64,000 bases of DNA from Pelobacter seleniigenes DSM 18267 (GTDB lineage: Bacteria; Desulfobacterota; Desulfuromonadia; Desulfuromonadales; Geopsychrobacteraceae). The position numbers were made by a program, and so were the translations under genes. The notes below the pieces were generated by a model. The model was given only the letters and a program-made list of their open reading frames with translations. It did no database searches and was not told the DNA's origin. Shown piece after piece: positions 1 to 64,000 of the stretch. Each line of letters starts with the position of its first letter. Position 1 is the first letter of the stretch. The stretch is from NCBI RefSeq assembly GCF_000711225.1, contig NZ_JOMG01000002.1, forward strand, positions 1,624,501 to 1,688,500, in the 5' to 3' direction.

Positions 1-511
1 AACCGACCTGTTTGGCGAGCTGGTTGGCCTGCGCCGCATCGAACTGGGATTCCGAGGCCACCCCGCGCTGGCGCAAGGTCTTCATTCGTTCGAATTCGCG
101 CGCGCCGATGGCCAGCGCGCTGCGGGCTTCTGCCAGATTGGCCCTGGCCACGGCCAGGTCGGCTTTGGCCTGGGAAACCGCCTGGATATATTCCCCGTTA
201 TCCAGCTCCCCGACCGTTTGATTGCGCTGGACCGCATCGGCAATATTAGCGCTCAAGTGCACCACGCGGCCTGCCACTTTGGGCGCGACCACGAACTCGG
301 CGCGAGGGGCTAGAGCTCCGCTGAAGGAGCGCTGCAGTTCGATGGGGCCGTGTTCGATCGCGGTTACTTCAACCGGCGCCGGCCGCTTCGCCCCAGCCTT
401 GGCTCCCCCCGTCCTGCCTGCGGGATTGCGTAGCGCGACCTGCCAGACCAGGCCTGCTGCAGCGGCCCCCAGAATAATCAGCAAGACCATCTTGGCGGTG
501 GTTATCTTCAT
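1..511 (-). CDS. RND/HlyD-family efflux periplasmic adaptor subunit (partial, N-terminal part)
   Basis: Only the first ~170 codons are in the window; the gene runs off the left edge. The start is ATG at 511, and an in-frame ATG at 532 is a possible alternative. An N-terminal membrane anchor (about residues 5-22, MVLLIILGAAAAGLVW) is followed by an Ala/Lys/Pro linker. A lipoyl-like half then reads VEVTAIEHGPIELQRSFSG, APKVAGRVVHL and GELDNGEYIQAV, and an alpha-helical hairpin rich in Ala, Gln and Leu begins after it. This order is typical of membrane-fusion proteins of RND or ABC efflux systems, which bridge the inner-membrane pump and the outer-membrane channel. The pump gene should lie to the left. 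Substrate is unknown. Confidence 0.8.
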   Translation of the reverse strand, partial: MKITTAKMVLLIILGAAAAGLVWQVALRNPAGRTGGAKAGAKRPAPVEVTAIEHGPIELQRSFSGALAPRAEFVVAPKVAGRVVHLSANIADAVQRNQTVGELDNGEYIQAVSQAKADLAVARANLAEARSALAIGAREFERMKTLRQRGVASESQFDAAQANQLAKQVG

Positions 512-765
512 CGTTGTTGATCCGGATGTCATTGGGATATGAAGTGGCAACGCCTTATGAATCAGGGTGTTGCCTCGGTTATGACAGAATTCTTACCCGT
601 CAGCTACACAAATCATAACAAGTTTATGCGGATAAATACCATGCCGAAGGTCTGGATTAGGAGTTTTCAGGCGTGCATATACCCCTGGGGCGAAGCCAGA
701 CAAGCGTCTGAATCAAGAGGAGAGAGGCTGTCCGATGGGGTTCCCGGAGTAGCGCAAAGCCGGGC
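512..765. other. Intergenic region upstream of the efflux adaptor and downstream of bioC
   Basis: About 250 bp without a credible gene. It must hold the promoter of the leftward efflux gene. A short inverted repeat (CCCGG at 743-747 and CCGGG at 760-764) lies just past the bioC stop, but no U-tract follows it on the minus strand, so I do not call a terminator. Confidence 0.4.
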
Positions 766-1533
766 TCAGGAGGTGATAACGGACGACATGCTGCCCTTGA
801 AATAGGCGAGGCGATAACTGGCCGGGATGGTCCCGTCCTGGTTGGCGAACTCCTGTTCATAGCTGCGAATAAAGGCCTGCAACGCGGCCCGGCCACCTGC
901 TCGGCCGTGCCCGGAGTAACCGGCGCCGGTGGCTTGCTGGGTGTGCAACAGGGTCATCACATCAGGGTAAGAGCGGATGACGGTCTCTGCCTGCATGGTC
1001 ACGGTCTGCCGGGTGGTTCGCTGCAGCAGTTGCAGGAACTGCTGTTCGCCGGGGAGGGGATAGACCCGACCGAAACCGCTACTCTGGTTGAGCTGTGCCA
1101 TTTCGGCAAAGGTGCCGCGGCAGAACAGGGCAAAGAGGAAGGTTCCGCCCGGCCGCAGACAACTGAGCAGGCGAGGGATGGATTGCTCCGGCTGGCTGAG
1201 CCACTGCAGGCTGGAGGAGCTGACCAGCAGATCGATGCTGCCGGGGCGGATCGGCAAGGCTTCCGCATCAGCCTGAATCCTGTGAGGGGCCAGGTGCGCC
1301 GGCAGCCTGAGCAGGGGCGCGCGGGCGATATCCAAGGTGAGCAGGGTTTCGATCTTAACTCGATCAACCAGTTTTTCAGTGAACAGGCCATCGCCGCTGC
1401 CGATTTCCAGCACGGTCCGACAATGTTTCATATCCAGCAGCGCGGCCAACTTGGCAGCCGCCTCCGCCTGCACCGTGGCGGCCTGGCGATAACTGGCCGC
1501 GGCCCGGTCAAAAGAGCGCTGAACCGCTAACAT
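766..1533 (-). CDS. bioC: Malonyl-[acyl-carrier protein] O-methyltransferase BioC
   Basis: 255 aa class I SAM-dependent methyltransferase. Motif I is VLEIGSGDGLFTE at residues 41-53, with further motifs LTLDIARAP and LLVSSSSLQWL. The N-terminus (VQRSFDRAAASYRQAA) is typical of BioC. The enzyme methylates malonyl-ACP so that it enters fatty acid synthesis as the disguised pimelate precursor. It is the last gene of the leftward bioA-bioD-bioF-esterase-bioC operon, and its start overlaps the upstream esterase gene by 26 bp, which implies translational coupling. Operon context makes the assignment strong. Confidence 0.9.
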   Translation of the reverse strand: MLAVQRSFDRAAASYRQAATVQAEAAAKLAALLDMKHCRTVLEIGSGDGLFTEKLVDRVKIETLLTLDIARAPLLRLPAHLAPHRIQADAEALPIRPGSIDLLVSSSSLQWLSQPEQSIPRLLSCLRPGGTFLFALFCRGTFAEMAQLNQSSGFGRVYPLPGEQQFLQLLQRTTRQTVTMQAETVIRSYPDVMTLLHTQQATGAGYSGHGRAGGRAALQAFIRSYEQEFANQDGTIPASYRLAYFKGSMSSVITS

Positions 1534-2131
1534 CCGCGATGATCCTTGTCAGTTGGGGTTCTGTTGGCAGATGCGCTGCAGCAATACTGGTGACGGAAGC
1601 ATGGCCGAGGGCGCCCAGGGTGGCCTGAAAAGCCGCCTCCGGAACCAGTTGATCGTCCTGGCAACGAACCAGGGTTAGCCGGGAGGCGCGACCAGCTTCG
1701 GGTTTGGCTGTGGAGCTGTTGAGAAAGTCCAGCCCCGTGGCCAGGCTTTCGATCTGTTCTTTTTTCAACGGCGGGCAAGCCTGGTGGCGATTACCGCAGC
1801 GGGCCCAGAAATCCTCCACCGTGGCCTCTGCTTCCCGCAGCAGGCGCTGGCGCATTCGGTTGACAATACGCGGGGCCACGCAGTTCGGAAAATCCAGAAA
1901 AGGGGCGATCAGGATAATCTGTCCGGCAGTGCGGCCGGCCAGTTCCAGCTGTTTGAGGATCAAGTGAGCGCCGGTCGACCAGCCGATCAACAGCTCGCAT
2001 TCTGTGGCCAGGGCCTGCTCGATTTGCGCGGGGGAGTGGCTGAAAAAGGGGACCAGGAAGTCGACTCGCTCGGCAATATGCGGATACAGGCAGGGCAGGC
2101 CGGCCCAGCCGGAAACGAAGGTCACGCGCAT
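1508..2131 (-). CDS. Alpha/beta hydrolase, candidate pimeloyl-ACP methyl ester esterase (BioG/BioH-type role)
   Basis: 207 aa single-domain alpha/beta hydrolase. The nucleophile elbow GWSTGAH places Ser at residue 52; a likely acid lies in RCQDDQLVP (about residue 155) and a likely His in AAAHLPTEP near the C-terminus. It sits between bioF and bioC and overlaps both reading frames (10 bp with bioF, 26 bp with bioC). This is where many biotin operons encode the esterase that releases pimeloyl-ACP from its methyl ester. The short length and N-terminal FVSGWAG resemble BioG rather than E. coli BioH, but I cannot separate these subfamilies by eye. The esterase role is inferred from the operon and the triad. 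Confidence 0.75.
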   Translation of the reverse strand: MRVTFVSGWAGLPCLYPHIAERVDFLVPFFSHSPAQIEQALATECELLIGWSTGAHLILKQLELAGRTAGQIILIAPFLDFPNCVAPRIVNRMRQRLLREAEATVEDFWARCGNRHQACPPLKKEQIESLATGLDFLNSSTAKPEAGRASRLTLVRCQDDQLVPEAAFQATLGALGHASVTSIAAAHLPTEPQLTRIIADVSGSALF

Positions 2132-3285
2132 AAGACCTCCAGCAGAGTCGTGGTCAGGCGGTTGAATTCTTCCTCGCTCAGATCAGCGCGCAGGGCAATG
2201 CGCAGCCGCGCGGTTCCCTGTGGGACCGTGGGCGGTCGAATGGCGCCGACATAGATTCCGGCCGTGATCAGGCGCTGTTGCAGCTGCAGGACCCGGGTAT
2301 TGGTGCCGATGACCACCGGCACGATCTGCGAACAGGATCCGGCGGTGGCAAAGCCCTGTTCCTGCAGGTGTTCGCAGAGTTGCCGGGCCAGGTCGCGCAG
2401 GTGCAGGCCCGGGGCCGGATCTTCCTGGATCAGCCGGAGCGCGGCGAGGTTGGCAGCCAGGGTGGCCGGCGGCAGACCGGTGGTATAGATCAGGGACCGG
2501 CCGGTGTTGATGAGATAATCGATCAAAGAGCGGGAGCCCGCAACATAGCCGCCGAAGGAACCGAGGGCTTTGCTGAAGGTTCCCATCTGCAGATCGATCT
2601 CCTGAGCCACGCCAAGTTCATGGGCCAGACCCCGCCCTTGACCGAAGATGCCGGTGGCATGGGCTTCATCGATGACCAGCAGACAGTCATGCTGATGTTT
2701 GAGTTCGACCAGACGCTGCAGATCGGCCAGATCGCCGTCCATGCTGAATACGCTGTCGGTAACGATCAGCTTATAAGGGCAGGCGTGGTGTCTGTTCAAC
2801 AGTTCGGCAAGGTGGTCCAGATCGTTATGTCGATAGCGGATCTGTCTGGCTCCGGACAAAGTGATGCCGTCGAGGATACTGGCATGATTGAGGCGGTCGG
2901 AAAAAACCAGGGTATGACGATCGGCCAGGGATGCCATCAGGGCGAGGTTGGCCGTAAAGCCGCTGCTAAAGACCAGGGCGGCTTCCTGGCCTTTGCAGGC
3001 CGCGAGCTCCTTTTCCAGTGCGCTATACAGACTGTTGTTGCCGGTGACCAGCCGCGAAGCGCCGCTTGAGGTTCCGTATTCCTCAAGCGCTGCCCGGGCG
3101 GCCCGAGCCAGGATCGGGCTGCTGCTGAGACCGAGATAGTCGTTGGAGGCCAGGTTCAGCAGGGTTTTTCCGCCGAGTTGCAGGTATTTGTTGCGGGCGT
3201 TGCTGATGGCGGGCAGTTGGCGCAGTCGCCCCTCTTTCGCGAAGCCGTCCATGCGTTCCGTAATGCGTTGCAGAATGGGATTCAT
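2122..3285 (-). CDS. bioF: 8-amino-7-oxononanoate synthase BioF
   Basis: 387 aa PLP-dependent alpha-oxoamine synthase condensing pimeloyl-ACP (or -CoA) with L-alanine. Visible motifs are LNLASNDYLGLSS near the N-terminus, SSGFTANLALMA, VTDSVFSMDGD, VIDEAHATGIFG and the PLP-lysine motif MGTFSKALGSFGG. I chose ATG at 3285 rather than the longer frame from 3318: GGAGG lies just upstream, and this ATG overlaps the bioD stop as ATGA, the arrangement also seen between bioA and bioD. Third gene of the bio operon. Confidence 0.93.
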   Translation of the reverse strand: MNPILQRITERMDGFAKEGRLRQLPAISNARNKYLQLGGKTLLNLASNDYLGLSSSPILARAARAALEEYGTSSGASRLVTGNNSLYSALEKELAACKGQEAALVFSSGFTANLALMASLADRHTLVFSDRLNHASILDGITLSGARQIRYRHNDLDHLAELLNRHHACPYKLIVTDSVFSMDGDLADLQRLVELKHQHDCLLVIDEAHATGIFGQGRGLAHELGVAQEIDLQMGTFSKALGSFGGYVAGSRSLIDYLINTGRSLIYTTGLPPATLAANLAALRLIQEDPAPGLHLRDLARQLCEHLQEQGFATAGSCSQIVPVVIGTNTRVLQLQQRLITAGIYVGAIRPPTVPQGTARLRIALRADLSEEEFNRLTTTLLEVLCA

Positions 3286-3926
3286 CGGCAGCCTCCGCCA
3301 AAGTAGTCCAGGGCGCATTGCTGCAGGCTTGCAGCCGTCAGGTCGGGCAGCAGGGGAATCTGGGCGAGAACGCGCGTGGCTCCGAAAAGCTCAATGGCTT
3401 CGGCATTTTCCGGGGTTGGAGGGCCGTTCAGAACCACCCCGAAAACCTCCAAACCGGCATGGCGCAGGGCCTGCAGGCTGAGCAGGGTATGATTGATCGT
3501 TCCCAGCTCGCTTCGCGCGATCAGAATAACCGGGTAGTTCAGGGCGCGGATCAGATCGAGCATGAATTCCTGGTTGTTGAGAGGGACCAGCAGTCCACCG
3601 GCTCCTTCAACGATGAGCGGCCCGCTGATCTGCTCAATGTCGGCGAGAATTTGCTCAAGACTGATCTCAATTCCATCGATGCGGGCGGAAAGGTGTGGGG
3701 AGCAGGGGGTGCGGGTACAGTAGGATTCGGCCCAAAAATGCTCCGCCCCAAGCCCGCTCAACCGTTGGACCAGGGTGGTGTCGGTCTCCTCTTCGATGCC
3801 GCTCTGAATCGGTTTCAGGTAGCGGTAACCGAGGGTCCGCAACAACAGACTGCTGACCAGGGTTTTGCCGATTCCGGTGTCGGTACCGGTGACAAAGATG
3901 CGTTCGGGAAAGTCCGCAGGGGTCAT
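3282..3926 (-). CDS. bioD: ATP-dependent dethiobiotin synthetase BioD
   Basis: 214 aa. The P-loop GTDTGIGKT is at residues 14-22 and [11 protein letters not shown] is also present, both diagnostic of BioD. It carboxylates 7,8-diaminopelargonate and closes the ureido ring using ATP and CO2. The start at 3926 overlaps the bioA stop (ATGA) and is preceded by GAGGAG; a start three codons upstream is less likely. The gene is coupled to both neighbours by 4-bp overlaps. Confidence 0.93.
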
Positions 3927-5218
3927 TGGCCACACTCCTCGGCAACGGTTGCGACCATGGCTGTGGTCAGTTGGGAGAGCTGTGCGGGATTGATAATAAA
4001 CGGCGGCATGCAGTAGACCAGCCGGCCAAAAGGCCTGATCCAGACCCCGTGCTCGACAAACCTTTGTTGGATGGAGGCCATGTTGACCGGCTTTTCAAGC
4101 TCAATGACCCCGATGGCGCCCAGGCAGCGGACATCGGCAACCCCGGGAATATCCCGGGCCGGGGCGAGCCCTTGGCTAAGGCCAGCTTCGATCCCTTGCA
4201 CCTGTTGTTGCCAGGCCCCGCGTTGCAACAGGTCGATACTGGCGCAGGCAACGGCGCAGGCCAAAGGGTTGCCCATAAAGGTCGGCCCATGCATGAAGAC
4301 TCCGGGGCCCTGTTCAGGGTTGGAAACGGTCTCGGCAACGCTGCGACTGGCCAGGGTAGCGGCCAGAGTCAGATACCCGCCGGTCAAGGCTTTGCCGACA
4401 CAGCAGATATCCGGACTGACTCCGGCATGTTCGGCGGCAAACAGTTTGCCGGTGCGGCCGAAGCCGGTGGCGATCTCGTCGAAAATGAGCAGCACATCAT
4501 ACTCGTCGCACAGCTGGCGCAACTGCTTCAGATAATTGGGATGATAAAAGCGCATGCCCCCTGCGCCCTGGACGATGGGTTCGAGGATGACCGCGGCGAT
4601 CTCATTGCCATGGCCGGCCAGGCACTGTTCCAGTTCCCGGGTGTCATCCGGCTCGAAATCTTTACCAAACCGGCTGCGGGGTGGGGAGACAAAAAATTGT
4701 CTGGCCAGGATGGCGGAAAAATGCTGGTGCATGCCCCCTTGTGGATCGCATACCGACATGGCCCCGAAGGTGTCGCCGTGGTAACCGTTGCGCACAGTGA
4801 GAAACCGGGCTTTGCCCGGGCGCTTACGACCCAGTTGATACTGGATGGCCATCTTCATGGCGACTTCAACGGCGATGGAGCCGGAATCGCAGAGGAAGCA
4901 GCAGTCCAGCCCGGCCGGGGTCAGCTCGCAAAGGCGGCGGCCCAGCTCAATGGCCGGCTGATGGGTCAAACCGCCGAACATGACATGGGCCATGCGCTCG
5001 AGCTGAGCGGTCAGGGCCTGGTTTAGGAGCGGGTGATTGTAACCGTGAATGGCGGCCCACCATGAGGACATCCCGTCGATGAGGGTCCGACCGTCGCTGA
5101 GCTCCAGCAGGCAGCCGTGTGCTTTTTCGACTCCGTAAACTGGAAGAGGGGAGGTCATCGAAGTATAGGGATGCCAGAGATGGTCGCGGTCAAAGTTCAG
5201 GTCGGTGGTCTGTAACAT
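3923..5218 (-). CDS. bioA: Adenosylmethionine-8-amino-7-oxononanoate aminotransferase BioA
   Basis: 431 aa class III aminotransferase. The N-terminal WHPYTSM and [13 protein letters not shown] segments are typical of Bio[15 protein letters not shown] holds the cofactor-binding Asp, [11 protein letters not shown] the PLP-Schiff-base Lys, and [15 protein letters not shown] is also present. It converts KAPA to DAPA with SAM as amino donor. First gene of the leftward bio operon. The promoter lies in the 5219-5374 gap, controlled by the BirA-type operator shared with bioB. The ribosome binding site is weak. Confidence 0.95.
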
Positions 5219-5271
5219 GGTCTGGTAAACTTCTTTTGTCTGTTGGGTTGACGAGACTTTTCGCTAAAAAA

Positions 5272-5296
5272 TCTCACGCTCCGCCAGCATTGTCAA
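5272..5296 (-). promoter_or_regulatory. Predicted promoter of the leftward bioA operon
   Basis: On the minus strand TTGACA (5296-5291) is inside the left half-site of the operator. An AT-rich -10-like element (GATTTT/ATTTTT, about 5273-5268) follows at 17-18 bp spacing. It mirrors the bioB promoter on the other strand, giving back-to-back promoters under one operator. The -10 is weak, so the exact hexamer is uncertain. Confidence 0.5.
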
Positions 5297-5320
5297 CCTA
5301 TAAAAAAATATGGTTGACAA
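5290..5320. promoter_or_regulatory. BirA-type biotin operator (perfect 9-bp inverted repeat)
   Basis: TTGTCAACC at 5290-5298 and GGTTGACAA at 5312-5320 are exact reverse complements separated by an AT-rich 13-bp spacer. This matches the known BirA operator type (TTGTAAACC and GGTTTACAA half-sites) between divergent bio genes. Both half-sites contain TTGACA, so bound repressor would block both promoters. The spacer is a little shorter than the 14-16 bp I recall for other species. A further partial half-site (GGTTGACGA, 5246-5254) lies on the bioA side. Confidence 0.88.
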
Positions 5321-5342
5321 GAAAAGCAGCATTGCCTAGTCT
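5314..5342 (+). promoter_or_regulatory. Predicted sigma-70 promoter of bioB
   Basis: TTGACA at 5314-5319, a 17-bp spacer, then TAGTCT at 5337-5342. The -35 box is inside the right half-site of the BirA-type operator. The bioB ribosome binding site (AAGGAGG) and ATG follow about 30 bp downstream. Confidence 0.7.
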
Positions 5343-5374
5343 TCGGACAGTTACCGGCCAAGGAGGTTGTCCCG

Positions 5375-6358
5375 ATGCTCAAGGTTGCTCAATTGTTTGT
5401 GGAAAAAAGTCGCTCCGGACAGGTCCTCTCCGCAGATGAGGCGCTGCAGATCCTGACCGCCAAGGGTGCCATGCTGAGCGCATTTATGGCCGGGGCTCAG
5501 GGACTTAAGGAAAAATACCTGGGTGAAGGGGTGGAACTCTGCTCTATCATCAATGCCAAATCAGGGCACTGTGCCGAGAACTGCAGCTTTTGCGCTCAAT
5601 CCGCACACCATCAGGCCCGAGTTGACAGCTATCCGCTGAAATCCGCAGCAGAGATGTTGGCCGGAGCACAGGCCGCCGAGGCCCAGGGGAGCAGTTGTTA
5701 CGGGATTGTCACCAGTGGAACCAGGGTTGAGCCGGGGGCTGAGTTTGCCGAACTGTTGGAGGCGATCCGCGCCATTCGCGAGCAGACCAGGGTGATCCCC
5801 TCGGCCTCCATCGGCCTGCTCGATGCCGAAGCGGCGCGGGCCTTAGCCGAAGCGGGCTGCGGTACTTACCACCACAACCTGGAAACGGCACGATCATTTT
5901 TCCCGCAGATCTGCTCAACCCATGATTACGAAGAGGATGTGACCACCGTGCGGGTTGCCAAGCAGGCGGGAATGAAGGTTTGCTGCGGCGGGATTTTCGG
6001 GCTGGGCGAGTCGTTTCAACAGCGCTTTGAGCTGGGGCTGACCCTGCGCGAACTGGCTGTCGATTCGGTGCCCCTCAATTTTCTTAATCCGATTGATGGC
6101 ACTCCGCTGGCCGGCCAGCAGCTGCTGACGCCCATGGACTGCCTGCGCATCATCTGCCTGTTTCGCTACCTGCTGCCGGATAAAAAGATCACCATCTGCG
6201 GCGGCCGAGACATCAACCTGCGCGAGTTCCAGTCCGCCATTTTCATGGCCGGCGCCAGCGGGATGATGGTTGGCAATTACCTGACTTCAGCCGGGCGTGA
6301 CCTGGCGATGGATCGGCAGCTGTTAAAAGACGCCGAAGTTACGGTCAGCCATTGCTGA
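5375..6358 (+). CDS. bioB: Biotin synthase BioB
   Basis: 327 aa radical-SAM enzyme inserting sulfur into dethiobiotin. The [4Fe-4S]-SAM cluster cysteines are Cys66, Cys70 and Cys73 in GHCAENCSFC. Other family segments are SCYGIVTSGTR, YHHNLETARSFFP, GGIFGLGES, PLNFLNPIDGTPL and ICGGRDINLR. The start is preceded by AAGGAGG. Transcribed alone, divergently from bioA, under the shared BirA-type operator. Downstream is an inverted-repeat element. Confidence 0.97.
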   Translation: MLKVAQLFVEKSRSGQVLSADEALQILTAKGAMLSAFMAGAQGLKEKYLGEGVELCSIINAKSGHCAENCSFCAQSAHHQARVDSYPLKSAAEMLAGAQAAEAQGSSCYGIVTSGTRVEPGAEFAELLEAIRAIREQTRVIPSASIGLLDAEAARALAEAGCGTYHHNLETARSFFPQICSTHDYEEDVTTVRVAKQAGMKVCCGGIFGLGESFQQRFELGLTLRELAVDSVPLNFLNPIDGTPLAGQQLLTPMDCLRIICLFRYLLPDKKITICGGRDINLREFQSAIFMAGASGMMVGNYLTSAGRDLAMDRQLLKDAEVTVSHC

Positions 6359-6373
6359 GTTGTTTCCAGTTAA

Positions 6374-6444
6374 TTGCCATCCGGAAACAACTCTTTTCCA
6401 ATCTGAAAACTTAGCCGTTGCCCTTCGGAGTTTCCGGATGGCAA
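6374..6444. repeat. Dispersed CATCCGGAAAC inverted-repeat element, short copy
   Basis: A perfect 15-bp inverted repeat (TTGCCATCCGGAAAC at 6374-6388, its complement at 6430-6444) encloses a 41-bp centre. The centre contains CTCTTTTCC, CCAATCTGAAAACTTA and CCGTTG, all present in the larger copy at 9243-9430. It lies between the convergent ends of bioB and the kinase gene and may also act as a bidirectional terminator. The shared inner sequence shows that it is a repeat family rather than a chance hairpin. Confidence 0.75.
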
Positions 6445-6448
6445 CTCG

Positions 6449-9193
6449 TTAGGAATTTATTAAGCTCCTGATAGCATTGCGGAGTGTGCTGAGTCGGTAT
6501 GGTTTCTGGACGAAAGCGGCGACCTGTTTGCCGGCAAAGCGCTGGGTAACCTCAAATTCATTGTAACCACTGGAAATGATCACTTTGACCGCGGGATTGA
6601 TTTTCTTCAATTCCCGGAAACATTGCTCACCGTCCATTTTCGGCATGGTCAGATCGAGGATGACAAAGGCGATCTCCGGGTGGGCCCGATAAACCTCCAG
6701 CGCTTCTCTGCCGTCGACAGCGGTTAACGGGGTGAAGCCGGATTCCTTTAACATTTCTATGCCGATGCCCCGGGCGCTCTCTTCGTCATCGACCAGCAGC
6801 ACCGTTCCGCTTCCTTCCCAGTCCTCTTCCTGGACGGTCCCGTTAAAGAGCTGCGCCGGCTTTTCAGAGGCCGGCAGGAGGATCTTGAAGGTGGTTCCTT
6901 TGCCGGGCTCGCTATAGACTTTGATCGCGCCTTTATGACCGCGAACGATTCCCAGCACTGCTGACATCCCCAGTCCGCGGCCGGTAAACTTGGTGGAGAA
7001 GAAGGGGTCGAAGATTTTTGCCAGGGTCTCCTTGCTCATGCCGCAGCCGGTATCGGCAATTTCCAGATAAACATACAGGCCGTCAGAGAGATTCTCGTCC
7101 AGCCAGACATTGCGCAGATAGCTTTCATCGCAATCCATGCAGCCGGTCGAAATGGAAATAACCCCGCTTTTTTCGCCAATGGCTTCGGAGGCATTGATGA
7201 CCAGATTCATGATGATCTGGCGGATCTGGGTGGCATCGACATTGACGGCCGGCAAAGAAGCGTAGGGGCGCAGTCGTAATACCGCTTTTTTGGAAATGGA
7301 GACCTGCAGCATGTGCAGCATCTCCTGCAACAGAAAGTTGAGATCGATGGTCTCCAGGACGAATTTTCCCCGTCCGGAGTAGGCCAGCATCTGTTTGGCC
7401 AGGTCAGCGGCCCGCTCAGCTGCGTTCTCAATCTGCTTGAGGTTGTTGATGGCTGCGGCTCCCGGTGGCAGGCGTCTTTTGGTCAATTCCGAATGTCCCA
7501 TGATTGCGGCCAGCAGGTTGTTGAAATCATGGGCGATTCCTCCGGCGAGAATGCCGAGACTTTCAAGCTTTTGGGTCTGTACTATTTTCTTTTCCAATTG
7601 CCGCCGTTCTGTTTCGTTGCGTTTGCGCTCGGTAATATTGGAGACCAGTCCCAGATTGTAACCCTTGCCACGGTACTGGATGTAATTCGCATTGATCGCT
7701 ACGGGAAAGACGCTGCCATCTTTGCGCATATGAGCCGATTCGAAATTGGTCCCTCCCTGTCCCTGAAAGTTTTCCCAGAGCGAAAACCAGTCCTGCTGAG
7801 AAAAATGACGATCAATATCCCACACCGTCATTTGCAACAGTTCCTCTTTACTGTAGCCTAATTCGCGACTGGCTTCGTTGTTGACATACTGCATCTGCCC
7901 CTGTTCGTCAGTGAGATAGATCGCCTCCCCGATATGATCGATGGCAAAGGTTAAAAAAGCCATCTCCTCTTCCGTTTTCCTGCGTTCGGTCATATCCCGG
8001 GTAACGGAGAGAATGACCTGTTCCCCTGCCAAGTCAATAATTCGTGCCGACATAAAACCACTTTTAATGGAACCGTCTTTGGCCACAAATTCAGCCTCAA
8101 GATTATCGACATGGCCTTGTTCCATAAGTTGTCGAACCAAACTCTTTCGAGCGTCCAAATTTTTCCAGATGTTCAGGTCGACAGATGACCTGCCGATAAT
8201 GTCAGCGGAGGTGTATCCCAATATCCTTGTGAAACCATCATTGATTTCGATATAGGCTCCATCCGACAAGCGATTGAGACAGATCGAGTCCGGGCTGGTC
8301 ATAAAGGTTGTTTTGAATTTATGTTCACTGTCCTGCAGTTGTCGTTCCGCCTTTTTGCGCTCGGTGATGTCTTCGCCGGAAAAAAGGATGCCGCTAATCC
8401 CGTTGTCATCGTGAAGCAAACTGTTATGGAAGGCGATGATCCGTTCTGCTCCGGAACTGTCCAAAACAGGATTTTCGTAAAATTCAAGGGGTTTGAATTC
8501 TCCTGTCATCTGCCGCTGGAAGACGTCCTTGATTTCAGGCTGCACCGCGGCAGGCAGGCAGAGTTCAAACCAATTGTGGCCGAGCAGCGTACCTTCTGGG
8601 TAACCGAGAATCTCGTGCCCTTTCTTGTTCATCAGGATGATCTCGCCCTGTCTGTTCAGTGCCGCAAACATCACCCCGGCAATATCCAGATAAAGCTGGG
8701 CTTTTTCCTTTTCCCGGACAATCGCCTGCATGGCCTGCTGCTGTTTGGTAATGTCCCGGGTAACCCCTTCTACGCCGGCAATGTTGCCGTCTGCGTCATA
8801 AAAAAAGTGTGAATTCGTCATCGCCCACCAGATAGAGCCATCTTTACGCTTCAGGCTTGCTGCAAAGTTTTGTACCCGCCCCTTTTTATGGAGCATGGCA
8901 AGGAACTTTTCGCGCTCCTCAGGAATCAGGTAAAGATCCTCAGCAATATTCAGACCAAGGCATTCGTCCTGAGTATAACCGGTTAATTCGTAAACCGAGC
9001 GGGACAGGTAAATGAGGTTGCCGTTGAGATCGGCCCGGTAAAAAAGATCGGAGGTATTGTCGGCCAGAGAGCGGTACATTCTTTCTTTCTCTTCAAGCTC
9101 CTGGACCCGATCGAGCAGTTGTTGGTAGGTCGGTTCTTCCGGTGCCGGCACAGCATTGGTCCGATGGCAAGGATCTTCCATTGGATTCTTCAC
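6449..9193 (-). CDS. Multi-PAS hybrid sensor histidine kinase with C-terminal receiver domain
   Basis: 914 aa from the GTG at 9193, chosen because AAGGAAAGG lies just upstream; the open frame extends to an ATG at 9220 without a ribosome binding site. An N-terminal coiled coil (QQLLDRVQELEEKE) is followed by four PAS/PAC units (SLADNTSDLFYRADLNG, IAGVMFAALNRQGE, TSPDSICLNRLSDG, IDHIGEAIYLTDEQG). Then come a phosphoacceptor domain with His in GGIAHDFNNLLA, an ATPase domain (NLVINASEAIG, DTGCGMSKE, GRGLGMSAV) and a receiver domain (VLLVDDEESA, phospho-Asp in VILDLTMPKMDG, Lys in FVQKPY). No membrane segments are visible, so it is probably cytosolic. No separate regulator gene is adjacent, and the signal sensed is unknown. 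Confidence 0.93.
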   Translation of the reverse strand: MKNPMEDPCHRTNAVPAPEEPTYQQLLDRVQELEEKERMYRSLADNTSDLFYRADLNGNLIYLSRSVYELTGYTQDECLGLNIAEDLYLIPEEREKFLAMLHKKGRVQNFAASLKRKDGSIWWAMTNSHFFYDADGNIAGVEGVTRDITKQQQAMQAIVREKEKAQLYLDIAGVMFAALNRQGEIILMNKKGHEILGYPEGTLLGHNWFELCLPAAVQPEIKDVFQRQMTGEFKPLEFYENPVLDSSGAERIIAFHNSLLHDDNGISGILFSGEDITERKKAERQLQDSEHKFKTTFMTSPDSICLNRLSDGAYIEINDGFTRILGYTSADIIGRSSVDLNIWKNLDARKSLVRQLMEQGHVDNLEAEFVAKDGSIKSGFMSARIIDLAGEQVILSVTRDMTERRKTEEEMAFLTFAIDHIGEAIYLTDEQGQMQYVNNEASRELGYSKEELLQMTVWDIDRHFSQQDWFSLWENFQGQGGTNFESAHMRKDGSVFPVAINANYIQYRGKGYNLGLVSNITERKRNETERRQLEKKIVQTQKLESLGILAGGIAHDFNNLLAAIMGHSELTKRRLPPGAAAINNLKQIENAAERAADLAKQMLAYSGRGKFVLETIDLNFLLQEMLHMLQVSISKKAVLRLRPYASLPAVNVDATQIRQIIMNLVINASEAIGEKSGVISISTGCMDCDESYLRNVWLDENLSDGLYVYLEIADTGCGMSKETLAKIFDPFFSTKFTGRGLGMSAVLGIVRGHKGAIKVYSEPGKGTTFKILLPASEKPAQLFNGTVQEEDWEGSGTVLLVDDEESARGIGIEMLKESGFTPLTAVDGREALEVYRAHPEIAFVILDLTMPKMDGEQCFRELKKINPAVKVIISSGYNEFEVTQRFAGKQVAAFVQKPYRLSTLRNAIRSLINS

Positions 9194-9242
9194 AGTTTTT
9201 CCTTTCCTTGCGAGCAGCATAATAACGGCAGTTTTCCAGAGT

Positions 9243-9430
9243 TAGCTAGTTTTCATCCGGAAACGGCTCTTTTCCGTTGTAGCAGTGTCAATCTGCGGGC
9301 TTATTTGTGCGGCGTAAAGAACTACGCCTCCGCATAAGCCTTTGATTTCCTTGCCACAACGAAAAATTGCTCGTTTCCAATCTGAAAACTTATGCGTTGG
9401 CATCCGGAGTTTCCGGATGCCAACTAGCTA
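9243..9430. repeat. Dispersed CATCCGGAAAC inverted-repeat element, long copy (MITE-like)
   Basis: A 188-bp element with 22-bp terminal inverted repeats: TAGCTAGTTTTCATCCGGAAAC at 9243-9264 and its complement at 9409-9430, with two mismatches. The right part also forms a tight hairpin with 13-bp arms (9396-9408 and 9412-9424) and a 3-nt loop. Its inner sequence shares CTCTTTTCC and CCAATCTGAAAACTTA with the short copy at 6374-6444. It has no ORF. Together the two copies bracket the kinase gene. Confidence 0.75.
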
Positions 9431-9796
9431 TCTAATAACATTGAATAATTTTCAATAACATCTCTTTTCGAAGAGTTCTGCCCTGACCGGGGTAAATCAA
9501 GAATGAAGGCCTGATCTTCTTAATTCTGCATGTTGCTATCAATCACCTATTGAACATTCAACCTGATTTTCCGCTGGAGGATAGCGATCGGGTGATGAAT
9601 TTTAAAATACGCCTGTCCGGTTATCTTTTTGATGGCTGAATCAGCCTTCCAGAGTGCACTCTAGTCCATAATTTTTAAAAATATACTGAAAAATATTTGC
9701 TTCTTATGAGGATAATCAATGTTGATCGGCAAAGAAATCCTATTTTTTTGCGATCCAGCCAATAAATGGTCGCGGCGGGACTGGTAGCGCGACCGG
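9431..9796. other. AT-rich intergenic region downstream of the GntR gene
   Basis: About 365 bp between the repeat element and the GntR-family gene. Short open frames here have no recognisable features or ribosome binding sites. I see no RNA gene or clear hairpin. Confidence 0.4.
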
Positions 9797-10498
9797 TCAG
9801 CGATAAATAAAGTCTCCTTCATGGCTTGCGAGATAGGCGAGGATTCGCTGTCGGGTTGTTTGGATCTGTTTGCTGACCCCTTTGAGGGCCTGATTGGGTT
9901 GATCCGCCGCCAGCCATTCAATAACCGCTGCATGATTGTAAACCGCGTGTTCCAGCTGCTCGCCGGTCAGGGAATGAATGCTGAGCAATTCGACCTGGGC
10001 GCAAAGGACCTGATACAGTTGGCTTAAACGGTCATTTCGGGCGTAATAACAGAGGATCTGCTGAAAATCCCGCTCATATTCAAAATATTCCCGGACGGTT
10101 AAGTCTGTTCGCTGTTCCAATTTCTGCTTTACCGGCAGAGTCAGTTGACCCAGGTCGATGACCATATCAGCGCGATTTTTTGCGAAAGCCAGGCGGTAGA
10201 GTGAGGTCGCCAGGATTTCAGAGGCTTCCAGGGTTTCGCTGATCTCATCTGCGGTCGGGATCAGCACAAAGCTCCCCTTGTTCGGGAAGACCCTGACCAG
10301 CCCGTCCATGGCCAGCCGATCAATGGCTTTGACCACCGGGGAGCGGCTGATGCCAAAGCGGTTTGCCAGTTCCACAACATTCAGCTTTGTCCCCCAGTCC
10401 AGTTGACCGTTGACAATGTCGTCTTTCAGCCGGCGATAGCATTCGTCCCCCAGGCTGGGAATATCGATCCGCTCTGCATGAGAGCCAATTTGCACCAT
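9797..10498 (-). CDS. GntR-family (FadR/FCD-type) transcriptional regulator
   Basis: 233 aa. An N-terminal winged helix-turn-helix (CYRRLKDDIVNGQLDWGTKLNVVELANRFGISRSPVVKAIDRL region, about residues 20-75) ends in LVRVFPNKGSFV. An all-helical C-terminal domain of FCD type follows (EASEILATSLYRLAF, YFEYERDFQQILCYYARNDRL), which usually binds an organic acid. The start has AAGGAG. It is not next to an obvious metabolic operon: the region upstream holds the end of the nqr operon, transcribed the same way. Target and ligand are unknown. Confidence 0.88.
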   Translation of the reverse strand: MVQIGSHAERIDIPSLGDECYRRLKDDIVNGQLDWGTKLNVVELANRFGISRSPVVKAIDRLAMDGLVRVFPNKGSFVLIPTADEISETLEASEILATSLYRLAFAKNRADMVIDLGQLTLPVKQKLEQRTDLTVREYFEYERDFQQILCYYARNDRLSQLYQVLCAQVELLSIHSLTGEQLEHAVYNHAAVIEWLAADQPNQALKGVSKQIQTTRQRILAYLASHEGDFIYR

Positions 10499-10671
10499 CT
10501 CTGCTCCTTACAATAAAGGTGATTGACCAAAAATCATACAGTTAGCAATATCGAAATGCAATATGTAACATGTTGCATTTTAAAATAAAGCACCACTGAT
10601 GATGTGCTTAGCGCAAAAAGACCAGCTGAATGCCGGCTTGCAGGGAGAAAAGAGGCGGTTTAACAGAGCAG

Positions 10672-10703
10672 CCAGCAGAGCAGAAGGCCCACTGCTCTGC
10701 TGG
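10672..10703 (-). terminator. Hairpin terminator after nqrM
   Basis: A perfect 12-bp inverted repeat (CCAGCAGAGCAG at 10672-10683, complement at 10692-10703) with an 8-nt loop lies 5 bp past the nqrM stop. The U-tract on the minus strand is poor, so it may stop transcription only partly or protect the mRNA 3' end. Confidence 0.6.
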
Positions 10704-10708
10704 TCAAT

Positions 10709-10891
10709 TCAGGAATGGGCGTGGTCCGATTCGCAACGACACTCATGATCTTTGGCACTGGTGTCGCAATGGCAGGCCTCGCCGGAACTGTGACAACCGC
10801 CGCGCAAACCTTTGCGGCGCATCAGCAGCCCGGCGGCGAGCCCGGCAAAGGCGAGTAAAAAAATGATCAGGGCGGCAATATATTCAATCAT
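10709..10891 (-). CDS. nqrM: Na+-NQR maturation protein NqrM
   Basis: 60 aa. One N-terminal membrane helix (about residues 4-24) is followed by basic RRK and a Cys-rich tail (GGCHSSGEACHC, then ECRCES). NqrM proteins are small membrane proteins with conserved cysteines required to mature the Na+-NQR, probably by supplying iron to the NqrD/NqrE centre. The tail here is more His/Asp-rich than usual. The start codon overlaps the apbE stop by 8 bp. Position at the end of the nqr operon makes the call strong. Confidence 0.85.
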   Translation of the reverse strand: MIEYIAALIIFLLAFAGLAAGLLMRRKGLRGGCHSSGEACHCDTSAKDHECRCESDHAHS

Positions 10892-11921
10892 GCTTGATCT
10901 TCTCCGTGAAACGCTGAAAAGCAGGACTGGCGTAACTGGTTAACCCGGTCCCCTCATGAATCAGGAAGTAGGCCGGGATATCATTATCTTCGCAGAATTT
11001 CCGGCCCCTGTCTTCCCCCATGACCATCATGGCGGTGGCCAAGGCATCGGCGCGGGCGCAGTCCGCATCGAGAATGGTCGCGGAAGCCAGTTTATGGCGG
11101 GCCGGTCGGCCGCTGACCGGGTCGATGGTATGGGCGTAGTGCTGGCCGTTCTCGACATAAAAATTGCGATAGTTGCCGGAGGTAGCCACCGCCGTGTCAG
11201 TCAGAGGGAAAATGGTCTGCACTTCACGCACATCCTCCACCGGCTTTTCGATGGCGATACGCCAGGGACCACCATCATCGCGCCGACCGGAAATCTGCAG
11301 TTCGCCGCCGACCTCAACCAGGAAATTGTTGTAGCCCTGCTCCCTGAGCAGCTTGGCCAGGGCATCAACGGCATAACCCTTGGCAATAGCGGACAGATCG
11401 ATGTGCAGATCCGGGATCAGTTTGCGGATTGCCGCGGGGTGAGCCTTTATTTCCAGATTGTGATAACCGATTCGGCTCAGCAGCTGTTTGATCTGCTCTT
11501 CCGTCGGAATGTGCTGCTGGCGTTCGGGTGGCCCGAACCCCCAGAGTTCGACCAGCGGACCTACGCTGATGTCAAAGGCGCCACCGGTCAGGGCGCTGAT
11601 CTTTTGGGCTCTGCTGATCACCAGGTAGGTATCGACAGAAATTGGAAACCAGGCGTCGGATTGCAATTTATTGAAGCGCGCGACTTCGGACTCGGGATCA
11701 TAGGTGGACATCAAATGGTTGATGGCATTGAGCCTTCCTTGCAGAAGGCTTTGCAAGGCTGGAGCGTTGGCTTTCGAATTATCGGGATGAACCGTCACCG
11801 ACCAGGTTGTGCCCATGGTTTCCCCTCCCAGGTGGAGCGCTTCAGGGGGAGCCTGCCGCTGGCAGGAGGAAAGGGAAAAAACCAGGCCAAGAAACAGAAA
11901 AAGCAGTAGAAATTGTCTCAT
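10884..11921 (-). CDS. apbE: FAD:protein FMN transferase ApbE, lipoprotein
   Basis: 345 aa. The signal peptide ends in a lipobox (SLSSC, Cys20), so it should be an exported, membrane-anchored lipoprotein. Family motifs are ETMGTTWSVTV, FDISVGPLVELWGFG, IDLSAIAKGYAVDAL, HTIDPVSGRPA and ADALATAMMVMG. ApbE transfers FMN from FAD to a Thr in NqrB and NqrC, both encoded in this operon with the target motif intact. It lies downstream of nqrF and the small helical gene and overlaps nqrM. Confidence 0.95.
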   Translation of the reverse strand: MRQFLLLFLFLGLVFSLSSCQRQAPPEALHLGGETMGTTWSVTVHPDNSKANAPALQSLLQGRLNAINHLMSTYDPESEVARFNKLQSDAWFPISVDTYLVISRAQKISALTGGAFDISVGPLVELWGFGPPERQQHIPTEEQIKQLLSRIGYHNLEIKAHPAAIRKLIPDLHIDLSAIAKGYAVDALAKLLREQGYNNFLVEVGGELQISGRRDDGGPWRIAIEKPVEDVREVQTIFPLTDTAVATSGNYRNFYVENGQHYAHTIDPVSGRPARHKLASATILDADCARADALATAMMVMGEDRGRKFCEDNDIPAYFLIHEGTGLTSYASPAFQRFTEKIKHD

Positions 11922-11931
11922 AGGTCTCTTA

Positions 11932-12390
11932 TTAAAGGTCGGCCAAGCCCTGAGAATGCCGGATCATCCGCTTCATGGCCTTTTCTTCCTGGGTTTTCAG
12001 AGTAATGATCAGGTTCAAGGGTTCCGGGCTGGTTGTATGCTCCAACAGGTGATCGAAATAGCTGATCAGTTCCTTTTTATAGCCGATGGCGGCACTGATC
12101 AGTTGATCCAGATCACTCCCGGCCGTCTCCGGTAACAGGTCGGCTTTAGGGCGCGGAAAATTGATTTCAACGCCTTTGAACCAGTAATCAAGAACCTGCT
12201 TGGGGGCCTCCTGGCAGAACTCATCCAGGGCCAGGGCGCGCTGCTGTTCATGGTCGATCAGGTAGTCGAGCATCAGCCGGACCCGCGGTGCAACCTTGCA
12301 TTCAGCCAGCTGCTCATAAAAGAGGCTCACTTTGCGATGGTAGTCCGGGGCGAGCTTTTGCAGGATTTCCCGCGTTTGTTCGTAACGCAT
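11932..12390 (-). CDS. Conserved helical protein of unknown function in the nqr operon
   Basis: 152 aa, no signal peptide, no Cys-rich motif. Predicted almost all helical, with many Leu, Glu, Lys and His residues (REILQKLAPDYHRKVSLFY, LDYLIDHEQQRALALDEF, AAIGYKKELISYFDHLLEH, TLKTQEEKAMKRMIRH). The spacing of Glu and His residues recalls a four-helix bundle of ferritin or hemerythrin type, but I do not see a canonical EXXH pair and do not claim metal binding. A strong ribosome binding site (AAAGGAG) and position between nqrF and apbE suggest a role linked to NQR assembly or stability. Confidence 0.7.
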   Translation of the reverse strand: MRYEQTREILQKLAPDYHRKVSLFYEQLAECKVAPRVRLMLDYLIDHEQQRALALDEFCQEAPKQVLDYWFKGVEINFPRPKADLLPETAGSDLDQLISAAIGYKKELISYFDHLLEHTTSPEPLNLIITLKTQEEKAMKRMIRHSQGLADL

Positions 12391-12411
12391 GACATCACTC
12401 CTTTGGCAGGC

Positions 12412-12460
12412 TTAAACAAAACAACCTGTAGAGCCCATGACTGGGCAGGCAAAATCGGTA
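12412..12460. repeat. Hairpin-forming dispersed repeat, copy 1
   Basis: The stretch AACAACCTGTAGAGCCCATGACTGGGC with following CAAAA is related to 47128-47161 (AACAGCCTGTCGGGCCCATGG, then ATGGGC and CAAAA). The shared GCCCAT/TGGGC part is self-complementary. It sits in the nqrF-helical gene gap. Confidence 0.5.
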
Positions 12461-12552
12461 ACCAGATTAGCAGCTATTGACTTCGGACGGCCGGAAAAAG
12501 CGCATCCTGGGCAACTTTGCAGGATAGTTCCGGGAAGGTCTTTTCACACGGT

Positions 12553-13779
12553 TCAAATTCCGAAATCGTCAAACATGATGTTTTCGTATTCCACGCCCAG
12601 GTTGTAAAGCATGTCTGTGGCGGCCTTGTTCATCATCGGCGGCCCGCACAGGTAATATTCGCAATCTTCGGGGGCCGGGTGCCCGGAGAGGTATTCTTCA
12701 TAAAGGTACTCGTGGACAAATCCGGTGGCGCCCTGCCAGTTATCTTCGGGCAGCGGCTCGGAAAGGACCAGGTGCCACTCAAAATTGTCGTGTTCCGCGG
12801 CAAGACGGTCGAACTCTTCGACATAGAACGCTTCACGCCGACTGCGGGCGCCGTACCAGAAGGAGATTTTGCGGTCGGAGTTCAATCGCTTGAGCTGATC
12901 GAAAATATGCGAACGCATCGGCGCCATGCCGGCTCCCCCCCCGATAAAGATCATCTCGGCGTCGGTTTCGCGGGCGAAAAATTCACCATAAGGGCCAGAG
13001 ACAAAGACTTTATCGCCCGGCTTTAAATTGAAGATAAAGGATGACATCTGTCCGGGTGGTGCGTCGGGAACCGAGGGGGGTGGCGGGCAGACCCTGACGT
13101 TGAGCATGATGATCCCTTTTTCTTCGGGATAGTTGGCCATGGAATAGGCGCGCATGACCGGTTCCTCAACCGCCGAGGTATACTGCCAGAGATTGTATTT
13201 GTCCCAATCGCCCTGGAAACGCTCGGCAATCTCCATGGACTGGTATTCGCAGGTATGGGGCGGGGCCTCAATTTGGATATAGCCGCCGGCCCGGAAATCG
13301 AGATCCTCGCCTGGTGGCAGTTCCAGCACCAGTTCCTTGATGAAGGTGGCTCGGCTTTCGTTGGAGCGCACCGTGCACTCCCACCTGCTGATGGAAAATA
13401 TTTCCGCCGGCACTTCCAGTTTCATATTTTGTTTGACGCTGACCTGGCAAGACAGCCGATAGCCTTCACGGGCTTCCCGTTTGTTGATATGGGCGGTCTC
13501 TGTGGGCAGGATATCACCGCCGCCTTCCTTGACCTTGACCCGGCACTGGGCGCAGGTTCCGCCACCACCACAGGCGGATGGAATGTAGATTTCATTGTCC
13601 GCCAGGGTCCCCAACAGTTTGCCGCCGGGTTTGACGGTCAGTCTTTTATCGGGATCATTATTGATATCCAGAGTGACATCACCGGATGGAATCAGCCAAG
13701 CTCTGGTAAGCAGGATAAACCCGACCAGGAGCATAACAATAGCAGTGAAAATAAGGACACCTAAGCCGATTTCAGTCAT
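12553..13779 (-). CDS. nqrF: Na+-translocating NADH:quinone reductase subunit F (NADH-oxidising)
   Basis: 408 aa. One N-terminal membrane helix precedes a [2Fe-2S] ferredoxin domain with cysteines in [12 protein letters not shown] and a fourth in YRLSCQV. Next come a FAD-binding domain ([12 protein letters not shown]) and an NADH-binding domain ([23 protein letters not shown]), ending in DDFGI. Electron entry point of the complex, passing electrons from NADH through FAD and the 2Fe-2S cluster. Start preceded by AAGGTGG. Last structural nqr gene. Confidence 0.97.
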
Positions 13780-13788
13780 TGCACCACC

Positions 13789-14397
13789 TTAAAGTTGAAT
13801 TCCCGAAAAAGCCATGAATGCCATAGCCATAAGGCCGGCGATCATAAAGGTGATTCCCAGCCCGCGCAGCCCCGGTGGAACATCGGAATATTTCATTTTT
13901 TCCCGAATCCCGGCCAGGGCCACAATGGCCAGCGCCCACCCGGCGCCGGTACCGAACCCGAAGACCACGCTTTCCGGAAAATTGTAGTCACGTTCGACCA
14001 TGAACAGCGAACCGCCGAGAATGGCACAGTTCACGGTAATCAGCGGCAGAAAAATCCCCAGCGCCGTATACAGGGCGGGGACAAAGCGGTCCAGCACCAT
14101 TTCCAGGATCTGGACAATGGCGGCAATCACGCCGATATAACAAATCAGGCCAATAAAGGTCAGATCCAGGTTGCTGAACCCGGCCCAGGCCAGGGCGCCG
14201 TTTTTGAGCAGATGCTGATAAATCAGGTTGTTGGCCGGCACGGTAATAGTCTGGACCACGACCACGGCAACCCCCAGGCCGATGGAGGTATCGACCTTAC
14301 GCGAAACTGCCAGAAAGGTACACATGCCGAGGAAAAAGGCCAGGGCCATGTTCTCGATGAAGATCGAGCGGATCAGGATGTTCAGATAATGTTCCAT
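13789..14397 (-). CDS. nqrE: Na+-NQR subunit E
   Basis: 202 aa membrane protein with about six helices. Conserved segments are [35 protein letters not shown] and [13 protein letters not shown]. The cysteines in the membrane halves match those that, with NqrD, hold the intramembrane iron centre. Start lies a few bases after the nqrD stop. Confidence 0.96.
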
Positions 14398-14400
14398 ACC

Positions 14401-15024
14401 TTAGTTTTCCTCTTCGATCTGATCGGTTTTCCAGGTCCGCAGCACCCAAATCAGCAGGCCGATGATGAAAAAGGCGCTCGGCGGCAGCAGCATCAGGCCG
14501 TTGGGCAGATACCAGCCGCCGTCATTGGTGCTGGGCAGAATGGTAAAGCCGAGCAGTTTGCCGGCCCCAAACAACTCGCGGAGAAAACCCACCAGCAGCA
14601 AGACCAGGCTGTAGCCGATACCGTTGCCGATACCGTCGAGCAGACTCAAGCCCGGCGGGTTTTTAATGGCAAAGGCCTCGGCCCGGCCCAGCACGATGCA
14701 GTTGGTAATGATCAGCCCGACAAACACCGATAATTGTTTGCTGACGCTGAAGGCATAGGCCTTGAGAAACTGATCGACGATAATGACCAGGGTAGCGATG
14801 ATGGTGATCTCGACAATGATCCGGATATTACCGGGGATCTGTTTGCGAATCAGGCTGACCGAAAAGTTGGAGCCGGCAACCACAAAGGTAACGGCCAGAC
14901 ACATGACGATGACGGTTTCCAGTTTGGAGGTCACGGCCAGGGCCGAGCAGATACCGAGGATCTGCAGTCCGATCGGATTTTTATTGAACAGGGGATCGAG
15001 TAAAACGTCCTTGGCTTTGCTCAT
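14401..15024 (-). CDS. nqrD: Na+-NQR subunit D
   Basis: 207 aa, about six membrane helices, homologous in fold to NqrE. Family segments are [38 protein letters not shown] and [19 protein letters not shown] overlap with the nqrC stop; a good AAGGAG precedes the start. Works with NqrE in the electron path across the membrane. Confidence 0.96.
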
Positions 15025-15797
15025 GGCTTGACTCCTTCTTTCTTCAACCTTTCCAGAAACGGCAGGTAGCCATTGGCCCCCATCCAGTATTTGAGCAGAT
15101 GGTCGACGCCGCGCCCGGTCAGGGTTGCGCCAGCCAGACCGTCCGCTTTAAATGCCGCCTGCGGATCGCTTTTATCCACGGTCCCATTGATGACCTGGAT
15201 CTCCACCTGCTCATCCGGGCCGTAAATCTTTTTACCGCGCCACTGTTTTTTCCAGTTGGGATTATCGATTTCACCGCCCAAGCCGGGGGTCTCGCCATGT
15301 TCGTAAAAGCCGAATCCATTGACCGTGTTCAGGTCCCCGGCCAGGGCGATAAAGCCGTACATGGTCGACCACAGCCCTTTGCCATGAACCGGCAAAATCA
15401 GCTGTTGCAGCTGCTGATCGTCCATGACCAGATAGACATCCTTGTAGCGCGAACGGGTCTTGATTCCGGCCAGATCTTCATTGCCGGGGATCTGGTAGTT
15501 GAGCTTCGGATCCCGGGCCGCGACCCTGGAGTCGAACGTGGCCGGGTCAAAGCGGTCGGTAAATTCGCCGGTTTGCAGATCGACGACACGCGGTTCAATT
15601 TTTTTGAACTGCTCATCGATGGGCACCCCGGCCTCGTAAAGATTGGCAGCCTGGAGAATGTTCTTCCGTTTCTCTTCGCTTTTATTCTTTTCCTGCCGAG
15701 TGCTCAAACCGACCGCAGCGGCCGACACCAGGATCGAACAGACAATGCAGAGCAGAAACGCGACGATCAGGACCCGGCCGGGACTATCCTTGGACAT
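15021..15797 (-). CDS. nqrC: Na+-NQR subunit C (FMN-carrying)
   Basis: 258 aa from ATG 15797, chosen over the longer open frame to 15842 because GGAGG precedes it and the overlap with nqrB is short. One N-terminal membrane helix is followed by a periplasmic FMN-binding domain with [15 protein letters not shown], whose Thr is the usual covalent FMN site (commonly SGAT; here AGAT). The FMN is attached by ApbE, encoded downstream. Confidence 0.95.
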
Positions 15798-16995
15798 GCC
15801 GCAACCTCCGCTTGATATGAACTTTGAGCACCAGCTGATCAATCAGCGGGGCAAACACATTGCCGAACAGAATGGCCAGCATCATCCCTTCCGGAAAGGC
15901 CGGATTGACGACCCGGATCAGTATGCACATGGCCCCGATCAGGAAACCGTAAATCCATTTCCCTTCTTCGGTCATGGCCCCGGAAACCGGGTCGGTGGTC
16001 ATGAACACCAGGCCGAAGGCAAACCCGCCGAGCACCAGGTGCCACTGCGGTCCGAGGTCGAACATCGGGTTGGTGGTGCTGCCGACGCTATTCAAAAGCA
16101 AGACCAGAACACCGGCGCCGAGCAGGGTCGACAACATGATGCGCCAGGAACCGACCCCGGTGATGATCAGCACCGCGGCCCCAAATAGGCAGGCCAGGGT
16201 CGAAGTTTCGCCCATGGAGCCCGGCATGGTGCCGAGAAAGGCGTCCAGCCAGGAGATCGTATGGGTGACGGCGGCGACGCCCCCCTCTGCTGCTCGGGCC
16301 AGGGCCGTGGCGCCGCTGAAGCCGTCTGCAGCAACCCAGACCTTGTCCCCGGAAATCTGCGCCGGGTAGGCAAAAAACAGGAATGCGCGACCAGCCAGGG
16401 CCGGGTTGAGAAAGTTCTTGCCGGTGCCGCCGAAAATTTCTTTGCCGATGACCACCCCGAAAGAGATTCCCAGCGCCACTTGCCAGAGGGGCATGGTCGG
16501 CGGGCAGATCAGGGGGAACAGCGACCCGGTGACCAGAAATCCCTCGTTGAGGTCATGGCCGCGAATAAGCGAGAAGAGGGCCTCCCACATGCCGCCGACA
16601 ATATTGGTGACCAGGTAGATGGGGATAAACCAGCTCGCGCCGAGGAGCAGGTTATCCCAGAACAGCTCCGGGTTGGCGCTGTAGCCGAGCATCCCGAGCA
16701 GGGCGCCGCGCCAACCGGAGATGGTGCCGCCGGTGGCCTGCATGGCGCTGTTGACCTGATAGCCGGTATTCCACATGGCCATAAAGAAACAGGGGAGCAG
16801 GGCGATCACCACCGTGATCATCACCCTTTTCAGGTCCATGGCATCCCGCACATGGGGTGCGGAACCGGTGACTTCGCCGGGGGTATAGAGGAAGCTGTCT
16901 GCAGCTTCGTAAAGCCCGTAGAAGCGTTCGAATTTCCCCCCCTTGGTAAAGTGGGGGTGCAGTTTGTCAAGCATATCGCGTAGTGCTTTCATCAT
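15784..16995 (-). CDS. nqrB: Na+-NQR subunit B (membrane, FMN-carrying)
   Basis: 403 aa from ATG 16995, which overlaps the nqrA stop (ATGA); the open frame extends further upstream inside nqrA without support. The N-terminus [20 protein letters not shown] is typical, followed by about ten membrane helices. The FMN site is SGATALARA, and [22 protein letters not shown] is a strong family signature. NqrB binds quinone and carries the covalent FMN and riboflavin part of the pump. Confidence 0.96.
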
Positions 16996-18329
16996 CCCTC
17001 TTTTTCTATCTTCTGCAAGGTCTGCCGCAGATGGAAGCCGTAATCGATTTTCCCGGAACAGACAAAGCTGCACAGGGCCAGGTCCTCTTCATCCAGTTCA
17101 AGACAGCCGAGGTTTTGCGCCAGGTCGGTATCCAGGGTGAGCAATGCCCGCAGCAACCAGGTGATCTTGGTATTGAGGGGCATGACCTTTTCGAAAGCCC
17201 CGATGGGGACCATCGCCCGGATGCTGCCGTGGGTGTTGGTGCCCAGGGCGAGCGGCCGGCGGGGCAATAAGCTTGAGGCGAACAGGCGGTTATTGGAAAA
17301 GCGCTTGAAGCCCGGCATCAGCCAGCCCAGGAAATGGCGTTGTCGGTCTTCGCCAAGCACGGAAATCTGGGTGTGATAGCGGCCGAGAAAATCAGTTTCC
17401 GCGACGGCCCGATGCCCGGCCAGAACCGAACCGGAAATAATTCGGTTTTCCCCCTCGTTCAGTTCGTTTTTGAGCAGTTCGCTCAGACAGGCCCCCGTCT
17501 GCACCCGGAGCAGGCGCGGCTTGCGGACCGCTGGTCCACCCAGGGCAACCAGCCGTTCGGTGAGGATGCGGCCGGTCAAAAACAGGTGACCGATGGCAAT
17601 GACATCCTGATAGCCAAGATGCCAGACCGTATGTTGCTGATCGACCCGTTCGAGCAGATGAATATGAGTGCCGACCAGTCCCGCCGGATGGCGGCCGGAG
17701 AACTCACTGACGCTGATCCCTTCCGGACAGGGGAGCTGGGCTCCAGGGGCCTGGCACAAATGAATCCGTCCTTCAATCAGACGTCTGAGTACGGTCAGCC
17801 CGGCCCGGAATTCAGCAGTTTTTTCGGCAATGGCCAGTTGCGGATCCAGGGCCAGCGGGTTGGTATCGAGGGCGGTTACAAACAGGGCGGTGGGTCGCGT
17901 CTCCGGTGCCGGGATTTTGCTGAACGGGCGAGTGCGAAAAGCGGTCCATAGTCCTGAATCAAGGAGCTGCTGTTCGATATCCGGAGCCGTGAGCCGGGAA
18001 AGGCGGTTGGCCGGGGTTGTGGAAAAGGTTTTTTCGCCACTTCCGCCTGTCGCAATGACCAGCGACTGGAAGGCTCGTCGTTCGCCTCGGTTGATGGCGA
18101 TAACTTGACCGGCCGCCGGCGCGGTAAAGACCACGCGGGTATTTTTCTTGTCGGTGAACAGCGGCTGACCCAGCATGACCTGGTCCCCTTCAGCCACCTG
18201 AAGGGTCGGTTTCATGTCCTGGTAATCGCAACCGAGTAAGGCAACCTGCCTGGGCTGTGGGGCGGTCTCAATCTGCTTGACGGGTTCGCCGCAAAGAGGC
18301 AGAGAGAGTCCTTTGCTGATTTTGAACAT
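16992..18329 (-). CDS. nqrA: Na+-NQR subunit A
   Basis: 445 aa soluble subunit with no membrane helix. Family segments are [67 protein letters not shown] and [12 protein letters not shown]. First gene of the operon; AGGAGGG precedes the ATG. The order nqrA-B-C-D-E-F is canonical, and all six subunits plus ApbE and NqrM are present, so the pump should be functional. Confidence 0.96.
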
Positions 18330-18702
18330 AACCCTCCTGTGTTATCAACGCATTAAGCGGCTTGAAAATAATATTTCCAACCACTTTGCCATAAAAATAA
18401 GGTTGCTGTTAAGTCGTCATGACAATGTTTTTTATCGGCACGGCCCAAAATGGCCGGTTGGTGAAAAGACCATCCTGGGCATTGTTCACGCCCGGTAGAG
18501 AAAATTGTACTTTTACAGCTCACAACTATTGATGAGCGAACAGCAGAAAAAATTATAGCAGAGAACCCCGGGCCGGGTCTCCCGGAGAAACCACAAAAGG
18601 CGCTATTTAACAAAAGTTACTGAACTGGCGCCAGGTTTGACATAGTTGATTGACCGGGTAAACTTTGACGAAGACCATTTTTCCAAAGGCGGGAGGTGTG
18701 TT
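18330..18702. other. Divergent intergenic region between nqrA and the CBS gene
   Basis: 373 bp that must hold the promoters of the leftward nqr operon and the rightward CBS-domain gene. A GC-rich inverted repeat (CCCCGGG and CCCGG around 18568-18585) is visible. Short open frames here look spurious. No RNA gene or riboswitch recognised. Confidence 0.4.
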
Positions 18703-19137
18703 ATGAAAATTGTGAAGGACATTCTTCAGGAGAAGGGCACGGAAGTTCACACCGTCGAGCAGCATGAAAGCGTCTATACGGCTTTGAAAAAGTTGGCCGA
18801 AAAGAATATCGGTGCGTTGGTGGTCACGGACGAACATGGGACGGTGGTCGGCCTCATGTCGGAACGGGACTATGCCCGGAAAATCATTCTCAAGGGGATG
18901 TCCTCCCTCGACACACCGGTCAACGCCATTATGGAAAAGACCATGTATTTTATCCAGCCGGAAAATACGGTTGAGGAATGCATGGCCCTGGTCACCGAAA
19001 TCCGTCATCGGCACTTGCCCGTACTCAAGGATGGCGAGTTGCTCGGGCTGGTTTCCATTGGCGACCTGGTCAAGGCAACTATCGAGGAAAAAGAATTTTT
19101 GATCAATCAACTGACCAATTACATCAAGTCAGGCTGA
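18703..19137 (+). CDS. Tandem CBS-domain protein
   Basis: 144 aa, two CBS domains and little else: first VYTALKKLAEKNIGALVVTDEHG with VGLMSERDYARKI, second VEECMALVTEIRHRHLPVLKDG with GLVSIGDLVKATI. Start at 18703 chosen for GGGAGGTG just upstream. Such stand-alone CBS pairs usually bind adenine nucleotides. No partner is evident, but it is divergent from the nqr operon. Confidence 0.9.
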   Translation: MKIVKDILQEKGTEVHTVEQHESVYTALKKLAEKNIGALVVTDEHGTVVGLMSERDYARKIILKGMSSLDTPVNAIMEKTMYFIQPENTVEECMALVTEIRHRHLPVLKDGELLGLVSIGDLVKATIEEKEFLINQLTNYIKSG

Positions 19138-19183
19138 AAAAAACAGCGGCTGCCCGGACGAACCCTGTGAGTTTCGGGCAGCC
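19136..19183 (-). terminator. Rho-independent terminator of the hemerythrin operon
   Basis: On the minus strand a 9-bp inverted repeat (19175-19183 with 19148-19156) is followed by a run of seven T (19143-19137). It ends the leftward hemerythrin operon and overlaps the 3' end of the CBS gene on the other strand. Confidence 0.8.
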
Positions 19184-19219
19184 ACTTCATCTGCTTCGAC
19201 ATTCTCCTTTTTTATCAGC

Positions 19220-19762
19220 TCAACCCTGTTGTTCATAATCCAGCACAAGGCGCAGATATTTCGCCTCCGCTTCGGGTGCGCGGGCTGCGGCATAGGCCCG
19301 CAACATATCAGCACGGACGGCCTCCGGCAGGACCCGTTCGGCGAGGGGATAGAGGATGCGGTCCTCCTTGTCGATATGGTTACGCAGGAGTTCGGCGTAG
19401 CCGCGGGCATTGGCGGCAATTACGGGGATCATCCCGGTCTCGCCGTTCTGTGCTTTTAAAACCGCTGCTTCCATGGCGCGCAGGTAGGCGCGTCCCTGAT
19501 CGTGTTCCATGAGCATGGCTTCAATGGGCGACTGTTTTTCCGGCATGCCGTTTTTGACCAGTTCGACAAAGAGCACAGCTTCTTCTTTGGCATGGTGAAA
19601 GCGATCGGCATAGTTGCGGATGAAGTCGATGGCATCGATGAAAAAGGTCCAGTTCCTGAACCGCCCCTGCTCCATCAAGGCAGTGTTCTTTTCGAGCAGG
19701 GTGATCATCCGCAAAATCAGGCAATGCTCGTCGACCATGACTTTGGTTACATCAGTCTTCAT
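19220..19762 (-). CDS. Hemerythrin-domain protein
   Basis: 180 aa four-helix bundle with the expected iron ligands: His in VDEHCLI, DRFHHAKEEAVLF, AMLMEHDQGR and LRNHIDKEDRILYPLAE. ATG 19762 chosen (AAGGA upstream) over a TTG two codons earlier. It is the last gene of a three-gene operon with an Fe-S/DUF1858-like pair and a CRP/FNR-like upstream site. Hemerythrin-like proteins of this form are linked to oxygen or nitric-oxide sensing or to repair of iron centres; which applies here is inference. Confidence 0.88.
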   Translation of the reverse strand: MKTDVTKVMVDEHCLILRMITLLEKNTALMEQGRFRNWTFFIDAIDFIRNYADRFHHAKEEAVLFVELVKNGMPEKQSPIEAMLMEHDQGRAYLRAMEAAVLKAQNGETGMIPVIAANARGYAELLRNHIDKEDRILYPLAERVLPEAVRADMLRAYAAARAPEAEAKYLRLVLDYEQQG

Positions 19763-19764
19763 CG

Positions 19765-20223
19765 TCAATTCCTTCTCTGGCCGTCGACACCGATGATGAC
19801 GACGTTAAGGGGGACATCCCGGCCCGATTTGGCAATCGCCTGCTCGGCGAACATGGCCAGCCCGCGGCAGCAGGGGACTTCCATGATCGTCACCGTAACC
19901 GATTGAATGGCGTTGCGGGCAATGATGTCGGTCAGCTTATCAATATAGCTGCTGCTGTCATCCAGCTTGGGGCAGGCATTGACCAGCACCCGCCCCTTGA
20001 TGAAGTCGCGGTGAAATTCGGCATAGGCGAAGGGAACGCAGTCGGCCGCGATCAGCAGGTGCGCATGATCCAGGTAGGGTGCGGTCGGCGGAACCAGTTG
20101 CAATTGGGTCGGCCATTGGCGCAGCTCCGAAACCAGCCGCTCTGACGAAGTGTTGTCATTCTGCTCAATATTCTTTAGGGTCCGGACCTGAGTTCCGGGA
20201 CATCCACAGGCAAGATCAGCCAT
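19765..20223 (-). CDS. Fe-S-associated oxidoreductase-like protein without ferredoxin domain
   Basis: 152 aa. The N-terminus ADLACGCPGTQVR is followed by the block LRQWPTQLQLVPPTAPYLD, LLIAADCVPFAYAEFHRDFIKG and CPKLDDSSSYIDKL. I recognise this block from longer iron-sulfur proteins that begin with a 2[4Fe-4S] ferredoxin domain, which is absent here. EVPCCRG adds two cysteines. Two bp upstream of the hemerythrin start and 3 bp downstream of the small cysteine protein, so one transcription unit. Function not established. Confidence 0.75.
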   Translation of the reverse strand: MADLACGCPGTQVRTLKNIEQNDNTSSERLVSELRQWPTQLQLVPPTAPYLDHAHLLIAADCVPFAYAEFHRDFIKGRVLVNACPKLDDSSSYIDKLTDIIARNAIQSVTVTIMEVPCCRGLAMFAEQAIAKSGRDVPLNVVIIGVDGQRRN

Positions 20224-20226
20224 TGT

Positions 20227-20448
20227 TCAAACTCCTTTATTGGTTAAATAGGTGTTGATTTCCCGTTCTATTTTTTGTTCCACCTCAGCCCCCAGGGCGT
20301 GGATGCTGACCACGTCATTGACCAGGCAAATTCCGACGCCGCACGTCACGCAACCGATATCGTGTTGATTGAGGATGGCGCCGATCTGTGGGTGGTCGGC
20401 AATAACCTTGTTAATCGGCTGAGCGCCGATTGCTGCTGGCAGATTCAT
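20227..20448 (-). CDS. Small DUF1858/ScdA-N-like cysteine protein
   Basis: 73 aa from ATG 20448 (AGGAG upstream). The pattern INKVIADHPQIGAILNQHDIGC with the following TCGVGIC resembles the N-terminal domain of ScdA/YtfE-type Fe-S repair proteins and DUF1858, with three cysteines near the middle. First gene of the operon with the Fe-S-like protein and hemerythrin. A joint role in iron-centre repair or NO/O2 response is inferred from this combination and the promoter site. Confidence 0.7.
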   Translation of the reverse strand: MNLPAAIGAQPINKVIADHPQIGAILNQHDIGCVTCGVGICLVNDVVSIHALGAEVEQKIEREINTYLTNKGV

Positions 20449-20483
20449 GCTGGCTCTCCTTTTGCTTGGTGTTGATGGGCCAA

Positions 20484-20524
20484 CCATAACCGAGACTGAG
20501 GAGGAAAAACTTGACCTGGGTCAA
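20484..20524 (-). promoter_or_regulatory. CRP/FNR-family activator site and promoter of the hemerythrin operon
   Basis: TTGACC-TG-GGTCAA at 20511-20524 has perfect 6-bp arms, of the FNR/DNR/HcpR site type. On the minus strand a -10-like TTATGG lies at 20489-20484. This puts the palindrome centre near -41.5, the class II activation position. The start codon of the first gene follows 36 bp further on. Confidence 0.65.
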
Positions 20525-20673
20525 ATTAAGACAAAAAAAGTAATTTATTCTCGAGATAGGCATCTTCCCCTCCCAGCAGGCCTGCTTTATACTGGACTTG
20601 CAGCAAATAACCGGAGCGGTAGTGACTTAACCTGTTGCGGGGCGTTCAGCAGCGGCCCGGGAAAGGAGGCGGA

Positions 20674-21018
20674 ATGGCAAATCTGGCTAAACAACAATGT
20701 GCCCCTTGCCGGGAAGGCACCGCGCCGTTAAGCGAAGAAAAGATTTATTCCTTACTGATGGAGATTCCCGAGTGGCGGGTGGTTGACGATAAAGGGGTGG
20801 TTTGTTTAAGCCGGGTTTTCCATTTCAATGATTTTCGTCAGGCGCTGGCCTTCAGTCATCAAGTCGGTGAATTGGCGGAAACTGAGCAGCATCACCCACA
20901 ACTGATCACCGAATGGGGGAAGGTGACGGTGAAGTGGTGGACTCACAAGATTCGCGGCCTGCATGAAAACGACTTCGTCATGGCCGCAAAAACCTCTGCC
21001 CTGTTCGCCGAGCGGTGA
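20674..21018 (+). CDS. Pterin-4a-carbinolamine dehydratase
   Basis: 114 aa. The core ETEQHHPQLITEWGKVTV, WWTHKIRGLHENDF carries the conserved E-x-x-H-H-P and later His and Asp of the PhhB/DCoH family. N-terminal QQCAPCREGTAPLS is common in bacterial members. Start at 20674 with AAAGGAGG. No phenylalanine hydroxylase gene is adjacent, so a role in molybdopterin or other pterin recycling is possible. Confidence 0.92.
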   Translation: MANLAKQQCAPCREGTAPLSEEKIYSLLMEIPEWRVVDDKGVVCLSRVFHFNDFRQALAFSHQVGELAETEQHHPQLITEWGKVTVKWWTHKIRGLHENDFVMAAKTSALFAER

Positions 21019-21327
21019 TCTCGCGGGCGGAATATATTCCCTTGCCGTTGCTCAGCCAGTCTTTCCTTTCCCTGGCAGGCTTCTTCTCGGAAACGTAGCT
21101 AATCTCCGTTTGCCGCCGTCTTAACCGGTCTTCTATCCTTTGGGAAGAGGACATCTTCCGTCGCCAGTGAACTTCGGTGCTTGACGAATCGGTTGTCCTG
21201 CCCTGTGTCAAGACGGCTGAGAGCGCCGTTAAGGAGCTGGTCGCGGAAAAGATCTGCATTCTGCAAGGTTGATATGTGGACTGTGCGGTGTCGTCTGCAC
21301 CTTTAGCAGGCGGTTTTGGAGCGTTTG
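21019..21327. other. Intergenic region with terminator-like hairpin
   Basis: About 310 bp between the convergent dehydratase and kinase genes. A hairpin of CTTTAGCA (21301-21308) and TGCTAAAG (21326-21333) overlaps the srkA stop codon and may end the leftward transcript. A 93-codon open frame on the minus strand (20978-21259) overlaps the dehydratase end, is Arg/Ser-rich and looks spurious. Confidence 0.45.
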
Positions 21328-22311
21328 CTAAAGATGCAGCGGTTCTTCCTGCAGCGATGCCAGCTGTTCCCGAAGTTCGAGAATATGCTCGCCCCAGTAT
21401 TGAATACTGTTGAACCAGGGGAAGGTGCGGGGAAAAGCCGGATCGTCCCAGCGCCGCGCCAGCCAGGCACTGTAGTTGAGCATACGCAGGGTGCGCAGGG
21501 ACTCGATCAGCTGCAGCTCGGCCGGATTGAAATCAAAAAACTGGCAGTAGCCGTTAAGAATCTTGTCCAGTTGCTGGCGCTGCCGATCGATCGTTCCGGA
21601 CAGCAGCATCCATATATCCTGAATGGCCGGGGCCATCCGAGCATCGTCAAAATCGACAAAGTGGGGCGCGTCGTCACGCCACAGCATGTTGCCGCTGTGG
21701 CAGTCGCCGTGGACCCGAATCGACCGGGGAGAGACGCTGGCAAAGCGTTGTTCGATGATCCGCAACAGGTCGTGGGTCAGGGAGCGGTAGGCTTCGCTGT
21801 ATTCCCGGGGGATGAACTGGTCGGCAATAAAGTCGGCCGAGTCATGACCGAAGCTCTGCGGGGTCAGGACCGGCCGGTATTTGAATGGTTTGCTGGCGCC
21901 CAGGGCATGGATGCGGCCGAGCAAACGGCCGATCACCTGCAGATGTTCGAGATTGTCAAGTTCCGGGGAATGACCGCCCTTGCGCGGCGAGACGCTGAAG
22001 TAAAAACCGCGAAACCGATGCAATGCCGCACCGGCTGCGTCCTTCAGCGGCGCGACCACCGGAAGTTCATGAGCGGCGAGTTCAAAGGTGAACTGCTGCT
22101 CCTCGGTCAGTTGGGCCTTGTTCCAACGCCCGGGGCGGTAAAACTTGACGATCAGCGGAGACCCTGTCTCGATGCCGACCTGGTAGACCCGGTTTTCGTA
22201 ACTGTTAAGAGTCAGAATGCGATAATCACAACGATAACCCAGCGATTCGACCGCATCCATGATGAAGTCCGGGGTCAATTTGTCAAACGGGTGAGTGGCT
22301 GTATTACTCAT
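21328..22311 (-). CDS. srkA: Stress-response serine/threonine kinase SrkA (RdoA/YihE family)
   Basis: 327 aa, close to the usual length. N-terminal NSYENRVYQVGIETGSPLIVKFYRPGRW has the ATP-binding Lys, followed by HGDCHSGNMLW (catalytic loop) and VDFDDARMAPAIQDIWML (metal-binding Asp). This is the APH/choline-kinase fold of SrkA, which phosphorylates proteins during envelope or oxidative stress. GAGGATACC precedes the ATG. Alone, facing away from argO. Confidence 0.92.
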   Translation of the reverse strand: MSNTATHPFDKLTPDFIMDAVESLGYRCDYRILTLNSYENRVYQVGIETGSPLIVKFYRPGRWNKAQLTEEQQFTFELAAHELPVVAPLKDAAGAALHRFRGFYFSVSPRKGGHSPELDNLEHLQVIGRLLGRIHALGASKPFKYRPVLTPQSFGHDSADFIADQFIPREYSEAYRSLTHDLLRIIEQRFASVSPRSIRVHGDCHSGNMLWRDDAPHFVDFDDARMAPAIQDIWMLLSGTIDRQRQQLDKILNGYCQFFDFNPAELQLIESLRTLRMLNYSAWLARRWDDPAFPRTFPWFNSIQYWGEHILELREQLASLQEEPLHL

Positions 22312-22370
22312 GGTATCCTCGCAAGGTTAATCTGCAAGTCTACTCGGCCAATCCCCCCAAGTAAAGCTTT

Positions 22371-22991
22371 TCAGCCGGAAAGTTGCCGCAGCTGCGGCCA
22401 GAGCAACGACAGGGCAATACTCCACATCATCAGGCAGACCAGCCCGTCCAGGCAACGCCAGGCCAGACGGCTGCGAAACAGCGGTGCGAGCAGTCCGGCC
22501 CCCAGGCTGAGGCTGAAGAACCAGAGCACGGAGGCGGTCATGGCGCCGCCGGCAAACTGCAGGCGTTCTGCTGCGGCCAATTGTCCGCTGATTCCGCCGA
22601 TGAGGATGATGGTATCGATATAGACATGCGGATTGAGCAGGGTCAGGGCCAGGGTCATGAGGAGCATTTTCCGCCTTGAGGTAATGACCAGGGCGCTGTC
22701 CTCCAACCGGCCCCCGCGAAGCGCGGAGCAGAACGAGCGGCTACCGTACCAGAGCAGGAACAGGGCGCCGAGCCAACTGGCCAGGCGGGTCAAAAGGCCG
22801 CTGGCGGCAATCAGCCGGCCGATGCCGCTGACCCCGGCCAGAATCAGCACGGCATCACAGAGGCTGCAGATCACAGCGGTCTGCAGTGCATAGTTGCGCC
22901 TGATGCCTTGGGACAGAACAAAGGCGTTTTGGGCGCCGATGGCAATAATCAGCCCGCCGCCGATGGCAATGCCCTGTAAATATGGCCACAT
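22371..22991 (-). CDS. argO: LysE/ArgO-family amino acid exporter
   Basis: 206 aa, six membrane helices. Conserved segments are GGLIIAIGAQNAFVLSQGIRR, CSLCDAVLILAGV, and LTLLNPHVYIDTIILIGG. The family exports arginine, canavanine or lysine. It is divergent from an ArgP-type LysR regulator across 109 bp, the same pairing as argO/argP or lysE/lysG elsewhere, supporting the substrate class. GGAGG precedes the start. Confidence 0.9.
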   Translation of the reverse strand: MWPYLQGIAIGGGLIIAIGAQNAFVLSQGIRRNYALQTAVICSLCDAVLILAGVSGIGRLIAASGLLTRLASWLGALFLLWYGSRSFCSALRGGRLEDSALVITSRRKMLLMTLALTLLNPHVYIDTIILIGGISGQLAAAERLQFAGGAMTASVLWFFSLSLGAGLLAPLFRSRLAWRCLDGLVCLMMWSIALSLLWPQLRQLSG

Positions 22992-23100
22992 ACTGGTCCT
23001 CCGTGGTGATGAAAACGGTTGCTTGAAGAGGCTAAGCCGGCTTGGGGTAAAAGTAAAATTAATTATTTTCTGATATCATCAGATTTGCTAATGTTTACAG

Positions 23101-24009
23101 ATGATCGATTACAAACTTTTGCAGGCTCTGGCCAAAGTGGTTGAAGAAGGCGGTTTTGAACGGGCCGCTCGCGTCCTTTATCTGACCCAGTCGGCGATCT
23201 CCCAGCGGGTTCGCCAACTCGAGGACAGTTGCGGTCAGGTGTTGCTGACCCGGACCAATCCGCCGCAACCGACTGCGGCCGGTCGCACTCTGCTCAAGCA
23301 CTATCAGCAGGTCAGGATGCTGGAGGACGGCCTGGCCCTGGAGCTGACCGCGACCTCCCTGGAGCGGCCCCAATCCCTCAGTATTGGGATTAACGCCGAC
23401 AGTTTGGCATTCTGGTTTGTCGCTGCGGCTGCGCCGGTACTGCAGACGATGAATCTGTTACTCGACCTGCGGGTTGCCGATCAGGAGCAGACCCATCGCT
23501 ATCTGCGTGATGGGGAGGTGGTCGGCTGCGTCAGCAATGAGCCGCGCCCCATGCAAGGTTGCCGGGTGGATGCTTTGGGCGGCATGCGTTACCGCTTGCT
23601 CGCGACACCGGAATTCTGCCGACGCTGGTTCCCTGCCGGATTGAGTAAGGCCGCCCTGGAACAGGCGCCAGCGGTCATTTTTAACCGTAACGATCACCTG
23701 CAGCAGAGCTTTGTTGAGCGCTATTTTTCCAGTGAGCCGATCAATTTCGCCGCCCACTATATTCCTGCTCCGGAACAGTTTCTCCAGGTCATTGCCGCCG
23801 GCTACTGTTACGGCATGGTCCCCGACTGGCAGGCTGGAAAACTGTTGCAGGAAGGGACCTTACAGGAGGTCATCCCCGCTGCGACCCTGACCATCGAACT
23901 CTACTGGCATTGCTGGAATCTGACCACCGAACCCCTGCAGCAACTGAGCACCCAGCTGGTCAGCGGGGCGCGGCGCCTGCTGGAACAAGAGAAAGAGCCC
24001 CTGTTTTAA
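23101..24009 (+). CDS. argP: LysR-family regulator ArgP (IciA/LysG type)
   Basis: 302 aa. N-terminal HTH (LQALAKVVEEGGFERAARVL, LTQSAISQRVRQLED) and a family-typical effector domain (SIGINADSLAFWFVAAAAPVL, VGCVSNEPRPMQGCRV, AAGYCYGMVPDWQ). ArgP senses lysine and arginine and activates the divergent exporter gene. No clear ribosome binding site before the ATG. Neighbour and motifs agree well. Confidence 0.9.
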   Translation: MIDYKLLQALAKVVEEGGFERAARVLYLTQSAISQRVRQLEDSCGQVLLTRTNPPQPTAAGRTLLKHYQQVRMLEDGLALELTATSLERPQSLSIGINADSLAFWFVAAAAPVLQTMNLLLDLRVADQEQTHRYLRDGEVVGCVSNEPRPMQGCRVDALGGMRYRLLATPEFCRRWFPAGLSKAALEQAPAVIFNRNDHLQQSFVERYFSSEPINFAAHYIPAPEQFLQVIAAGYCYGMVPDWQAGKLLQEGTLQEVIPAATLTIELYWHCWNLTTEPLQQLSTQLVSGARRLLEQEKEPLF

Positions 24010-24096
24010 AATTAGCTATTTATTATTTAAAAGGAATAATTTAAGCTGGTCTTCATCATCAAGACGATTTTGCAAGCGATGATGAAGGACTCAAAT

Positions 24097-25443
24097 GTGA
24101 AGTGGATCAGCTGGTTGATTGTTGTTGCTGTGCTTTGCTGGAGCGGTCCGGCAAGCGCCGAGGTTGAACATGTTTTCGGAACCGTTGCGGATGCGGTGAG
24201 CGGTGAACCCCTGGCCGATGTGCGCATCTGGGCTGATGATGACAGTCAGCTCAGCGCGGCGGATGGTGGCTTCAGTCTTGCCACCATGGCCACCCACCTG
24301 ATTGTCCGCAAACCCGGCTACCTGCCGCAAAAAGTTCCTGTCTCCTTTCCATTGCACCTGACTTTGCAGCCGATCACCCCCAAAGCCCTGTATCTGTCCT
24401 ACTGGGCAGCGGCCAGTCAGGATCTGCGTAACCACCTGTTGCAGTTGCTTGCCGATACCGGAATGAACGCGCTGGTGATCGACCTGAAATCCTCTCGCGG
24501 GGATATTGCTTTCCGCACCGACATGCCCTTGACCGTCGAGGTCGGTGCGCAGCGCTCGCGGACCCTCAAAGACCTGCCGGACTTGCTGGCCGAGCTCAAG
24601 GAGCGTGGCATCTATACCATCGCCCGGATTGTGGTGTTCAAGGACAACCGGCTGGCCAAAGGTCGGCCGGAGCTGGCGGTGCGAACGGAAGCCGGCAGCG
24701 TCTGGGAGGACCGGGAAAAAATGTCCTGGTGCGATCCGTTCCGGGAAGAGGTCTGGGATTACAATATCGCCCTGGCCGAAGAGGCGGCGCGCCTCGGATT
24801 TGATGAGATCCAGTTCGATTATATCCGCTTCCCGGCCAAATCCGATCTGCTCTTTTCCCGTGAAAACACCGGTGACAACCGGGTTGCCGCCATCAACGGT
24901 TTTCTGGCCCGGGCTCAGCAGCGCCTGGCTGCTTATCCGGTGATGACCTCGGCGAATATTTTCGGTTATATCTGCTGGAAGCCCAAGGATCAGAAAATCG
25001 GCCAGCGCCTGGCCGATCTGGCCGAATATGTCGATTACCTGTCGCCCATGCTCTACCCCTCCGGGTTTCCCCACGGGATCCCCGGTTATCGGAATCCTGT
25101 GGCCAATTCCTATGCCGTGATTGCCGATTCCCTTCGCAAGGCTGCGTTGTTGACCGGTCTGGCGCCCCAGCGCTTTCGCCCCTGGCTGCAGGCGTTTCGT
25201 GATTACGCTTTTGATCACCGTTCCTTCACGGCTGCAGAAATCAATGCCCAGATCAACGCCAGTAACGCCGGCGGTAGCCACGGCTGGATGCTCTGGAACG
25301 CGGCCAGCCGTTACACCCAGGCCGGGCTGCAGCAGGTGATCCCCTACGGCGAGCTGAATCTGGTCGATGCCAGCCCCAAAGCCGGGGACAGCACCGTGTT
25401 GAGCCGCTCGGAAAGCAAACCTCAGGCGCTGCCAACCATGTAA
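24097..25443 (+). CDS. Secreted putative glycoside hydrolase (DUF4015 type) with N-terminal carboxypeptidase-regulatory-like domain
   Basis: About 448 aa from GTG 24097 (AAGGA upstream); ATG 24079 is an alternative. A signal peptide ends at GPASA, followed by a small beta-sandwich (VFGTVADAVSGEPLADVRIWADDD). A TIM-barrel domain follows, with MNALVIDLKSSRGDI, TIARIVVFKDNRLA, DEIQFDYIRFP and VDYLSPMLYPSGF. These match the putative glycosyl hydrolase domain DUF4015, with Asp/Glu in DEIQFDY as likely catalytic candidates. Exported; substrate unknown. Confidence 0.85.
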   Translation: MKWISWLIVVAVLCWSGPASAEVEHVFGTVADAVSGEPLADVRIWADDDSQLSAADGGFSLATMATHLIVRKPGYLPQKVPVSFPLHLTLQPITPKALYLSYWAAASQDLRNHLLQLLADTGMNALVIDLKSSRGDIAFRTDMPLTVEVGAQRSRTLKDLPDLLAELKERGIYTIARIVVFKDNRLAKGRPELAVRTEAGSVWEDREKMSWCDPFREEVWDYNIALAEEAARLGFDEIQFDYIRFPAKSDLLFSRENTGDNRVAAINGFLARAQQRLAAYPVMTSANIFGYICWKPKDQKIGQRLADLAEYVDYLSPMLYPSGFPHGIPGYRNPVANSYAVIADSLRKAALLTGLAPQRFRPWLQAFRDYAFDHRSFTAAEINAQINASNAGGSHGWMLWNAASRYTQAGLQQVIPYGELNLVDASPKAGDSTVLSRSESKPQALPTM

Positions 25444-25478
25444 AAGAGGTTTATTACGCCGGGGAGCCGGACCCTTCT

Positions 25479-26177
25479 TCAGGCGAAGAGCAGATAGCTG
25501 AGCAGGGTGACGACGGTGCCGAGCAAGGCACCGAGGAAGACTTCGCGCGGGGAATGGATTCTCATCAGCAGTCGACTCTGGCTGACCAGAACCGCCAGCA
25601 GCAGGACCAGCAGGCCGATCAGGAAATTGCCGCCGAACAGCAGGGCCGAGGTGGCAATGGAAAAGGCCACCGCAGCATGACCGCTCGGCATCCCGCCATG
25701 GAGTGGGCGGCCGTGGCCGAAGCGCGCTTTGAGCAGGACCACCAGGATAATGACCATCAGCAGGGCAGCCACCGGGATGGTCCCTTGGGGCTCCTTGCCA
25801 AGGGTCGGCTCGCTGTCGAAGAGTGGGAAAATGTGTCCGGACAGGACCAGATAGCCGAGGACCATCGCGCCGACGCTGGTGACCAGGACCGCCCCGGCAG
25901 CGACATCCTTGGCCAGTTTGGCCAGCTCGTGGTATTCGGTAGTGACCAGGTCAACCACCGCTTCGATGGCGGTGTTCATCAGTTCGGCAAAGATCACCAG
26001 CACGGCGGCCAGCACCAGCAGGAAGAATTCCAGGGCGGAAATCTTGAAAAACAGGGCCAGAAAGAGTACGGCCAGGGCGGCACAGAAGTGATAGCGGATA
26101 TGCCGCTCACTGCGGGCCGCCCAGAGAATTCCCTCAATCGCGCAATTCAGGCTTTCCAGCCAGCTGGTCGGTTTCAT
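25479..26177 (-). CDS. Diacylglycerol kinase (DgkA/undecaprenol kinase)-PAP2 phosphatase fusion
   Basis: 232 aa from ATG 26177 (AAGGA upstream). Residues about 1-115 are a DgkA-type kinase: ESLNCAIEGILWAARSERHIRYHF, FAELMNTAIEAVVDLV, ELAKLAKDVAAGAVLV. Residues about 120-232 are a PAP2 domain with GMPSGHAAVAFSIA, SQSRLLMRIHSPREVFLG and several helices. A lipid kinase and lipid phosphatase in one membrane protein could cycle undecaprenol or diacylglycerol phosphates. Substrate choice is inference. Confidence 0.88.
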   Translation of the reverse strand: MKPTSWLESLNCAIEGILWAARSERHIRYHFCAALAVLFLALFFKISALEFFLLVLAAVLVIFAELMNTAIEAVVDLVTTEYHELAKLAKDVAAGAVLVTSVGAMVLGYLVLSGHIFPLFDSEPTLGKEPQGTIPVAALLMVIILVVLLKARFGHGRPLHGGMPSGHAAVAFSIATSALLFGGNFLIGLLVLLLAVLVSQSRLLMRIHSPREVFLGALLGTVVTLLSYLLFA

Positions 26178-26319
26178 CGGCCGATCCTTATCGGAAATCT
26201 TACGCATTTCCCCAAAGATAGCACCTCTTTACCGAAAAACAAAATTCAATTCCTGCATTTACTCCGGCTGCAAAAAGGGCTAATCTTTCTTCTTTCGTGA
26301 GCAAACAAAGGATGGTGCC

Positions 26320-27519
26320 ATGAGCGACGATTATCAAAATGATGACATGAATGAAGATAACGAAGATTTTGCCGCTATGTTCGAGGCCAGCCTGAGCGGT
26401 GTTGGTCAGCAGCTCGAGCCGGGGCAGAAGATCGAAGCGACCCTGCTGCAGCTTGGTAAGGACTGGAGCTTTCTCGATGTCGGCCAGAAGGGGGAAGGGG
26501 TGCTGGCCACGGCGGAGCTGTTGAACGCTGATGGTGAGCCGCAGTATGCAGTCGGCGACCGGATTGCGGTCTTCTTCCTGTCAAGAAGCGGCGGCGAATT
26601 GCGCTTTACCACCAAGGTCGGTGGTAGCGGCTCGGGAACGGAGCAGCTGGAAAATGCCTTTCAGGGCGGGATCCCGGTGGAAGGGAAGATCGAAAAAGAG
26701 ATCAAGGGCGGTTTTGAGGTCAAGCTGGCCGGCAATATCCGGGCTTTCTGCCCGTTTTCCCAATCCGGAATGCGCAAGGGGGAGCCGGCCGACCTGATCG
26801 GAGCAACCCTCTCCTTCAAGATCACCCAGTTCAGCGAACGTGGCCGGAATATCGTCGTTTCCCATCGGGTTCTGCAGGACGAGGAGCGGCAGCAGCAGCG
26901 TGCCAGCTTGCGGGAGACCCTCAAAGAGGGGATGGTGGTGCGCGGGGAAGTCACCAATATCCTTGATTTTGGCGCTTTTGTCGATATCGGTGGGATCGAA
27001 GGTCTGCTGCCGATTTCCGAAATCAGCTATGGCCGGGTAGAGGATGTTAACGAAATTTTGCGCATCGGTCAGGAACTGGAGGTCGCGGTCAAGAAAATCG
27101 ACTGGGACAAAAACAAATTTTCCTTCAGTCTGCGCGATACCCAGGCCGATCCGTGGAACAAGGTCGGATCCCTGTATCGGGTTGGTGGCCAGTACCCGGG
27201 TAAGGTCAGCCGGCTCGCCCAGTTCGGGGCGTTTGTGACTTTGGAAGACGGCATCGACGGGTTGCTGCATATTTCCAAGCTCGGGGAAGGGCAGCGCATT
27301 CGGCATCCCCAGGATGTGCTCAAGGTCGGTCAGGCGCTGACCGTCACCGTTGAAAAGATCGATCAGGAGGAACGGCGGATTTCACTGGCTCTGGGCGGGA
27401 AACAGGACGAGCTTGAAGAAACCAGCTATCAGGATCAGCCTGCAAGCAGTGGGATGGGAACCTTTGCCGACCTGCTGAAAGCGAGTCAGCAGAAAAAAAC
27501 GGGTAAGAAGCGGAAATGA
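26320..27519 (+). CDS. S1 RNA-binding domain protein (four S1 motifs, RpsA-like)
   Basis: 399 aa. An acidic N-terminus (MSDDYQNDDMNEDNEDF) precedes four S1 repeats: GQKIEATLLQLGKDWSFLDVG, GIPVEGKIEKEIKGGFEVKL, GMVVRGEVTNILDFGAFVDI and GGQYPGKVSRLAQFGAFVTL. The C-terminus is Lys-rich. Shorter than the six-repeat ribosomal protein S1 and separate from cmk, so probably an S1 paralogue in translation or RNA turnover rather than the main ribosomal protein. Its stop overlaps the start of the MFS gene. Confidence 0.88.
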   Translation: MSDDYQNDDMNEDNEDFAAMFEASLSGVGQQLEPGQKIEATLLQLGKDWSFLDVGQKGEGVLATAELLNADGEPQYAVGDRIAVFFLSRSGGELRFTTKVGGSGSGTEQLENAFQGGIPVEGKIEKEIKGGFEVKLAGNIRAFCPFSQSGMRKGEPADLIGATLSFKITQFSERGRNIVVSHRVLQDEERQQQRASLRETLKEGMVVRGEVTNILDFGAFVDIGGIEGLLPISEISYGRVEDVNEILRIGQELEVAVKKIDWDKNKFSFSLRDTQADPWNKVGSLYRVGGQYPGKVSRLAQFGAFVTLEDGIDGLLHISKLGEGQRIRHPQDVLKVGQALTVTVEKIDQEERRISLALGGKQDELEETSYQDQPASSGMGTFADLLKASQQKKTGKKRK

Positions 27520-28919
27520 ATCAGGAAGAGGAGTCTTCGCGGACAGCGATCCTGTTTGCGGTCTGCGTGGCCCAGTTTCTGATGCCGTTCATGATGTCGT
27601 CGGTGGGGGTTGCCCTGCCGGTCATGGGCCGGGAATTCTCCGCAACCGCCATGCAACTGGGGATGGTCGAAACCACCTATGTCCTGTCGTCGGCTATTTT
27701 TCTGTTGGCCATGGGCCGGTTCGGCGATATCCACGGGCGGCGCAGGGTGTTCCAGGTCGGCCTGGTGATTTTCGCCATTACCGGCGGGGCCATTTCCCAG
27801 GCCTGGTCGGTGGAGGCGGTCATTGTCATGCGCTTTCTGCAGGGGATCGGCGGGGCCATGGTCATGGCGACGACCATGGCGATCATCGTCGCGGTGTTCC
27901 CGGAGCAGGAGCGTGGCAAAGCCTTGGGAATCGCCGTTGCCAGCGTTTATGCCGGGATTTCCTGCGGACCTTTTATCGGCGGCCATCTGGTGGCCTGGTT
28001 CGGTTGGCGCTCCCTGTTTTATCTGGTCATCCCTCTTGGCTTGCTGACCTGGTTGCTGACGCGTCTTAAAATCAAGGAGGAATGGGCGCCGGCCCAGGGG
28101 GAACCCTTCGACTGGTGGGGCGCCGGGGCCTACGGCCTGGCCGTTATCCTGCTGGTGGTCGGGGTCGCCAACCTGAGTCGGGGCTGGTGGGCCTGGCTGC
28201 TGGTGATTCTCGCCAATGTGGGGTTCGCCCTGTTTCTGACCATCGAGACGCGCAGCCGCTACCCGCTGCTGAATGTCAAACTGTTTACCGAAAATTACAT
28301 CTTTGCCCTGAGTAATCTGGCCGCCCTGTTCAATTATGCCGCAACCTTCGGGGTGACCTTTTTTCTCAGCCTCTATCTGCAGTATGTCAAAGGGATGGGG
28401 CCGGAGCATGCCGGCACCATCCTGATCATCCAGCCCATCGTGCAGACGCTGTTTTCCCCTTTGTGCGGGCGTCTTTCCGACAAGTTGCCGGCGTCGTTGC
28501 TGGCCACCGTGGGCATGTCTTTCTGTGCCCTGGGCCTGGCGGTCGCCGCCAACCTGTCGAGTTCCTCGTCCCTGACCATGGTCCTGACCCTGCTGGTGTT
28601 CATGGGACTTGGTTTTGCTCTGTTCTCTTCGCCCAATGTCAACATGATCATGAGCAGTGTCGCGCCGCGCTACCTGGGGATTGCTTCAGGCCTTAATGCC
28701 AGTATGCGCACCCTGGGCATGGTTTCGAGCATGACGGTCATTACCCTGATTTTCTCCTTCCTGATGCACGGTCAACCGGTAACGGCACAAACCCAGCCCG
28801 ATTTTCTGAAAAGTATGCATGTTGCCTTGCTGGTATTCAGTGGCCTGTGCATCATCGGGATCGGCTGTTCACTGGGCCGGCTGCAGCGCAAAAAAACGCC
28901 AACCGGCCGGAACCACTAG
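27516..28919 (+). CDS. MFS drug-efflux transporter, DHA2 (14-helix) type
   Basis: 467 aa, about 14 membrane helices. Motif A-like GRFGDIHGRRRVFQVGL after helix 2, motif C-like GIAVASVYAGISCGPFIGG, and LSDKLPASLLATVG. Start overlaps the S1 gene stop (ATGA), so the two are translationally coupled. Such transporters export drugs or small metabolites by proton antiport. No regulator is adjacent. Confidence 0.9.
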   Translation: MNQEEESSRTAILFAVCVAQFLMPFMMSSVGVALPVMGREFSATAMQLGMVETTYVLSSAIFLLAMGRFGDIHGRRRVFQVGLVIFAITGGAISQAWSVEAVIVMRFLQGIGGAMVMATTMAIIVAVFPEQERGKALGIAVASVYAGISCGPFIGGHLVAWFGWRSLFYLVIPLGLLTWLLTRLKIKEEWAPAQGEPFDWWGAGAYGLAVILLVVGVANLSRGWWAWLLVILANVGFALFLTIETRSRYPLLNVKLFTENYIFALSNLAALFNYAATFGVTFFLSLYLQYVKGMGPEHAGTILIIQPIVQTLFSPLCGRLSDKLPASLLATVGMSFCALGLAVAANLSSSSSLTMVLTLLVFMGLGFALFSSPNVNMIMSSVAPRYLGIASGLNASMRTLGMVSSMTVITLIFSFLMHGQPVTAQTQPDFLKSMHVALLVFSGLCIIGIGCSLGRLQRKKTPTGRNH

Positions 28920-29202
28920 GCGGCGGGCAAGGTTTTTTCTCGATCTCTATCTTCTTGATAAATAATTCTTTTTTATCCCCTTCTTGCCAGAAACGCCTGC
29001 TGCAACCCAGGCTTGGTTTATGTTCTTGCGCCGATTAACGATCAATTAACGGTGCCGTGTTACCTTCCTTTAAAATTAATTATCACACATTGATATCGGT
29101 AAATTTAAGACAGCTGTAACGATCGCGATAGTTGCCGGTATGCAGAGGCGGTGCAGACCGCTGCCATTTTCAATTTAACCGGGATTCGAAAGGAAAGAAG
29201 CG
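28920..29202. other. AT-rich leader region of the unassigned four-gene cluster
   Basis: 283 bp, clearly more AT-rich than its flanks, upstream of the Tat-lipoprotein gene. It probably holds the cluster promoter. I see no clear operator or terminator hairpin. Confidence 0.4.
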
Positions 29203-30543
29203 ATGGCCGATTATAGTCGGAGGGATTTCATCCGCTTGTCCAGCTGTGCCCTGGGGGGAGTCATCCTGGCTGGATGCGGGTCTAGCAATAGCGGATCAGG
29301 GGGCGGTGTCAGCACCCCCAACGGATATTACTTTTACCGTTTGAAGACCGCAGGCGAACAGGCCGGGACCGGTTCTCGCGCCCTTGCGGTCTACGAATTC
29401 GGTTCATCCGTGCATTTCAGCAAGGATGGCATCGTCACCTTCGACGCCCTGGACGTGGACGGCAACCAGGCGCTGTTTCAGTTTGATGTCGACTTCAGTG
29501 GCAGCAAGCCACGGATTTCCCAGGAACTGACCGCGTTGTTGAGTGGCGATATTCTAGCCGATGGTCGGGTGGTCAAAAAGTTTGTCGCCCACGACGTCAA
29601 TGCCGACGGCAACATTGCCGCAGTGATTCAACCGTCCAACAACAGTGAACAGCATTATGGCAGCGGCCTTTATCTCAATACCGCCCGTAGCGGGTTTGAG
29701 CGGATTCTCGGGGTCGGTGATGTGTTTCACAATGATCGGTATGAATCGACTGGCATCATCGGCGACGTCAGTCTACGCGACGGCAACAGCCTGTTATTCG
29801 CCGCCAGCCATTTGACCGGGAGCGCTCCTCAGTCGAGTATCTTTCACCTGCCGGGAGGTTTGCTCGCCAATTCGAACCTGGTGATGAGTACCGGTGATTA
29901 TGTCAATAGCAGCGATGAGCAATTCACCGGCTTCGGCATTCTCGATCACCTGGCTGACGGCTATTTCTCGGTGACCGCGTCGCATCGGCTGAGTGATTAT
30001 CTCAGCGCCAATCAAGCAGGCGGCGACGGTTCCGTCAATAGCCTGCTGAGCGGGCATCTGGCCAACCCTGACGATCATCTGCTCCTTTCAGCCGGGGAAA
30101 ATATGCTCAATTCGATCCATACCGCAAGTGTTCACTATGGCCCCAGGGTTGCTCCGGACGGAACGGTTTACAGCAAAATCGCCGATCCCGACCGGGAATC
30201 GCTGATCGCCGACGACGTGGTCATCAAAACCACCGATGAGGTGACATTCCGGGGGGACAAGATTGATTCCTTCACCCCTGGCTGTGTCAGTCCGGACGGG
30301 GTCTTCTATTACAGTGAATATTCTGATACGCGCGACGGGTTGTATACGGATCTGTATGCCTATGACGGTGAGAATCACCGCCTTATCCTGTCCACCGGAG
30401 ATACTCTTTCCGATGGTGGTTCGCCCGTGAAACATATCCTGTTTTCGACCACGACCAACCATATCGATGCCGACGGCAGGCTGGTATTTGTCTGTGAATT
30501 CGCAGACAAATCTTCGGCAGTTGTTGTCGGAATGCCAGTCTAA
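29203..30543 (+). CDS. Tat-exported lipoprotein, beta-propeller-like, unknown function
   Basis: 446 aa. A twin-arginine signal (SRRDFIRLSS) runs into a lipobox (LAGC, Cys26), then a Gly/Ser linker. The rest is beta-rich with recurring FDALDVDGNQALFQFDVD, HDVNADGNIAAVIQP, ISPDG/SPDGVFYYSEYSD and IDADGRLVFVCEFAD units, which suggest propeller blades with Asp/Asn-Gly turns. Tat export implies folding before transport or a cofactor. First of four genes. No homologue recognised. Confidence 0.75.
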   Translation: MADYSRRDFIRLSSCALGGVILAGCGSSNSGSGGGVSTPNGYYFYRLKTAGEQAGTGSRALAVYEFGSSVHFSKDGIVTFDALDVDGNQALFQFDVDFSGSKPRISQELTALLSGDILADGRVVKKFVAHDVNADGNIAAVIQPSNNSEQHYGSGLYLNTARSGFERILGVGDVFHNDRYESTGIIGDVSLRDGNSLLFAASHLTGSAPQSSIFHLPGGLLANSNLVMSTGDYVNSSDEQFTGFGILDHLADGYFSVTASHRLSDYLSANQAGGDGSVNSLLSGHLANPDDHLLLSAGENMLNSIHTASVHYGPRVAPDGTVYSKIADPDRESLIADDVVIKTTDEVTFRGDKIDSFTPGCVSPDGVFYYSEYSDTRDGLYTDLYAYDGENHRLILSTGDTLSDGGSPVKHILFSTTTNHIDADGRLVFVCEFADKSSAVVVGMPV

Positions 30544-30554
30544 GGGGGATCGCC

Positions 30555-31778
30555 ATGGCTCAGTATGCAATAGCAAAGACCAAAATCGCGACCGGTGAAA
30601 CCGCCAATATTGCCGATGATAATGCCATTCCGATTTACCAGGATTTTCATTTTCCCAAGGACTGGTCAAAGGCCTTTGATTTCGATTTTTTCAACAGCGA
30701 AAAGAATGTTTCCGTTTCCATTCTGCATGGCAAGATTGTGACCGATGCCCAACTCAGCGTTGCATTGGGGCTGGCCGGACCAAGCTGGGCCGGAACTATG
30801 GAAATGGAGGGGGATGTCGATGGTGACACCATGCAGTTGGATGTTACGACCGATAATTTCGTTTCCGGAATGCTCGTCGGTGCCGGGGTCGACTTCACCT
30901 TTAACCTGGGTATTCAGCTGAAAAGGGAAACCTTCGAGTTCGAATGGCGGCATCCATTGTCGGCGCACTGGCAGATGGAGTGGCACGAAATCTTCAACGA
31001 AAACTCGGTGACCCAGGTTGATATGCTGACCATGCTCTATAATCTGGCCAAAAAAGTCGTCAGCCTGGGCAAGTTTGTGCCCGGTTTATCCAAAGTGCTG
31101 AAGGTGTTGCCGGATATCGATCTTCCCATTCCCCGCGCCTATAACCAGGGGATAGCTGATCATATCAGTAGCAGCGCGTTATTTCCGGGCGGTCTGGAGT
31201 TTCCCACCCTGATTGAAGGGTCCTGGGACTTGGTTCAGATCGCGGAAGCCGTCGGTGGGACAGCGGTTGAAGTCGCCCAGCCGGAGACGACTCCCTTTAT
31301 TGAATTGACGTTGAAATTAAACAAGGTGTTGAAAGGCTTTATCAAGCCGAGCGTGGAGACCGGTCCGCTCATGGGAGTTAAATTCATTACTTTTTTGCGG
31401 ATATCCGGGATCAATGCCTATTGGGGTTCGGAGAAGTATGAATTGACCGATGTCAGCCAGGAGGGCAGCGGTATCTCGGCCCACCTGCCCGCAGCGGCAC
31501 AATCGAAAACCACCGCGCCGAACCGCTTGGGCGTCGAGTTTGATCACCGCCCGGCCATCGAATTCGATCTCGGCTGGTACGCCAAAGTCAGCTGGCTGAA
31601 AATTTTCTCTCTCAGCAAGCATGAACGCATCGGTGCCGGCGATATCTGGTCCGGGTTTACCACCCCCATCGGCCTGGCCTATACCCATGAACTCAGCAAT
31701 ACCCTGGGGAGTACCTCGGTCGCCGATATCGAGGTCACCATGGTCGGCGATGGTGGCTGGCTGATTCAGGAGGGTTGA
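30555..31778 (+). CDS. Large soluble protein of unknown function (cluster gene 2)
   Basis: 407 aa without signal peptide or membrane helix. N-terminal half is beta-rich (VSVSILHGKIVTDAQLSVAL, MEMEGDVDGDTMQLDVTTDN, GAGVDFTFNLGIQLKRETFE). The middle has amphipathic helices with Pro (VPGLSKVLKVLPDIDLPIPR), and the C-terminal half is again beta-rich, ending VADIEVTMVGDGGWLIQEG. AGGGGG precedes the ATG, 11 bp after the Tat-lipoprotein stop. I recognise no family. The repeated beta segments of uniform length suggest a structural or shell-like protein, but this is a guess. Confidence 0.7.
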   Translation: MAQYAIAKTKIATGETANIADDNAIPIYQDFHFPKDWSKAFDFDFFNSEKNVSVSILHGKIVTDAQLSVALGLAGPSWAGTMEMEGDVDGDTMQLDVTTDNFVSGMLVGAGVDFTFNLGIQLKRETFEFEWRHPLSAHWQMEWHEIFNENSVTQVDMLTMLYNLAKKVVSLGKFVPGLSKVLKVLPDIDLPIPRAYNQGIADHISSSALFPGGLEFPTLIEGSWDLVQIAEAVGGTAVEVAQPETTPFIELTLKLNKVLKGFIKPSVETGPLMGVKFITFLRISGINAYWGSEKYELTDVSQEGSGISAHLPAAAQSKTTAPNRLGVEFDHRPAIEFDLGWYAKVSWLKIFSLSKHERIGAGDIWSGFTTPIGLAYTHELSNTLGSTSVADIEVTMVGDGGWLIQEG

Positions 31779-31782
31779 GGCC

Positions 31783-32934
31783 ATGGCTGTGAACCTGTCT
31801 TCCCTGACGGAGCTGGCGGACCATCTGGAGAGCAAACAGGCAAAGTTAAGGGTGGCTGTGTTGCAGGCGCTCTGCCAGCAGACCGCGGAACTCTGCCGCA
31901 TGGGAAAAAAGCTTCATCCGCAGCTGATTGCTCTGCTCCATGAGCATTACCGAAAGGCGCCGACGACGGCGGAGCTGAAGCTGTGTACCTCCATGATCCT
32001 GCAAAGCCATGAGCCCATAAAACTGAAGGTCGCCGAGGAACAGTTTCTCAGTTGCGAGGAGCAAGCCATCCTGGTCCTCTGTGCCGAGGTCCTGGCCGGG
32101 TTGCCCGTAGCGCAGCGGGTGGCATTGCTGACGCCGGTCCTGATGGGGCAGGATCGTTTGGTTCGGCAACGCCTGGCGGCCAATCTGCTCAGCGATTGTC
32201 AGTCCATGCTGGCTGCGGATGTTCTGTTGCGGGTCGCTATCCTGTCCGATCACCACGTGCCGCTGCCGCTGCCAAGCGTGGCCAACCTTAAATTATGGAG
32301 CAAAGAGCTGGCCGGCCCCTATCGGCTCAATGTCCGGCGCATTCTTGGTCGTCAGGGGGAGGCCGTACTTCGGCTGTTCCTGGAAAACTGGGCCGAACTT
32401 ACCGCTGCTGACGCCCTCTGGGTGCTCGATCGACTGCTGCGCGGCAATGCATTGCCGGAAAAAAATATCCTGCTGGATATCCTCTCCCGCAGCAATGATG
32501 GGCCGTTATTGCGAAAAGCTCTCAGTGGCCTGGCTTTTTTCGCCCTGACTCCGGCGGACGAGAAGGTTATTGCGGCCCTCTATCCGCATCGCGATCCCCT
32601 GGTCGGGGCGGCCGCGCTGCTGATCGGGCAGGCTGAACTGCCCTGGGAACATTGGCTTGCTCCGGATGTCGACGACCGGCTGCGCGGAGCTGTCCTGCAG
32701 CGGATCGCCCGGCAGCGTTTTCTTTCGAGTCTGCCGTTTCTGGATCCGCTGCTGGGAGCGGGCAATTGGAAAATCAGGTCGCGAGTCGGCGAGGCGCTGG
32801 CTGCTTTAGCCCCGGCGTCCCTGCCACTCTTGCAAGCTCATCTGCATGGCGCTGAGGGAGCAGCAAAAGTGACCGCAGCGCAGACCCTGCAGCGCTTGGG
32901 ACAAGAACAAATGCTGCTGCAGGCGCTGTCCTGA
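31783..32934 (+). CDS. HEAT/armadillo-repeat-like helical protein (cluster gene 3)
   Basis: 383 aa, helical throughout, Leu/Ala-rich with repeating pairs of helices: LRVAVLQALCQQTAELCRMG, RLVRQRLAANLLSDCQSML, LRKALSGLAFFALTP, LVGAAALLIGQAEL, RSRVGEALAALAPASLPLL, KVTAAQTLQRLGQ. This is the pattern of HEAT-type scaffolds that bind other proteins. No signal peptide. It starts 4 bp after the previous stop (AGGAGG), so it is surely co-expressed. Function unknown. Confidence 0.75.
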   Translation: MAVNLSSLTELADHLESKQAKLRVAVLQALCQQTAELCRMGKKLHPQLIALLHEHYRKAPTTAELKLCTSMILQSHEPIKLKVAEEQFLSCEEQAILVLCAEVLAGLPVAQRVALLTPVLMGQDRLVRQRLAANLLSDCQSMLAADVLLRVAILSDHHVPLPLPSVANLKLWSKELAGPYRLNVRRILGRQGEAVLRLFLENWAELTAADALWVLDRLLRGNALPEKNILLDILSRSNDGPLLRKALSGLAFFALTPADEKVIAALYPHRDPLVGAAALLIGQAELPWEHWLAPDVDDRLRGAVLQRIARQRFLSSLPFLDPLLGAGNWKIRSRVGEALAALAPASLPLLQAHLHGAEGAAKVTAAQTLQRLGQEQMLLQALS

Positions 32935-32975
32935 GCAGTTGACAACCGGCATTTACTGAAAAGGGAGAACCCGCT

Positions 32976-33689
32976 ATGAAAAAATGGCTGAGCATTGTTT
33001 TGGGGATGAGTTTTGTCGTGTTGATGTCCGTTTCCGCCGGTGCCGGATTATTTAGTGATACGCTTTCCGGTTTTGCCGAGAAGGTTTTTTCCATGGCTGC
33101 CGGAGTGGATTCGGTATTTGAAGACAGCCAGCGCATGGCCAATCTGAACGTGTCCCAGGATGGTGACGGCTATTATGTGTTCGGTAAACACGCCAGCGGT
33201 GGTCGCCATTGGAACCGCATGAACTTCTGGTATCCGGAAAAATCATACAACCATGAGATGACCACCAGCCTGGAAGCTGAGCACATCAGCCTGGAGCAGC
33301 TCATCGCCGATCTGCAACAGGAAAAAGATGAGAATGGCGATATCGAGATCGCTTTCTGGTGGGATCATCAGGATGCCATGCTGACGGACTGCCTGCGTGA
33401 GTTTGTCAGCGCTGTCGGCACCGAAAACTTTGCCATTTCCTTGGTCTACAGCACCTCGACCCACAACATTTCTTTTTATGTCAACGTCGCTTCAGATGCT
33501 TCTTACCAGACCATTCACAGCACCCGGCTGATCAGGGTGCTGAAGGACAATATCCGCCGGGTCCTCGCCGCCGACCCGGACGCCTACCCCAAGCAGGGGG
33601 CTGAGATAACCGATCATTTCACGGTGTCGTGGGGCAAGCCATTGCTGGTGGCATACCTGCTTGGGACCGGAGATCTTTATTTTCACTGA
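32976..33689 (+). CDS. Secreted protein of unknown function (cluster gene 4)
   Basis: 237 aa with an N-terminal signal peptide (KKWLSIVLGMSFVVLMSVSAGAG) and AAAAGGGAG upstream. The mature part contains FWWDHQDAMLTDCLREFVSA, NFAISLVYSTSTHNISFYVN and IRRVLAADPDAYPKQG, mixed alpha/beta with no metal or catalytic motif that I recognise. Fourth gene of the cluster, 41 bp after the HEAT-like gene. Confidence 0.75.
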   Translation: MKKWLSIVLGMSFVVLMSVSAGAGLFSDTLSGFAEKVFSMAAGVDSVFEDSQRMANLNVSQDGDGYYVFGKHASGGRHWNRMNFWYPEKSYNHEMTTSLEAEHISLEQLIADLQQEKDENGDIEIAFWWDHQDAMLTDCLREFVSAVGTENFAISLVYSTSTHNISFYVNVASDASYQTIHSTRLIRVLKDNIRRVLAADPDAYPKQGAEITDHFTVSWGKPLLVAYLLGTGDLYFH

Positions 33690-33809
33690 GCCGGGGCGGA
33701 GGGCTTTTTTATAAGCAAGGTCCTCAGCCGTTTTTGGTCGGGCCGTTAGAGGCCTGGGGAGTGGAGTTGCACCTGCTACAGGTGTTCAATCCGGAGCGCT
33801 TCCTTTCCC

Positions 33810-34364
33810 TCACAGTTGATCTTTGCGGGATGGCAGCTGGCGCATCGATTCCCGCCAGGGGGCCTTTGGCCATTCCGGATGCTCTCTCCAGATTTTTTTC
33901 AATTCCCTGATCCAGCCGAGGAAACTGGTCACGGAAGGGAGCAGCGGGGTGTGGCTTAACTCAAAATGAATACCGGTCAGCGGATCATTGAAAAAGACGG
34001 CATAATAGCCCGGCGAATAGGTTGGGTATTCGGCCGGGGGATCAGTGACCTCGATCCGGTTACGGAGCAGAAAATCGGCATAAAAGGCGTCGATCTCTTT
34101 CCGGCTCCTGGCCCAGAGGGCAACATGGTGGATTCCGGCGCTGTGCTCCGTATGATTCAAGCGCGGGCCTGCTGTGGCGGGCTGGATGCCGATATAGCTG
34201 TGAAAGAACGGGTATCGGGCCATGTAATAGGTTGATCGGTAACCGATATCCAAGGTCCAGAAGCTCTTGTAGCCAAGCCAGCCGAACATTTTGTCGAAAA
34301 ATTTCACCGACTCTTCATAACTCAAGACCGAAAACTCAACGTGATGGAGCCCTTTGAATCTCAT
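33810..34364 (-). CDS. VOC-superfamily (glyoxalase/bleomycin-resistance-like) protein
   Basis: 184 aa. FKGLHHVEFSVLSYEESVKFFDKMFGWLGY and AGIHHVALWARSRKEIDAFYADFL are the two beta-alpha-beta-beta halves; metal ligands are likely the His in each HHV and Glu in GIHFELSHTP. A 40-residue helical tail extends past the usual domain. Weak ribosome binding site. Substrate unknown. Confidence 0.85.
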   Translation of the reverse strand: MRFKGLHHVEFSVLSYEESVKFFDKMFGWLGYKSFWTLDIGYRSTYYMARYPFFHSYIGIQPATAGPRLNHTEHSAGIHHVALWARSRKEIDAFYADFLLRNRIEVTDPPAEYPTYSPGYYAVFFNDPLTGIHFELSHTPLLPSVTSFLGWIRELKKIWREHPEWPKAPWRESMRQLPSRKDQL

Positions 34365-34428
34365 GGTTGCACCTGTGAGTAAAGGGTTAAGGGGCTACCG
34401 CGTCCTGTGGTGAGCTGTGGACCTTTGT

Positions 34429-34770
34429 TCAAAAACTGGTTGAGGGCTTTCTTTCTTCCGGTTCGATTTCGTCATAGGCTTCCAGGGCAATGGGAAGCGA
34501 CTGAATCACGCAGTTGCCGACCGCAGGCAGGCCGACCAGGATAGTTGCGATGATTTCATCGCGGGACGCGCCATAACGTTTGGCAGCTTTGGTATGAAAG
34601 GGAATCCCCGAGGTCAGCCGGGCCGAAGCCAGGACGGCCAGATAAGCCAGTTCCTGGGTTTTGCGGTCCAGGGCGCTGGCTTGGTCGAATTCTTTCACCG
34701 CGTTCAGCCAAGCAGCCGAATGCTCGGGAGCTTCAGATAGAAAAACGTGAAATGATTCGGATATACTCAT
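34429..34770 (-). CDS. Carboxymuconolactone decarboxylase-family protein lacking the CxxC pair
   Basis: 113 aa AhpD-like fold: LDRKTQELAYLAVLASARL, IPFHTKAAKRYGASRDEIIATILVGLP. The usual redox pair (CxxC before FHTKAA) is absent, replaced by TSGIPFH. It is therefore unlikely to be an AhpD-type peroxidase, though the fold and His remain. CAGGAG precedes the start. Possibly co-transcribed with the downstream VOC gene. Confidence 0.85.
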   Translation of the reverse strand: MSISESFHVFLSEAPEHSAAWLNAVKEFDQASALDRKTQELAYLAVLASARLTSGIPFHTKAAKRYGASRDEIIATILVGLPAVGNCVIQSLPIALEAYDEIEPEERKPSTSF

Positions 34771-34806
34771 TGCATCGCTCCTGAATGTGGGTTGTGAAGT
34801 CCTCTC

Positions 34807-35373
34807 TTAAAGGGCTGATTTTATGGTGGAAGGGCAGGTTCCACCGGGCTTTGCGGAGGCGTTGTCTTCCGCTAGTTGACTTTCCAGCTCTGCAATCATC
34901 GGTTTGATATCATCCTGCTCGGGAAATTCCTTGGCCTTGGCCAGAAATTTTTTGGCCTCCTGGCTCTCCGCTAAGCGCAGGGAGGTATCGGCCAGAATGC
35001 AATAGGTCAGGCATTTCATATGATCCGCTTTGAGCCCGCCATCGACAGCCTGCAGATAAAATTGTTTCGCCTCCTGGAAATTTTCATCGATGGTGGCCAA
35101 AATCCCTTTCAGGAAATAATAGCACGCGCGGTTGGCAGGACTCAGCCACTGCGGTTTTGAGGTGGCCCCAATCAATTTGCGCATGGTGGCAAAATCCTGC
35201 CGGCGAAAGGCATTGTAGGCGATCAGCACGGAACCGAAGCGGAAATGGTAATAGGACAGAAGGGTGGCCGCGGCCAGATAGAACATCCAGCTCTGGCTGC
35301 CCAGGTAAAATTGATACCCGGCTCCGCCGAGGGAGCACAAAATGACAATAATTCTGAACAGTGGTGAAGACAT
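34807..35373 (-). CDS. Membrane-anchored TPR-like protein
   Basis: 188 aa. Two N-terminal membrane helices (about residues 5-50), then TPR-like helix pairs: ANRACYYFLKGILATIDENF, QEAKQFYLQAVDGG, CILADTSLRLAESQEAKKFL. Probably a cytoplasmic-facing scaffold. No specific partner; lies between CMD and DUF2059 genes on the same strand. Confidence 0.7.
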   Translation of the reverse strand: MSSPLFRIIVILCSLGGAGYQFYLGSQSWMFYLAAATLLSYYHFRFGSVLIAYNAFRRQDFATMRKLIGATSKPQWLSPANRACYYFLKGILATIDENFQEAKQFYLQAVDGGLKADHMKCLTYCILADTSLRLAESQEAKKFLAKAKEFPEQDDIKPMIAELESQLAEDNASAKPGGTCPSTIKSAL

Positions 35374-35458
35374 CTTGACCCTTTAAGCTGTTGAGTTTCC
35401 AAATTGCATCCACCGCATTCCCGGCCCGGCAGGGCCACGGGCAATTGCGAGCGGCTGG

Positions 35459-35965
35459 TTATTTGACCTCGATTCCTTCGGCCTGAAAGCGTTCCTGAAG
35501 GGTTTTAACCAGCTCGGGAAACAGTTCCTGTCCCCAATTCTGCCCGGCCAGCATACTGGCCTGAGTCAAGCGCGGCAAGACCGAGATGGTTTTTTGGCCA
35601 ATGGGGGTCTGGTAAAAGGCCAGCAATTCATTGATCTCATCGGCCGTGAAATATTGATCGTAGATCGGGACAATGGTTTTCAATAGGCTGTCAATTCTCT
35701 GCTCGACCAGCTTCCTGGTCTCTTCTGCGATGATGGCGACGGCCCGATCAGGCAGGTCAGGATTCCCTGTTTTCATGGCTGTAACCAGGTTCTGGGTCAT
35801 GGCGCTGCCCATTTGCAGACCGATATTCTTTGAGCCCGTGGTTTCCATCAGTTGAATGATTGCGGCCTTTTTGGCGGGGGGAATATCACTGGCAGCCATA
35901 CTCGCGGCAGGCATGGCAGTGATGGATAGCAAGGCCAGAAGGAGTGCCGTGCAGAGGAATCTCAT
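35459..35965 (-). CDS. Periplasmic DUF2059-domain protein
   Basis: 168 aa from ATG 35965 (CAGGAG upstream) with a signal peptide ending near MAASMAAS. DUF2059 signature: LKTIVPIYDQYFTADEINELLAFYQTPIGQKTIS. Exported helical protein of unknown role, common in proteobacteria. The region just upstream carries one end of the CATCCGGAAAC repeat family. Confidence 0.88.
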   Translation of the reverse strand: MRFLCTALLLALLSITAMPAASMAASDIPPAKKAAIIQLMETTGSKNIGLQMGSAMTQNLVTAMKTGNPDLPDRAVAIIAEETRKLVEQRIDSLLKTIVPIYDQYFTADEINELLAFYQTPIGQKTISVLPRLTQASMLAGQNWGQELFPELVKTLQERFQAEGIEVK

Positions 35966-35983
35966 GGTGTTCTCCTGTGTTGA

Positions 35984-36005
35984 TAGATAGTTTTCATCCG
36001 GAAAC
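35984..36005. repeat. Dispersed CATCCGGAAAC repeat, single end
   Basis: TAGATAGTTTTCATCCGGAAAC differs at one base from the left arm of the long copy at 9243-9264, and is followed by CTCCG as in the inner hairpin of that copy. Only one end is visible here, so it is a solo or decayed copy. Confidence 0.65.
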
Positions 36006-36073
36006 TCCGAATGGCGCCTCGTCAAGGCGACGTTATCGCGCGCCTGGGGCGGAGCGGCGGAAGCGTCACGCCC

Positions 36074-36673
36074 TCAGGGGGTGATACCGAGAAAGCCCTG
36101 GACTCCCATCATGATCATCTGGGCGGAAAGGGCTGCCAGGATCAACCCGGTCAGTTTGCTGAGAATAATAATGCCGCGCCCGCCGAGGCAGCGCTTGATG
36201 AAAGAGCTGGCCAGCAGAACTCCACCGATACAGCCGACAGCGCTGAGCAGGGCCAGGGAGCCGATGGCTTTGGTGGTGAGGGTGTTCAGGTCAGCGCCGA
36301 GCACCAGCAAGGTTCCGACCGTAGCGGGACCGACAAAAATAGGGATGGCCAGCGGAACAACGGCCACATCATCACTGCCGACGGACACTGTACTGGCGGC
36401 TTTGCCGTTAACCAGGCTGATTCCGGAGAGCATGAGCAGGACGCCGGCACCGATGCGGAACGCGTCCAGGGTGATACCGAAAATGGTGAAAATCTGTTGA
36501 CCGACAAAAAACAGCACCAGGCAACTGACGGCAACGGCCGCGGACACGGAAGCGGCCAGCTTTTTACGGCGGCTCTCTTCATAACCTTCCGTCATGCTGA
36601 GAAACATGGTCAGACCGAAAAACGGGGTCAGCACAAAAAAAAGTTTGATCCAGAGGGACAGGAACAGTGGCAT
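36074..36673 (-). CDS. MarC-family integral membrane protein
   Basis: 199 aa with six membrane helices. Typical stretches are LFFVLTPFFGLTMFLSMTEGYE and PLAIPIFVGPATVGTLLVLG (the conserved P-x-x-x-GP). The family is widespread; function is not settled despite the MarC name. AAGGAT lies 10 bp before the start. Confidence 0.9.
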   Translation of the reverse strand: MPLFLSLWIKLFFVLTPFFGLTMFLSMTEGYEESRRKKLAASVSAAVAVSCLVLFFVGQQIFTIFGITLDAFRIGAGVLLMLSGISLVNGKAASTVSVGSDDVAVVPLAIPIFVGPATVGTLLVLGADLNTLTTKAIGSLALLSAVGCIGGVLLASSFIKRCLGGRGIIILSKLTGLILAALSAQMIMMGVQGFLGITP

Positions 36674-36960
36674 GGCGAACAGTTATCCTTTTGCTGAAGT
36701 TTTGGAGCGGGGATTGTAGCATGAATGGGGGCAAATTACTCATAGCGAATCAGCAGCAATGAGCGTTTGCAGAGGGAAGGGGACGGCACTGATTTCTTTT
36801 GTCTGGAGCTGGTAATTTTTGTGCATTATGGTATGAAGGGTTGGGAACAATCTCATTTTTGGTGGAGTGAAGCCTGCTGCAGATCCCCTCGGCAGGTTGC
36901 CTCCGCGTTCTTCGCCGCTGCCGTGGAGAGCGTCAGTTGACCGGCAGCAGAAGATCGCTT

Positions 36961-37854
36961 ATGAAAGATGTCAAGCCCGATTCCCTCCACGCCTGGCTGC
37001 TGGCCGCCCGTCCCAAAACCCTCGCGGCCGGGTCGGTCCCGGTGCTGGTCGCTTCCGCCCTGGCTGGCCACTTCGGCCACTTTCAGCCGCTGCCTGCGGT
37101 CCTGTGCCTGCTGTTTGCCCTACTGGCGCAGATCGCCTCCAATTTCAGTAACGATTATTTCGATTTTGTCAAAAAAACCGATAACGACCAGCGGCTCGGC
37201 CCGGCCCGGGCGGTTGCCTCCGGCTGGATTGCACCCCGCAGCATGCTGATCGGCACGGCGCTGGCGATTGCCCTGGCTTGTCTGTTCGGGCTTGGCCTGG
37301 TCTATTATGGCGGCTGGCCGATGATCCCCCTTGGCCTGGTTTGTGTCCTCGCGCTGCTGGCCTATACCGCCGGCCCCTGGCCGCTGGCCTATCATGGCCT
37401 GGGTGATTTGTTTGTGCTGATTTTTTTCGGCCTGGTGGCGGTGGCCGGTTCCTTTTATGTCCAGGCCGGAACAGTCGAGCCCCTGATCATTATTGCCGGC
37501 CTGATCGTCGGTTTGCCGGCAGTCAATATTCTGGTGGTCAATAATTATCGAGATTATGAAAACGATCGGGCCTGTCAGAAACATACCAGCATTGTGCTGT
37601 TCGGAAGGACCTTTGGTAAGTGGTTCTATCTGGGCAACGGGATTGTCGCCGTGCTGCTGTGTCTGCTGTTTGTTCGCGAGTCGGTCTGGGCCGCCGGGTT
37701 ACCACTGGGCTATCTGTGGTTGCATGTTCGTTCCTGGCGGAAGATGTGTGCCCTGGAGGCGGGGCGGGGGCTGAATGTGCTGATCGGCGAGACCGCCCGG
37801 AACCTGTTGTTCCTCGGCTTGCTTTTCTCCGGTGGGCTGCTGTTGGCGGGGTGA
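36961..37854 (+). CDS. menA: 1,4-dihydroxy-2-naphthoate polyprenyltransferase MenA
   Basis: 297 aa UbiA-family enzyme with about eight membrane helices. WLLAARPKTLAAGSVPVL is the typical start, NDYFDFVKKTD the first Asp-rich motif, and NNYRDYENDRACQK the second, with two Asp for Mg-diphosphate. It attaches the prenyl chain to DHNA in menaquinone synthesis, consistent with an anaerobic respiratory host and with the quinone used by Na+-NQR. Start at 36961 chosen by homology pattern; ribosome binding site weak. Confidence 0.93.
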   Translation: MKDVKPDSLHAWLLAARPKTLAAGSVPVLVASALAGHFGHFQPLPAVLCLLFALLAQIASNFSNDYFDFVKKTDNDQRLGPARAVASGWIAPRSMLIGTALAIALACLFGLGLVYYGGWPMIPLGLVCVLALLAYTAGPWPLAYHGLGDLFVLIFFGLVAVAGSFYVQAGTVEPLIIIAGLIVGLPAVNILVVNNYRDYENDRACQKHTSIVLFGRTFGKWFYLGNGIVAVLLCLLFVRESVWAAGLPLGYLWLHVRSWRKMCALEAGRGLNVLIGETARNLLFLGLLFSGGLLLAG

Positions 37855-37926
37855 CCAAGTGCGACAGCTTCTAAGCCGCCCTCGCGCAATGGAGCGCGCT
37901 CAACGGGGTTCGGTTGACCCCTGTCT

Positions 37927-38222
37927 TCAGTAGTCCCAGCCCTTATAGCGGGCATTGGCTTCTTTTATGTCTTCGTACAGCCAGACCTTCCGATCCAGAA
38001 ACCAGCTTTTCTCCAGGTCAGTCAGGATGACCCCGGCCACGGCTCCCCGGAATAATAAACAATCGACCAGATGGTCAGCCGCAGGCCTGCGGAGGAGATG
38101 GCGTGAAGGATTTTGTAGAGCACCGCCCGGTGATTGGAGGCTGCAAAGCCCAAAGCCTGGCGGTGTGGTGACGAATAATCACCATGTGGTGGTGAAATTT
38201 GGCCATTCCGGGCGGGGCTCAA
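37927..38222 (-). pseudogene. Possible frameshifted small gene remnant
   Basis: On the minus strand two frames look protein-like but do not connect: one ending at 37927 (LEKSWFLDRKVWLYEDIK, then KGWDY and TGA) and one covering about 38090-38160 (ASNHRAVLYKILHAISSAG). A frameshift near 38060-38090 would join them. No family recognised and no clear start. This could also be chance. Confidence 0.3.
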
Positions 38223-38264
38223 AGGGGCCTTGCCGTAAAAAGACGCCTTTATAAAAAATCATAG

Positions 38265-38278
38265 TTCCATATATGGAA
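38265..38278. promoter_or_regulatory. Perfect 14-bp palindrome TTCCATATATGGAA upstream of the SLC13 gene
   Basis: A perfect palindrome about 180 bp before the transporter start, in an AT-rich stretch. It could be a regulator site for the transporter gene. The regulator is unknown. Confidence 0.35.
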
Positions 38279-38454
38279 GATAAGGGCTTGAAATGTAATC
38301 GATCTTTTTTAAACAGGTTTTTTTGAATAAAAATCCGTTCTAATTGGCATCGAGATTGCTCCTGATGTCGCCGGTTATGTACTGCAACTGCTCCCTGTCA
38401 TTTGTTCAGACCATGCTGAGTGAGGCAGGGTATAGCGTCAACAGGAGAGAGATC

Positions 38455-40194
38455 ATGATTGCAAACGTATGGAAACGACTATGGATCATGCACGACGACA
38501 CCAAGTCGGTGTTCGCCGTGACCCCAACGGCCATGCAGCGGCTGCTGCGCAAGAATCTGCTGTTTTCAGCCAGAGATTCGGAGCAGGATGTCGATCTTGC
38601 CGATGAGATGGAGGATGCTCCGGCAGAACACGCCCAGCGTCTGAAAACCACTCCCGGCGGGGTGGATGAGGGGGAACCCAGGGGATACACCCGGCGGCAA
38701 ATGGTTGGGCTGATTCTCGGCCCGCTGCTGTTTTTTCTGATGTTGTTCCTTCCCGCTCCAGCGGGTATGACCCCGGTAGCCCAGAAGATGGCGGCCATCG
38801 CTCTGCTCATGGCGACCTGGTGGATGTGTGAATCGATTCCGATTCCTGCGACCAGTCTGCTGCCGATTGCCCTGTTTCCCCTGCTCGGGGTCATGAGTAC
38901 CCAGAAAGCGACCGCGCCCTATGCCAGCCATCTGATCTATCTGTTCATGGGCGGCTTCATTATCGCCCTGTCCATGCAGCGCTGGAACCTGCACCGGCGG
39001 ATCGCTATGAATATCATCAACGCGGTTGGTTTTTCTCCGGGCCGGCTGATTTTTGGCTTTATGATCGCTACCGCCACCCTGTCGGCTTTTGTCTCCAATA
39101 CCGCGACTACGGTCATGATGATGCCCATCGGGCTGGCGATCATTACTCATGTGGTTGACGAGGGGACTAAGGAAGGACTTCATCAGCACATCAATTTTTC
39201 TCCGGAGCAGTTCGCCTTCGGACTCAACCTGATGCTGGGAATCGCTTACGCTGCCTCCATCGGCGGGATTGCCACGCTGATCGGGACTCCGCCCAATACC
39301 GTGCTGGCCGGTTACCTGCAGAAGACCTATGGTTATGAAATCACCTTTGTCGACTGGCTCAAGGTCGGGATCCCCCTGGTTGTGGTGATGCTGCCGCTGT
39401 GCTGGTTGTGGCTGACCAAGGTTGCCAACCCGATGAAACTGAAGAAAGTTCCGGGCGGACGTGACCTGATCAGGGAAGAACTGCGCGAGATGGGCAGCAT
39501 GAACACCGGCGAACGCTGGACCGCCCTGGTCTTTGCCCTCACCGCCCTGGGCTGGATCTTCCGCAAACAACTCGGCTTTCTCTTCCCGGATCCAAAAATG
39601 GTCACCGATGCGGCCATAGCCATGACCGGGGCGCTGGTGCTGTTTTTGATTCCGATCAGTCTGAAAAAGAACCAGTTTGTCATGGACTGGCATTGGGCTG
39701 CCAAAATGCCCTGGGGGGTACTGATTCTGTTTGGCGGCGGACTGTCCCTGGCTGATGGATTCAAGGTTTCCGGGTTGGCGGAATGGCTGGGAAATCAGGT
39801 TGGGCTGCTGGAAAATGCGCCGATTCTGGTTCTGGTGGTGGCGGTGACCACCCTGATCATTTTCCTGACCGAGCTAACCTCCAATACGGCGACCTCGGCC
39901 ATGGTCATGCCGATCCTTTCCGCTGTCGCCATCGGTCTGGGGCAAAGCCCATTGTTGCTGATTGTGCCGGCGGCAATAGCCGCTTCCTGTGCGTTCATGC
40001 TGCCAGTCGCCACCCCGCCCAACGCCATTGTGTTCGGTTCCGGTTACGTGACCATCCCGCAGATGGCCAAAAGCGGTTTTGGTCTCAATATCATCGGTAT
40101 CGTGCTGGTGGTCGCCATCACCTATCTGCTGGTTCTTCCGGTTTTCGATGTGGTGATCGGGCAGATTCCGGCCTGGGTGGCCGCGGTCAAATAA
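38455..40194 (+). CDS. SLC13/DASS-family sodium:dicarboxylate (anion) symporter
   Basis: 579 aa from ATG 38455 (AGGAGAG upstream); the open frame continues upstream without support. An ~85-residue hydrophilic N-terminal extension precedes eleven or so membrane helices. Both family SNT motifs are present: FVSNTATTVMMMPIG and TSNTATSAMVMPIL, with TPPN motifs IGTPPNTVLAG and VATPPNAIVFG. Likely Na+-coupled uptake of C4-dicarboxylates, which would draw on the Na+ gradient made by NQR. Confidence 0.93.
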   Translation: MIANVWKRLWIMHDDTKSVFAVTPTAMQRLLRKNLLFSARDSEQDVDLADEMEDAPAEHAQRLKTTPGGVDEGEPRGYTRRQMVGLILGPLLFFLMLFLPAPAGMTPVAQKMAAIALLMATWWMCESIPIPATSLLPIALFPLLGVMSTQKATAPYASHLIYLFMGGFIIALSMQRWNLHRRIAMNIINAVGFSPGRLIFGFMIATATLSAFVSNTATTVMMMPIGLAIITHVVDEGTKEGLHQHINFSPEQFAFGLNLMLGIAYAASIGGIATLIGTPPNTVLAGYLQKTYGYEITFVDWLKVGIPLVVVMLPLCWLWLTKVANPMKLKKVPGGRDLIREELREMGSMNTGERWTALVFALTALGWIFRKQLGFLFPDPKMVTDAAIAMTGALVLFLIPISLKKNQFVMDWHWAAKMPWGVLILFGGGLSLADGFKVSGLAEWLGNQVGLLENAPILVLVVAVTTLIIFLTELTSNTATSAMVMPILSAVAIGLGQSPLLLIVPAAIAASCAFMLPVATPPNAIVFGSGYVTIPQMAKSGFGLNIIGIVLVVAITYLLVLPVFDVVIGQIPAWVAAVK

Positions 40195-40239
40195 CCGAGC
40201 CTGACATCCGTTGCTGCGGCGCTGAAGTCAGCGCAGCAT

Positions 40240-40276
40240 TGCCCCGTCCCGGTGACCCGAGGCGGGGCATTTTTTA
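40240..40276 (+). terminator. Rho-independent terminator after the SLC13 gene
   Basis: TGCCCCG (40240-40246) pairs with CGGGGCA (40263-40269), followed by seven T. It lies 45 bp past the stop. Confidence 0.88.
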
Positions 40277-40335
40277 TACTGACAGCAATGAACACCGAGC
40301 CTTGGCGAATGGAAGGAGTTCGATAAGCGAACCGT

Positions 40336-40683
40336 TCAGCCGAAGAAACAGGAATAAGCATCTTCTTCGACCAGTTGCAAAAAGTCCTCTACCGAAGCAA
40401 CCTCCGGTGCGGGGTCGTAGCGATGCCATTTTAAATCCGCCCTTTGCCAATAGACCTTCCAGAGCCGAGTACTTTTGACGTAGGTGGCTTTGGCAAAGCC
40501 AGATTCGAGGATCTCTTCCGGGACATCCCAGCGCGGCCGGATTTCAAACAGTTCCAGGCTTTGTTCCTGCAAGCAATAACCGAAATCGAGTTGTGAACGG
40601 ACATGGGCAGGGGGCCGTTTTCGGTCCATGAATTCGGCCACTTTCTTTTCAATCCGCTTGATTTCAAATTCACTTAAAGACAT
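40336..40683 (-). CDS. DUF3024-like small protein
   Basis: 115 aa from ATG 40683. The longer open frame to 40875 overlaps the YkgJ gene and is not credible. Text such as VRSQLDFGYCLQEQSLELFEIRPRW and KATYVKSTRLWKVYWQRADLKWHRY matches DUF3024 proteins as I recall them. Cytosolic, function unknown. Same strand as the YkgJ and CMD genes. Confidence 0.75.
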   Translation of the reverse strand: MSLSEFEIKRIEKKVAEFMDRKRPPAHVRSQLDFGYCLQEQSLELFEIRPRWDVPEEILESGFAKATYVKSTRLWKVYWQRADLKWHRYDPAPEVASVEDFLQLVEEDAYSCFFG

Positions 40684-40732
40684 TTGGCATTTTTCCTTAA
40701 CCTTGATGAGACCTCTGCCCAGGCTCTGCGGA

Positions 40733-41038
40733 TCAGCGATCCGGGCATCCATAGTTGGCGGCCCGCGCCGCCAGACACTCCTCTTCGCCCAACTCGAATT
40801 CCCGGCAGATCCAGGGGCGTTTTTCATAAATTGTGCAGGCCATGGTAGCGCGATCCAGGGCCACACACCAGCCATCTGCCAGACGAGCCATGCTTGCTAC
40901 GCCCCGCGAGTCGGTGACCACAAAATGATCGGGCACGCCTCGGTCATCAAACAGCATGGCTTGCTGGCGGCAGCAGGCGGCAGCACAATCGCTACAGGTG
41001 ACTTCTGGATCTGGCGTGGTTTCAGGTTTGCTGTTCAT
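40733..41038 (-). CDS. YkgJ-family cysteine cluster protein
   Basis: 101 aa from ATG 41038. Cysteines in VTCSDCAAACCRQQ, GWCVALDR, ACTIYEKRPWICREFELG and NYGCPD form the zinc/iron-chelating pattern of the family. Function unknown. Between the DUF3024 and CMD genes on the same strand. Confidence 0.85.
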   Translation of the reverse strand: MNSKPETTPDPEVTCSDCAAACCRQQAMLFDDRGVPDHFVVTDSRGVASMARLADGWCVALDRATMACTIYEKRPWICREFELGEEECLAARAANYGCPDR

Positions 41039-41081
41039 TGCTTCAGGTCTTTCTGGATGGCAATCGTTAACAGTTAAAGGG

Positions 41082-41501
41082 TCATGGTGCCAGTTCTGCC
41101 GTGCTGCATGTTGCAGCGGTTTCCAGCAAACCTCGGCTGGCAAAAACTTCTTTGGCGACAAACATCCCGTTCAGCGCCGCCGGAAAACCTGCGTAAACAG
41201 CCATCTGCAGAATGACTTCGACAATTTCTTCCGCTGAACAGCCCACGTTCAGGGCTCCGTTAATGTGCACATTGAGTTGGGGGGCACAATGGCCGAGGGC
41301 GGTCAGTGCCGCCACCGTGGCAATTTCGCGGGACTTCAAGTCGAGCTGCGGTCGTTGATAGATATCACCAAAAGGAAATTCGATGGTGTATCTGGCCAGG
41401 TCGGGGCAAATGGATTGCAGGCTGTCAATGACCTTTTGCCCGGCTTCGCCGTCGATTTCATTCAGTTTGCTTAAACCTGCTGAGTATCTTGTTGTTGCCA
41501 T
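41082..41501 (-). CDS. Carboxymuconolactone decarboxylase-family protein
   Basis: 139 aa PcaC/YurZ-like: FGDIYQRPQLDLKSREIATVAALTALGH, LNVHINGALNVGCSAEEIVEVILQMAVYAGFPAALNG. GGAGG precedes the start. It lies directly downstream of a MerR gene, and its promoter has the long spacer of MerR targets, so it is probably controlled by that regulator, for example in response to a reactive aldehyde or quinone (inference). Confidence 0.9.
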   Translation of the reverse strand: MATTRYSAGLSKLNEIDGEAGQKVIDSLQSICPDLARYTIEFPFGDIYQRPQLDLKSREIATVAALTALGHCAPQLNVHINGALNVGCSAEEIVEVILQMAVYAGFPAALNGMFVAKEVFASRGLLETAATCSTAELAP

Positions 41502-41535
41502 AAGGATTGTACCTCCGGTTAGGGTGAATACAATC

Positions 41536-41566
41536 AGGCTACAGGTTCGAGCTTACTCTAAGTCAA
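41536..41566 (-). promoter_or_regulatory. MerR-type promoter with 19-bp spacer
   Basis: On the minus strand TTGACT (41566-41561) and TAGCCT (41541-41536) are separated by 19 bp, too long for plain sigma-70 but typical for MerR-activated promoters. The spacer holds an imperfect palindrome (TTAGAG and CTCGAA). The -35 box abuts the merR stop codon, and the CMD gene starts 34 bp downstream. Confidence 0.7.
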
Positions 41567-41917
41567 GGGTTTATCCGCATCATAAAAGGCAATTTTAGCA
41601 TCCAATGCGCGTAAGTGTTCCAGGTCATTATCGATCCGTGTCTGCAGGGCATTCCGATGCTGTTCCAGCAGCAGGCGGCGTTGTTGAAACGTGTTGGCAC
41701 CGGCTTCACGCAGCTGGGCATAGGTAAGAATCTGTTTTAACGGCATGCCGGTCACCTTGAGACGATTGATGAACCTGACCCACTCGGCATCGGCCGAACT
41801 GTAGCTGCGATGGCCGCTGTCATTGCGGGAAATATGCGAGAGCAAGCCTAATTTCTCATAGTACCGCAGGGTGTGCGGCGACAGGCCGGTCAATGCGGAG
41901 AACTTGCTGATATTCAT
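41558..41917 (-). CDS. MerR-family transcriptional regulator
   Basis: 119 aa from ATG 41917 (AGGA upstream). N-terminal winged HTH: MNISKFSALTGLSPHTLRYYEKLGLL, GHRSYSSADAEWVRFINRLKVTGMPL. A coiled-coil dimerisation helix follows (RRLLLEQHRNALQTRIDNDL). The C-terminal tail is short and lacks metal cysteines, so it is closer to the AdhR-like aldehyde-type group than to metal sensors. Its target promoter overlaps its own 3' end. Confidence 0.9.
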   Translation of the reverse strand: MNISKFSALTGLSPHTLRYYEKLGLLSHISRNDSGHRSYSSADAEWVRFINRLKVTGMPLKQILTYAQLREAGANTFQQRRLLLEQHRNALQTRIDNDLEHLRALDAKIAFYDADKPLT

Positions 41918-41984
41918 GGGCTGATCCTGGCTCGGGCCGTAGCAGAGCTGATCTGTGAATTCTGCTGCAGGGGTGCGCTGTTTT

Positions 41985-42392
41985 TTATTCGGGCAGTTTT
42001 TCAAATTGGGGGATGTCCGTCAACTCCTGCTCCCACTGGGCTTTGCTGGCAACAAACAGCTGCGCATGGGGGCGGATGCTCAGTTCGCTGTCCAGGCTGC
42101 CCGCCGGGACAACCAGCAGCTGCCCCTCCGGTTGGCAGCTGGGCAGGGCCGAGCCGCAGGTTGAGCAAAAGCTTTTCATGTGCCGGGTGCCAGGCAGAGT
42201 GAACGATTTGACCAGGTCTTTCCCGCTCAGCCAGTGCAGGATGGCGCTGCTCGAAAACAGGTTGGCTGCGTGGGCGGACCCGGTATCCTTCTGACAGTGC
42301 TGGCAATGGCACAGGTAAAAACGCTCAAAGTCGCCCCTGATTTCAAAGCGGACCGCGCCGCAGAGACAGGATCCGCGGTGTACCTTCGTCAT
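41985..42392 (-). CDS. GFA-family (glutathione-dependent formaldehyde-activating-like) zinc protein
   Basis: 135 aa. GSCLCGAVRFEIRG, LCHCQHCQKDTGSAHAANLF and FCSTCGSALP carry the conserved zinc cysteines of the family. GGGAGG precedes the ATG. The real substrate is unknown for most members. Just upstream of merR, on the same strand. Confidence 0.92.
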   Translation of the reverse strand: MTKVHRGSCLCGAVRFEIRGDFERFYLCHCQHCQKDTGSAHAANLFSSSAILHWLSGKDLVKSFTLPGTRHMKSFCSTCGSALPSCQPEGQLLVVPAGSLDSELSIRPHAQLFVASKAQWEQELTDIPQFEKLPE

Positions 42393-42439
42393 CTCGATTC
42401 CTCCCGCAAGTTTCTTTGGTTTTCAACGGTCCCGGACGG

Positions 42440-43135
42440 TTAAATGAGTTCCTTGAAAAAACGCCACCATCTTGGGTGGAGAAACGAGCCGTCTCTGGAT
42501 AAAGCCACCATGGTAGCCCGGCCGACGATTTCATCCCGCTTCACAAAGCCCAAAAAACGGGAATCGAAGCTGTTGTCACGATTGTCGCCCATCATGAAAT
42601 ATTGTCCGGCCGGAACGGTCACCGGGCCAAAGGAGGTGAGGGACGGGCGTGTCGGCGAAAACATGACCGAATGCGGGGTGCCGGCAAGATTCTCAGCAAA
42701 GAACTGATAACGTTCCTGATGAGCAAGGCCCAAATGCTCCACGGTGCCCTGCTGCAGTGGGGCATACGGAACACCTTCGCCATTAATGAGCAGCCGGTTG
42801 TCGCGCATGGAGAGAATATCGCCGGGGATCCCGACCACCCGTTTGATGAGGCGGGTTCCATCTTTGGGAGAGTAAAAGACCACGATATCACCTCGTTGCG
42901 GGTCGGCCCAGGTGGCAAGATGGCGCGTGGTGTAAGGGATCTTCAGGTCATAGGCGAGTTTGTTGACAACAACCCGGTCACCGACCAGAATGGTCGGTTG
43001 CATCGAACCGGAAGGGATATCGTTCCAATCGGCTAGAGATGATTTGACGGATGTTGCAATCACTAACGCGATGATCAGGCTCAGGCCCCAGCCTTTTAAA
43101 AAGAGAGCAATTCGTGTTTTCAATTGATTTTTCAT
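42440..43135 (-). CDS. lepB: Signal peptidase I
   Basis: 231 aa from ATG 43135; the upstream frame extension is not credible. One N-terminal membrane helix (WGLSLIIALVIATSVKSSL) precedes catalytic Ser in DIPSGSMQPTI and general-base Lys in GTRLIKRVVGIPGD. FMMGDNRDNSFDSR is box E. It cleaves Sec signal peptides at the outer face of the inner membrane. Probably a second copy rather than the main lepB, since it is not next to lepA or rnc. Confidence 0.94.
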   Translation of the reverse strand: MKNQLKTRIALFLKGWGLSLIIALVIATSVKSSLADWNDIPSGSMQPTILVGDRVVVNKLAYDLKIPYTTRHLATWADPQRGDIVVFYSPKDGTRLIKRVVGIPGDILSMRDNRLLINGEGVPYAPLQQGTVEHLGLAHQERYQFFAENLAGTPHSVMFSPTRPSLTSFGPVTVPAGQYFMMGDNRDNSFDSRFLGFVKRDEIVGRATMVALSRDGSFLHPRWWRFFKELI

Positions 43136-43250
43136 GAGGACTTCCCCTATTTCAAGGGCTGCATACTTCGGTTTTCCGTGAAGAGTGAATGCTTGATCGC
43201 GAAACGGACGAAGCTGAAAGCATAACATATAACCCTTTCCTCCGTCCTGG

Positions 43251-43276
43251 CAGGCTGTCGAAAAACCGCCTGATTG
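43251..43276. repeat. Hairpin-forming dispersed repeat, copy 2
   Basis: CAGGCTGTCGAAAAACCGCCTG resembles the CAGGCTGTTGAAAAAACAGCCTG hairpin at 47114-47136. The arms (CAGGC, GCCTG) are self-complementary with an A-rich loop. Confidence 0.5.
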
Positions 43277-43374
43277 AAATATCTGTGCATGTGATGACCA
43301 TCCAATCAAGGCCATAGCAGGGCCATAGCGATTGGCAAAGCCGGCGCCGCTTGGCAGTCTGGTCCGGATTGTCG

Positions 43375-43584
43375 TTAGCTGTCCTGTTGGTATTCAAGAA
43401 TATCACCGGGCTGACAGTCAAGATGCTTGCAGATGGCTTCCAGGGTCGCAAAGCGAATTGCTTTGGCTTTGCCGGTCTTCAAAATGGACAGATTTTGTTC
43501 CGTGATGCCGACCAGTTTGGCGAGCTCCATGGATTTCATTTTACGCTTGGCGAGAAGAACATCCAGATTAATGACAATGGGCAT
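43375..43584 (-). CDS. XRE-family (YozG-like) small HTH regulator
   Basis: 69 aa, almost only a Cro/C1 HTH: NLDVLLAKRKMKSMELAKLVGIT, QNLSILKTGKAKAIRFATLEAICKHLDC, QPGDILEY. CAGGAG precedes the ATG. It follows a DUF2975 membrane gene on the same strand, a common pairing (YoaS/YozG-like), so it probably controls that pair. Confidence 0.9.
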   Translation of the reverse strand: MPIVINLDVLLAKRKMKSMELAKLVGITEQNLSILKTGKAKAIRFATLEAICKHLDCQPGDILEYQQDS

Positions 43585-43777
43585 AGTATACTCCTGCTAA
43601 GTCCTGTTCGCTTAGTTTCTTTTTCATTTTAAGCCAGCCCAGGGGGCCAGTGTCCCGTGTGGCTTGTTCCGGTAAGTCGTTTTGCGGGACTCTAGTCCGA
43701 CAGGAGCGTTGATACCGTCCTGGTAGCCCGCCGGCAGCAGAAGCGGAAGGAACGAAGGTCATTTACCGCCCGGGACA

Positions 43778-44320
43778 TTAAACGGTCAGTTCGTTTTCTT
43801 CGGCCAGGAGACGACCTTCATCCATGACCCAGGCAATGAACAGGACGATTCCCCCCACAATAAGGGTGGTGAGCTCGGCCGAACCGAACCCGACACTGAT
43901 AACGCGGCTGCCGGGAGGATTGCCCAATGAGAAAAGAACGCTTTGGGTCGAATCGTAGGCAATGGACAAAATCACCCAAAACAACAGTGCCTTGGCGATC
44001 TTTTTAAACAGCAGGACATGACTGAACGAAAAAATCACCCCCGCTTTATAATAGGAAAAGAGTTTCCGCAGGTTGATCAGTCCATAAGTGAGAGCGGATA
44101 ATGGCAGCAGGCTGGCGGCAAAGCCGATCAGCCGGATGGTCACTGATAGCTCATGGGGGGCGAACGGAGTGGATGGGATATTGACGCTAATAAGGGTTTC
44201 AGGCAGCTGATTGATGAAGACCCAAAAACAGATATCCAGCAAAGGAATTGCCACCAACAGAACGGAAAACAAGAGTTGAAAACCGTGACTGACTTTTTTG
44301 ATTCTGAATAAGTTGTTCAT
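43778..44320 (-). CDS. DUF2975 membrane protein
   Basis: 180 aa from ATG 44320 (GAGGAGGG upstream). Four membrane helices (FQLLFSVLLVAIPLLDICFW, IRLIGFAASLLPLSALTYGL, IAKALLFWVILSIAY, LTTLIVGGIVLFIAWVMDEG). The C-terminal FIAWVMDEGRLLAEENELTV is the classic DUF2975 ending. Paired with the downstream XRE regulator. Function unknown. Confidence 0.9.
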   Translation of the reverse strand: MNNLFRIKKVSHGFQLLFSVLLVAIPLLDICFWVFINQLPETLISVNIPSTPFAPHELSVTIRLIGFAASLLPLSALTYGLINLRKLFSYYKAGVIFSFSHVLLFKKIAKALLFWVILSIAYDSTQSVLFSLGNPPGSRVISVGFGSAELTTLIVGGIVLFIAWVMDEGRLLAEENELTV

Positions 44321-44484
44321 GATGCCCTCCTCAAGAGTATGTGATGAAGGGAATATATGAATAAAATTATTCTTGGTCAATCATTTATTATTGTTTTTCG
44401 ATAAGTTTTTGGTGAATGCATTTCACCTTTCATTGTATTCGTCCCTTTTGCCCAACCTGCAGAGCCTTACCAAGAGGAGTCGCC

Positions 44485-45423
44485 ATGATCGGTTCAGAAA
44501 GACTATATGTGGTTGGCGCGGGATCCATCGGGATGCCGCTGGCAGCGTTGTTAACGGACCGGGGCTTGCCGGTCACCGCAGTGCGCACCAGTATTGAGGG
44601 GCTGGTCTCCGCCCCGGTTGAAGTCACTGTTGAACTGTCCGCCGGGCAGTCGCTGCGGGCCGTGGTCGAAACAGCATCCCTCTCTGCCATTGGTCCGGTT
44701 AATAGTGGCATTGTTGTGCTGACCGCAAAAGCTACGGCAAATAAAGTGCTGGCTGCAAAGCTGCGGGAGAAATTCGCCGGGTTGCCGTTGGTGGTGCTGC
44801 AGAATGGCATCGGTGTGGAGCAGCCCTTTAGCGAGGCCGGTTTTGCCGTTGTCTATCGTTGTGTCCTGTACGCCACCGGGCAGGCCGAGGGAAAGCATTG
44901 TTACCGGTTCCGGGAGGTTGCCGCATCGCCCCTCGGGGTCGTCAATGGTCACCCGGCCCAGGCGCAGGCCATCGTCGAGCTTTTGTCCTCCCCGGGTTTT
45001 CGTTTTTGCTATGAAGAGAACATTGCCGGGCAGGCGTGGAAAAAGGCGATCATCAATGCGGCCTTCAATTCGATCTGTCCTTTGCTCGATGTTGATAACG
45101 GAATCTTTCACCGGGATGAAGGGGTTGCCGCCATTGCCGCAGCCGTGATCGACGAAGGAAGTTCCGTCGCCGCCCGGCGCGGGATTTGTTTCGCCGCAGG
45201 GGAGTTGTTGGAGCAGTTGTTACTGATCAGTCGCCGCGCCGACGGTCAGCTGATCTCAACCCTGCAGGATCTGAACCAGGGGCGGGAGACCGAGATCGAT
45301 TTCCTGAACCTGGAGATCGCCCGCGTTGGAGCCGAGCTGAATCCGCCGGTCGACACGCCGATCACCCGTCTGCTGGGGGAGATGATTCTTGCAAAATCCA
45401 GAATCGGCCGCAGGGCCGGGTAG
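44485..45423 (+). CDS. Ketopantoate reductase-family (ApbA/PanE-like) dehydrogenase
   Basis: 312 aa from ATG 44485 (AAGAGGAG upstream). N-terminal NADP-binding VVGAGSIGMPLAALL, LQNGIGVE, then C-terminal KKAIINAAFNSICPLLDVDNG and ETEIDFLNLEIARVG. The family reduces ketopantoate for coenzyme A synthesis, but many members act on other 2-oxoacids and no pan genes are adjacent, so I leave the symbol empty. Confidence 0.85.
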   Translation: MIGSERLYVVGAGSIGMPLAALLTDRGLPVTAVRTSIEGLVSAPVEVTVELSAGQSLRAVVETASLSAIGPVNSGIVVLTAKATANKVLAAKLREKFAGLPLVVLQNGIGVEQPFSEAGFAVVYRCVLYATGQAEGKHCYRFREVAASPLGVVNGHPAQAQAIVELLSSPGFRFCYEENIAGQAWKKAIINAAFNSICPLLDVDNGIFHRDEGVAAIAAAVIDEGSSVAARRGICFAAGELLEQLLLISRRADGQLISTLQDLNQGRETEIDFLNLEIARVGAELNPPVDTPITRLLGEMILAKSRIGRRAG

Positions 45424-45459
45424 GATTGGCGTCGATGGCCGCAGGTGGCCGGTTGAAAG

Positions 45460-46239
45460 TTACCTGCCGGCCCGCAAGTTGATCCGGCGAAAGGTCTCAA
45501 AATAGGTCCCGTTTGGCTGCACGGTTTCCTGCAGCATGGCATTGACCACCGTGCTTCTGAATTCCGCTCGGTCCGGTTCGGCGACGCATTTTATAAAAGG
45601 AACCAGGCTCGGCTGATCGATCCAGCGGATCAGCGCCTCGGCATCCGGGAAATAGCGGTCCGCATTCTCTCCCCAGACCTCAAGCTGCGCGAAGGGGACC
45701 CGCGCCGCCAGGGTCCGATAATCCTCGATATCCGGCATATACCAGGGCCAGACAAAAGAGCTGAAGTATTTTGCAAAAGCGGGTAGGGCGATGACCTTCT
45801 TAATGACGGCGAAGAAATGAGAGCAGTTCCCGTCGGCGGCAAAATTGAACCGGGCCACCCCGTGATCTTTGAGGGCGGCATGAACATTGGTCAGCAGGTT
45901 CCGGTGATCCTTGATCCAATGCAGGGTCGCATTGGAAATGATAATGTCAAATTTTTCCGTATAACGAATCGCATTGATATCGACGCGCTGAAACTCCAGA
46001 TTGGGTAAGCGGTGATTATGGGTAGCGCTTGCAATCATCCCTTCTGAAGCGTCAATGCCGAGGACATGCCCGTTTGGCACCTGCTCGGCGAGCTTGGCAG
46101 TGATCGCCCCATCACCGCAGCCCAGGTCGAGAATCTGCTCAGTCCCTTTGAAGCTGAACTCCGCAATTAATTTTGCCCCCCATTCTTTTTGATGGGTTGA
46201 CGCTTTGCGATACTTTTCGCCATCAAATTCAAAGGTCAT
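45460..46239 (-). CDS. Class I SAM-dependent methyltransferase (trans-aconitate methyltransferase-like)
   Basis: 259 aa. YRKASTHQKEWGAKLIAEF, ILDLGCGDGAITAKLA (motif I), VLGIDASEGMIASA and IISNATLHWIKDHRN are close to Tam/BioC-type methyltransferases. Start preceded by AAAGGGA. Small organic acid or lipid-like substrate suspected; not determined. Confidence 0.88.
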   Translation of the reverse strand: MTFEFDGEKYRKASTHQKEWGAKLIAEFSFKGTEQILDLGCGDGAITAKLAEQVPNGHVLGIDASEGMIASATHNHRLPNLEFQRVDINAIRYTEKFDIIISNATLHWIKDHRNLLTNVHAALKDHGVARFNFAADGNCSHFFAVIKKVIALPAFAKYFSSFVWPWYMPDIEDYRTLAARVPFAQLEVWGENADRYFPDAEALIRWIDQPSLVPFIKCVAEPDRAEFRSTVVNAMLQETVQPNGTYFETFRRINLRAGR

Positions 46240-46294
46240 CGGTCGTTCCCTTTCTGGTCTGAAGAAAAGCTAGAGGCTCTGACAGGCTGGCGAC

Positions 46295-47095
46295 TCAGGC
46301 GGACAGTGTTCCCCTTAATGTTGTCACCGCCTTGCCGCTCAGCTTCACCCGCTGGTTGGCGGACAATTCAACGTCAACAAAGCCGCCCCGGGTTGAGGCC
46401 TGGTAGCCGCTGAGACGTGATTGGTTTAACTTTTCTCCCCAATAGACAGCCAGGGCGCAGTGGGCCGAGCCGGTCACCGGATCTTCGTTAACACCGACCC
46501 AGGGAGCGAAGTTGCGGGAGATAAAATCGACCTGCGGGGTGGCGGTCTGCACTGTGACCACGATGCTGCGCCCCGGCAGCTGTTTTAAGCTGTCAAAGTT
46601 GGGAGTCAACTCCAGCAGGGTCTGCTCACTGTCAAGTTCGAGAAGGATTTTGCTGTCAAAGCCAGCCGTAGCGACGACCTGTTCCGGCCGGAGGCCCAAC
46701 AAGGGCAACACTTGAGGGTGCGGTGGGACCGTAAAATCAAGGGTTGGGGCAGGGAAGTCCATTTCAATACAGTCCTGATGCGGAGTCGCAGCCAATGGCC
46801 CGGACTGGGTTTGAAAAACCAGGGTCTCGCCGCAGGCTGCTCTGCCACTCTCTTTTAAAATATGAGTGGTCGCCAGGGTCGCATGGCCGCACAGGCTGAT
46901 CTCGACCTGCGGGGTGAACCAGCGCAGGCGCATATCTGCAAGGGCCAGAAAAGCCGTTTCGGAAATAGCCATTTCGGCGGCGATTGAGTGCATCAGGCTT
47001 TCATCCAGGCCTGTTTCGGTGATGCACACCCCAGCCGGGTTCCCTTTAAACGGTTCGGCGGTAAATGCATCAACTTGGTAGATGGTCAGGTCCAC
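46295..47095 (-). CDS. PhzF-family isomerase-like protein
   Basis: 266 aa from GTG 47095 (AAGGAG upstream), preferred over the longer frame to 47146 that overlaps a repeat. N-terminal LTIYQVDAFTAEPFKGNPAGVCI, catalytic-Glu segment EMAISETAFL and SLCGHATLATTHIL, then VTGSAHCALAVYWGEKL. Diaminopimelate-epimerase fold. Substrate unknown; no phenazine genes nearby. Confidence 0.92.
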   Translation of the reverse strand: MDLTIYQVDAFTAEPFKGNPAGVCITETGLDESLMHSIAAEMAISETAFLALADMRLRWFTPQVEISLCGHATLATTHILKESGRAACGETLVFQTQSGPLAATPHQDCIEMDFPAPTLDFTVPPHPQVLPLLGLRPEQVVATAGFDSKILLELDSEQTLLELTPNFDSLKQLPGRSIVVTVQTATPQVDFISRNFAPWVGVNEDPVTGSAHCALAVYWGEKLNQSRLSGYQASTRGGFVDVELSANQRVKLSGKAVTTLRGTLSA

Positions 47096-47113
47096 GTCAT
47101 GCTCCTTAGCTAT

Positions 47114-47165
47114 CAGGCTGTTGAAAAAACAGCCTGTCGGGCCCATGGATGGGCGATCAAAAACA
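47114..47165. repeat. Hairpin-forming dispersed repeat, copy 3
   Basis: CAGGCTGTT (47114-47122) and AACAGCCTG (47128-47136) form a perfect 9-bp stem with loop GAAAA. A second small palindrome follows (GCCCATGGATGGGC) with an A-tract. It lies between the PhzF start and the ABC transporter stop. Confidence 0.6.
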
Positions 47166-47256
47166 GTGAGGACTTCTTAAGCCATTGATTTTGTGAGGTG
47201 AAGGACTTCGCACCTTCCTCCACCGGGCTTGAAAAAGGCCAGGGATCAACAAGCTG

Positions 47257-49215
47257 CTATGCCGGTTGGGTCGCGGCCAGGTATTCAGGCGTCGGCAGCA
47301 GGCGCCATTGACTGTGCCCCTGTAATTCCAGCACGCTGTCGTGGAAAGGAATGATGGTGGGGCGGTGGCCGACGCTGATGTAGTTGATTCCCAACTCCTG
47401 CAGGCGCTGATAGAGGTTGGCTTCATTCCCCACATCCAGGGCGCTGGTCGCCTCATCCAGCACAGCATATTCGGGGCGGTTGATGAGCAGGCGGGCAAAC
47501 GCCAGCCGCTGCTGCTCGCCCAGCGACAGCACATCGGCCCAGTCCAGTTCGACGTCGAAACCGCCAACGCGTTCGGCCAGGTCTTCCAGCCGCACTGCCT
47601 GCAGCACCCGGCTCAGTTCGGCTTCCGGAATCTCATTTTCCAGTTTGGGGTAGATCAACTGTTCCCGCAGCGAGCCCAGCAACATATAGGGGCGTTGAGG
47701 GAGAAAGAAGATGTCTTCCAGTGGCGGTCGTTTGATAACTCCCTGCCCCTGCGTCCAGAGCCCGGCAATCGCCCTGAGCAGGGAACTTTTACCGACCCCG
47801 CTTTCACCGACCACCAGCAGGTTTTTCCAATCTTTCCGGGCAATAGTCAAGTCCTGAATCAGGGCGTGTTGACGGTCGGGCGTGAGCAGGGTGACCTGAT
47901 CGAGGGAGAAGCCGTCCGCCTGTTCAGAATGGATGCCGGCCGGCACTGCCCGCTCCGGAGAGACGGTCTCGGCAAAAGCCGAGAGCCGCTGCACCCCGGC
48001 GGCGAAGTTGGTGATGGGCTCAATCTGGGCGACGATAAGGGACAGGGCAGCATAGACCTGGGTAAAGGCCATGTTGGCCTGAACCATATCGCCATATTCG
48101 ATTTTGCCACTGAAATATTGGGGAAACAGAATCAAAAACGGCAGCACCATCGGCAAATAGCTGTAGGCCGTGGTGAAGAAAGAAAGATTCCGCTGCCAGC
48201 CGATCAGCAAGCTGAAGTTTTTCAGGACATTTCGAAAGCGTCCGCTAATCTGATCGATTTCCGGTTTTTCGCCCTGGTAGAAGGCGATGGACTCGGCGTT
48301 ATCGCGAACATGAACCAGGGAATAACGGAAATCAGCCTCGTAACGCAATTGGTTGAAGTTGAGGCGCACCAGGCGCTTACCGATCAGGGCGGTCAGCCCG
48401 GTGCCGATCACGGAGTAGCTGAGAACCACGATCACCAGCAGGGCCGATTTGGACCAGAGGATGCCGGAGAAGGAGATCAGATCCATCAGCGAGCCGAGCA
48501 GAATCAGCAGGAAGAGCAGTGAGGTTCTGGTAAAAGAACGGATGTCCTCCATGATCCGCTGATCAGGGTTGTCGATTTCTCCACCCGTTTCGATCTCGTA
48601 ATAACTGCGGTTGCGGAAATAGTTGCCGAGAAACTCGCCGGTCATCCACTCCCGCCAGCGCATTCCCAGGTAATTCTGCACGTAACCGTAGAGGGCGACA
48701 ATGGGAATACCGACCAAAAAGCCACTGAAATAGACGGCTATAAACAGGTAGGCCAGATCCTGATTCTTTTTCACCAGGGCGTTGGTAAAGTAGTTGCCGA
48801 TGTAACTGAAGGCGACGTTAATCCCCGTGACTGACAATGACAGCAACAGGACGATGGCCAGCAGGCTCCAGGCGCTCCGGCGCAGCCGCAGCTGCTGACG
48901 GAAAAAAGCAAAGACCAGCAGGGGCAGGGCCAGCATGCTGAGCACCAGCCAGCCCTCATTGTGGTAGATGTGCAGAACCAGGGTCAACAGGCCTGGTGCG
49001 ACCGTAGTGGTTATTTTGGGTGCAAAATGATGCGCGATCAAAGTCAGCCCACCGACGGTCAGAAACAGTAGGCCAAACAGTAAAATCAGCAGCATGACCA
49101 ACAGCAACATGAGCAGCCAGGCTCCGCCGTGGGAGCGGGGGAAAAAATAGGGTTGGGCAATGGTGAGAAAACTTTTCCAAAGGGAGAGCTTTGCATGGCG
49201 GGTATCGTTTTTCAT
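47257..49215 (-). CDS. SbmA/YddA-like ABC transporter (fused permease and ATPase)
   Basis: 652 aa. About eight hydrophobic segments (residues 30-400) with the ABCD/SbmA-like stretch YFTNALVKKNQDLAYLF, MRWREWMTGEFLGNYF and NPDQRIMEDIRSFT. The C-terminal ATPase has Walker A GESGVGKSSLL, signature LSLGEQQRLAFARLL, Walker B YAVLDEATSALD and the H-loop GHRPT. Family members move peptides, vitamin B12 or very-long-chain acyl groups. Substrate unknown. AGGAAGG lies upstream. Confidence 0.92.
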   Translation of the reverse strand: MKNDTRHAKLSLWKSFLTIAQPYFFPRSHGGAWLLMLLLVMLLILLFGLLFLTVGGLTLIAHHFAPKITTTVAPGLLTLVLHIYHNEGWLVLSMLALPLLVFAFFRQQLRLRRSAWSLLAIVLLLSLSVTGINVAFSYIGNYFTNALVKKNQDLAYLFIAVYFSGFLVGIPIVALYGYVQNYLGMRWREWMTGEFLGNYFRNRSYYEIETGGEIDNPDQRIMEDIRSFTRTSLLFLLILLGSLMDLISFSGILWSKSALLVIVVLSYSVIGTGLTALIGKRLVRLNFNQLRYEADFRYSLVHVRDNAESIAFYQGEKPEIDQISGRFRNVLKNFSLLIGWQRNLSFFTTAYSYLPMVLPFLILFPQYFSGKIEYGDMVQANMAFTQVYAALSLIVAQIEPITNFAAGVQRLSAFAETVSPERAVPAGIHSEQADGFSLDQVTLLTPDRQHALIQDLTIARKDWKNLLVVGESGVGKSSLLRAIAGLWTQGQGVIKRPPLEDIFFLPQRPYMLLGSLREQLIYPKLENEIPEAELSRVLQAVRLEDLAERVGGFDVELDWADVLSLGEQQRLAFARLLINRPEYAVLDEATSALDVGNEANLYQRLQELGINYISVGHRPTIIPFHDSVLELQGHSQWRLLPTPEYLAATQPA

Positions 49216-49411
49216 AACTTCGGGCCTTCCTCGGGTTGGTGAGAAGTGCTCCAGTTCGTATAGGCGGGGTCATATTCAAAATTCCCGGTCATCCCTACTA
49301 CTGACAATAGTAGCGGAAAGATTCTGAATATTGAATATGATCGATAAGACAGGGCGCAATTTGGCGAAGATATGCCGTTGCCAGCTGTTGTTTTGCACGG
49401 TTGGATGGCCG

Positions 49412-49939
49412 TTAGGACAGCAATCCTTTGACAAAGAAGCCAAAGTGGCCCCTTTGGAGTGAAATTTTCCGGTGACTTTTGGCCGTCGGGTTCCGATTGG
49501 GCTGGATCAGCCATTGAATGTAGTAGCCGGCAACCCGCCATTTGCCATCCTGATCAAGCATGGCGGTGACGGTCTCTATGGAGTTTTTCTTGTTTTGGAA
49601 TGATGTCGCAAGCAGAATGACAACATAGTTCCCGACCGGCGCTCTGGGCAATGAGGTTGCATCATGCTTGCTGGTGACGGTTCTGCTGAGGACCGGGCCC
49701 AGGGCGGGACGGATATTTTCAAGCTGTTCGACCCACTGCGGCCGGGGAACCTGTTGCTGGAAATAGTTTGCCGATGTCTCCCAGCTGTCAGCGTAGTGAC
49801 CGGCATCGACAAGGTGCAGGAAATTTTCTGCTGCGGCAACGGCTGCAATATCCTGCGTCTGATCGGCGAAACAGGCGGGAGCCAAGGCAAAAACGGCAAG
49901 GAAAACCAGAACGACTCTGCTGACGGTAAAACTTTTCAC
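49412..49939 (-). CDS. Secreted DUF4019-domain protein
   Basis: 175 aa from GTG 49939 (GGAGGGG upstream). Signal peptide ends near APACFA. DUF4019 pattern: FLHLVDAGHYADSWETSANYFQ, VPRPQWVEQLENIRPALGPVLSR, GKWRVAGYYI. Exported, function unknown. The basic tail after WRVAGYYIQW is longer than usual. Confidence 0.85.
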   Translation of the reverse strand: MKSFTVSRVVLVFLAVFALAPACFADQTQDIAAVAAAENFLHLVDAGHYADSWETSANYFQQQVPRPQWVEQLENIRPALGPVLSRTVTSKHDATSLPRAPVGNYVVILLATSFQNKKNSIETVTAMLDQDGKWRVAGYYIQWLIQPNRNPTAKSHRKISLQRGHFGFFVKGLLS

Positions 49940-50303
49940 AATCCCCTCCGGATTTTGTTATGCGTATATGGCACGATTTGAGTGACGTGCACCGCCAGAT
50001 TATCATAAATCATTATCCTTGCAAGGATCTTCGAGGGGCGATGACTGAGAAGCCCGGAACGGTCCAGCCCCTTTATTGCTGGATGTCCAAGCGCCATCAG
50101 GGGTTGAAAAAATCCATCCCTGGACACGACAAGCTGTTGAAAAACCGCCTGCTACAGTTTCGGCTGAATCCCTTTTTGCCATGCCATCGTGACTATAAAC
50201 AGCGCTTGCCCCGCGATCTGGCTGAGATGGCGGGCTATTGATTTTTTTAAAAATGAATGATATGTTCACTTTTAATTTGGGCATGCCTCATGGAGTCAGG
50301 AAG
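49940..50303. other. Divergent intergenic region with hairpin repeats and a TetR operator candidate
   Basis: 364 bp between DUF4019 and TetR genes. Two copies of the GTTGAAAAA repeat lie here (near 50103 and 50133). An AT-rich imperfect palindrome (TGAATGATATGTTCA, inside 50249-50273) before the TetR gene is a candidate autoregulatory operator. Confidence 0.4.
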
Positions 50304-50936
50304 ATGGTGCAGGTTTTAAAAGATAGTGTGAAAAAGCAGATTGCAGATGCGGCTGAACGCATGTTTGCAAAAGTAGGATACAAGAAAGCTACAGTGGGGA
50401 TGATTGCCTGCGAAGCGGGTGTTGCAACGGGAAATATCTATAAATATTACGCTAATAAAGAAAAGTTGTTCAATTCAATCATCACGCCAGAGTTTGTTGA
50501 AGAGTTCAAGAGACTGACTCGAAACCGCGTGGCAATTCTGATTAATCCGGCCAAGGCAGAGGAAGCTCGATCAATAGAAACTGGAGACGCGGGAAAATTA
50601 TTGCGCTTCTGGATTGATAATCGCCTGAAAGTCATCATCCTTCTGGCGAGAGCGGAAGGATCAAAATATGAATCATTTACCGAGGAATATATCCAGGCAA
50701 TGGCAAAACAAGCGCTGGACAACCTCCCTTCCGCACACCCGAATCTCAATGATAACGAAGTTTTCCGATTTACCTTTAATACCCGGTTGGCAGATACCGT
50801 AAGGGGGATTGTTTCAATTCTGCAAACCTTTGAGAACGAGGAACAGATAGTCGCTGCATTTGCGACAAGCTGGGCTTATCACTATGCAGGGATCAACGCT
50901 GTCATCAGCTGGTGCAGCCTGCCGAATGACGAATAA
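50304..50936 (+). CDS. TetR-family transcriptional regulator
   Basis: 210 aa from ATG 50304. N-terminal HTH with AAERMFAKVGYKKATVGMIA and GVATGNIYKYYANKEKLF, then a helical ligand domain. Codon use is more AT-rich than the neighbouring genes. It precedes a small helical protein gene, probably in one operon. Ligand unknown. Confidence 0.88.
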   Translation: MVQVLKDSVKKQIADAAERMFAKVGYKKATVGMIACEAGVATGNIYKYYANKEKLFNSIITPEFVEEFKRLTRNRVAILINPAKAEEARSIETGDAGKLLRFWIDNRLKVIILLARAEGSKYESFTEEYIQAMAKQALDNLPSAHPNLNDNEVFRFTFNTRLADTVRGIVSILQTFENEEQIVAAFATSWAYHYAGINAVISWCSLPNDE

Positions 50937-50960
50937 AAATTGAGTTTAAAGGGTTGAGTT

Positions 50961-51293
50961 ATGAGCATATTCAGTGTCATTGCCGAAGCAAAAATCCAGG
51001 ATTGGTTTCGAAGAAAAAGTGCCGGCGAAATTGAACAGCCCGCAATCATTGACCCAATTGATACTGTTAAATCTGCTGAAACCTATTTGCTGGAGGATAT
51101 TTTGGCGCTGATAGAAAAGGCCAGCAAGGTCGATCCAGAAAGACGGGAGCTGATGATACAAAAATCAAGGCAGATGGAACTTCAATTGCTGACGACCTTA
51201 GAAAAAGATGGTTACAATTTGATGTCACAAATGACCGCAAAAACCATTCAAGATCATAGGAAAAAGTTCAGGCCCGAATCGCCACTTTCCTGA
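50961..51293 (+). CDS. Small helical protein of unknown function, co-operonic with TetR
   Basis: 110 aa. MSIFSVIAEAKIQDWFRRK at the N-terminus slightly recalls DUF1992 proteins but lacks the rest of that domain. The remainder is charged and helical (YLLEDILALIEKASKVDPER, RQMELQLLTTLEKDGYNLM). AAAGGG precedes the ATG, 24 bp after the TetR stop. No function assigned. Confidence 0.65.
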   Translation: MSIFSVIAEAKIQDWFRRKSAGEIEQPAIIDPIDTVKSAETYLLEDILALIEKASKVDPERRELMIQKSRQMELQLLTTLEKDGYNLMSQMTAKTIQDHRKKFRPESPLS

Positions 51294-51391
51294 CCGGCGG
51301 AAACTGACTCTCAAGAAGCATTGGTTTAGCTACAGGTTGCCTAGACTCAGGCCTTAAACGGTCTGCCAGAGCAGGTTCAAGCTTTTGCAAG

Positions 51392-51934
51392 TCATCGCAG
51401 ATATTGAGGGTAACGTTCGATTTTGGTTTGTAATCTGTCCGCTAAAAACTGATTGGCGGTGCCAAGCTGCTCCAAGATAGTGCAGGCTTCGTCTCTGTAT
51501 TGCAAGATCTTCTCATTGTTCCAGTGGGCCGGCGGGGGCTGGAGGTTGGTGATTCGATCACACAATTTGACCATCCAGACCGCCCTGGGCTGCTGCTTGA
51601 TTCTGCGCAGACTGTCGAGCATCTGCTCCTGTTTGGTTGGCAGTTGCAGGTTTTTGCTGAGCGCTGAAACCCCGGCAGCCACCTCGTGACCAAACTCCTC
51701 AGCAATGTCTTGGTAGGTCGTCGGAGTATCCTCGATGGCGTCATGCAGCAATGCGCATTGGATCAGCAGGTTGGGGTTTTCTATGCGGTGATTGTCAGCA
51801 ATGGCGGCGGCTGCTTCCATGGCTACCAGCCCCAGATGGTTGATATACGCAATATCGCTGCCCGGGAGGGTTTGCCCAAGATGGATTGTCGAGGCAAAGT
51901 TCCAGGCTTTCAGGTAAGTATCTTGGTTCCACAT
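51392..51934 (-). CDS. HD-domain (p)ppGpp hydrolase-like protein (MESH1/SpoT-HD type)
   Basis: 180 aa. INHLGLVAMEAAA with the first His, LIQCALLHDAIEDTPTTYQD (HD pair plus ED) and MVKLCDRITNLQPPP (final Asp) match the RelA/SpoT hydrolase domain without a synthetase part. A small alarmone hydrolase role is therefore likely. Ribosome binding site weak. Confidence 0.85.
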   Translation of the reverse strand: MWNQDTYLKAWNFASTIHLGQTLPGSDIAYINHLGLVAMEAAAAIADNHRIENPNLLIQCALLHDAIEDTPTTYQDIAEEFGHEVAAGVSALSKNLQLPTKQEQMLDSLRRIKQQPRAVWMVKLCDRITNLQPPPAHWNNEKILQYRDEACTILEQLGTANQFLADRLQTKIERYPQYLR

Positions 51935-51961
51935 ACTGAAGTTATTCTTTCTTCGGCTGAA

Positions 51962-52246
51962 TCAGCCGTGACGATGTTTTTTTACTTTTGCCTGATAAAC
52001 CCGGCTAACGTGGATCAGGCTGGCCAGCTTGAGAGCTGGTTTGATCAACAATTGCGCACTGCCCGCGATAAATAACCAGGTGCCACGTTCGACCAGGGAA
52101 TTTGACAGGAAGAAAAAGCTTCCTATTAAAAACCAGACCGCGATCAGCAGATCATTGATTGCGCCTATCGCTTCATACCTGCGCTGAATAACAATATGTT
52201 CCCGGCCTAAATCCAGTTCCAGATTGCGGCTGCGGTATTTTCTCAT
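51962..52246 (-). CDS. YrhK-like small membrane protein
   Basis: 94 aa with two membrane helices (INDLLIAVWFLIGSFFFL, GTWLFIAGSAQLLIKPAL). The segment QRRYEAIGAINDLLIAVWFLIGS is typical of YrhK-domain proteins. AGGTAGGG precedes the start. Function unknown. Confidence 0.75.
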   Translation of the reverse strand: MRKYRSRNLELDLGREHIVIQRRYEAIGAINDLLIAVWFLIGSFFFLSNSLVERGTWLFIAGSAQLLIKPALKLASLIHVSRVYQAKVKKHRHG

Positions 52247-52260
52247 TCCCTACCTTTTAC

Positions 52261-52310
52261 AGGTTGTTGAAAAAGTCCATCGGCTCGACAGACTGTTGTT
52301 AGGCCACCTG
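52261..52310. repeat. Hairpin-forming dispersed repeat, copy 4
   Basis: AGGTTGTTGAAAAAGTCCATCGG and the following CTCGACAGACTGTTG belong to the GTTGAAAAA repeat group (compare 47114-47165 and 50103-50160). It lies just past the lipoprotein stop at 52311. Confidence 0.4.
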
Positions 52311-52865
52311 TTAAAACTGGCAAGCCTTGGGCAAATTTGAAGTGACCTCCAGAAGATGTTTTGCGCCATTTTCAAGCTTGTAAACAGTGACTCCGTCGAT
52401 CGGTTCGACAACAACCTCATAATGAGCATTCTCTTCAGGAGTGAAGACCGACGAGGTATAAAAATGCTTATAGCAGTCTCGCTGGCAGGATTGGAATTTG
52501 GTCCGAAAGCTGTTGACCAGTGGGACTCCCGCCTTGACCTGGAAGGTCGCCGAAGTTGTGCTGGGTTTTCTCAGGTCCAGACGCCCCATAATTGCCGGGC
52601 TCTTGGAACATTCAACAGACTGATAAAGATAAATGACAGTCGGAAAGGTGCGACGGTATTCCGTGCTGATCATTTTCCCGGCAAAGGTCTCTTTTTCCGC
52701 TGCGGGAACAATCTCTCCGGTCTGTTCGGAAATGTAATGATTGACGTCATTTCGGATATAGGTGACCGATGCCAGGCCGCCTGACCGATCGACCGAATAA
52801 ATGGGTTTTGCGCAGCCTGACAGCAGGATGAGGAGAATTGCCAGCACCAGCAGTTTTTTCATCAT
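52311..52865 (-). CDS. Lipoprotein of unknown function
   Basis: 184 aa. Signal peptide with lipobox LLSGC (Cys18), then a beta-rich mature part with three further cysteines (VECSKS, FQSCQRDCYKHF). GGGAG precedes the ATG. No family recognised. Confidence 0.75.
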   Translation of the reverse strand: MMKKLLVLAILLILLSGCAKPIYSVDRSGGLASVTYIRNDVNHYISEQTGEIVPAAEKETFAGKMISTEYRRTFPTVIYLYQSVECSKSPAIMGRLDLRKPSTTSATFQVKAGVPLVNSFRTKFQSCQRDCYKHFYTSSVFTPEENAHYEVVVEPIDGVTVYKLENGAKHLLEVTSNLPKACQF

Positions 52866-52893
52866 GATCTCCCTGGATGATCCGATAGGTGAT

Positions 52894-53229
52894 TTATTTC
52901 GAGGCCTTCTTGGTTTTTTTGATTTTAGGCGGAGGCAGTTCTTGTTCGGTCAAACGGACCAATTCACTGAGCCAGTCCTTGTCTTCAAGCCGATCTTCGA
53001 TCAAAAATGACGGCTTCGCCCCCTCGTATGCCGGGGCTTCCACAACATCGTCTATGAATGCCCGGCCGGCACTGGTTGGTTTGACAAACAGCTGATTGTC
53101 ACAGATTAAAGCGACGACCTTTTCGTTGCAGTAAACGGCATATTCCCCAAACATTTTCCGGGTACGGATGTTGCCGGCCGCAGCTATTTGTTCGCTGACA
53201 AACTGCACAAAATTTTTATCTGATGCCAT
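52894..53229 (-). CDS. TfoX N-terminal-domain protein
   Basis: 111 aa. Text such as NIRTRKMFGEYAVYCNEKVVALICDNQLFVK is diagnostic of the TfoX/Sxy N-terminal domain. The C-terminal domain of Sxy is absent and the tail is Lys-rich (PPPKIKKTKKASK). A competence role cannot be assumed for this short form. Confidence 0.9.
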   Translation of the reverse strand: MASDKNFVQFVSEQIAAAGNIRTRKMFGEYAVYCNEKVVALICDNQLFVKPTSAGRAFIDDVVEAPAYEGAKPSFLIEDRLEDKDWLSELVRLTEQELPPPKIKKTKKASK

Positions 53230-53508
53230 AAATTCTACTCATTGTTTTGAGTTTGTTACCTGTTTGCCTTAAAAAAGCGGCACTGTCAAGGCATGGCGGG
53301 CCGCAGCAACAATGCCGATATTGGTCATTCACCTGTGGTTTCGTTGCGGATGATGTAAATAAACCGCTGCGCAAATAAAAAACAGTCCCGGCAAAGATTC
53401 TTATGGTGAGCCTGGGGCTGATCAGTGGTAAGCGATTTCATGGTAAACCCAGCACGAGAGATAGTCCCCCCCGCCTCAAGTGCTTAACAGGCTCTTTTTG
53501 ACCATTTG

Positions 53509-54015
53509 CTAAGGAACGGAAATAACCTTGACCTTGTAAAAAGTCAATTGCGGCTTACCATCGTATTCGCCGACAAGTTTACCATTATTGGAAAGCTTCA
53601 GTTTGCAGCCTGATGCAGCTTCCGCCCCTGGAATTCGGTTGATTGAGAACTCTGCGCTCAGGTTACTGTTTTCCTCAGCCGTGAGTTCAAGGCCAACAAA
53701 ACAACCACCATCATACCCGGGTCCGCCCTGTTGTAACCGCAATGAGAATTTAAGTTTTTCTCCGGCGGGAATGATATAGCTATCGGCCGGGTGATCATCC
53801 ACCAGAATGGGCTGAGCGCCCCAGCTTTCATCCTGATTGTAAAGGGAAACCCAGACCGCCTCAGCTTTAAAAATACCTCGTTTCGCCAGGTTGATAGCAT
53901 TGACGTGCAGTTGAGCTGTTGGCCCGCTTTTCGGCGGCACAATTTTTTGTGGGGCGCAGGCGGCCAAAGAAAAGCAAATCAGGATAAAAATCGCTATGGT
54001 CAGTAATTTTTTCAT
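53509..54015 (-). CDS. Lipoprotein of unknown function
   Basis: 168 aa. Lipobox SLAAC (Cys20) after a short signal, then a beta-sandwich-like mature part (VWVSLYNQDESWGAQPILVDD, YIIPAGEKLKFSLRLQQGG). CGAGGA precedes the ATG. No family recognised. Confidence 0.72.
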   Translation of the reverse strand: MKKLLTIAIFILICFSLAACAPQKIVPPKSGPTAQLHVNAINLAKRGIFKAEAVWVSLYNQDESWGAQPILVDDHPADSYIIPAGEKLKFSLRLQQGGPGYDGGCFVGLELTAEENSNLSAEFSINRIPGAEAASGCKLKLSNNGKLVGEYDGKPQLTFYKVKVISVP

Positions 54016-54074
54016 GGAAGATCCTCGTTGAGTTGGGTGTTACGAATAAAATCACTTTTCGTCCATATGATGGA

Positions 54075-54123
54075 CGACTTTAACCGGTTGCGCTACGCAA
54101 TCGGTTGGGATGATTGGTTATGA
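54075..54123 (-). other. Possible short attC-like site at the 3' end of the VOC gene
   Basis: On the minus strand the VOC stop codon lies in TTCATAAC, followed by CAATCATCCC, an imperfect stem (AACCGATTGCG and CGCAACCGG) and GGTTAAAG. This mirrors attC layout (TAAC start, GTTA end), but at about 46 bp it is shorter than usual, so I rate it only moderately. Confidence 0.4.
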
Positions 54124-54558
54124 ATCTGCTGCTAGTCTCATGTTGCCATTGTCATCAAATGTGAACATCGGCCCCCATGCGACTTCCCAATAGTAACCGT
54201 CAAGGTCAGCAAAATAGCCACTGAAACCACCCCAGAAAGTCTCCTGCGGTTCTTTGACGATTTTGGCCCCGGCGTTTTCGGCACATTTCATCATGGCGAC
54301 CACTTCGTCTTTGCTGCGGGCATTATGGGCCAAGGTGATGCCGCTGAAAGCGTTACGTGTTGTCGGCACCTGCGGCGAAATGTCTTCAGCAAGTTTGTCG
54401 AGCGGATAAAGGGCCAGCCATGCTCCGGGGAGTTCAATAAATGTGATGGCCGTAGAGGCGGTGTTCGGAGGAGTGTTCAGCACCTGCCGGTAAAATTCCG
54501 TGGCCCTGGGCAGATCGTCCACCCCGAGAGAGATCACGGTCATTCTTGGTATTTTCAT
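54118..54558 (-). CDS. VOC-superfamily protein (glyoxalase-like)
   Basis: 146 aa. VISLGVDDLPRATEFYRQVL and a second half with AENAGAKIVKEPQETFWGGFSGYFADLDGYYWEVAW. Ends inside an attC-like sequence, so it may be a gene cassette. GGGAGG precedes the ATG. Substrate unknown. Confidence 0.88.
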   Translation of the reverse strand: MKIPRMTVISLGVDDLPRATEFYRQVLNTPPNTASTAITFIELPGAWLALYPLDKLAEDISPQVPTTRNAFSGITLAHNARSKDEVVAMMKCAENAGAKIVKEPQETFWGGFSGYFADLDGYYWEVAWGPMFTFDDNGNMRLAADS

Positions 54559-54904
54559 TTTTTACCTCCCGATAGCTTATGAGCTGATTTGATGGTTGAG
54601 CAAGTAAGATCTATCTGGGCAAAGCCAAGGTCGATGAATTTGACTACAAAATCCGATTATTCATTCGTTGAGTCCACGATGTCCTGGCACTCAACACCTA
54701 AAACCTATAGAAAAGTTTCAATCATAGAAATCTCTACAGCTGTGTTTTCCATTCGTTGCAATAATTCTTTCTGTAGACCAGCATTTAGGCGGGGGAAAGA
54801 CAATTTTTATTCCTTTATATTCCTGGGGGAATCAAGGGTCCAGTCTGCTTTTGGTTTTTCCCGCACAGATTTCAATAGTGGCCTGAACTTATGCAAGCAC
54901 AGCA
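54559..54904. other. AT-rich intergenic region, no gene seen
   Basis: About 345 bp, AT-rich, without credible ORFs, RNA genes or repeats. No attC-like site is visible before the MFS gene end. Confidence 0.4.
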
Positions 54905-56137
54905 TCACACCCGGCGAGTGCCGAGTTCCGTGAGCCAGTAGAGAAACGAGATTCCGCCAAACGTGCCACCCAGCAACGCGACGCCTGGCCATCCACTCAG
55001 CTCAAACATATAACCCGATGATGCGGACCCGACCACCCCGCCAAAGAAAAAACAGGTCATGTACGCTGTCGTTATTCGGCTTCTCGCCTTGGGGTTCAGC
55101 GTGTAAATGACGCTCTGGTTCAGGATCTGCGTACCTTGCTGACCAATATCAAGCAGTACGATACCGACGATGATAGCGGAAAGGTGCGTACTGAAGACAC
55201 CCATGATCACAAACGCGAGAACGACCAGCCCGATCAAAACCCCGGTGCCTATCCGGGTGCCGCCACGGTCATGAATGTGCCCTGCGAAACTGGCGCTCAG
55301 GGCTCCCGCAGCGCCAATCAGGCCAAACAAACCGATGGTCGAGTCGTTGTAGCCGTAAGGTGGCCGTGCGAGAAGGAATGCCAGGGCGGTCCAGAATACG
55401 CTAAACGCTGCAAATCCTAAGGAGCCATAGACGATACGCCGTCTCAGTAATGGTTCATCACGAAACAGCTGAATCACCGAGCCAATCAGGGCCGAATATG
55501 ACATACGCGTTTCGCCTTGGCTCTGTGGCAGCATCCGCCACAGCACGGCGGTTTGAACGAACATGCAAATGGTTGCCAGCCCGAAAACAACGCGCCAGCC
55601 AAAAGCGTCAGCAATGAATCCGGAAACCGTACGAGCCAGTAGAATACCAAGCAGCAGGCCTGTCATCACCCGACCTATCACGCTGCCACGCTGCTCGTTA
55701 GCGGCCAGGGTCGCAGCAAATGGCACCAGCACTTGCGCTACGACCGAAGTAAGGCCGATGGCCAGGCATGCAATAAGGAAAGAACCAATGCCTGGCGAGA
55801 CCGCGGCGCCGGCCAGTGCCACCGCAGTCCCTGAGGAAACTACCGTGATGAGTCTGCGTCGTTCAAACAAATCACCGAGCGGTACAATCAGTCCGAGACC
55901 GATGACATAGCCTAGTTGTGTCATCGTAATAATAAGACCGGTTGTGCCTTCAGAGGCCCCGAAGCTTCGTGCCAGCGTGTGCAGCAGCGGCTGCGCATAA
56001 TAAAGATTCGCCACGGCCACACCGGATGCGACAGCCATCACATAGACCAGCGAATCATTTGGCTTTAAGGGGAGGATCTTCAGCGATGTTTGGTCGTCAC
56101 TGTTATGCTGTTGAATCGTCAAGTTAACACTCCCCAC
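54905..56137 (-). CDS. MFS transporter, DHA1 (12-helix) type
   Basis: About 410 aa, 12 membrane helices. Motif A-like GLIVPLGDLFERRRLITV after helix 2; ANLYYAQPLLHTLARSFGAS and LLARTVSGFIADAFGWRVVFGLA are typical of DHA1 efflux proteins. The start is unclear: GTG 56137 lacks a ribosome binding site, while TTG 56122 follows GGGGAG. Substrate unknown. Confidence 0.88.
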   Translation of the reverse strand: MGSVNLTIQQHNSDDQTSLKILPLKPNDSLVYVMAVASGVAVANLYYAQPLLHTLARSFGASEGTTGLIITMTQLGYVIGLGLIVPLGDLFERRRLITVVSSGTAVALAGAAVSPGIGSFLIACLAIGLTSVVAQVLVPFAATLAANEQRGSVIGRVMTGLLLGILLARTVSGFIADAFGWRVVFGLATICMFVQTAVLWRMLPQSQGETRMSYSALIGSVIQLFRDEPLLRRRIVYGSLGFAAFSVFWTALAFLLARPPYGYNDSTIGLFGLIGAAGALSASFAGHIHDRGGTRIGTGVLIGLVVLAFVIMGVFSTHLSAIIVGIVLLDIGQQGTQILNQSVIYTLNPKARSRITTAYMTCFFFGGVVGSASSGYMFELSGWPGVALLGGTFGGISFLYWLTELGTRRV

Positions 56138-56424
56138 CGCATCATGTGCGGGTAGCAGGTGACGAGAAGATAATTCGGTTCCGTGGGCTTCTGGCGAATT
56201 TGCTTAACTCCGCTCAGTTCGGTTGATCTACAATTATTCATTATTCTCATGACTTCAGCAAAGAGCACTTCTCCCCAGGATAATTCAATATCGGTTTGGC
56301 ATATGGGAGAGATGTCATTAACCCCTTGAAATCTAAGGGCTGATCTGACCCCGATGATTGGCACACCCAACGCTTTTGCAAACCCATGGAGGGATTTTTC
56401 TAACAACCTGCGGATTGTTCTGAT
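56138..56424. other. Region upstream of the MFS gene, possible mobile-element scar
   Basis: 287 bp. A minus-strand 95-codon frame (56119-56406) overlaps the MFS start and matches nothing I know. CCGCA/TGCGG hairpin sequences sit at the MFS start, and a GGGGTCAGATC motif near 56350 is often seen around REP-type transposase remnants. No confident feature. Confidence 0.3.
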
Positions 56425-57063
56425 TTAAGCGGATGCTGCTCCAAATGCCGCCCGTGTAAAATTCTGCAGCTTTCTGACAATCGATTCCCGTTCTTTGTCA
56501 AATAGCTCTGTCCCGTGGGCATCCCCCGGGTAAAATAGCAATTCTTTTGGATTTTCAAAAAGTTCGAACATCCTGCGAGTATCGCTTGCGCCATCGTCAT
56601 TTTCCGAATTTATCAAGAGCTTGGGAATTTTAATCCTGCTCAATTCATCCTTACTGTAAAAGACAGTTCCTTCATATTCGATAGGAGCTGAAAAAGCCAC
56701 GACACCAACAATAGAACTGTTCTTTATCTGGCGAGTTGCGATTTTTATGGATGCGACCCCACCCCTGCTTGCTCCAATAAGAATAATCTTCTTCGCACCT
56801 GCATCACAAATAAATGAAATTGCATCTTCAAGAGTTCTTGATTGATCATCCATATGCTGAAAATAGTCATAGGTAAGGACCATATACCCGGCAGAGATCA
56901 AGTCTCCAATAATTGAATCCCATTCACTTTGATCATTGGTATCCATGTTGGAAAGGATAATTGCCAAATGGCCTGATCCATAAAGGTTGCCATTGGTAAA
57001 CCTGCTATCCTGAAATGATTGTGAAATTGGAATACGGACAGATTTTTTGTTGATTAATTTCAT
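56425..57063 (-). CDS. Alpha/beta hydrolase (dienelactone-hydrolase-like)
   Basis: 212 aa. Nucleophile elbow IGASRGGVASIKIA, Asp in LINSENDDGASD and His in YPGDAHGTELF complete the triad. AAGGACTC precedes the ATG. More AT-rich than the genes to its left. A weak attC-like hairpin lies at its 3' end, so it may be a cassette. Substrate unknown. Confidence 0.82.
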   Translation of the reverse strand: MKLINKKSVRIPISQSFQDSRFTNGNLYGSGHLAIILSNMDTNDQSEWDSIIGDLISAGYMVLTYDYFQHMDDQSRTLEDAISFICDAGAKKIILIGASRGGVASIKIATRQIKNSSIVGVVAFSAPIEYEGTVFYSKDELSRIKIPKLLINSENDDGASDTRRMFELFENPKELLFYPGDAHGTELFDKERESIVRKLQNFTRAAFGAASA

Positions 57064-57309
57064 TTGCTGAGTCCTTTTGCTGCCTGACTTTTTGCTAACA
57101 GGTTCGGTCGTGCCGGGGCAGCTTAGTACAAAAGGAAACCACCTGGTTTTACAAGGGGATAGTTACTCTCTCCACGGGAGTTTTATGCTCCAAGACTCGC
57201 TGTGGACTATGTTGATTATAGAGATACGCCTAGTGCCCTGTTCAGTTAGTTGTTTGGATAATTAATGCTGCCGGCTAGTTATGCAACTATAGCGACCAGA
57301 ATTGATTGA

Positions 57310-57600
57310 TCACCTCTTGAGCCAGATCTCCAATTCACATTCAGTCCCGTTACAGCCATACGAGAATACTGCTATTTGATGCTCATCTGCAGCAACTCCA
57401 TAGCACCTTTCACTCCCCTCAATCTCCACCTGAGCACAGAGATACGTGCTGTTGTCATCCAATAGCTTGTTTTTAGTGCCATTGGGGCACTTACACATAT
57501 TGTTGACATAATCGCCGCTGAGGACATTCAGGGTCTGAATGGTTCTCAGTTCCTCTATTCCGAGATTATGAAGCCTGTTGATGATCTCTTTCTGTGACAT
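57310..57600 (-). CDS. Small protein of unknown function
   Basis: 96 aa. N-terminal helix LHNLGIEELRTIQTLNVLSG, then Cys-containing NMCKCPNG, TYLCAQVEIEG, ERCYGV and GCNGTECELEIW. A good GGAG precedes the ATG. Probably a cassette gene, since it lies at the edge of the attC array, but no clear attC sits at its 3' end. Confidence 0.55.
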   Translation of the reverse strand: MSQKEIINRLHNLGIEELRTIQTLNVLSGDYVNNMCKCPNGTKNKLLDDNSTYLCAQVEIEGSERCYGVAADEHQIAVFSYGCNGTECELEIWLKR

Positions 57601-57851
57601 GGTAACTCCAGCTTCAGGGTAAACTTCTTGGCATGGTCCAATTCCGGTCTATCTGATCGGCTAACTAGAATCCCCTGGAAGTGCCTTATTATCACTTCAG
57701 GAGAGGAGGGACCGCAAATTTATGACGTCAATCGTGAGCTGATTTTTTAGCCGCGTCAACAGGTGAAAGGTTTCCGCTCGACTTGAATAAAGAGAAAGAA
57801 AATCAAGGCGTTCACACCCCTCAAAACCCATCCGATATATTTGCTTTATCG
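57601..57851. other. Intergenic region at the left edge of the cassette array
   Basis: About 250 bp without a credible gene, between the 96-codon gene and the first confident attC site. It could be a cassette without an ORF or chromosomal border. Confidence 0.35.
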
Positions 57852-57930
57852 CTATAACGACCGGGCTTGTCCAGCCACAGGATAAGATCGTGGCTCGTCC
57901 CTCGCGCTATCTATCATTATTCGTTAAAAT
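57852..57930 (-). other. attC site of the LUD-domain cassette
   Basis: On the minus strand it begins TTTTAACGA at the LUD stop and ends TCGTTATAG. The inner stem GAGCCACGATC, GTGGCTGG is imperfect, as in attC. Outer TAACGA and TCGTTA pair exactly. About 78 bp. Confidence 0.8.
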
Positions 57931-58550
57931 CCATAATCACCTTCAACAATAAAAACTTTTATTCGCTCAGTATCAAACTGACCCTGGATTATTGTGAAGT
58001 AATTGCAAATTTTGTCTTCTGCTTTACAGTTCATGCATTTTCCGCTACGTACACAAGGTGTGCTTTTCCCTAATCTTTTAGCATCAATTGGGGCAGCGAC
58101 ATTTCTAACTCTACTAAATGCTTCGACTTCTGATATAACAATTTTATTGGTTCCGCAAATCAAAATAACCTTTGATGGTCCATATATAATTGGTGCGACT
58201 CGACTTCCATTGCCATCAAGGTTGTAAATCTTTCCCTCAGTCGATAGTGCGTTTATTCCAGATAAAAAAAGATCTGCACCAAAGTTTTTTATATATAAAT
58301 CCCTTTTTTCTTCACTAGAAATATTTTCTTTGTATTTATCTAAAAAATTAACATTAGAATTTCTCAGTAAAGAGTAAATCCCAAGTTCTTCTAATGTTAT
58401 AGAATCTCCGACACCAATAGTCATTTCTGAAGTTAATCGCTCTTTTATGCAGGAAACTAGCGCTTCTTTTGAAGGAAAATACAGTGCTTCAATTCTATTT
58501 CTCGATAACGAAGATATTGTTTTGTTAATTTTTTCATCAATCTCTTTCAT
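57924..58550 (-). CDS. LUD-domain protein (LutC/YkgG-like), gene cassette
   Basis: 208 aa. RIEALYFPSKEALVSCIKER, MTIGVGDSITLEELGI, GADLFLSGINALSTEGKI and PSKVILICGTNKIVISEVEA match the LUD (DUF162) domain. The C-terminal cysteine patch CVRSGKCMNCKAEDKIC resembles an Fe-S or zinc site. LUD proteins act in lactate oxidation in LutABC or alone in other oxidoreductase roles; no lut genes adjoin. Strongly AT-rich compared with the window. Stop codon is inside the attC. Confidence 0.85.
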   Translation of the reverse strand: MKEIDEKINKTISSLSRNRIEALYFPSKEALVSCIKERLTSEMTIGVGDSITLEELGIYSLLRNSNVNFLDKYKENISSEEKRDLYIKNFGADLFLSGINALSTEGKIYNLDGNGSRVAPIIYGPSKVILICGTNKIVISEVEAFSRVRNVAAPIDAKRLGKSTPCVRSGKCMNCKAEDKICNYFTIIQGQFDTERIKVFIVEGDYGF

Positions 58551-58572
58551 TGATCTTTCCGGGGAGGTTAGA

Positions 58573-58675
58573 TTTTAACGGTTCATGAAGGCCGGCGGCG
58601 ACGCGAAGTTTTGTTCACCACCACAATTTGGTTTTGCTTTTCAATTTTGCACAGACGTATTTTCCGTCCGGTTAG
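58573..58675 (-). other. attC site of the DUF2846 cassette, major part, interrupted by an IS
   Basis: Minus strand: ends GAACCGTTAAAATC at the left; the other end CTAACCGGACGG is broken by the IS inside GGTTAG and resumes at 60333. Rejoined, the site reads ATTCTAACC to CCGTTAAAA. It shares CAATTTGGTTTTG and TTTTCC-TCCG blocks with the attC at 62021-62116, confirming it as one attC. Confidence 0.8.
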
Positions 58676-58689
58676 TTTGATACTTAGTG

Positions 58690-58760
58690 CAGGCCCCCTC
58701 CAGGTAGCGGACCATCCGCTATCCTTTGAGTAACCATAACCCTCAAAGAAAGGAGCCTGC
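58690..58760 (+). promoter_or_regulatory. Structured leader of the IS transposase gene
   Basis: Nested inverted repeats: GTGCAGGC at 58688-58695 with GCCTGCAC at 58753-58760, TAGCGGA/TCCGCTA, and CTTTGAG/CTCAAAG. The leader could fold into a stem covering the ribosome binding site (AAAGGAG) and limit translation. Confidence 0.5.
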
Positions 58761-58763
58761 ACC

Positions 58764-59807
58764 ATGAGATTTTACACGAAACAGCATCAGTTTTATTGCG
58801 GTGTCGATCTCCATGCCGACGCCATGTATGTCTGCATTCTCAACGCAGTCGGTGAGATCGTTGTTCACAAGAACATTCCGACCAAACCGAAAGCATTTCT
58901 GCGCCTGATCAAGCCGTACCGTGAAGGTCTTATCGTCGGTTGTGAATGTATGTTCACCTGGTACTGGCTGGCCGACTTCTGTGCCGATGAAGGTATTAAT
59001 TTTGTCCTCGGACATGCTCTTTACATGCGGGCCATTCATGGAGGCAAGGCCAAGAATGACAAGATCGATTCGCATAAAATCGCCGTGCTGCTGCGCGGCG
59101 GCACTTTCCCGTTGGCTTATGCCTATCCTGCAAAGATGCGGGCGACCCGTGATCTGCTGCGGCGGCGTAATCATCTGGCTCGGAAGCGGGCTGAACTGAT
59201 TGCCCATATTCAGAATACCGCATCGCAATATAATCTGCCTGATCCTTTAGGCTGTGTCGCAAAACCGAGTCAGCGCGAAGGATTGCCGCAGAAGTTCAAA
59301 GACCCCATTGCCCGAGGAATGATAGAAATCGATCTGGCCACAATTGAACACTACGATCAGCTGCTTGGTGTCTTGGAGCGCCAACTCGAAAAGGTGGCCA
59401 TGAGCCATGACCCCGTCAGCCTGGCACTGCTTAAATCCATTCCCGGAGTGGGCAGGATTCTTTCCCTGGTTATCCTTTACGAAATTGAGGATATCGCCCG
59501 TTTCCCCCGTGTCCAGGACTTTATCTCCTACTGCCGGCTGGTCAAGCCGGCCAAGGAATCAAACGGGAAGTCTTACGGCCATTCCGGCAAGCGGATTGGC
59601 AATGCTCACTTGCGCTGGGCCTTTGGAGAAGCCATCATTCTCATGCTCAAAGGAAATAAACCCATGCAGCAGCAAGTGCAGAAGATGGCGAATCGCCATG
59701 GCAAAGGCAAGGCTTTGGCGAATCTTTCCGCTCGGCTGGGGCGAGCGGTCTATGACATGCTGAAGAATCAGGTGCCTTTTGACCAGGAATTGTTCTTAAG
59801 GTCCTGA
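58764..59807 (+). CDS. IS110-family transposase
   Basis: 347 aa, intact. DEDD-type N-terminal domain: GVDLHADAMYVCI, GCECMFTWYWL, AKNDKIDSHKIA. C-terminal Transposase_20 domain: LLKSIPGVGRILSLVIL, FISYCRLVKPAKES, and the Ser-type segment GHSGKRIGNAHLRWAFG. AAAGGAG precedes the ATG. It reads opposite to the cassettes. No frameshift or stop, so the element may be active. Confidence 0.95.
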   Translation: MRFYTKQHQFYCGVDLHADAMYVCILNAVGEIVVHKNIPTKPKAFLRLIKPYREGLIVGCECMFTWYWLADFCADEGINFVLGHALYMRAIHGGKAKNDKIDSHKIAVLLRGGTFPLAYAYPAKMRATRDLLRRRNHLARKRAELIAHIQNTASQYNLPDPLGCVAKPSQREGLPQKFKDPIARGMIEIDLATIEHYDQLLGVLERQLEKVAMSHDPVSLALLKSIPGVGRILSLVILYEIEDIARFPRVQDFISYCRLVKPAKESNGKSYGHSGKRIGNAHLRWAFGEAIILMLKGNKPMQQQVQKMANRHGKGKALANLSARLGRAVYDMLKNQVPFDQELFLRS

Positions 59808-60318
59808 TTCGGGAGGAGGCGGATCAGCCGGAAAGCCTAACTGGTGAGAACCAGCTATCAAGATCGCTCACGGGCCGATAGAAGAGAAACTTCTGGGAGA
59901 GCCATCCCACAGCAAAGGCCCGGTGATCATGAATCTCTTCAGCCGGTTTGCGTTGATTGGAGGTCCGTCTCGCTCCCTCATATTTTGCGCGATGGTCGAA
60001 TGCGGCCCGCGCCGGTTCTGCCCCTGACCCGATTCCGTAGCTAACTGGGATCATCGGAACGCCAGATGAAGCCCGCCCTTATTGACTGGAACGGCACCAG
60101 GGTCCGCACGTGTTTCCAGGTGGCAGAAGATCAGGATGCAACCAAAGGTCCGGCTTCTGTGGATAAGAGCCTCGATAAGTGTTTGGGAGCAGAATCGTGA
60201 CTGCAGCCCGTTGCAAAGCCCAAGTCAGAACCCGGATGGTTGCTAGTAGATCAGTCGCTTGTCAAAGAACGAAAAGATGAATCTTTTACGTTAACGCTAT
60301 TCTTTACTCTTGACGGCC
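59808..60318 (+). ncRNA. Candidate bridge-RNA region of the IS1111-type element
   Basis: About 510 bp of non-coding sequence inside the element downstream of the transposase, where IS1111-group elements carry their guide (bridge) RNA. It contains short stems such as CTGGT/ACCAG near 59840. Exact RNA ends and the two guide loops were not worked out. The call rests on position. Confidence 0.4.
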
Positions 60319-60341
60319 GGGGGCCTGATAAGGGTTAGAAT

Positions 60342-60776
60342 TTAAAGTGCCAACTTGCATTTTTTTAACTCTTCAATGGCCAAGCCTTTATCAACCAAGT
60401 AAGCAGTATGCTCGAAAACCATGGCAGCATAATTTTTTGAAGAAATGCTTACAAAATATGTTTTTCCGGCTTCAACGGTAAACTTTAAAACCCTGTCGAT
60501 GTTTTGAGTGTCGGTAAAAAGAAATATCTCCCCAGGATCAATCTCTTTTACCAGGTAACTTTGATTACTTAGTTTTGGGGATATTCTTACGTTATTTAGA
60601 ACCACTTGGTAACTAACAGCTGCACCCGTCATTGCCCAAGGTCTATAAATGTAAAGTAGGGCCTTATCGGGACGATTACTTTTGACGTCAGTAAAAATGG
60701 GTCCTTTGGCAGCACATCCTGATAAGATAAATACAAGTGCTATCAATAAAAATATAAATGTTTTTCTATAAGTCAT
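60342..60776 (-). CDS. DUF2846-like lipoprotein, gene cassette
   Basis: 144 aa. Lipobox LSGC (Cys21), then RPDKALLYIYRPWAMTGAAV, VVLNNVRISPKLSNQSYLV, IDPGEIFLFTD and VEAGKTYFVSI, which match DUF2846 lipoproteins. AT-rich. Its attC is split by the IS just downstream. No strong ribosome binding site. Confidence 0.82.
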   Translation of the reverse strand: MTYRKTFIFLLIALVFILSGCAAKGPIFTDVKSNRPDKALLYIYRPWAMTGAAVSYQVVLNNVRISPKLSNQSYLVKEIDPGEIFLFTDTQNIDRVLKFTVEAGKTYFVSISSKNYAAMVFEHTAYLVDKGLAIEELKKCKLAL

Positions 60777-60786
60777 AAATTTCGCT

Positions 60787-60846
60787 ATTCTAACGGTAAA
60801 ATTCAGCGGGCGCCGTAGGCGATCCGCTGGAATTATTGGTTAGCGA
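60787..60846 (-). other. attC site of the GIY-YIG-like cassette
   Basis: Minus strand TCGCTAACC to CCGTTAGAAT, about 60 bp. Inner stem AATTCCAGCGG, CCGCTGAATT is imperfect, with an extra base, the classical attC form. The gene's stop TAA is in the first TAAC. Confidence 0.88.
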
Positions 60847-61310
60847 TTGCATGCAATTGCATGATTATAAATACGAACAGCTGCGTCCCTGTGCCATTGC
60901 TCTGATGGTGAAAAATGAATTTCATGCTGGTGTGTAGGCCATTGCCCTGAGAGATGGCGGCAAGCGAACGCAACCTCTGCTTCAATTGTTTCCATGACAT
61001 GCAGGGGAGCATATACGCCATTAATTTTCCCGGTCCAAATGGATAATTTTAAATTTGTTTCTAAAAATTTCCATTTATAACCGTGATACCCACCAGAACC
61101 ATTAGCCTTGAACCCAAAACTTAACCGAGAAGCCATAGGCTGTTTTGCAATACCAACGTAAAGCAATGAGTCGTCACACGAAATAGTATAGAGCTTCGCT
61201 ACGCCTCGCGTCGTCGCTGGAGCTGAAAACTTACATTCTTTCGATCCCCTTGAGAGACAGTACCATCCGCCTGAAAGGCTCAATTCATAATCTAGGGGAT
61301 CGTCTAGCAT
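60840..61310 (-). CDS. GIY-YIG-like protein, gene cassette
   Basis: 156 aa. KLYTISCDDSLLYVGIAKQ, MASRLSFGFKAN and GYHGYKWKF resemble the GIY-YIG core (Y-T-I, Y-V-G-I, Arg) and EAEVAFACRHLSGQWPTHQHEIHF holds the usual Glu region. If active it would be a small nuclease. It starts within 20 bp of the neighbouring attC and lacks a ribosome binding site, common for cassettes. AT-rich. Confidence 0.65.
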   Translation of the reverse strand: MLDDPLDYELSLSGGWYCLSRGSKECKFSAPATTRGVAKLYTISCDDSLLYVGIAKQPMASRLSFGFKANGSGGYHGYKWKFLETNLKLSIWTGKINGVYAPLHVMETIEAEVAFACRHLSGQWPTHQHEIHFSPSEQWHRDAAVRIYNHAIACNR

Positions 61311-61320
61311 GGGTATGCTT

Positions 61321-61390
61321 TCGCTAACGGTTCAGCGTAACCGGGCGTCAGCCGGAGGCTGACGATCCGAGTTGACGCACTGGTTATACG
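61321..61390 (-). other. attC site of the GGCT-like cassette
   Basis: Minus strand CGTATAACC to GAACCGTTAGCGA, about 70 bp. Central stem CGTCAGCCTCCGGCTGACG is perfect, flanked by imperfect pairs. The gene's stop TAA is in TATAAC. Confidence 0.88.
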
Positions 61391-61992
61391 TATCCTTCAC
61401 GACACCGCGATAACGCATCTACAAGACTTGAAGTACCAGTCTTCTGCAGTATTTCGTTTTCATAGCCCTGCATCAGTGGCGTTGAGATGCCTTGCCTTTT
61501 TACCGAAAGAAGATAGCTGATACCATCCTTCCCGGACCGCCCGGCTTCGGCCTTTGCGCTTTTGATAGCGAGATCGGCCAACTTTGCGGCATTTGGATCT
61601 GTGATATTGGCTCCAAGCTTCGTATACAGCACAACGTCGAGCCCCGCGAAGTTATTCAGTTTCTCCACCACCATTCTGTTTGGATTTGGCTTGGATGGTA
61701 GCGCGTAATGCTTGTTGGTGCTTTCGTTCCTTGTCTCTCTCCGCCACAACAAGTCTTGCGCCGTTTTCAGGTCTACACCAGCATCCAAGACAAGAATCGT
61801 GGCATGGACGCGGCCCCCACCGATTTCGACAGGAACGACCGTGGGTGCGCCATCACGCGTAGAACTCGACCGGGCAAACTCTATAGAGAATGGAGTTTCG
61901 ATCCCTTCTTTCCGCTCGCAAATGAGCGGCACAATTTCCTTGCCCGGGTCTTCGATTAAAGAGCCGTAGGCGAGAATTCCAACGCGACTCAT
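61384..61992 (-). CDS. Gamma-glutamylcyclotransferase-like protein, gene cassette
   Basis: 202 aa. N-terminal VGILAYGSLIEDPG has the (L)AYGS motif, which binds the gamma-glutamyl group in GGCT folds. The rest is unusual (RMVVEKLNNFAGLDVVLYTK). AGGAGG precedes the ATG. Function in the cell unknown; it may act on small peptides. Confidence 0.7.
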   Translation of the reverse strand: MSRVGILAYGSLIEDPGKEIVPLICERKEGIETPFSIEFARSSSTRDGAPTVVPVEIGGGRVHATILVLDAGVDLKTAQDLLWRRETRNESTNKHYALPSKPNPNRMVVEKLNNFAGLDVVLYTKLGANITDPNAAKLADLAIKSAKAEAGRSGKDGISYLLSVKRQGISTPLMQGYENEILQKTGTSSLVDALSRCREGYV

Positions 61993-62020
61993 CGGTGCGC
62001 CTCCTGAAACGTATCGGTAG

Positions 62021-62116
62021 TGATAAGCGGTGGCGACGAGAACCAGCGTGACCTACCGCAATTTGGTTTTGTATTTCGGGAAGCACCCCGCTATTTTTCC
62101 ATCCGCTTAATTATAT
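62021..62116 (-). other. attC site of the AbiJ-like cassette
   Basis: Minus strand from TATAATTAAGCGG at the gene stop to CCGCTTATCA, about 95 bp. It shares GGCGACG, CGCAATTTGGTTTTG, TATTTTTCC and TCCG blocks with the attC split by the IS. Its end bases differ (TAAG rather than TAAC), so it may be a decayed or variant site. Confidence 0.7.
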
Positions 62117-63067
62117 GGTTGCAAGGTTTTTCTCGGCTGTAGTTAAGAATACCAATGTAGATGCTGTCATATGCAGCATGTATGCAACCAAATAACCTGG
62201 CACTGTTGTTGGGGTAGAACCTTGTCCATGGCCACTTAGCTTGTTTCGGCCAGTTGGAATACTGCTTTCCAACATGCTGCGTAATGAACTTAGCTGCTGC
62301 TGCCAAAATGAAGGAACAAGGTCATTATCAAGACAGACTTGAATTAATGCCTTCGAAGTAGCATTGGCTTGGTATGCCCACTTGCGTTTATCGCATATGG
62401 CTTTCATAGTGCTTTCAAATGCTTTCAGGCAGTCATTAAGTGCCTCTTTGTGCTTTCCATGTCTGTAATGCTCATAAGCACTCAGAAATTCTTGTTGGGC
62501 ACCTTGATAGCTTTTTTCGTTCAGTAACCGCAATGCTGGTTTTACTGCTTCAGAGTGGAGTAACTCAGAATCCACTCGAACAATTTCACCTTCTATGAAC
62601 TGAAAGCCTATTCCATGCTCTTTGAATCTGGCGTTTAGCTCCTCAATGGCATCGTCCACGCTTTCTGAAGCATTTCGCTTATGCAGATAGTCATATTTGC
62701 GGGTGAGTCGATCAATATACCTAAAGCTTAATTCAACAATATCTAGCTGCTTTTCAACCTCGTCAACTTGCAATAGATAATTAGCAAGCTCAGTTAAATA
62801 CATTCTCTTACCATATTTATCTGCTGTTGGAAGCCGAAACATTCCATACTCTCTGCAAAGAGTATCCACGATAAATTTATAAGCAGATTGGACATTGTGG
62901 CCACACCCATAATTGTCGTAATAGTCTTCATTACTTCCAAGTGCATCTGACCAAATATGAACGATTTGCACCCTCAAAGCATTTGGCAGGTCATCGTAGG
63001 TGTAAACATCCGGTACGTCCCCCCTTAAGGCTTTTTGCCTTTTGGAGAATAGGTCAAAAATTGCCAT
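62111..63067 (-). CDS. AbiJ-NTD4/Abi-C-like abortive-infection protein (STM4504/CBY_0614 family), gene cassette
   Basis: 318 aa from ATG 63067 (AAGGAG upstream). N-terminus AIFDLFSKRQKALRGDVPDVYTYDDLP and VQIVHIWSDALG is the AbiJ-NTD4 signature as I remember it. C-terminal KALNDCLKAFESTMKAIC-like helices and GHGQGSTPTTVPGYLVAYMLH match Abi-C/HEPN-like ends. Such proteins are associated with phage-triggered growth arrest. Own attC at its 3' end. Confidence 0.8.
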   Translation of the reverse strand: MAIFDLFSKRQKALRGDVPDVYTYDDLPNALRVQIVHIWSDALGSNEDYYDNYGCGHNVQSAYKFIVDTLCREYGMFRLPTADKYGKRMYLTELANYLLQVDEVEKQLDIVELSFRYIDRLTRKYDYLHKRNASESVDDAIEELNARFKEHGIGFQFIEGEIVRVDSELLHSEAVKPALRLLNEKSYQGAQQEFLSAYEHYRHGKHKEALNDCLKAFESTMKAICDKRKWAYQANATSKALIQVCLDNDLVPSFWQQQLSSLRSMLESSIPTGRNKLSGHGQGSTPTTVPGYLVAYMLHMTASTLVFLTTAEKNLATI

Positions 63068-63088
63068 CAATGCTCCTTCCTATTGATT

Positions 63089-63208
63089 GCATAACGGATT
63101 GATTTAAGCGGCAGCGTAGAAACTTTTGCATAGCACTGGCCTTTTTCGAAACGCACCGCTGTTGAACTGTCCGCTTGAAATATGGGTTGGGCGACGTCCG
63201 TTATACGT
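63089..63208 (-). other. attC site of the TIR cassette
   Basis: Minus strand CGTATAACGGAC to GTCCGTTA-like end (AATCCGTTATGC), about 120 bp, at the long end of the attC range. Outer TAACGGA and TCCGTTA pair perfectly; inner parts AAGCGG, CCGCTT pair too. The TIR gene stop is in TATAAC. Confidence 0.88.
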
Positions 63209-64000
63209 GGGAAAAGCAATCATTTGCAAACTCGCGCAGTCGGTCTCTATTCAGTCGGCCTCGTTTCCTGATTTGTTCTTTTAGTTCTGCTTCGTGCCTG
63301 AGCGCTGATCCCATCTCGTACATTTTCGAGCCATCCCACATATTCTTTAACTCGCACTCCCAAACGTCCTCGTACGTGCCATTGATCCCGATCATCAATA
63401 CATTTCCAGGTGACACTCCCGCCTCGCTGAGACTGCGCGATAAACTTATGGCCTTCCCGTCGAATATCAGACTGTAACTAAACGACCACTTCATTCCGAG
63501 TTCTGGAACTTCTTTGTGCCAAGGAAGTTTTAGAACGTCGATGATGTGGTTGATTGTTTTATCTGCGGTTTCTGAGAGGTCCCAGTCCATCCGGAAAAAT
63601 TTGTCAAAACGGGTTGAGTGCAGATATATCGCCTCACTCAACTTGTCTCGTGCGTTTGGCCATGGGTAGAGTGGTTTGCCGCCAGCAACGATAGACGCCT
63701 CTCGGTCTTTTCCCCAAACGCCGAGCAACTCTCGGAACCCCTGGTCGTAATTGGTGCGAAAATCGGCGTACCGACGGTGCTTGAGGAGGGGCGGTATGTC
63801 ACAATCCTCAACAAGAACAGGCAAGATGAACGTGCCGCTCATCGCGACTTGCGACATGAGGGCTGCATTAAGTTCTTCAGTAACCCACCGAGAGGTCAAC
63901 GCTGCCTGCGATAGGACTATGAGGAAGTATTTGGCCTCAGCCAAGCCTGCATTGATCCCCCCTGGCACGCTGTCACCGATGCGTAGGTCAAACTTGTCAT
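63201..64000 (-). CDS. TIR-domain protein with ubiquitin-like segment (partial, N-terminus outside window), gene cassette
   Basis: About 266 codons seen; the start is beyond the right edge. The first part reads DLRIGDSVPGGINAGLAEAK, YFLIVLSQAALTSRWVTEEL and ILPVLVEDCDIPPLLKHRRY, a bacterial TIR domain. After a linker, MDWDLSETADKTINHIIDVL and YSLIFDGKAISLSRSLSEAG, VSPGNVLMIGING resemble a ubiquitin-like (YukD/EsaB-type) fold. A charged helical tail follows. TIR enzymes usually cleave NAD in phage defence. The ubiquitin-like call is by eye. Confidence 0.75.
   Translation of the reverse strand, partial: DKFDLRIGDSVPGGINAGLAEAKYFLIVLSQAALTSRWVTEELNAALMSQVAMSGTFILPVLVEDCDIPPLLKHRRYADFRTNYDQGFRELLGVWGKDREASIVAGGKPLYPWPNARDKLSEAIYLHSTRFDKFFRMDWDLSETADKTINHIIDVLKLPWHKEVPELGMKWSFSYSLIFDGKAISLSRSLSEAGVSPGNVLMIGINGTYEDVWECELKNMWDGSKMYEMGSALRHEAELKEQIRKRGRLNRDRLREFANDCFSHV

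Follow-up and report, generated by a model that had tools for sequence, protein, structure and literature searches.

The right-hand end of the window (the whole 64,000-nucleotide stretch of Pelobacter seleniigenes DNA that was analysed) raises the question of whether a row of minus-strand genes, each ended by a folded site, is an integron cassette array, whether such an array could still move, and what has entered its attC sites. The segment is very probably the cassette array of an integrase-less chromosomal integron, and two types of element that are unrelated to each other have since moved into its attC sites. Table 1 lists the features.

Table 1. Features at the right-hand end of the window (R1 is the attC covariance model described in the text).
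Feature	Positions	Strand	Remarks
IS91-family remnant	57604..57922	+	left-end part 57604-57656 joined to right end
R'' core of LUD cassette attC	57923..57929	-	GTTAAAA on + strand; adjoins IS91-like end
Cassette gene, LUD domain protein, 208 aa	57924..58550	-	PF02589, 141.1 bits
attC body of DUF2846 cassette, severed from R'' core	58572..58678	-	R1 partial match 58592-58671, 20.5 bits
IS1111-type insertion sequence, 1655 bases	58679..60333	+	ends to one or two bases, from comparison with relatives
Transposase, 347 aa, IS110 family (DEDD_Tnp_IS110 + Transposase_20)	58764..59807	+
Downstream NCR, predicted seekRNA source	59808..60333	+	role by analogy with PMC11187229
R'' core of DUF2846 cassette attC	60334..60340	-	GTTAGAA on + strand
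Cassette gene, DUF2846 protein, 144 aa	60342..60776	-	PF11008, 55.7 bits
attC of 156-aa cassette	60787..60846	-	R1 46.2 bits, training site
Cassette gene, 156 aa	60840..61310	-	GIY-YIG-like by eye only
attC of 202-aa cassette	61321..61390	-	R1 43.3 bits, training site
Cassette gene, 202 aa	61384..61992	-	gamma-glutamylcyclotransferase-like by eye only
attC of AbiJ_NTD4 cassette	62008..62125	-	R1 28.6 bits, E 1.2e-4, non-training site
Cassette gene, AbiJ_NTD4 + DUF7014, 319 aa	62111..63070	-	candidate defence
attC of TIR cassette	63088..63194	-	R1 match 63088-63193, 60.5 bits, training site
Cassette gene, TIR-domain protein	63201..64000	-	PF13676, 98.4 bits, over cut-off

The attC sites were searched for with R1, a covariance model built from 11 attC sites of the same genome. 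In these training sites 80.0% of cells pair, versus 70.8% when shuffled and 19.4%–41.0% with the partner slid. In the window the search finds attC bodies at five places, on the minus strand throughout, and an insertion splits one of these bodies. Three of the five are in the training set and thus score by construction; the AbiJ_NTD4 and DUF2846 sites are not training sites. The R''/L''/L'/R' architecture is found in the array's attC sites, and both cores of the AbiJ_NTD4 site deviate from the GTT/AAC consensus. The remaining window matches up to E 10 are weak (44548–44636, E = 0.34; 45109–45179, E = 1.5; 10317–10416, E = 3.1). Rfam gave no attC family match at positions 50000–64000 up to E 5, which is uninformative, as Rfam probably has no such family.

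An earlier note on this DNA had described attC-like sites with TAAC/GTTA ends and imperfect stems, each ending a minus-strand gene. Minus-strand genes are indeed observed, and after each comes a folded site that has GTTR...YAAC ends; all cassettes have the same orientation, pointing away from attI. Five of the six attC-like sites that the note counted are R1 matches, but the sixth, at positions 57852–57922, is an IS91-family terminus. The proposal of an integron array of unrelated cassettes is supported by the attC model and by gene content. The covariance search suggested there did yield matches, with a model made from the same genome's sites, and a genome with neither attC matches nor an integrase, which would have spoken against the array, is not what was found.

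Related attC sites occur in several arrays and as single cassettes spread over three contigs. The attC count for the genome is a lower bound, since 150 of 1954 candidates were scored. Sites homologous to the DUF2846 cassette attC body are present at C2:875379 and C2:457662. In a relative (G017), 21 of 23 R1 matches lie at C1:9158–27101, all on the minus strand, beside an integron integrase that is over the cut-off (C1:28073–28909, plus strand).

The six cassette genes have GC contents of 0.325, 0.361, 0.442, 0.516, 0.415 and 0.506. All are below the 0.54 of the window, but only some are strongly AT-rich, and the description of the cassettes as AT-rich holds to that extent. At E 0.001 neither the 156-aa nor the 202-aa protein is matched in Pfam, NCBIfam or PADLOC. 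The presence of TIR and AbiJ-like genes, also proposed earlier, is borne out by Pfam. The AbiJ_NTD4 protein matches PF18863 (92.3 bits, cut-off 34), PF22809 (DUF7014, 156.4 bits), NF046078 (419.9 bits, cut-off 150) and PADLOC PDC-S32 (41.4 bits); no relatives were found among solved structures up to E 0.01.

The TIR gene has its start beyond the window and a full length of 301 aa (L019, positions 7702–8607). The glutamate of its W..EL motif aligns with the catalytic glutamate of AbTIR; together with the PF13676 match, this fits a TIR fold with a catalytic glutamate. A single-sequence prediction of the fold was discarded (pLDDT 32.5). Among named TIR defence families the best NCBIfam score is 61.4 bits (cut-off 600), and the best PADLOC match is PDC-S66 (76.6 bits, residues 8–97). 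The cassette is a single gene; partner genes of Thoeris, retron-TIR, TIR-pAgo and other systems are absent. A 59% relative (L173) shows no R1 match up to E 1 in the 3.9 kb examined, and gives no sign of the gene as a mobile cassette elsewhere. Judged from their sequences, both the TIR and the AbiJ_NTD4 cassette may plausibly be candidate defence genes, probably of the abortive-infection type. The two domains do not assign the cassettes to any validated system with a name.

The array's attC sites hold two unrelated kinds of element at the R'' core: an IS1111 type inside an attC, and an IS91 end adjoining R''. The first, which the earlier note had left unnamed, separates the attC body of the DUF2846 cassette from its R'' core, and is thus inserted at one end of the attC. 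Its transposase matches PF01548 (58.6 bits), PF02371 (64.9 bits) and NF033542 (182.5 bits, cut-off 140). Subterminal inverted repeats, read from the sequence, are CAGGCCCCC / GGGGGCCTG. Candidate target-matching segments in the NCR are CTAACTGG (59837–59844 and again 60041–60048) and GTTGATTGG (59952–59960). CUAAC and TTGATTGG are candidate segments of the predicted seekRNA. TAACT, a conserved candidate segment, is found 29–54 bases after the transposase gene in 26 of 38 loci.

A total of 66 relatives of this element were found, some of them in MAGs of Planctomycetota, Acidobacteriota and Nitrospirota; the attC context was positive in 7 of the 11 tested. All 24 R1 matches in the relatives' loci are opposite in orientation to the transposase. 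Among the 13 ends listed without a pattern filter, all 10 that are fully readable have an R''-like right flank. A count of GTTR among pattern-picked loci was rejected as a measure of the target motif; it is circular, as selection required GTT[AG]. Covariation between guide and flank is suggestive only: 123 pairs versus 118.6 shuffled (p = 0.036) in 20 hand-picked pairs. These represent 20 of 38 loci, and the pattern used to choose them already demanded GTT[AG]. Left out were L093, for which the wrong end had been taken, L124 and L134, which lack the TAACT motif, and L100, which can be read by eye but escaped the pattern. By analogy with its relatives, RNA from the downstream NCR may guide the element to attC. 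The IS1111-attC group is reportedly the subject of work by Tetu and Holmes in 2008. RNA guidance of IS1111 relatives to attC has been shown by others (PMC11187229, in extract).

The second element is a remnant whose interior is gone, with both recombinase and transposase missing. Positions 57644–57926 match C2:883373–883654 at 87%, and positions 57604–57656 match C2:881376–881428 at 91%; these matches are the two ends of an IS91-family element (L012). The transposase of that copy is of the IS91 type (NF033538, 373.2 bits, cut-off 125). In the IS91-like element the tyrosine recombinase upstream is broken at an A8/A9 run. Positions 57852–57922 are the last 71 bases of the remnant, an oriIS-like terminus; the element is found at three further sites in the genome. 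In the terminus, GTYCAAC is accompanied by a hairpin that has an extrahelical A and by a spacer of five bases.

The IS91 family terminus lies next to GTTC or CTTG. The end described here was found at 32 places in 24 genomes, that of P. seleniigenes included, and GTTC adjoins it at only 2 of the 32. It is directly followed by GTTR at 26 places and by GTTAG at 20; the six without GTTR are the two GTTC, one shifted by one base, and three others. Together with the flanking GTTRRRY, the end folds like an attC. The terminal GTYCAAC could pair with a GTTRRRY target, and end and target would thus form an attC-like hairpin. With the evidence about evenly balanced, we propose that an IS91-family group of Desulfuromonadales docks on attC. 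Its terminus would be a half-attC completed by the R'' GTTRRRY, with GTYCAAC as a base-pairing guide, and integrase-less arrays would be rolling-circle landing pads from which cassettes are possibly carried away.

A simpler explanation is that the group targets plain GTTA, as IS91 uses GTTC, and that arrays are struck only for their richness in GTTA. In its favour, the targets of the IS91 family have been reported to be GTTC or GAAC (PMC7758954, in extract), two copies adjoin GTTC, and one copy lies in a diguanylate-cyclase-like region. This explanation appears unlikely in view of what surrounds the junctions. Of the 25 junctions with GTTA, 20 have G as the next base, whereas among all 272 GTTA of these flanks only 48 do. 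In 14 of 29 cases a gene on the opposite strand stops within 20 nt of the end; 200 random draws averaged 0.76 and never exceeded 4. All 14 R1 matches outside the unit lie on its far side and in one orientation, although such far-side matches are seen in only 11 of 30 loci.

It is less likely still that positions 57852–57922 are an ordinary attC of a common type, with an IS91-like element merely adjacent. In favour of this, the unit folds like attC, it gives a weak R1 match in 4 of 30 loci (14.2–17.0 bits), and 20 of the 32 copies are without a transposase match within the DNA examined. Against it, the window copy shows no R1 match up to E 10. Upstream of 12 of the 32 copies stands a co-oriented IS91 transposase, at a nearly constant distance (257–267 bases for 11 of them; the twelfth, whose flank contains an N run, is at 171). 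As an attC the unit would also point against the neighbouring cassettes, and the neighbouring gene's stop and R'' core are directly beside it; the core of the LUD cassette overlaps the LUD stop codon.

Docking of the IS91-like end on attC would bear on an array that its own integrase cannot move. To the right of the window there is one more cassette, then an attI-like site, then a truncated intI. The earlier note suggested a search for intI on this side, and the gene is present 0.76 kb beyond the window, but as an N-terminal fragment (profile positions 1–104 of 315; 127.9 and 130.8 bits in two scans, versus a cut-off of 265). The attI-like site lies between intI and the first cassette, a position that fits attI. 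A 46-base block of it recurs, with 44 of 46 aligned bases equal, as a near-identical attI-like site in a second array, which is on the same contig about 0.8 Mb away and has no integrase as neighbour. A search for a Pc promoter near attI gave one promoter-like site versus 1.3 expected, i.e. no excess. The cassettes would once have been taken up by IntI through recombination of attI x attC and attC x attC, and shuffling by the native integrase would now be over. The real array, the truncated intI and the lack of another gene over the integron-integrase cut-off place it among the immobilised chromosomal integrons, which are already known. That an integrase acting in trans, from an overlooked gene or another tyrosine recombinase, keeps it active is very improbable: the genome is in 6 contigs, has other tyrosine recombinases and has related arrays and single cassettes scattered over three contigs, but it is rated 100% complete, all 19 first-look candidates scored below the cut-off, and six other recombinases scanned, XerC/XerD-like or unplaced (one over the XerD cut-off), are none of them over that for integron integrase.

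The array adds another case to the immobilised chromosomal integrons that carry candidate defence cassettes, from a genus that is not among the well-studied ones. Several unrelated DNA-moving machines seem to make use of attC sites: the IS1111 type, guided by RNA, the IS91 type, whose end is attC-like, and possibly a third element. If the IS91 end does pair with GTTRRRY, this would give a testable answer to target choice in the IS91 family and a route for cassette movement after integrase loss. It would also be a warning that attC finders can call IS91 ends attC, as may have happened for ISCR28 (PMC12772301, in extract). That element is the nearest case in the literature searched, consulted partly in extract, where no attC-docking IS91 group was described.

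Chromosomal integrons with truncated intI and integrase-less attC clusters (CALINs), e.g. in Xanthomonas (PMC12444791, in extract), also have cassettes in one orientation by attI and a truncated intI, and the array looks frozen. The present lineage is Desulfuromonadales, with its own attC type, two platforms without a whole integrase, and more than one attC-associated mobile element. Candidate anti-phage genes on cassettes are shared with the integron defence cassettes of Darracq 2025, Kieffer 2025 and Getz 2025 (as cited in the same extract); here there are two candidates only, TIR and AbiJ_NTD4, outside Vibrio and in an integrase-less array. The IS1111-attC group (ISKpn4, ISPst6 and ISPa25; PMC11187229, in extract) shares the IS1111-type transposase, downstream NCR and insertion at the attC end, and the window element is a divergent relative. 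With the IS91 / ISCR family there is a common transposase, a hairpin-bearing terminus and an attC-like end structure. In contrast to that family, the target here is GTTRRRY, the R'' of attC, and not GTTC, the tyrosine recombinase upstream is broken, and the attC-like end is recognised from fold, alignment and insertion flanks.

The window covers C2:1624501–1688500 of the source genome. Each of its six minus-strand cassette genes is followed by an attC-like site. A covariance model of such sites (termed R1) was built from 11 curated and aligned sites of this array and of a second array, using the R and L stems only. The AAC of R'' and the GTT of R' are invariant in all 11 sites. The named stem pairs hold in 80.0% of the cells of this alignment; shuffling gives 70.8% (0 of 500 shuffles reach the real value), and sliding the alignment gives 19.4–41.0%. 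R1 detects five window sites, two of them outside the training set (28.6 and 20.5 bits). The integron array claimed in the earlier note is a true one, of a kind already known. A search of the whole source genome (5.09 Mb, six contigs) gave at least 19 R1 matches up to E 10, 150 of 1954 candidates being scored. Five further matches lie outside both arrays (C5:392680, C2:452949, C1:140562, C1:143090 and C2:1980276, by contig).

Cassettes and associated elements (window coordinates unless a locus is named)
Feature	Position	Strand	Remarks
LUD-domain protein gene		minus	leftmost cassette of array in window
DUF2846 protein gene		minus	fifth cassette from right
156-aa protein gene		minus	fourth cassette from right; no family
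202-aa protein gene		minus	third cassette from right; no family
AbiJ_NTD4 + DUF7014 protein gene		minus	second cassette from right
TIR protein gene	63201 onward	minus	rightmost cassette of window
IS1111-type element	58679–60333		IS110-family transposase over NCBIfam cut-off, subterminal repeats, downstream non-coding region
Short-element ends	L021 6852–6987, 7957, 9233–9379, 10106; L027 1935; L049 2106		
Short-element ends	L072; L112 1509; L142 740; L147 1337; L162 3439		

The earlier note suggested looking for an integron integrase to the right. A 112-aa open frame lies from window position 64764 onward (9265–9603 of L019, the locus overlapping the window's right end). Its match to the integron-integrase profile TIGR02249 covers positions 1–104 of 315, with 127.9 and 130.8 bits in two scans against a cut-off of 265, and the catalytic part is absent. 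All remaining TIGR02249 matches in the genome are under this cut-off, as are six other recombinases scanned, one of which exceeds the XerD cut-off and one of which is just short of that of XerC.

The second array (L021 and L022) lies on the same contig about 0.8 Mb away and shows nine R1 matches at E < 0.01, seven being training sites. A 46-base block between the integrase fragment and the first cassette recurs at the end of the second array (44 of 46 bases equal), and no integrase adjoins the second array's copy of this attI-like block in the flanking DNA examined. A 184-base repeat, 90% identical, is found to the right of both arrays (L019 9715–9898 and L022 4386–4568), and could indicate how the integrase side of the two integron platforms was lost. 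One second-array cassette (L021 8047–8805) encodes hexapeptide repeats (PF00132) and by eye resembles a xenobiotic acetyltransferase.

R1 matches at E 0.001 occur in 28 of 44 genomes of the family: 14 of the 16 whose integron integrase exceeds the cut-off, and 14 of the 28 that lack such an integrase. In G017, a relative's genome, 21 of 23 matches are on one strand (C1:9158–27101 of that genome), and the integrase (C1:28073–28909) adjoins this cluster on the opposite strand, the same layout as at the window array.

The 301-aa TIR protein scores 98.4 bits with TIR_2, and the glutamate of its W..EL motif is aligned with its AbTIR counterpart. It belongs to no curated system (best NCBIfam score 61.4, cut-off 600); its best PADLOC match is PDC-S66. 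Relatives at E 1e-20 are found in five other genomes among 395 of the phylum, one of them full-length (59%). The AbiJ_NTD4 protein exceeds the NF046078 cut-off and scores 41.4 bits with the PADLOC candidate PDC-S32. Both cassettes are plausible candidate defence genes.

A 71-base IS91-like end (positions 57852–57922) is also present at three other places in the source genome. One of these copies is the right terminus of an element encoding both a tyrosine recombinase and an IS91 transposase (NF033538, 373.2 bits); the window copy is without this interior. Among 136 genomes from the order, 24 carry the unit, at 43 places in total; 32 of these places were examined (30 loci, the window and locus L024). 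Twelve of the 32 have an IS91 transposase upstream and in the same orientation, with a gap of 257–267 bases in 11 of them and of 171 bases in the twelfth. Two of the loci offered no left flank for this check.

The bases directly after the unit are GTTR in 26 of 32 places, GTTAG in 20, GTTRRRY (the R'' core) in 17 and GTTC in two. The L199 flank fits the target pattern once shifted by one base; L189, L191 and L200 do not fit. Among the 12 copies with a transposase, GTTA follows 11 and GTTC one. A G comes after GTTA at 20 of 25 junctions versus 48 of 272 occurrences of GTTA across those flanks. Of the 29 places with enough flank, 14 have an opposite-strand gene (at least 60 codons) that stops 20 nt or less from the unit; when offsets within these flanks were drawn at random, the mean was 0.76 and the maximum 4 (200 draws). 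On the far side there are 14 R1 sites in 11 of 30 loci, all oriented like such opposite-strand cassettes. In L049 (1509–2110; C5:186080) a cassette-like gene and an IS91-type end lie inside a diguanylate-cyclase-like region, as if a lone cassette had settled outside any array.

The unit and its flank display, in order, GTYCAAC, a hairpin with a bulged A, TATTC and GTTRRRY, and are predicted to fold with an R-like box, a spacer and an L-like stem. High conservation limits the power of the pairing test on 29 aligned ends (including L169, a 44%-identical relative), in which 92.3% of cells pair against 91.2% in shuffles and 35–42% when slid; two-sided changes occur in six pairs, compared with 1.8 among shuffled versions (2 of 500 reach six). 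In the R-like box, one position is paired in just one of the 29 ends, and R1 scores the end weakly (14.2–17.0 bits, 4 of 30 loci). Hairpins are general at IS91 ends, so that the attC resemblance is possibly due to chance or to common needs of enzymes acting on single-stranded DNA. The IS91-type end in L201 is a nearly perfect palindrome (AACGAATAAGGATAGAT...ATCTATCCTTATTCGTT); other copies differ.

At L012 2130–2145 (a copy with transposase) and in relatives L155–L157, L159, L161–L163 and L167, the tyrosine recombinase gene of the IS91-like element loses its reading frame at a run of 8 or 9 A just 5' of the HxxR box; the tally is 8 of the 12 loci compared. By our count a run of 7 or 10 would keep the frame, and programmed slippage is therefore possible. 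L157 has additional breaks, L158 is broken at another place, and no recombinase was matched in L160, L168 or L169.

A short element with ends GAGGGTGTAG(A) and CTACAGCCTC adjoins the AAC of attC sites. In several genomes, 12 of 16 ends in the loci examined touch AAC, and this may be a third attC-associated element.

No description of an IS91 group docking at attC was found in literature searches; attC sites at ISCR28 ends are reported in PMC12772301.

The IS1111-type element splits the attC of the DUF2846 cassette into a body (58572–58678) and an R'' core (60334–60340). The genome has one full copy (11 other protein matches have 27% identity or less), and a right-end fragment of 123 bases is present in the second array. 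Scanning GTDB contigs yielded 66 relatives. Right ends were read in 12 of these and the window: GTTA or GTTG comes next in all 10 fully readable ends, a further end breaks off after GTT, and two are unreadable. Seven of 11 relatives tested with R1 sit among attC sites, and the transposase is encoded on the other strand from all 24 R1 matches near relatives. In 26 of 38 loci TAACT is found 29–54 bases past the transposase, and in 21 of 38 TTGATT is found 130–170 bases past it; the agreement of these segments with individual flanks is just weakly above chance. The two segments fit the R'' complement and L''-side copy described for ISKpn4 and its relatives in PMC11187229.
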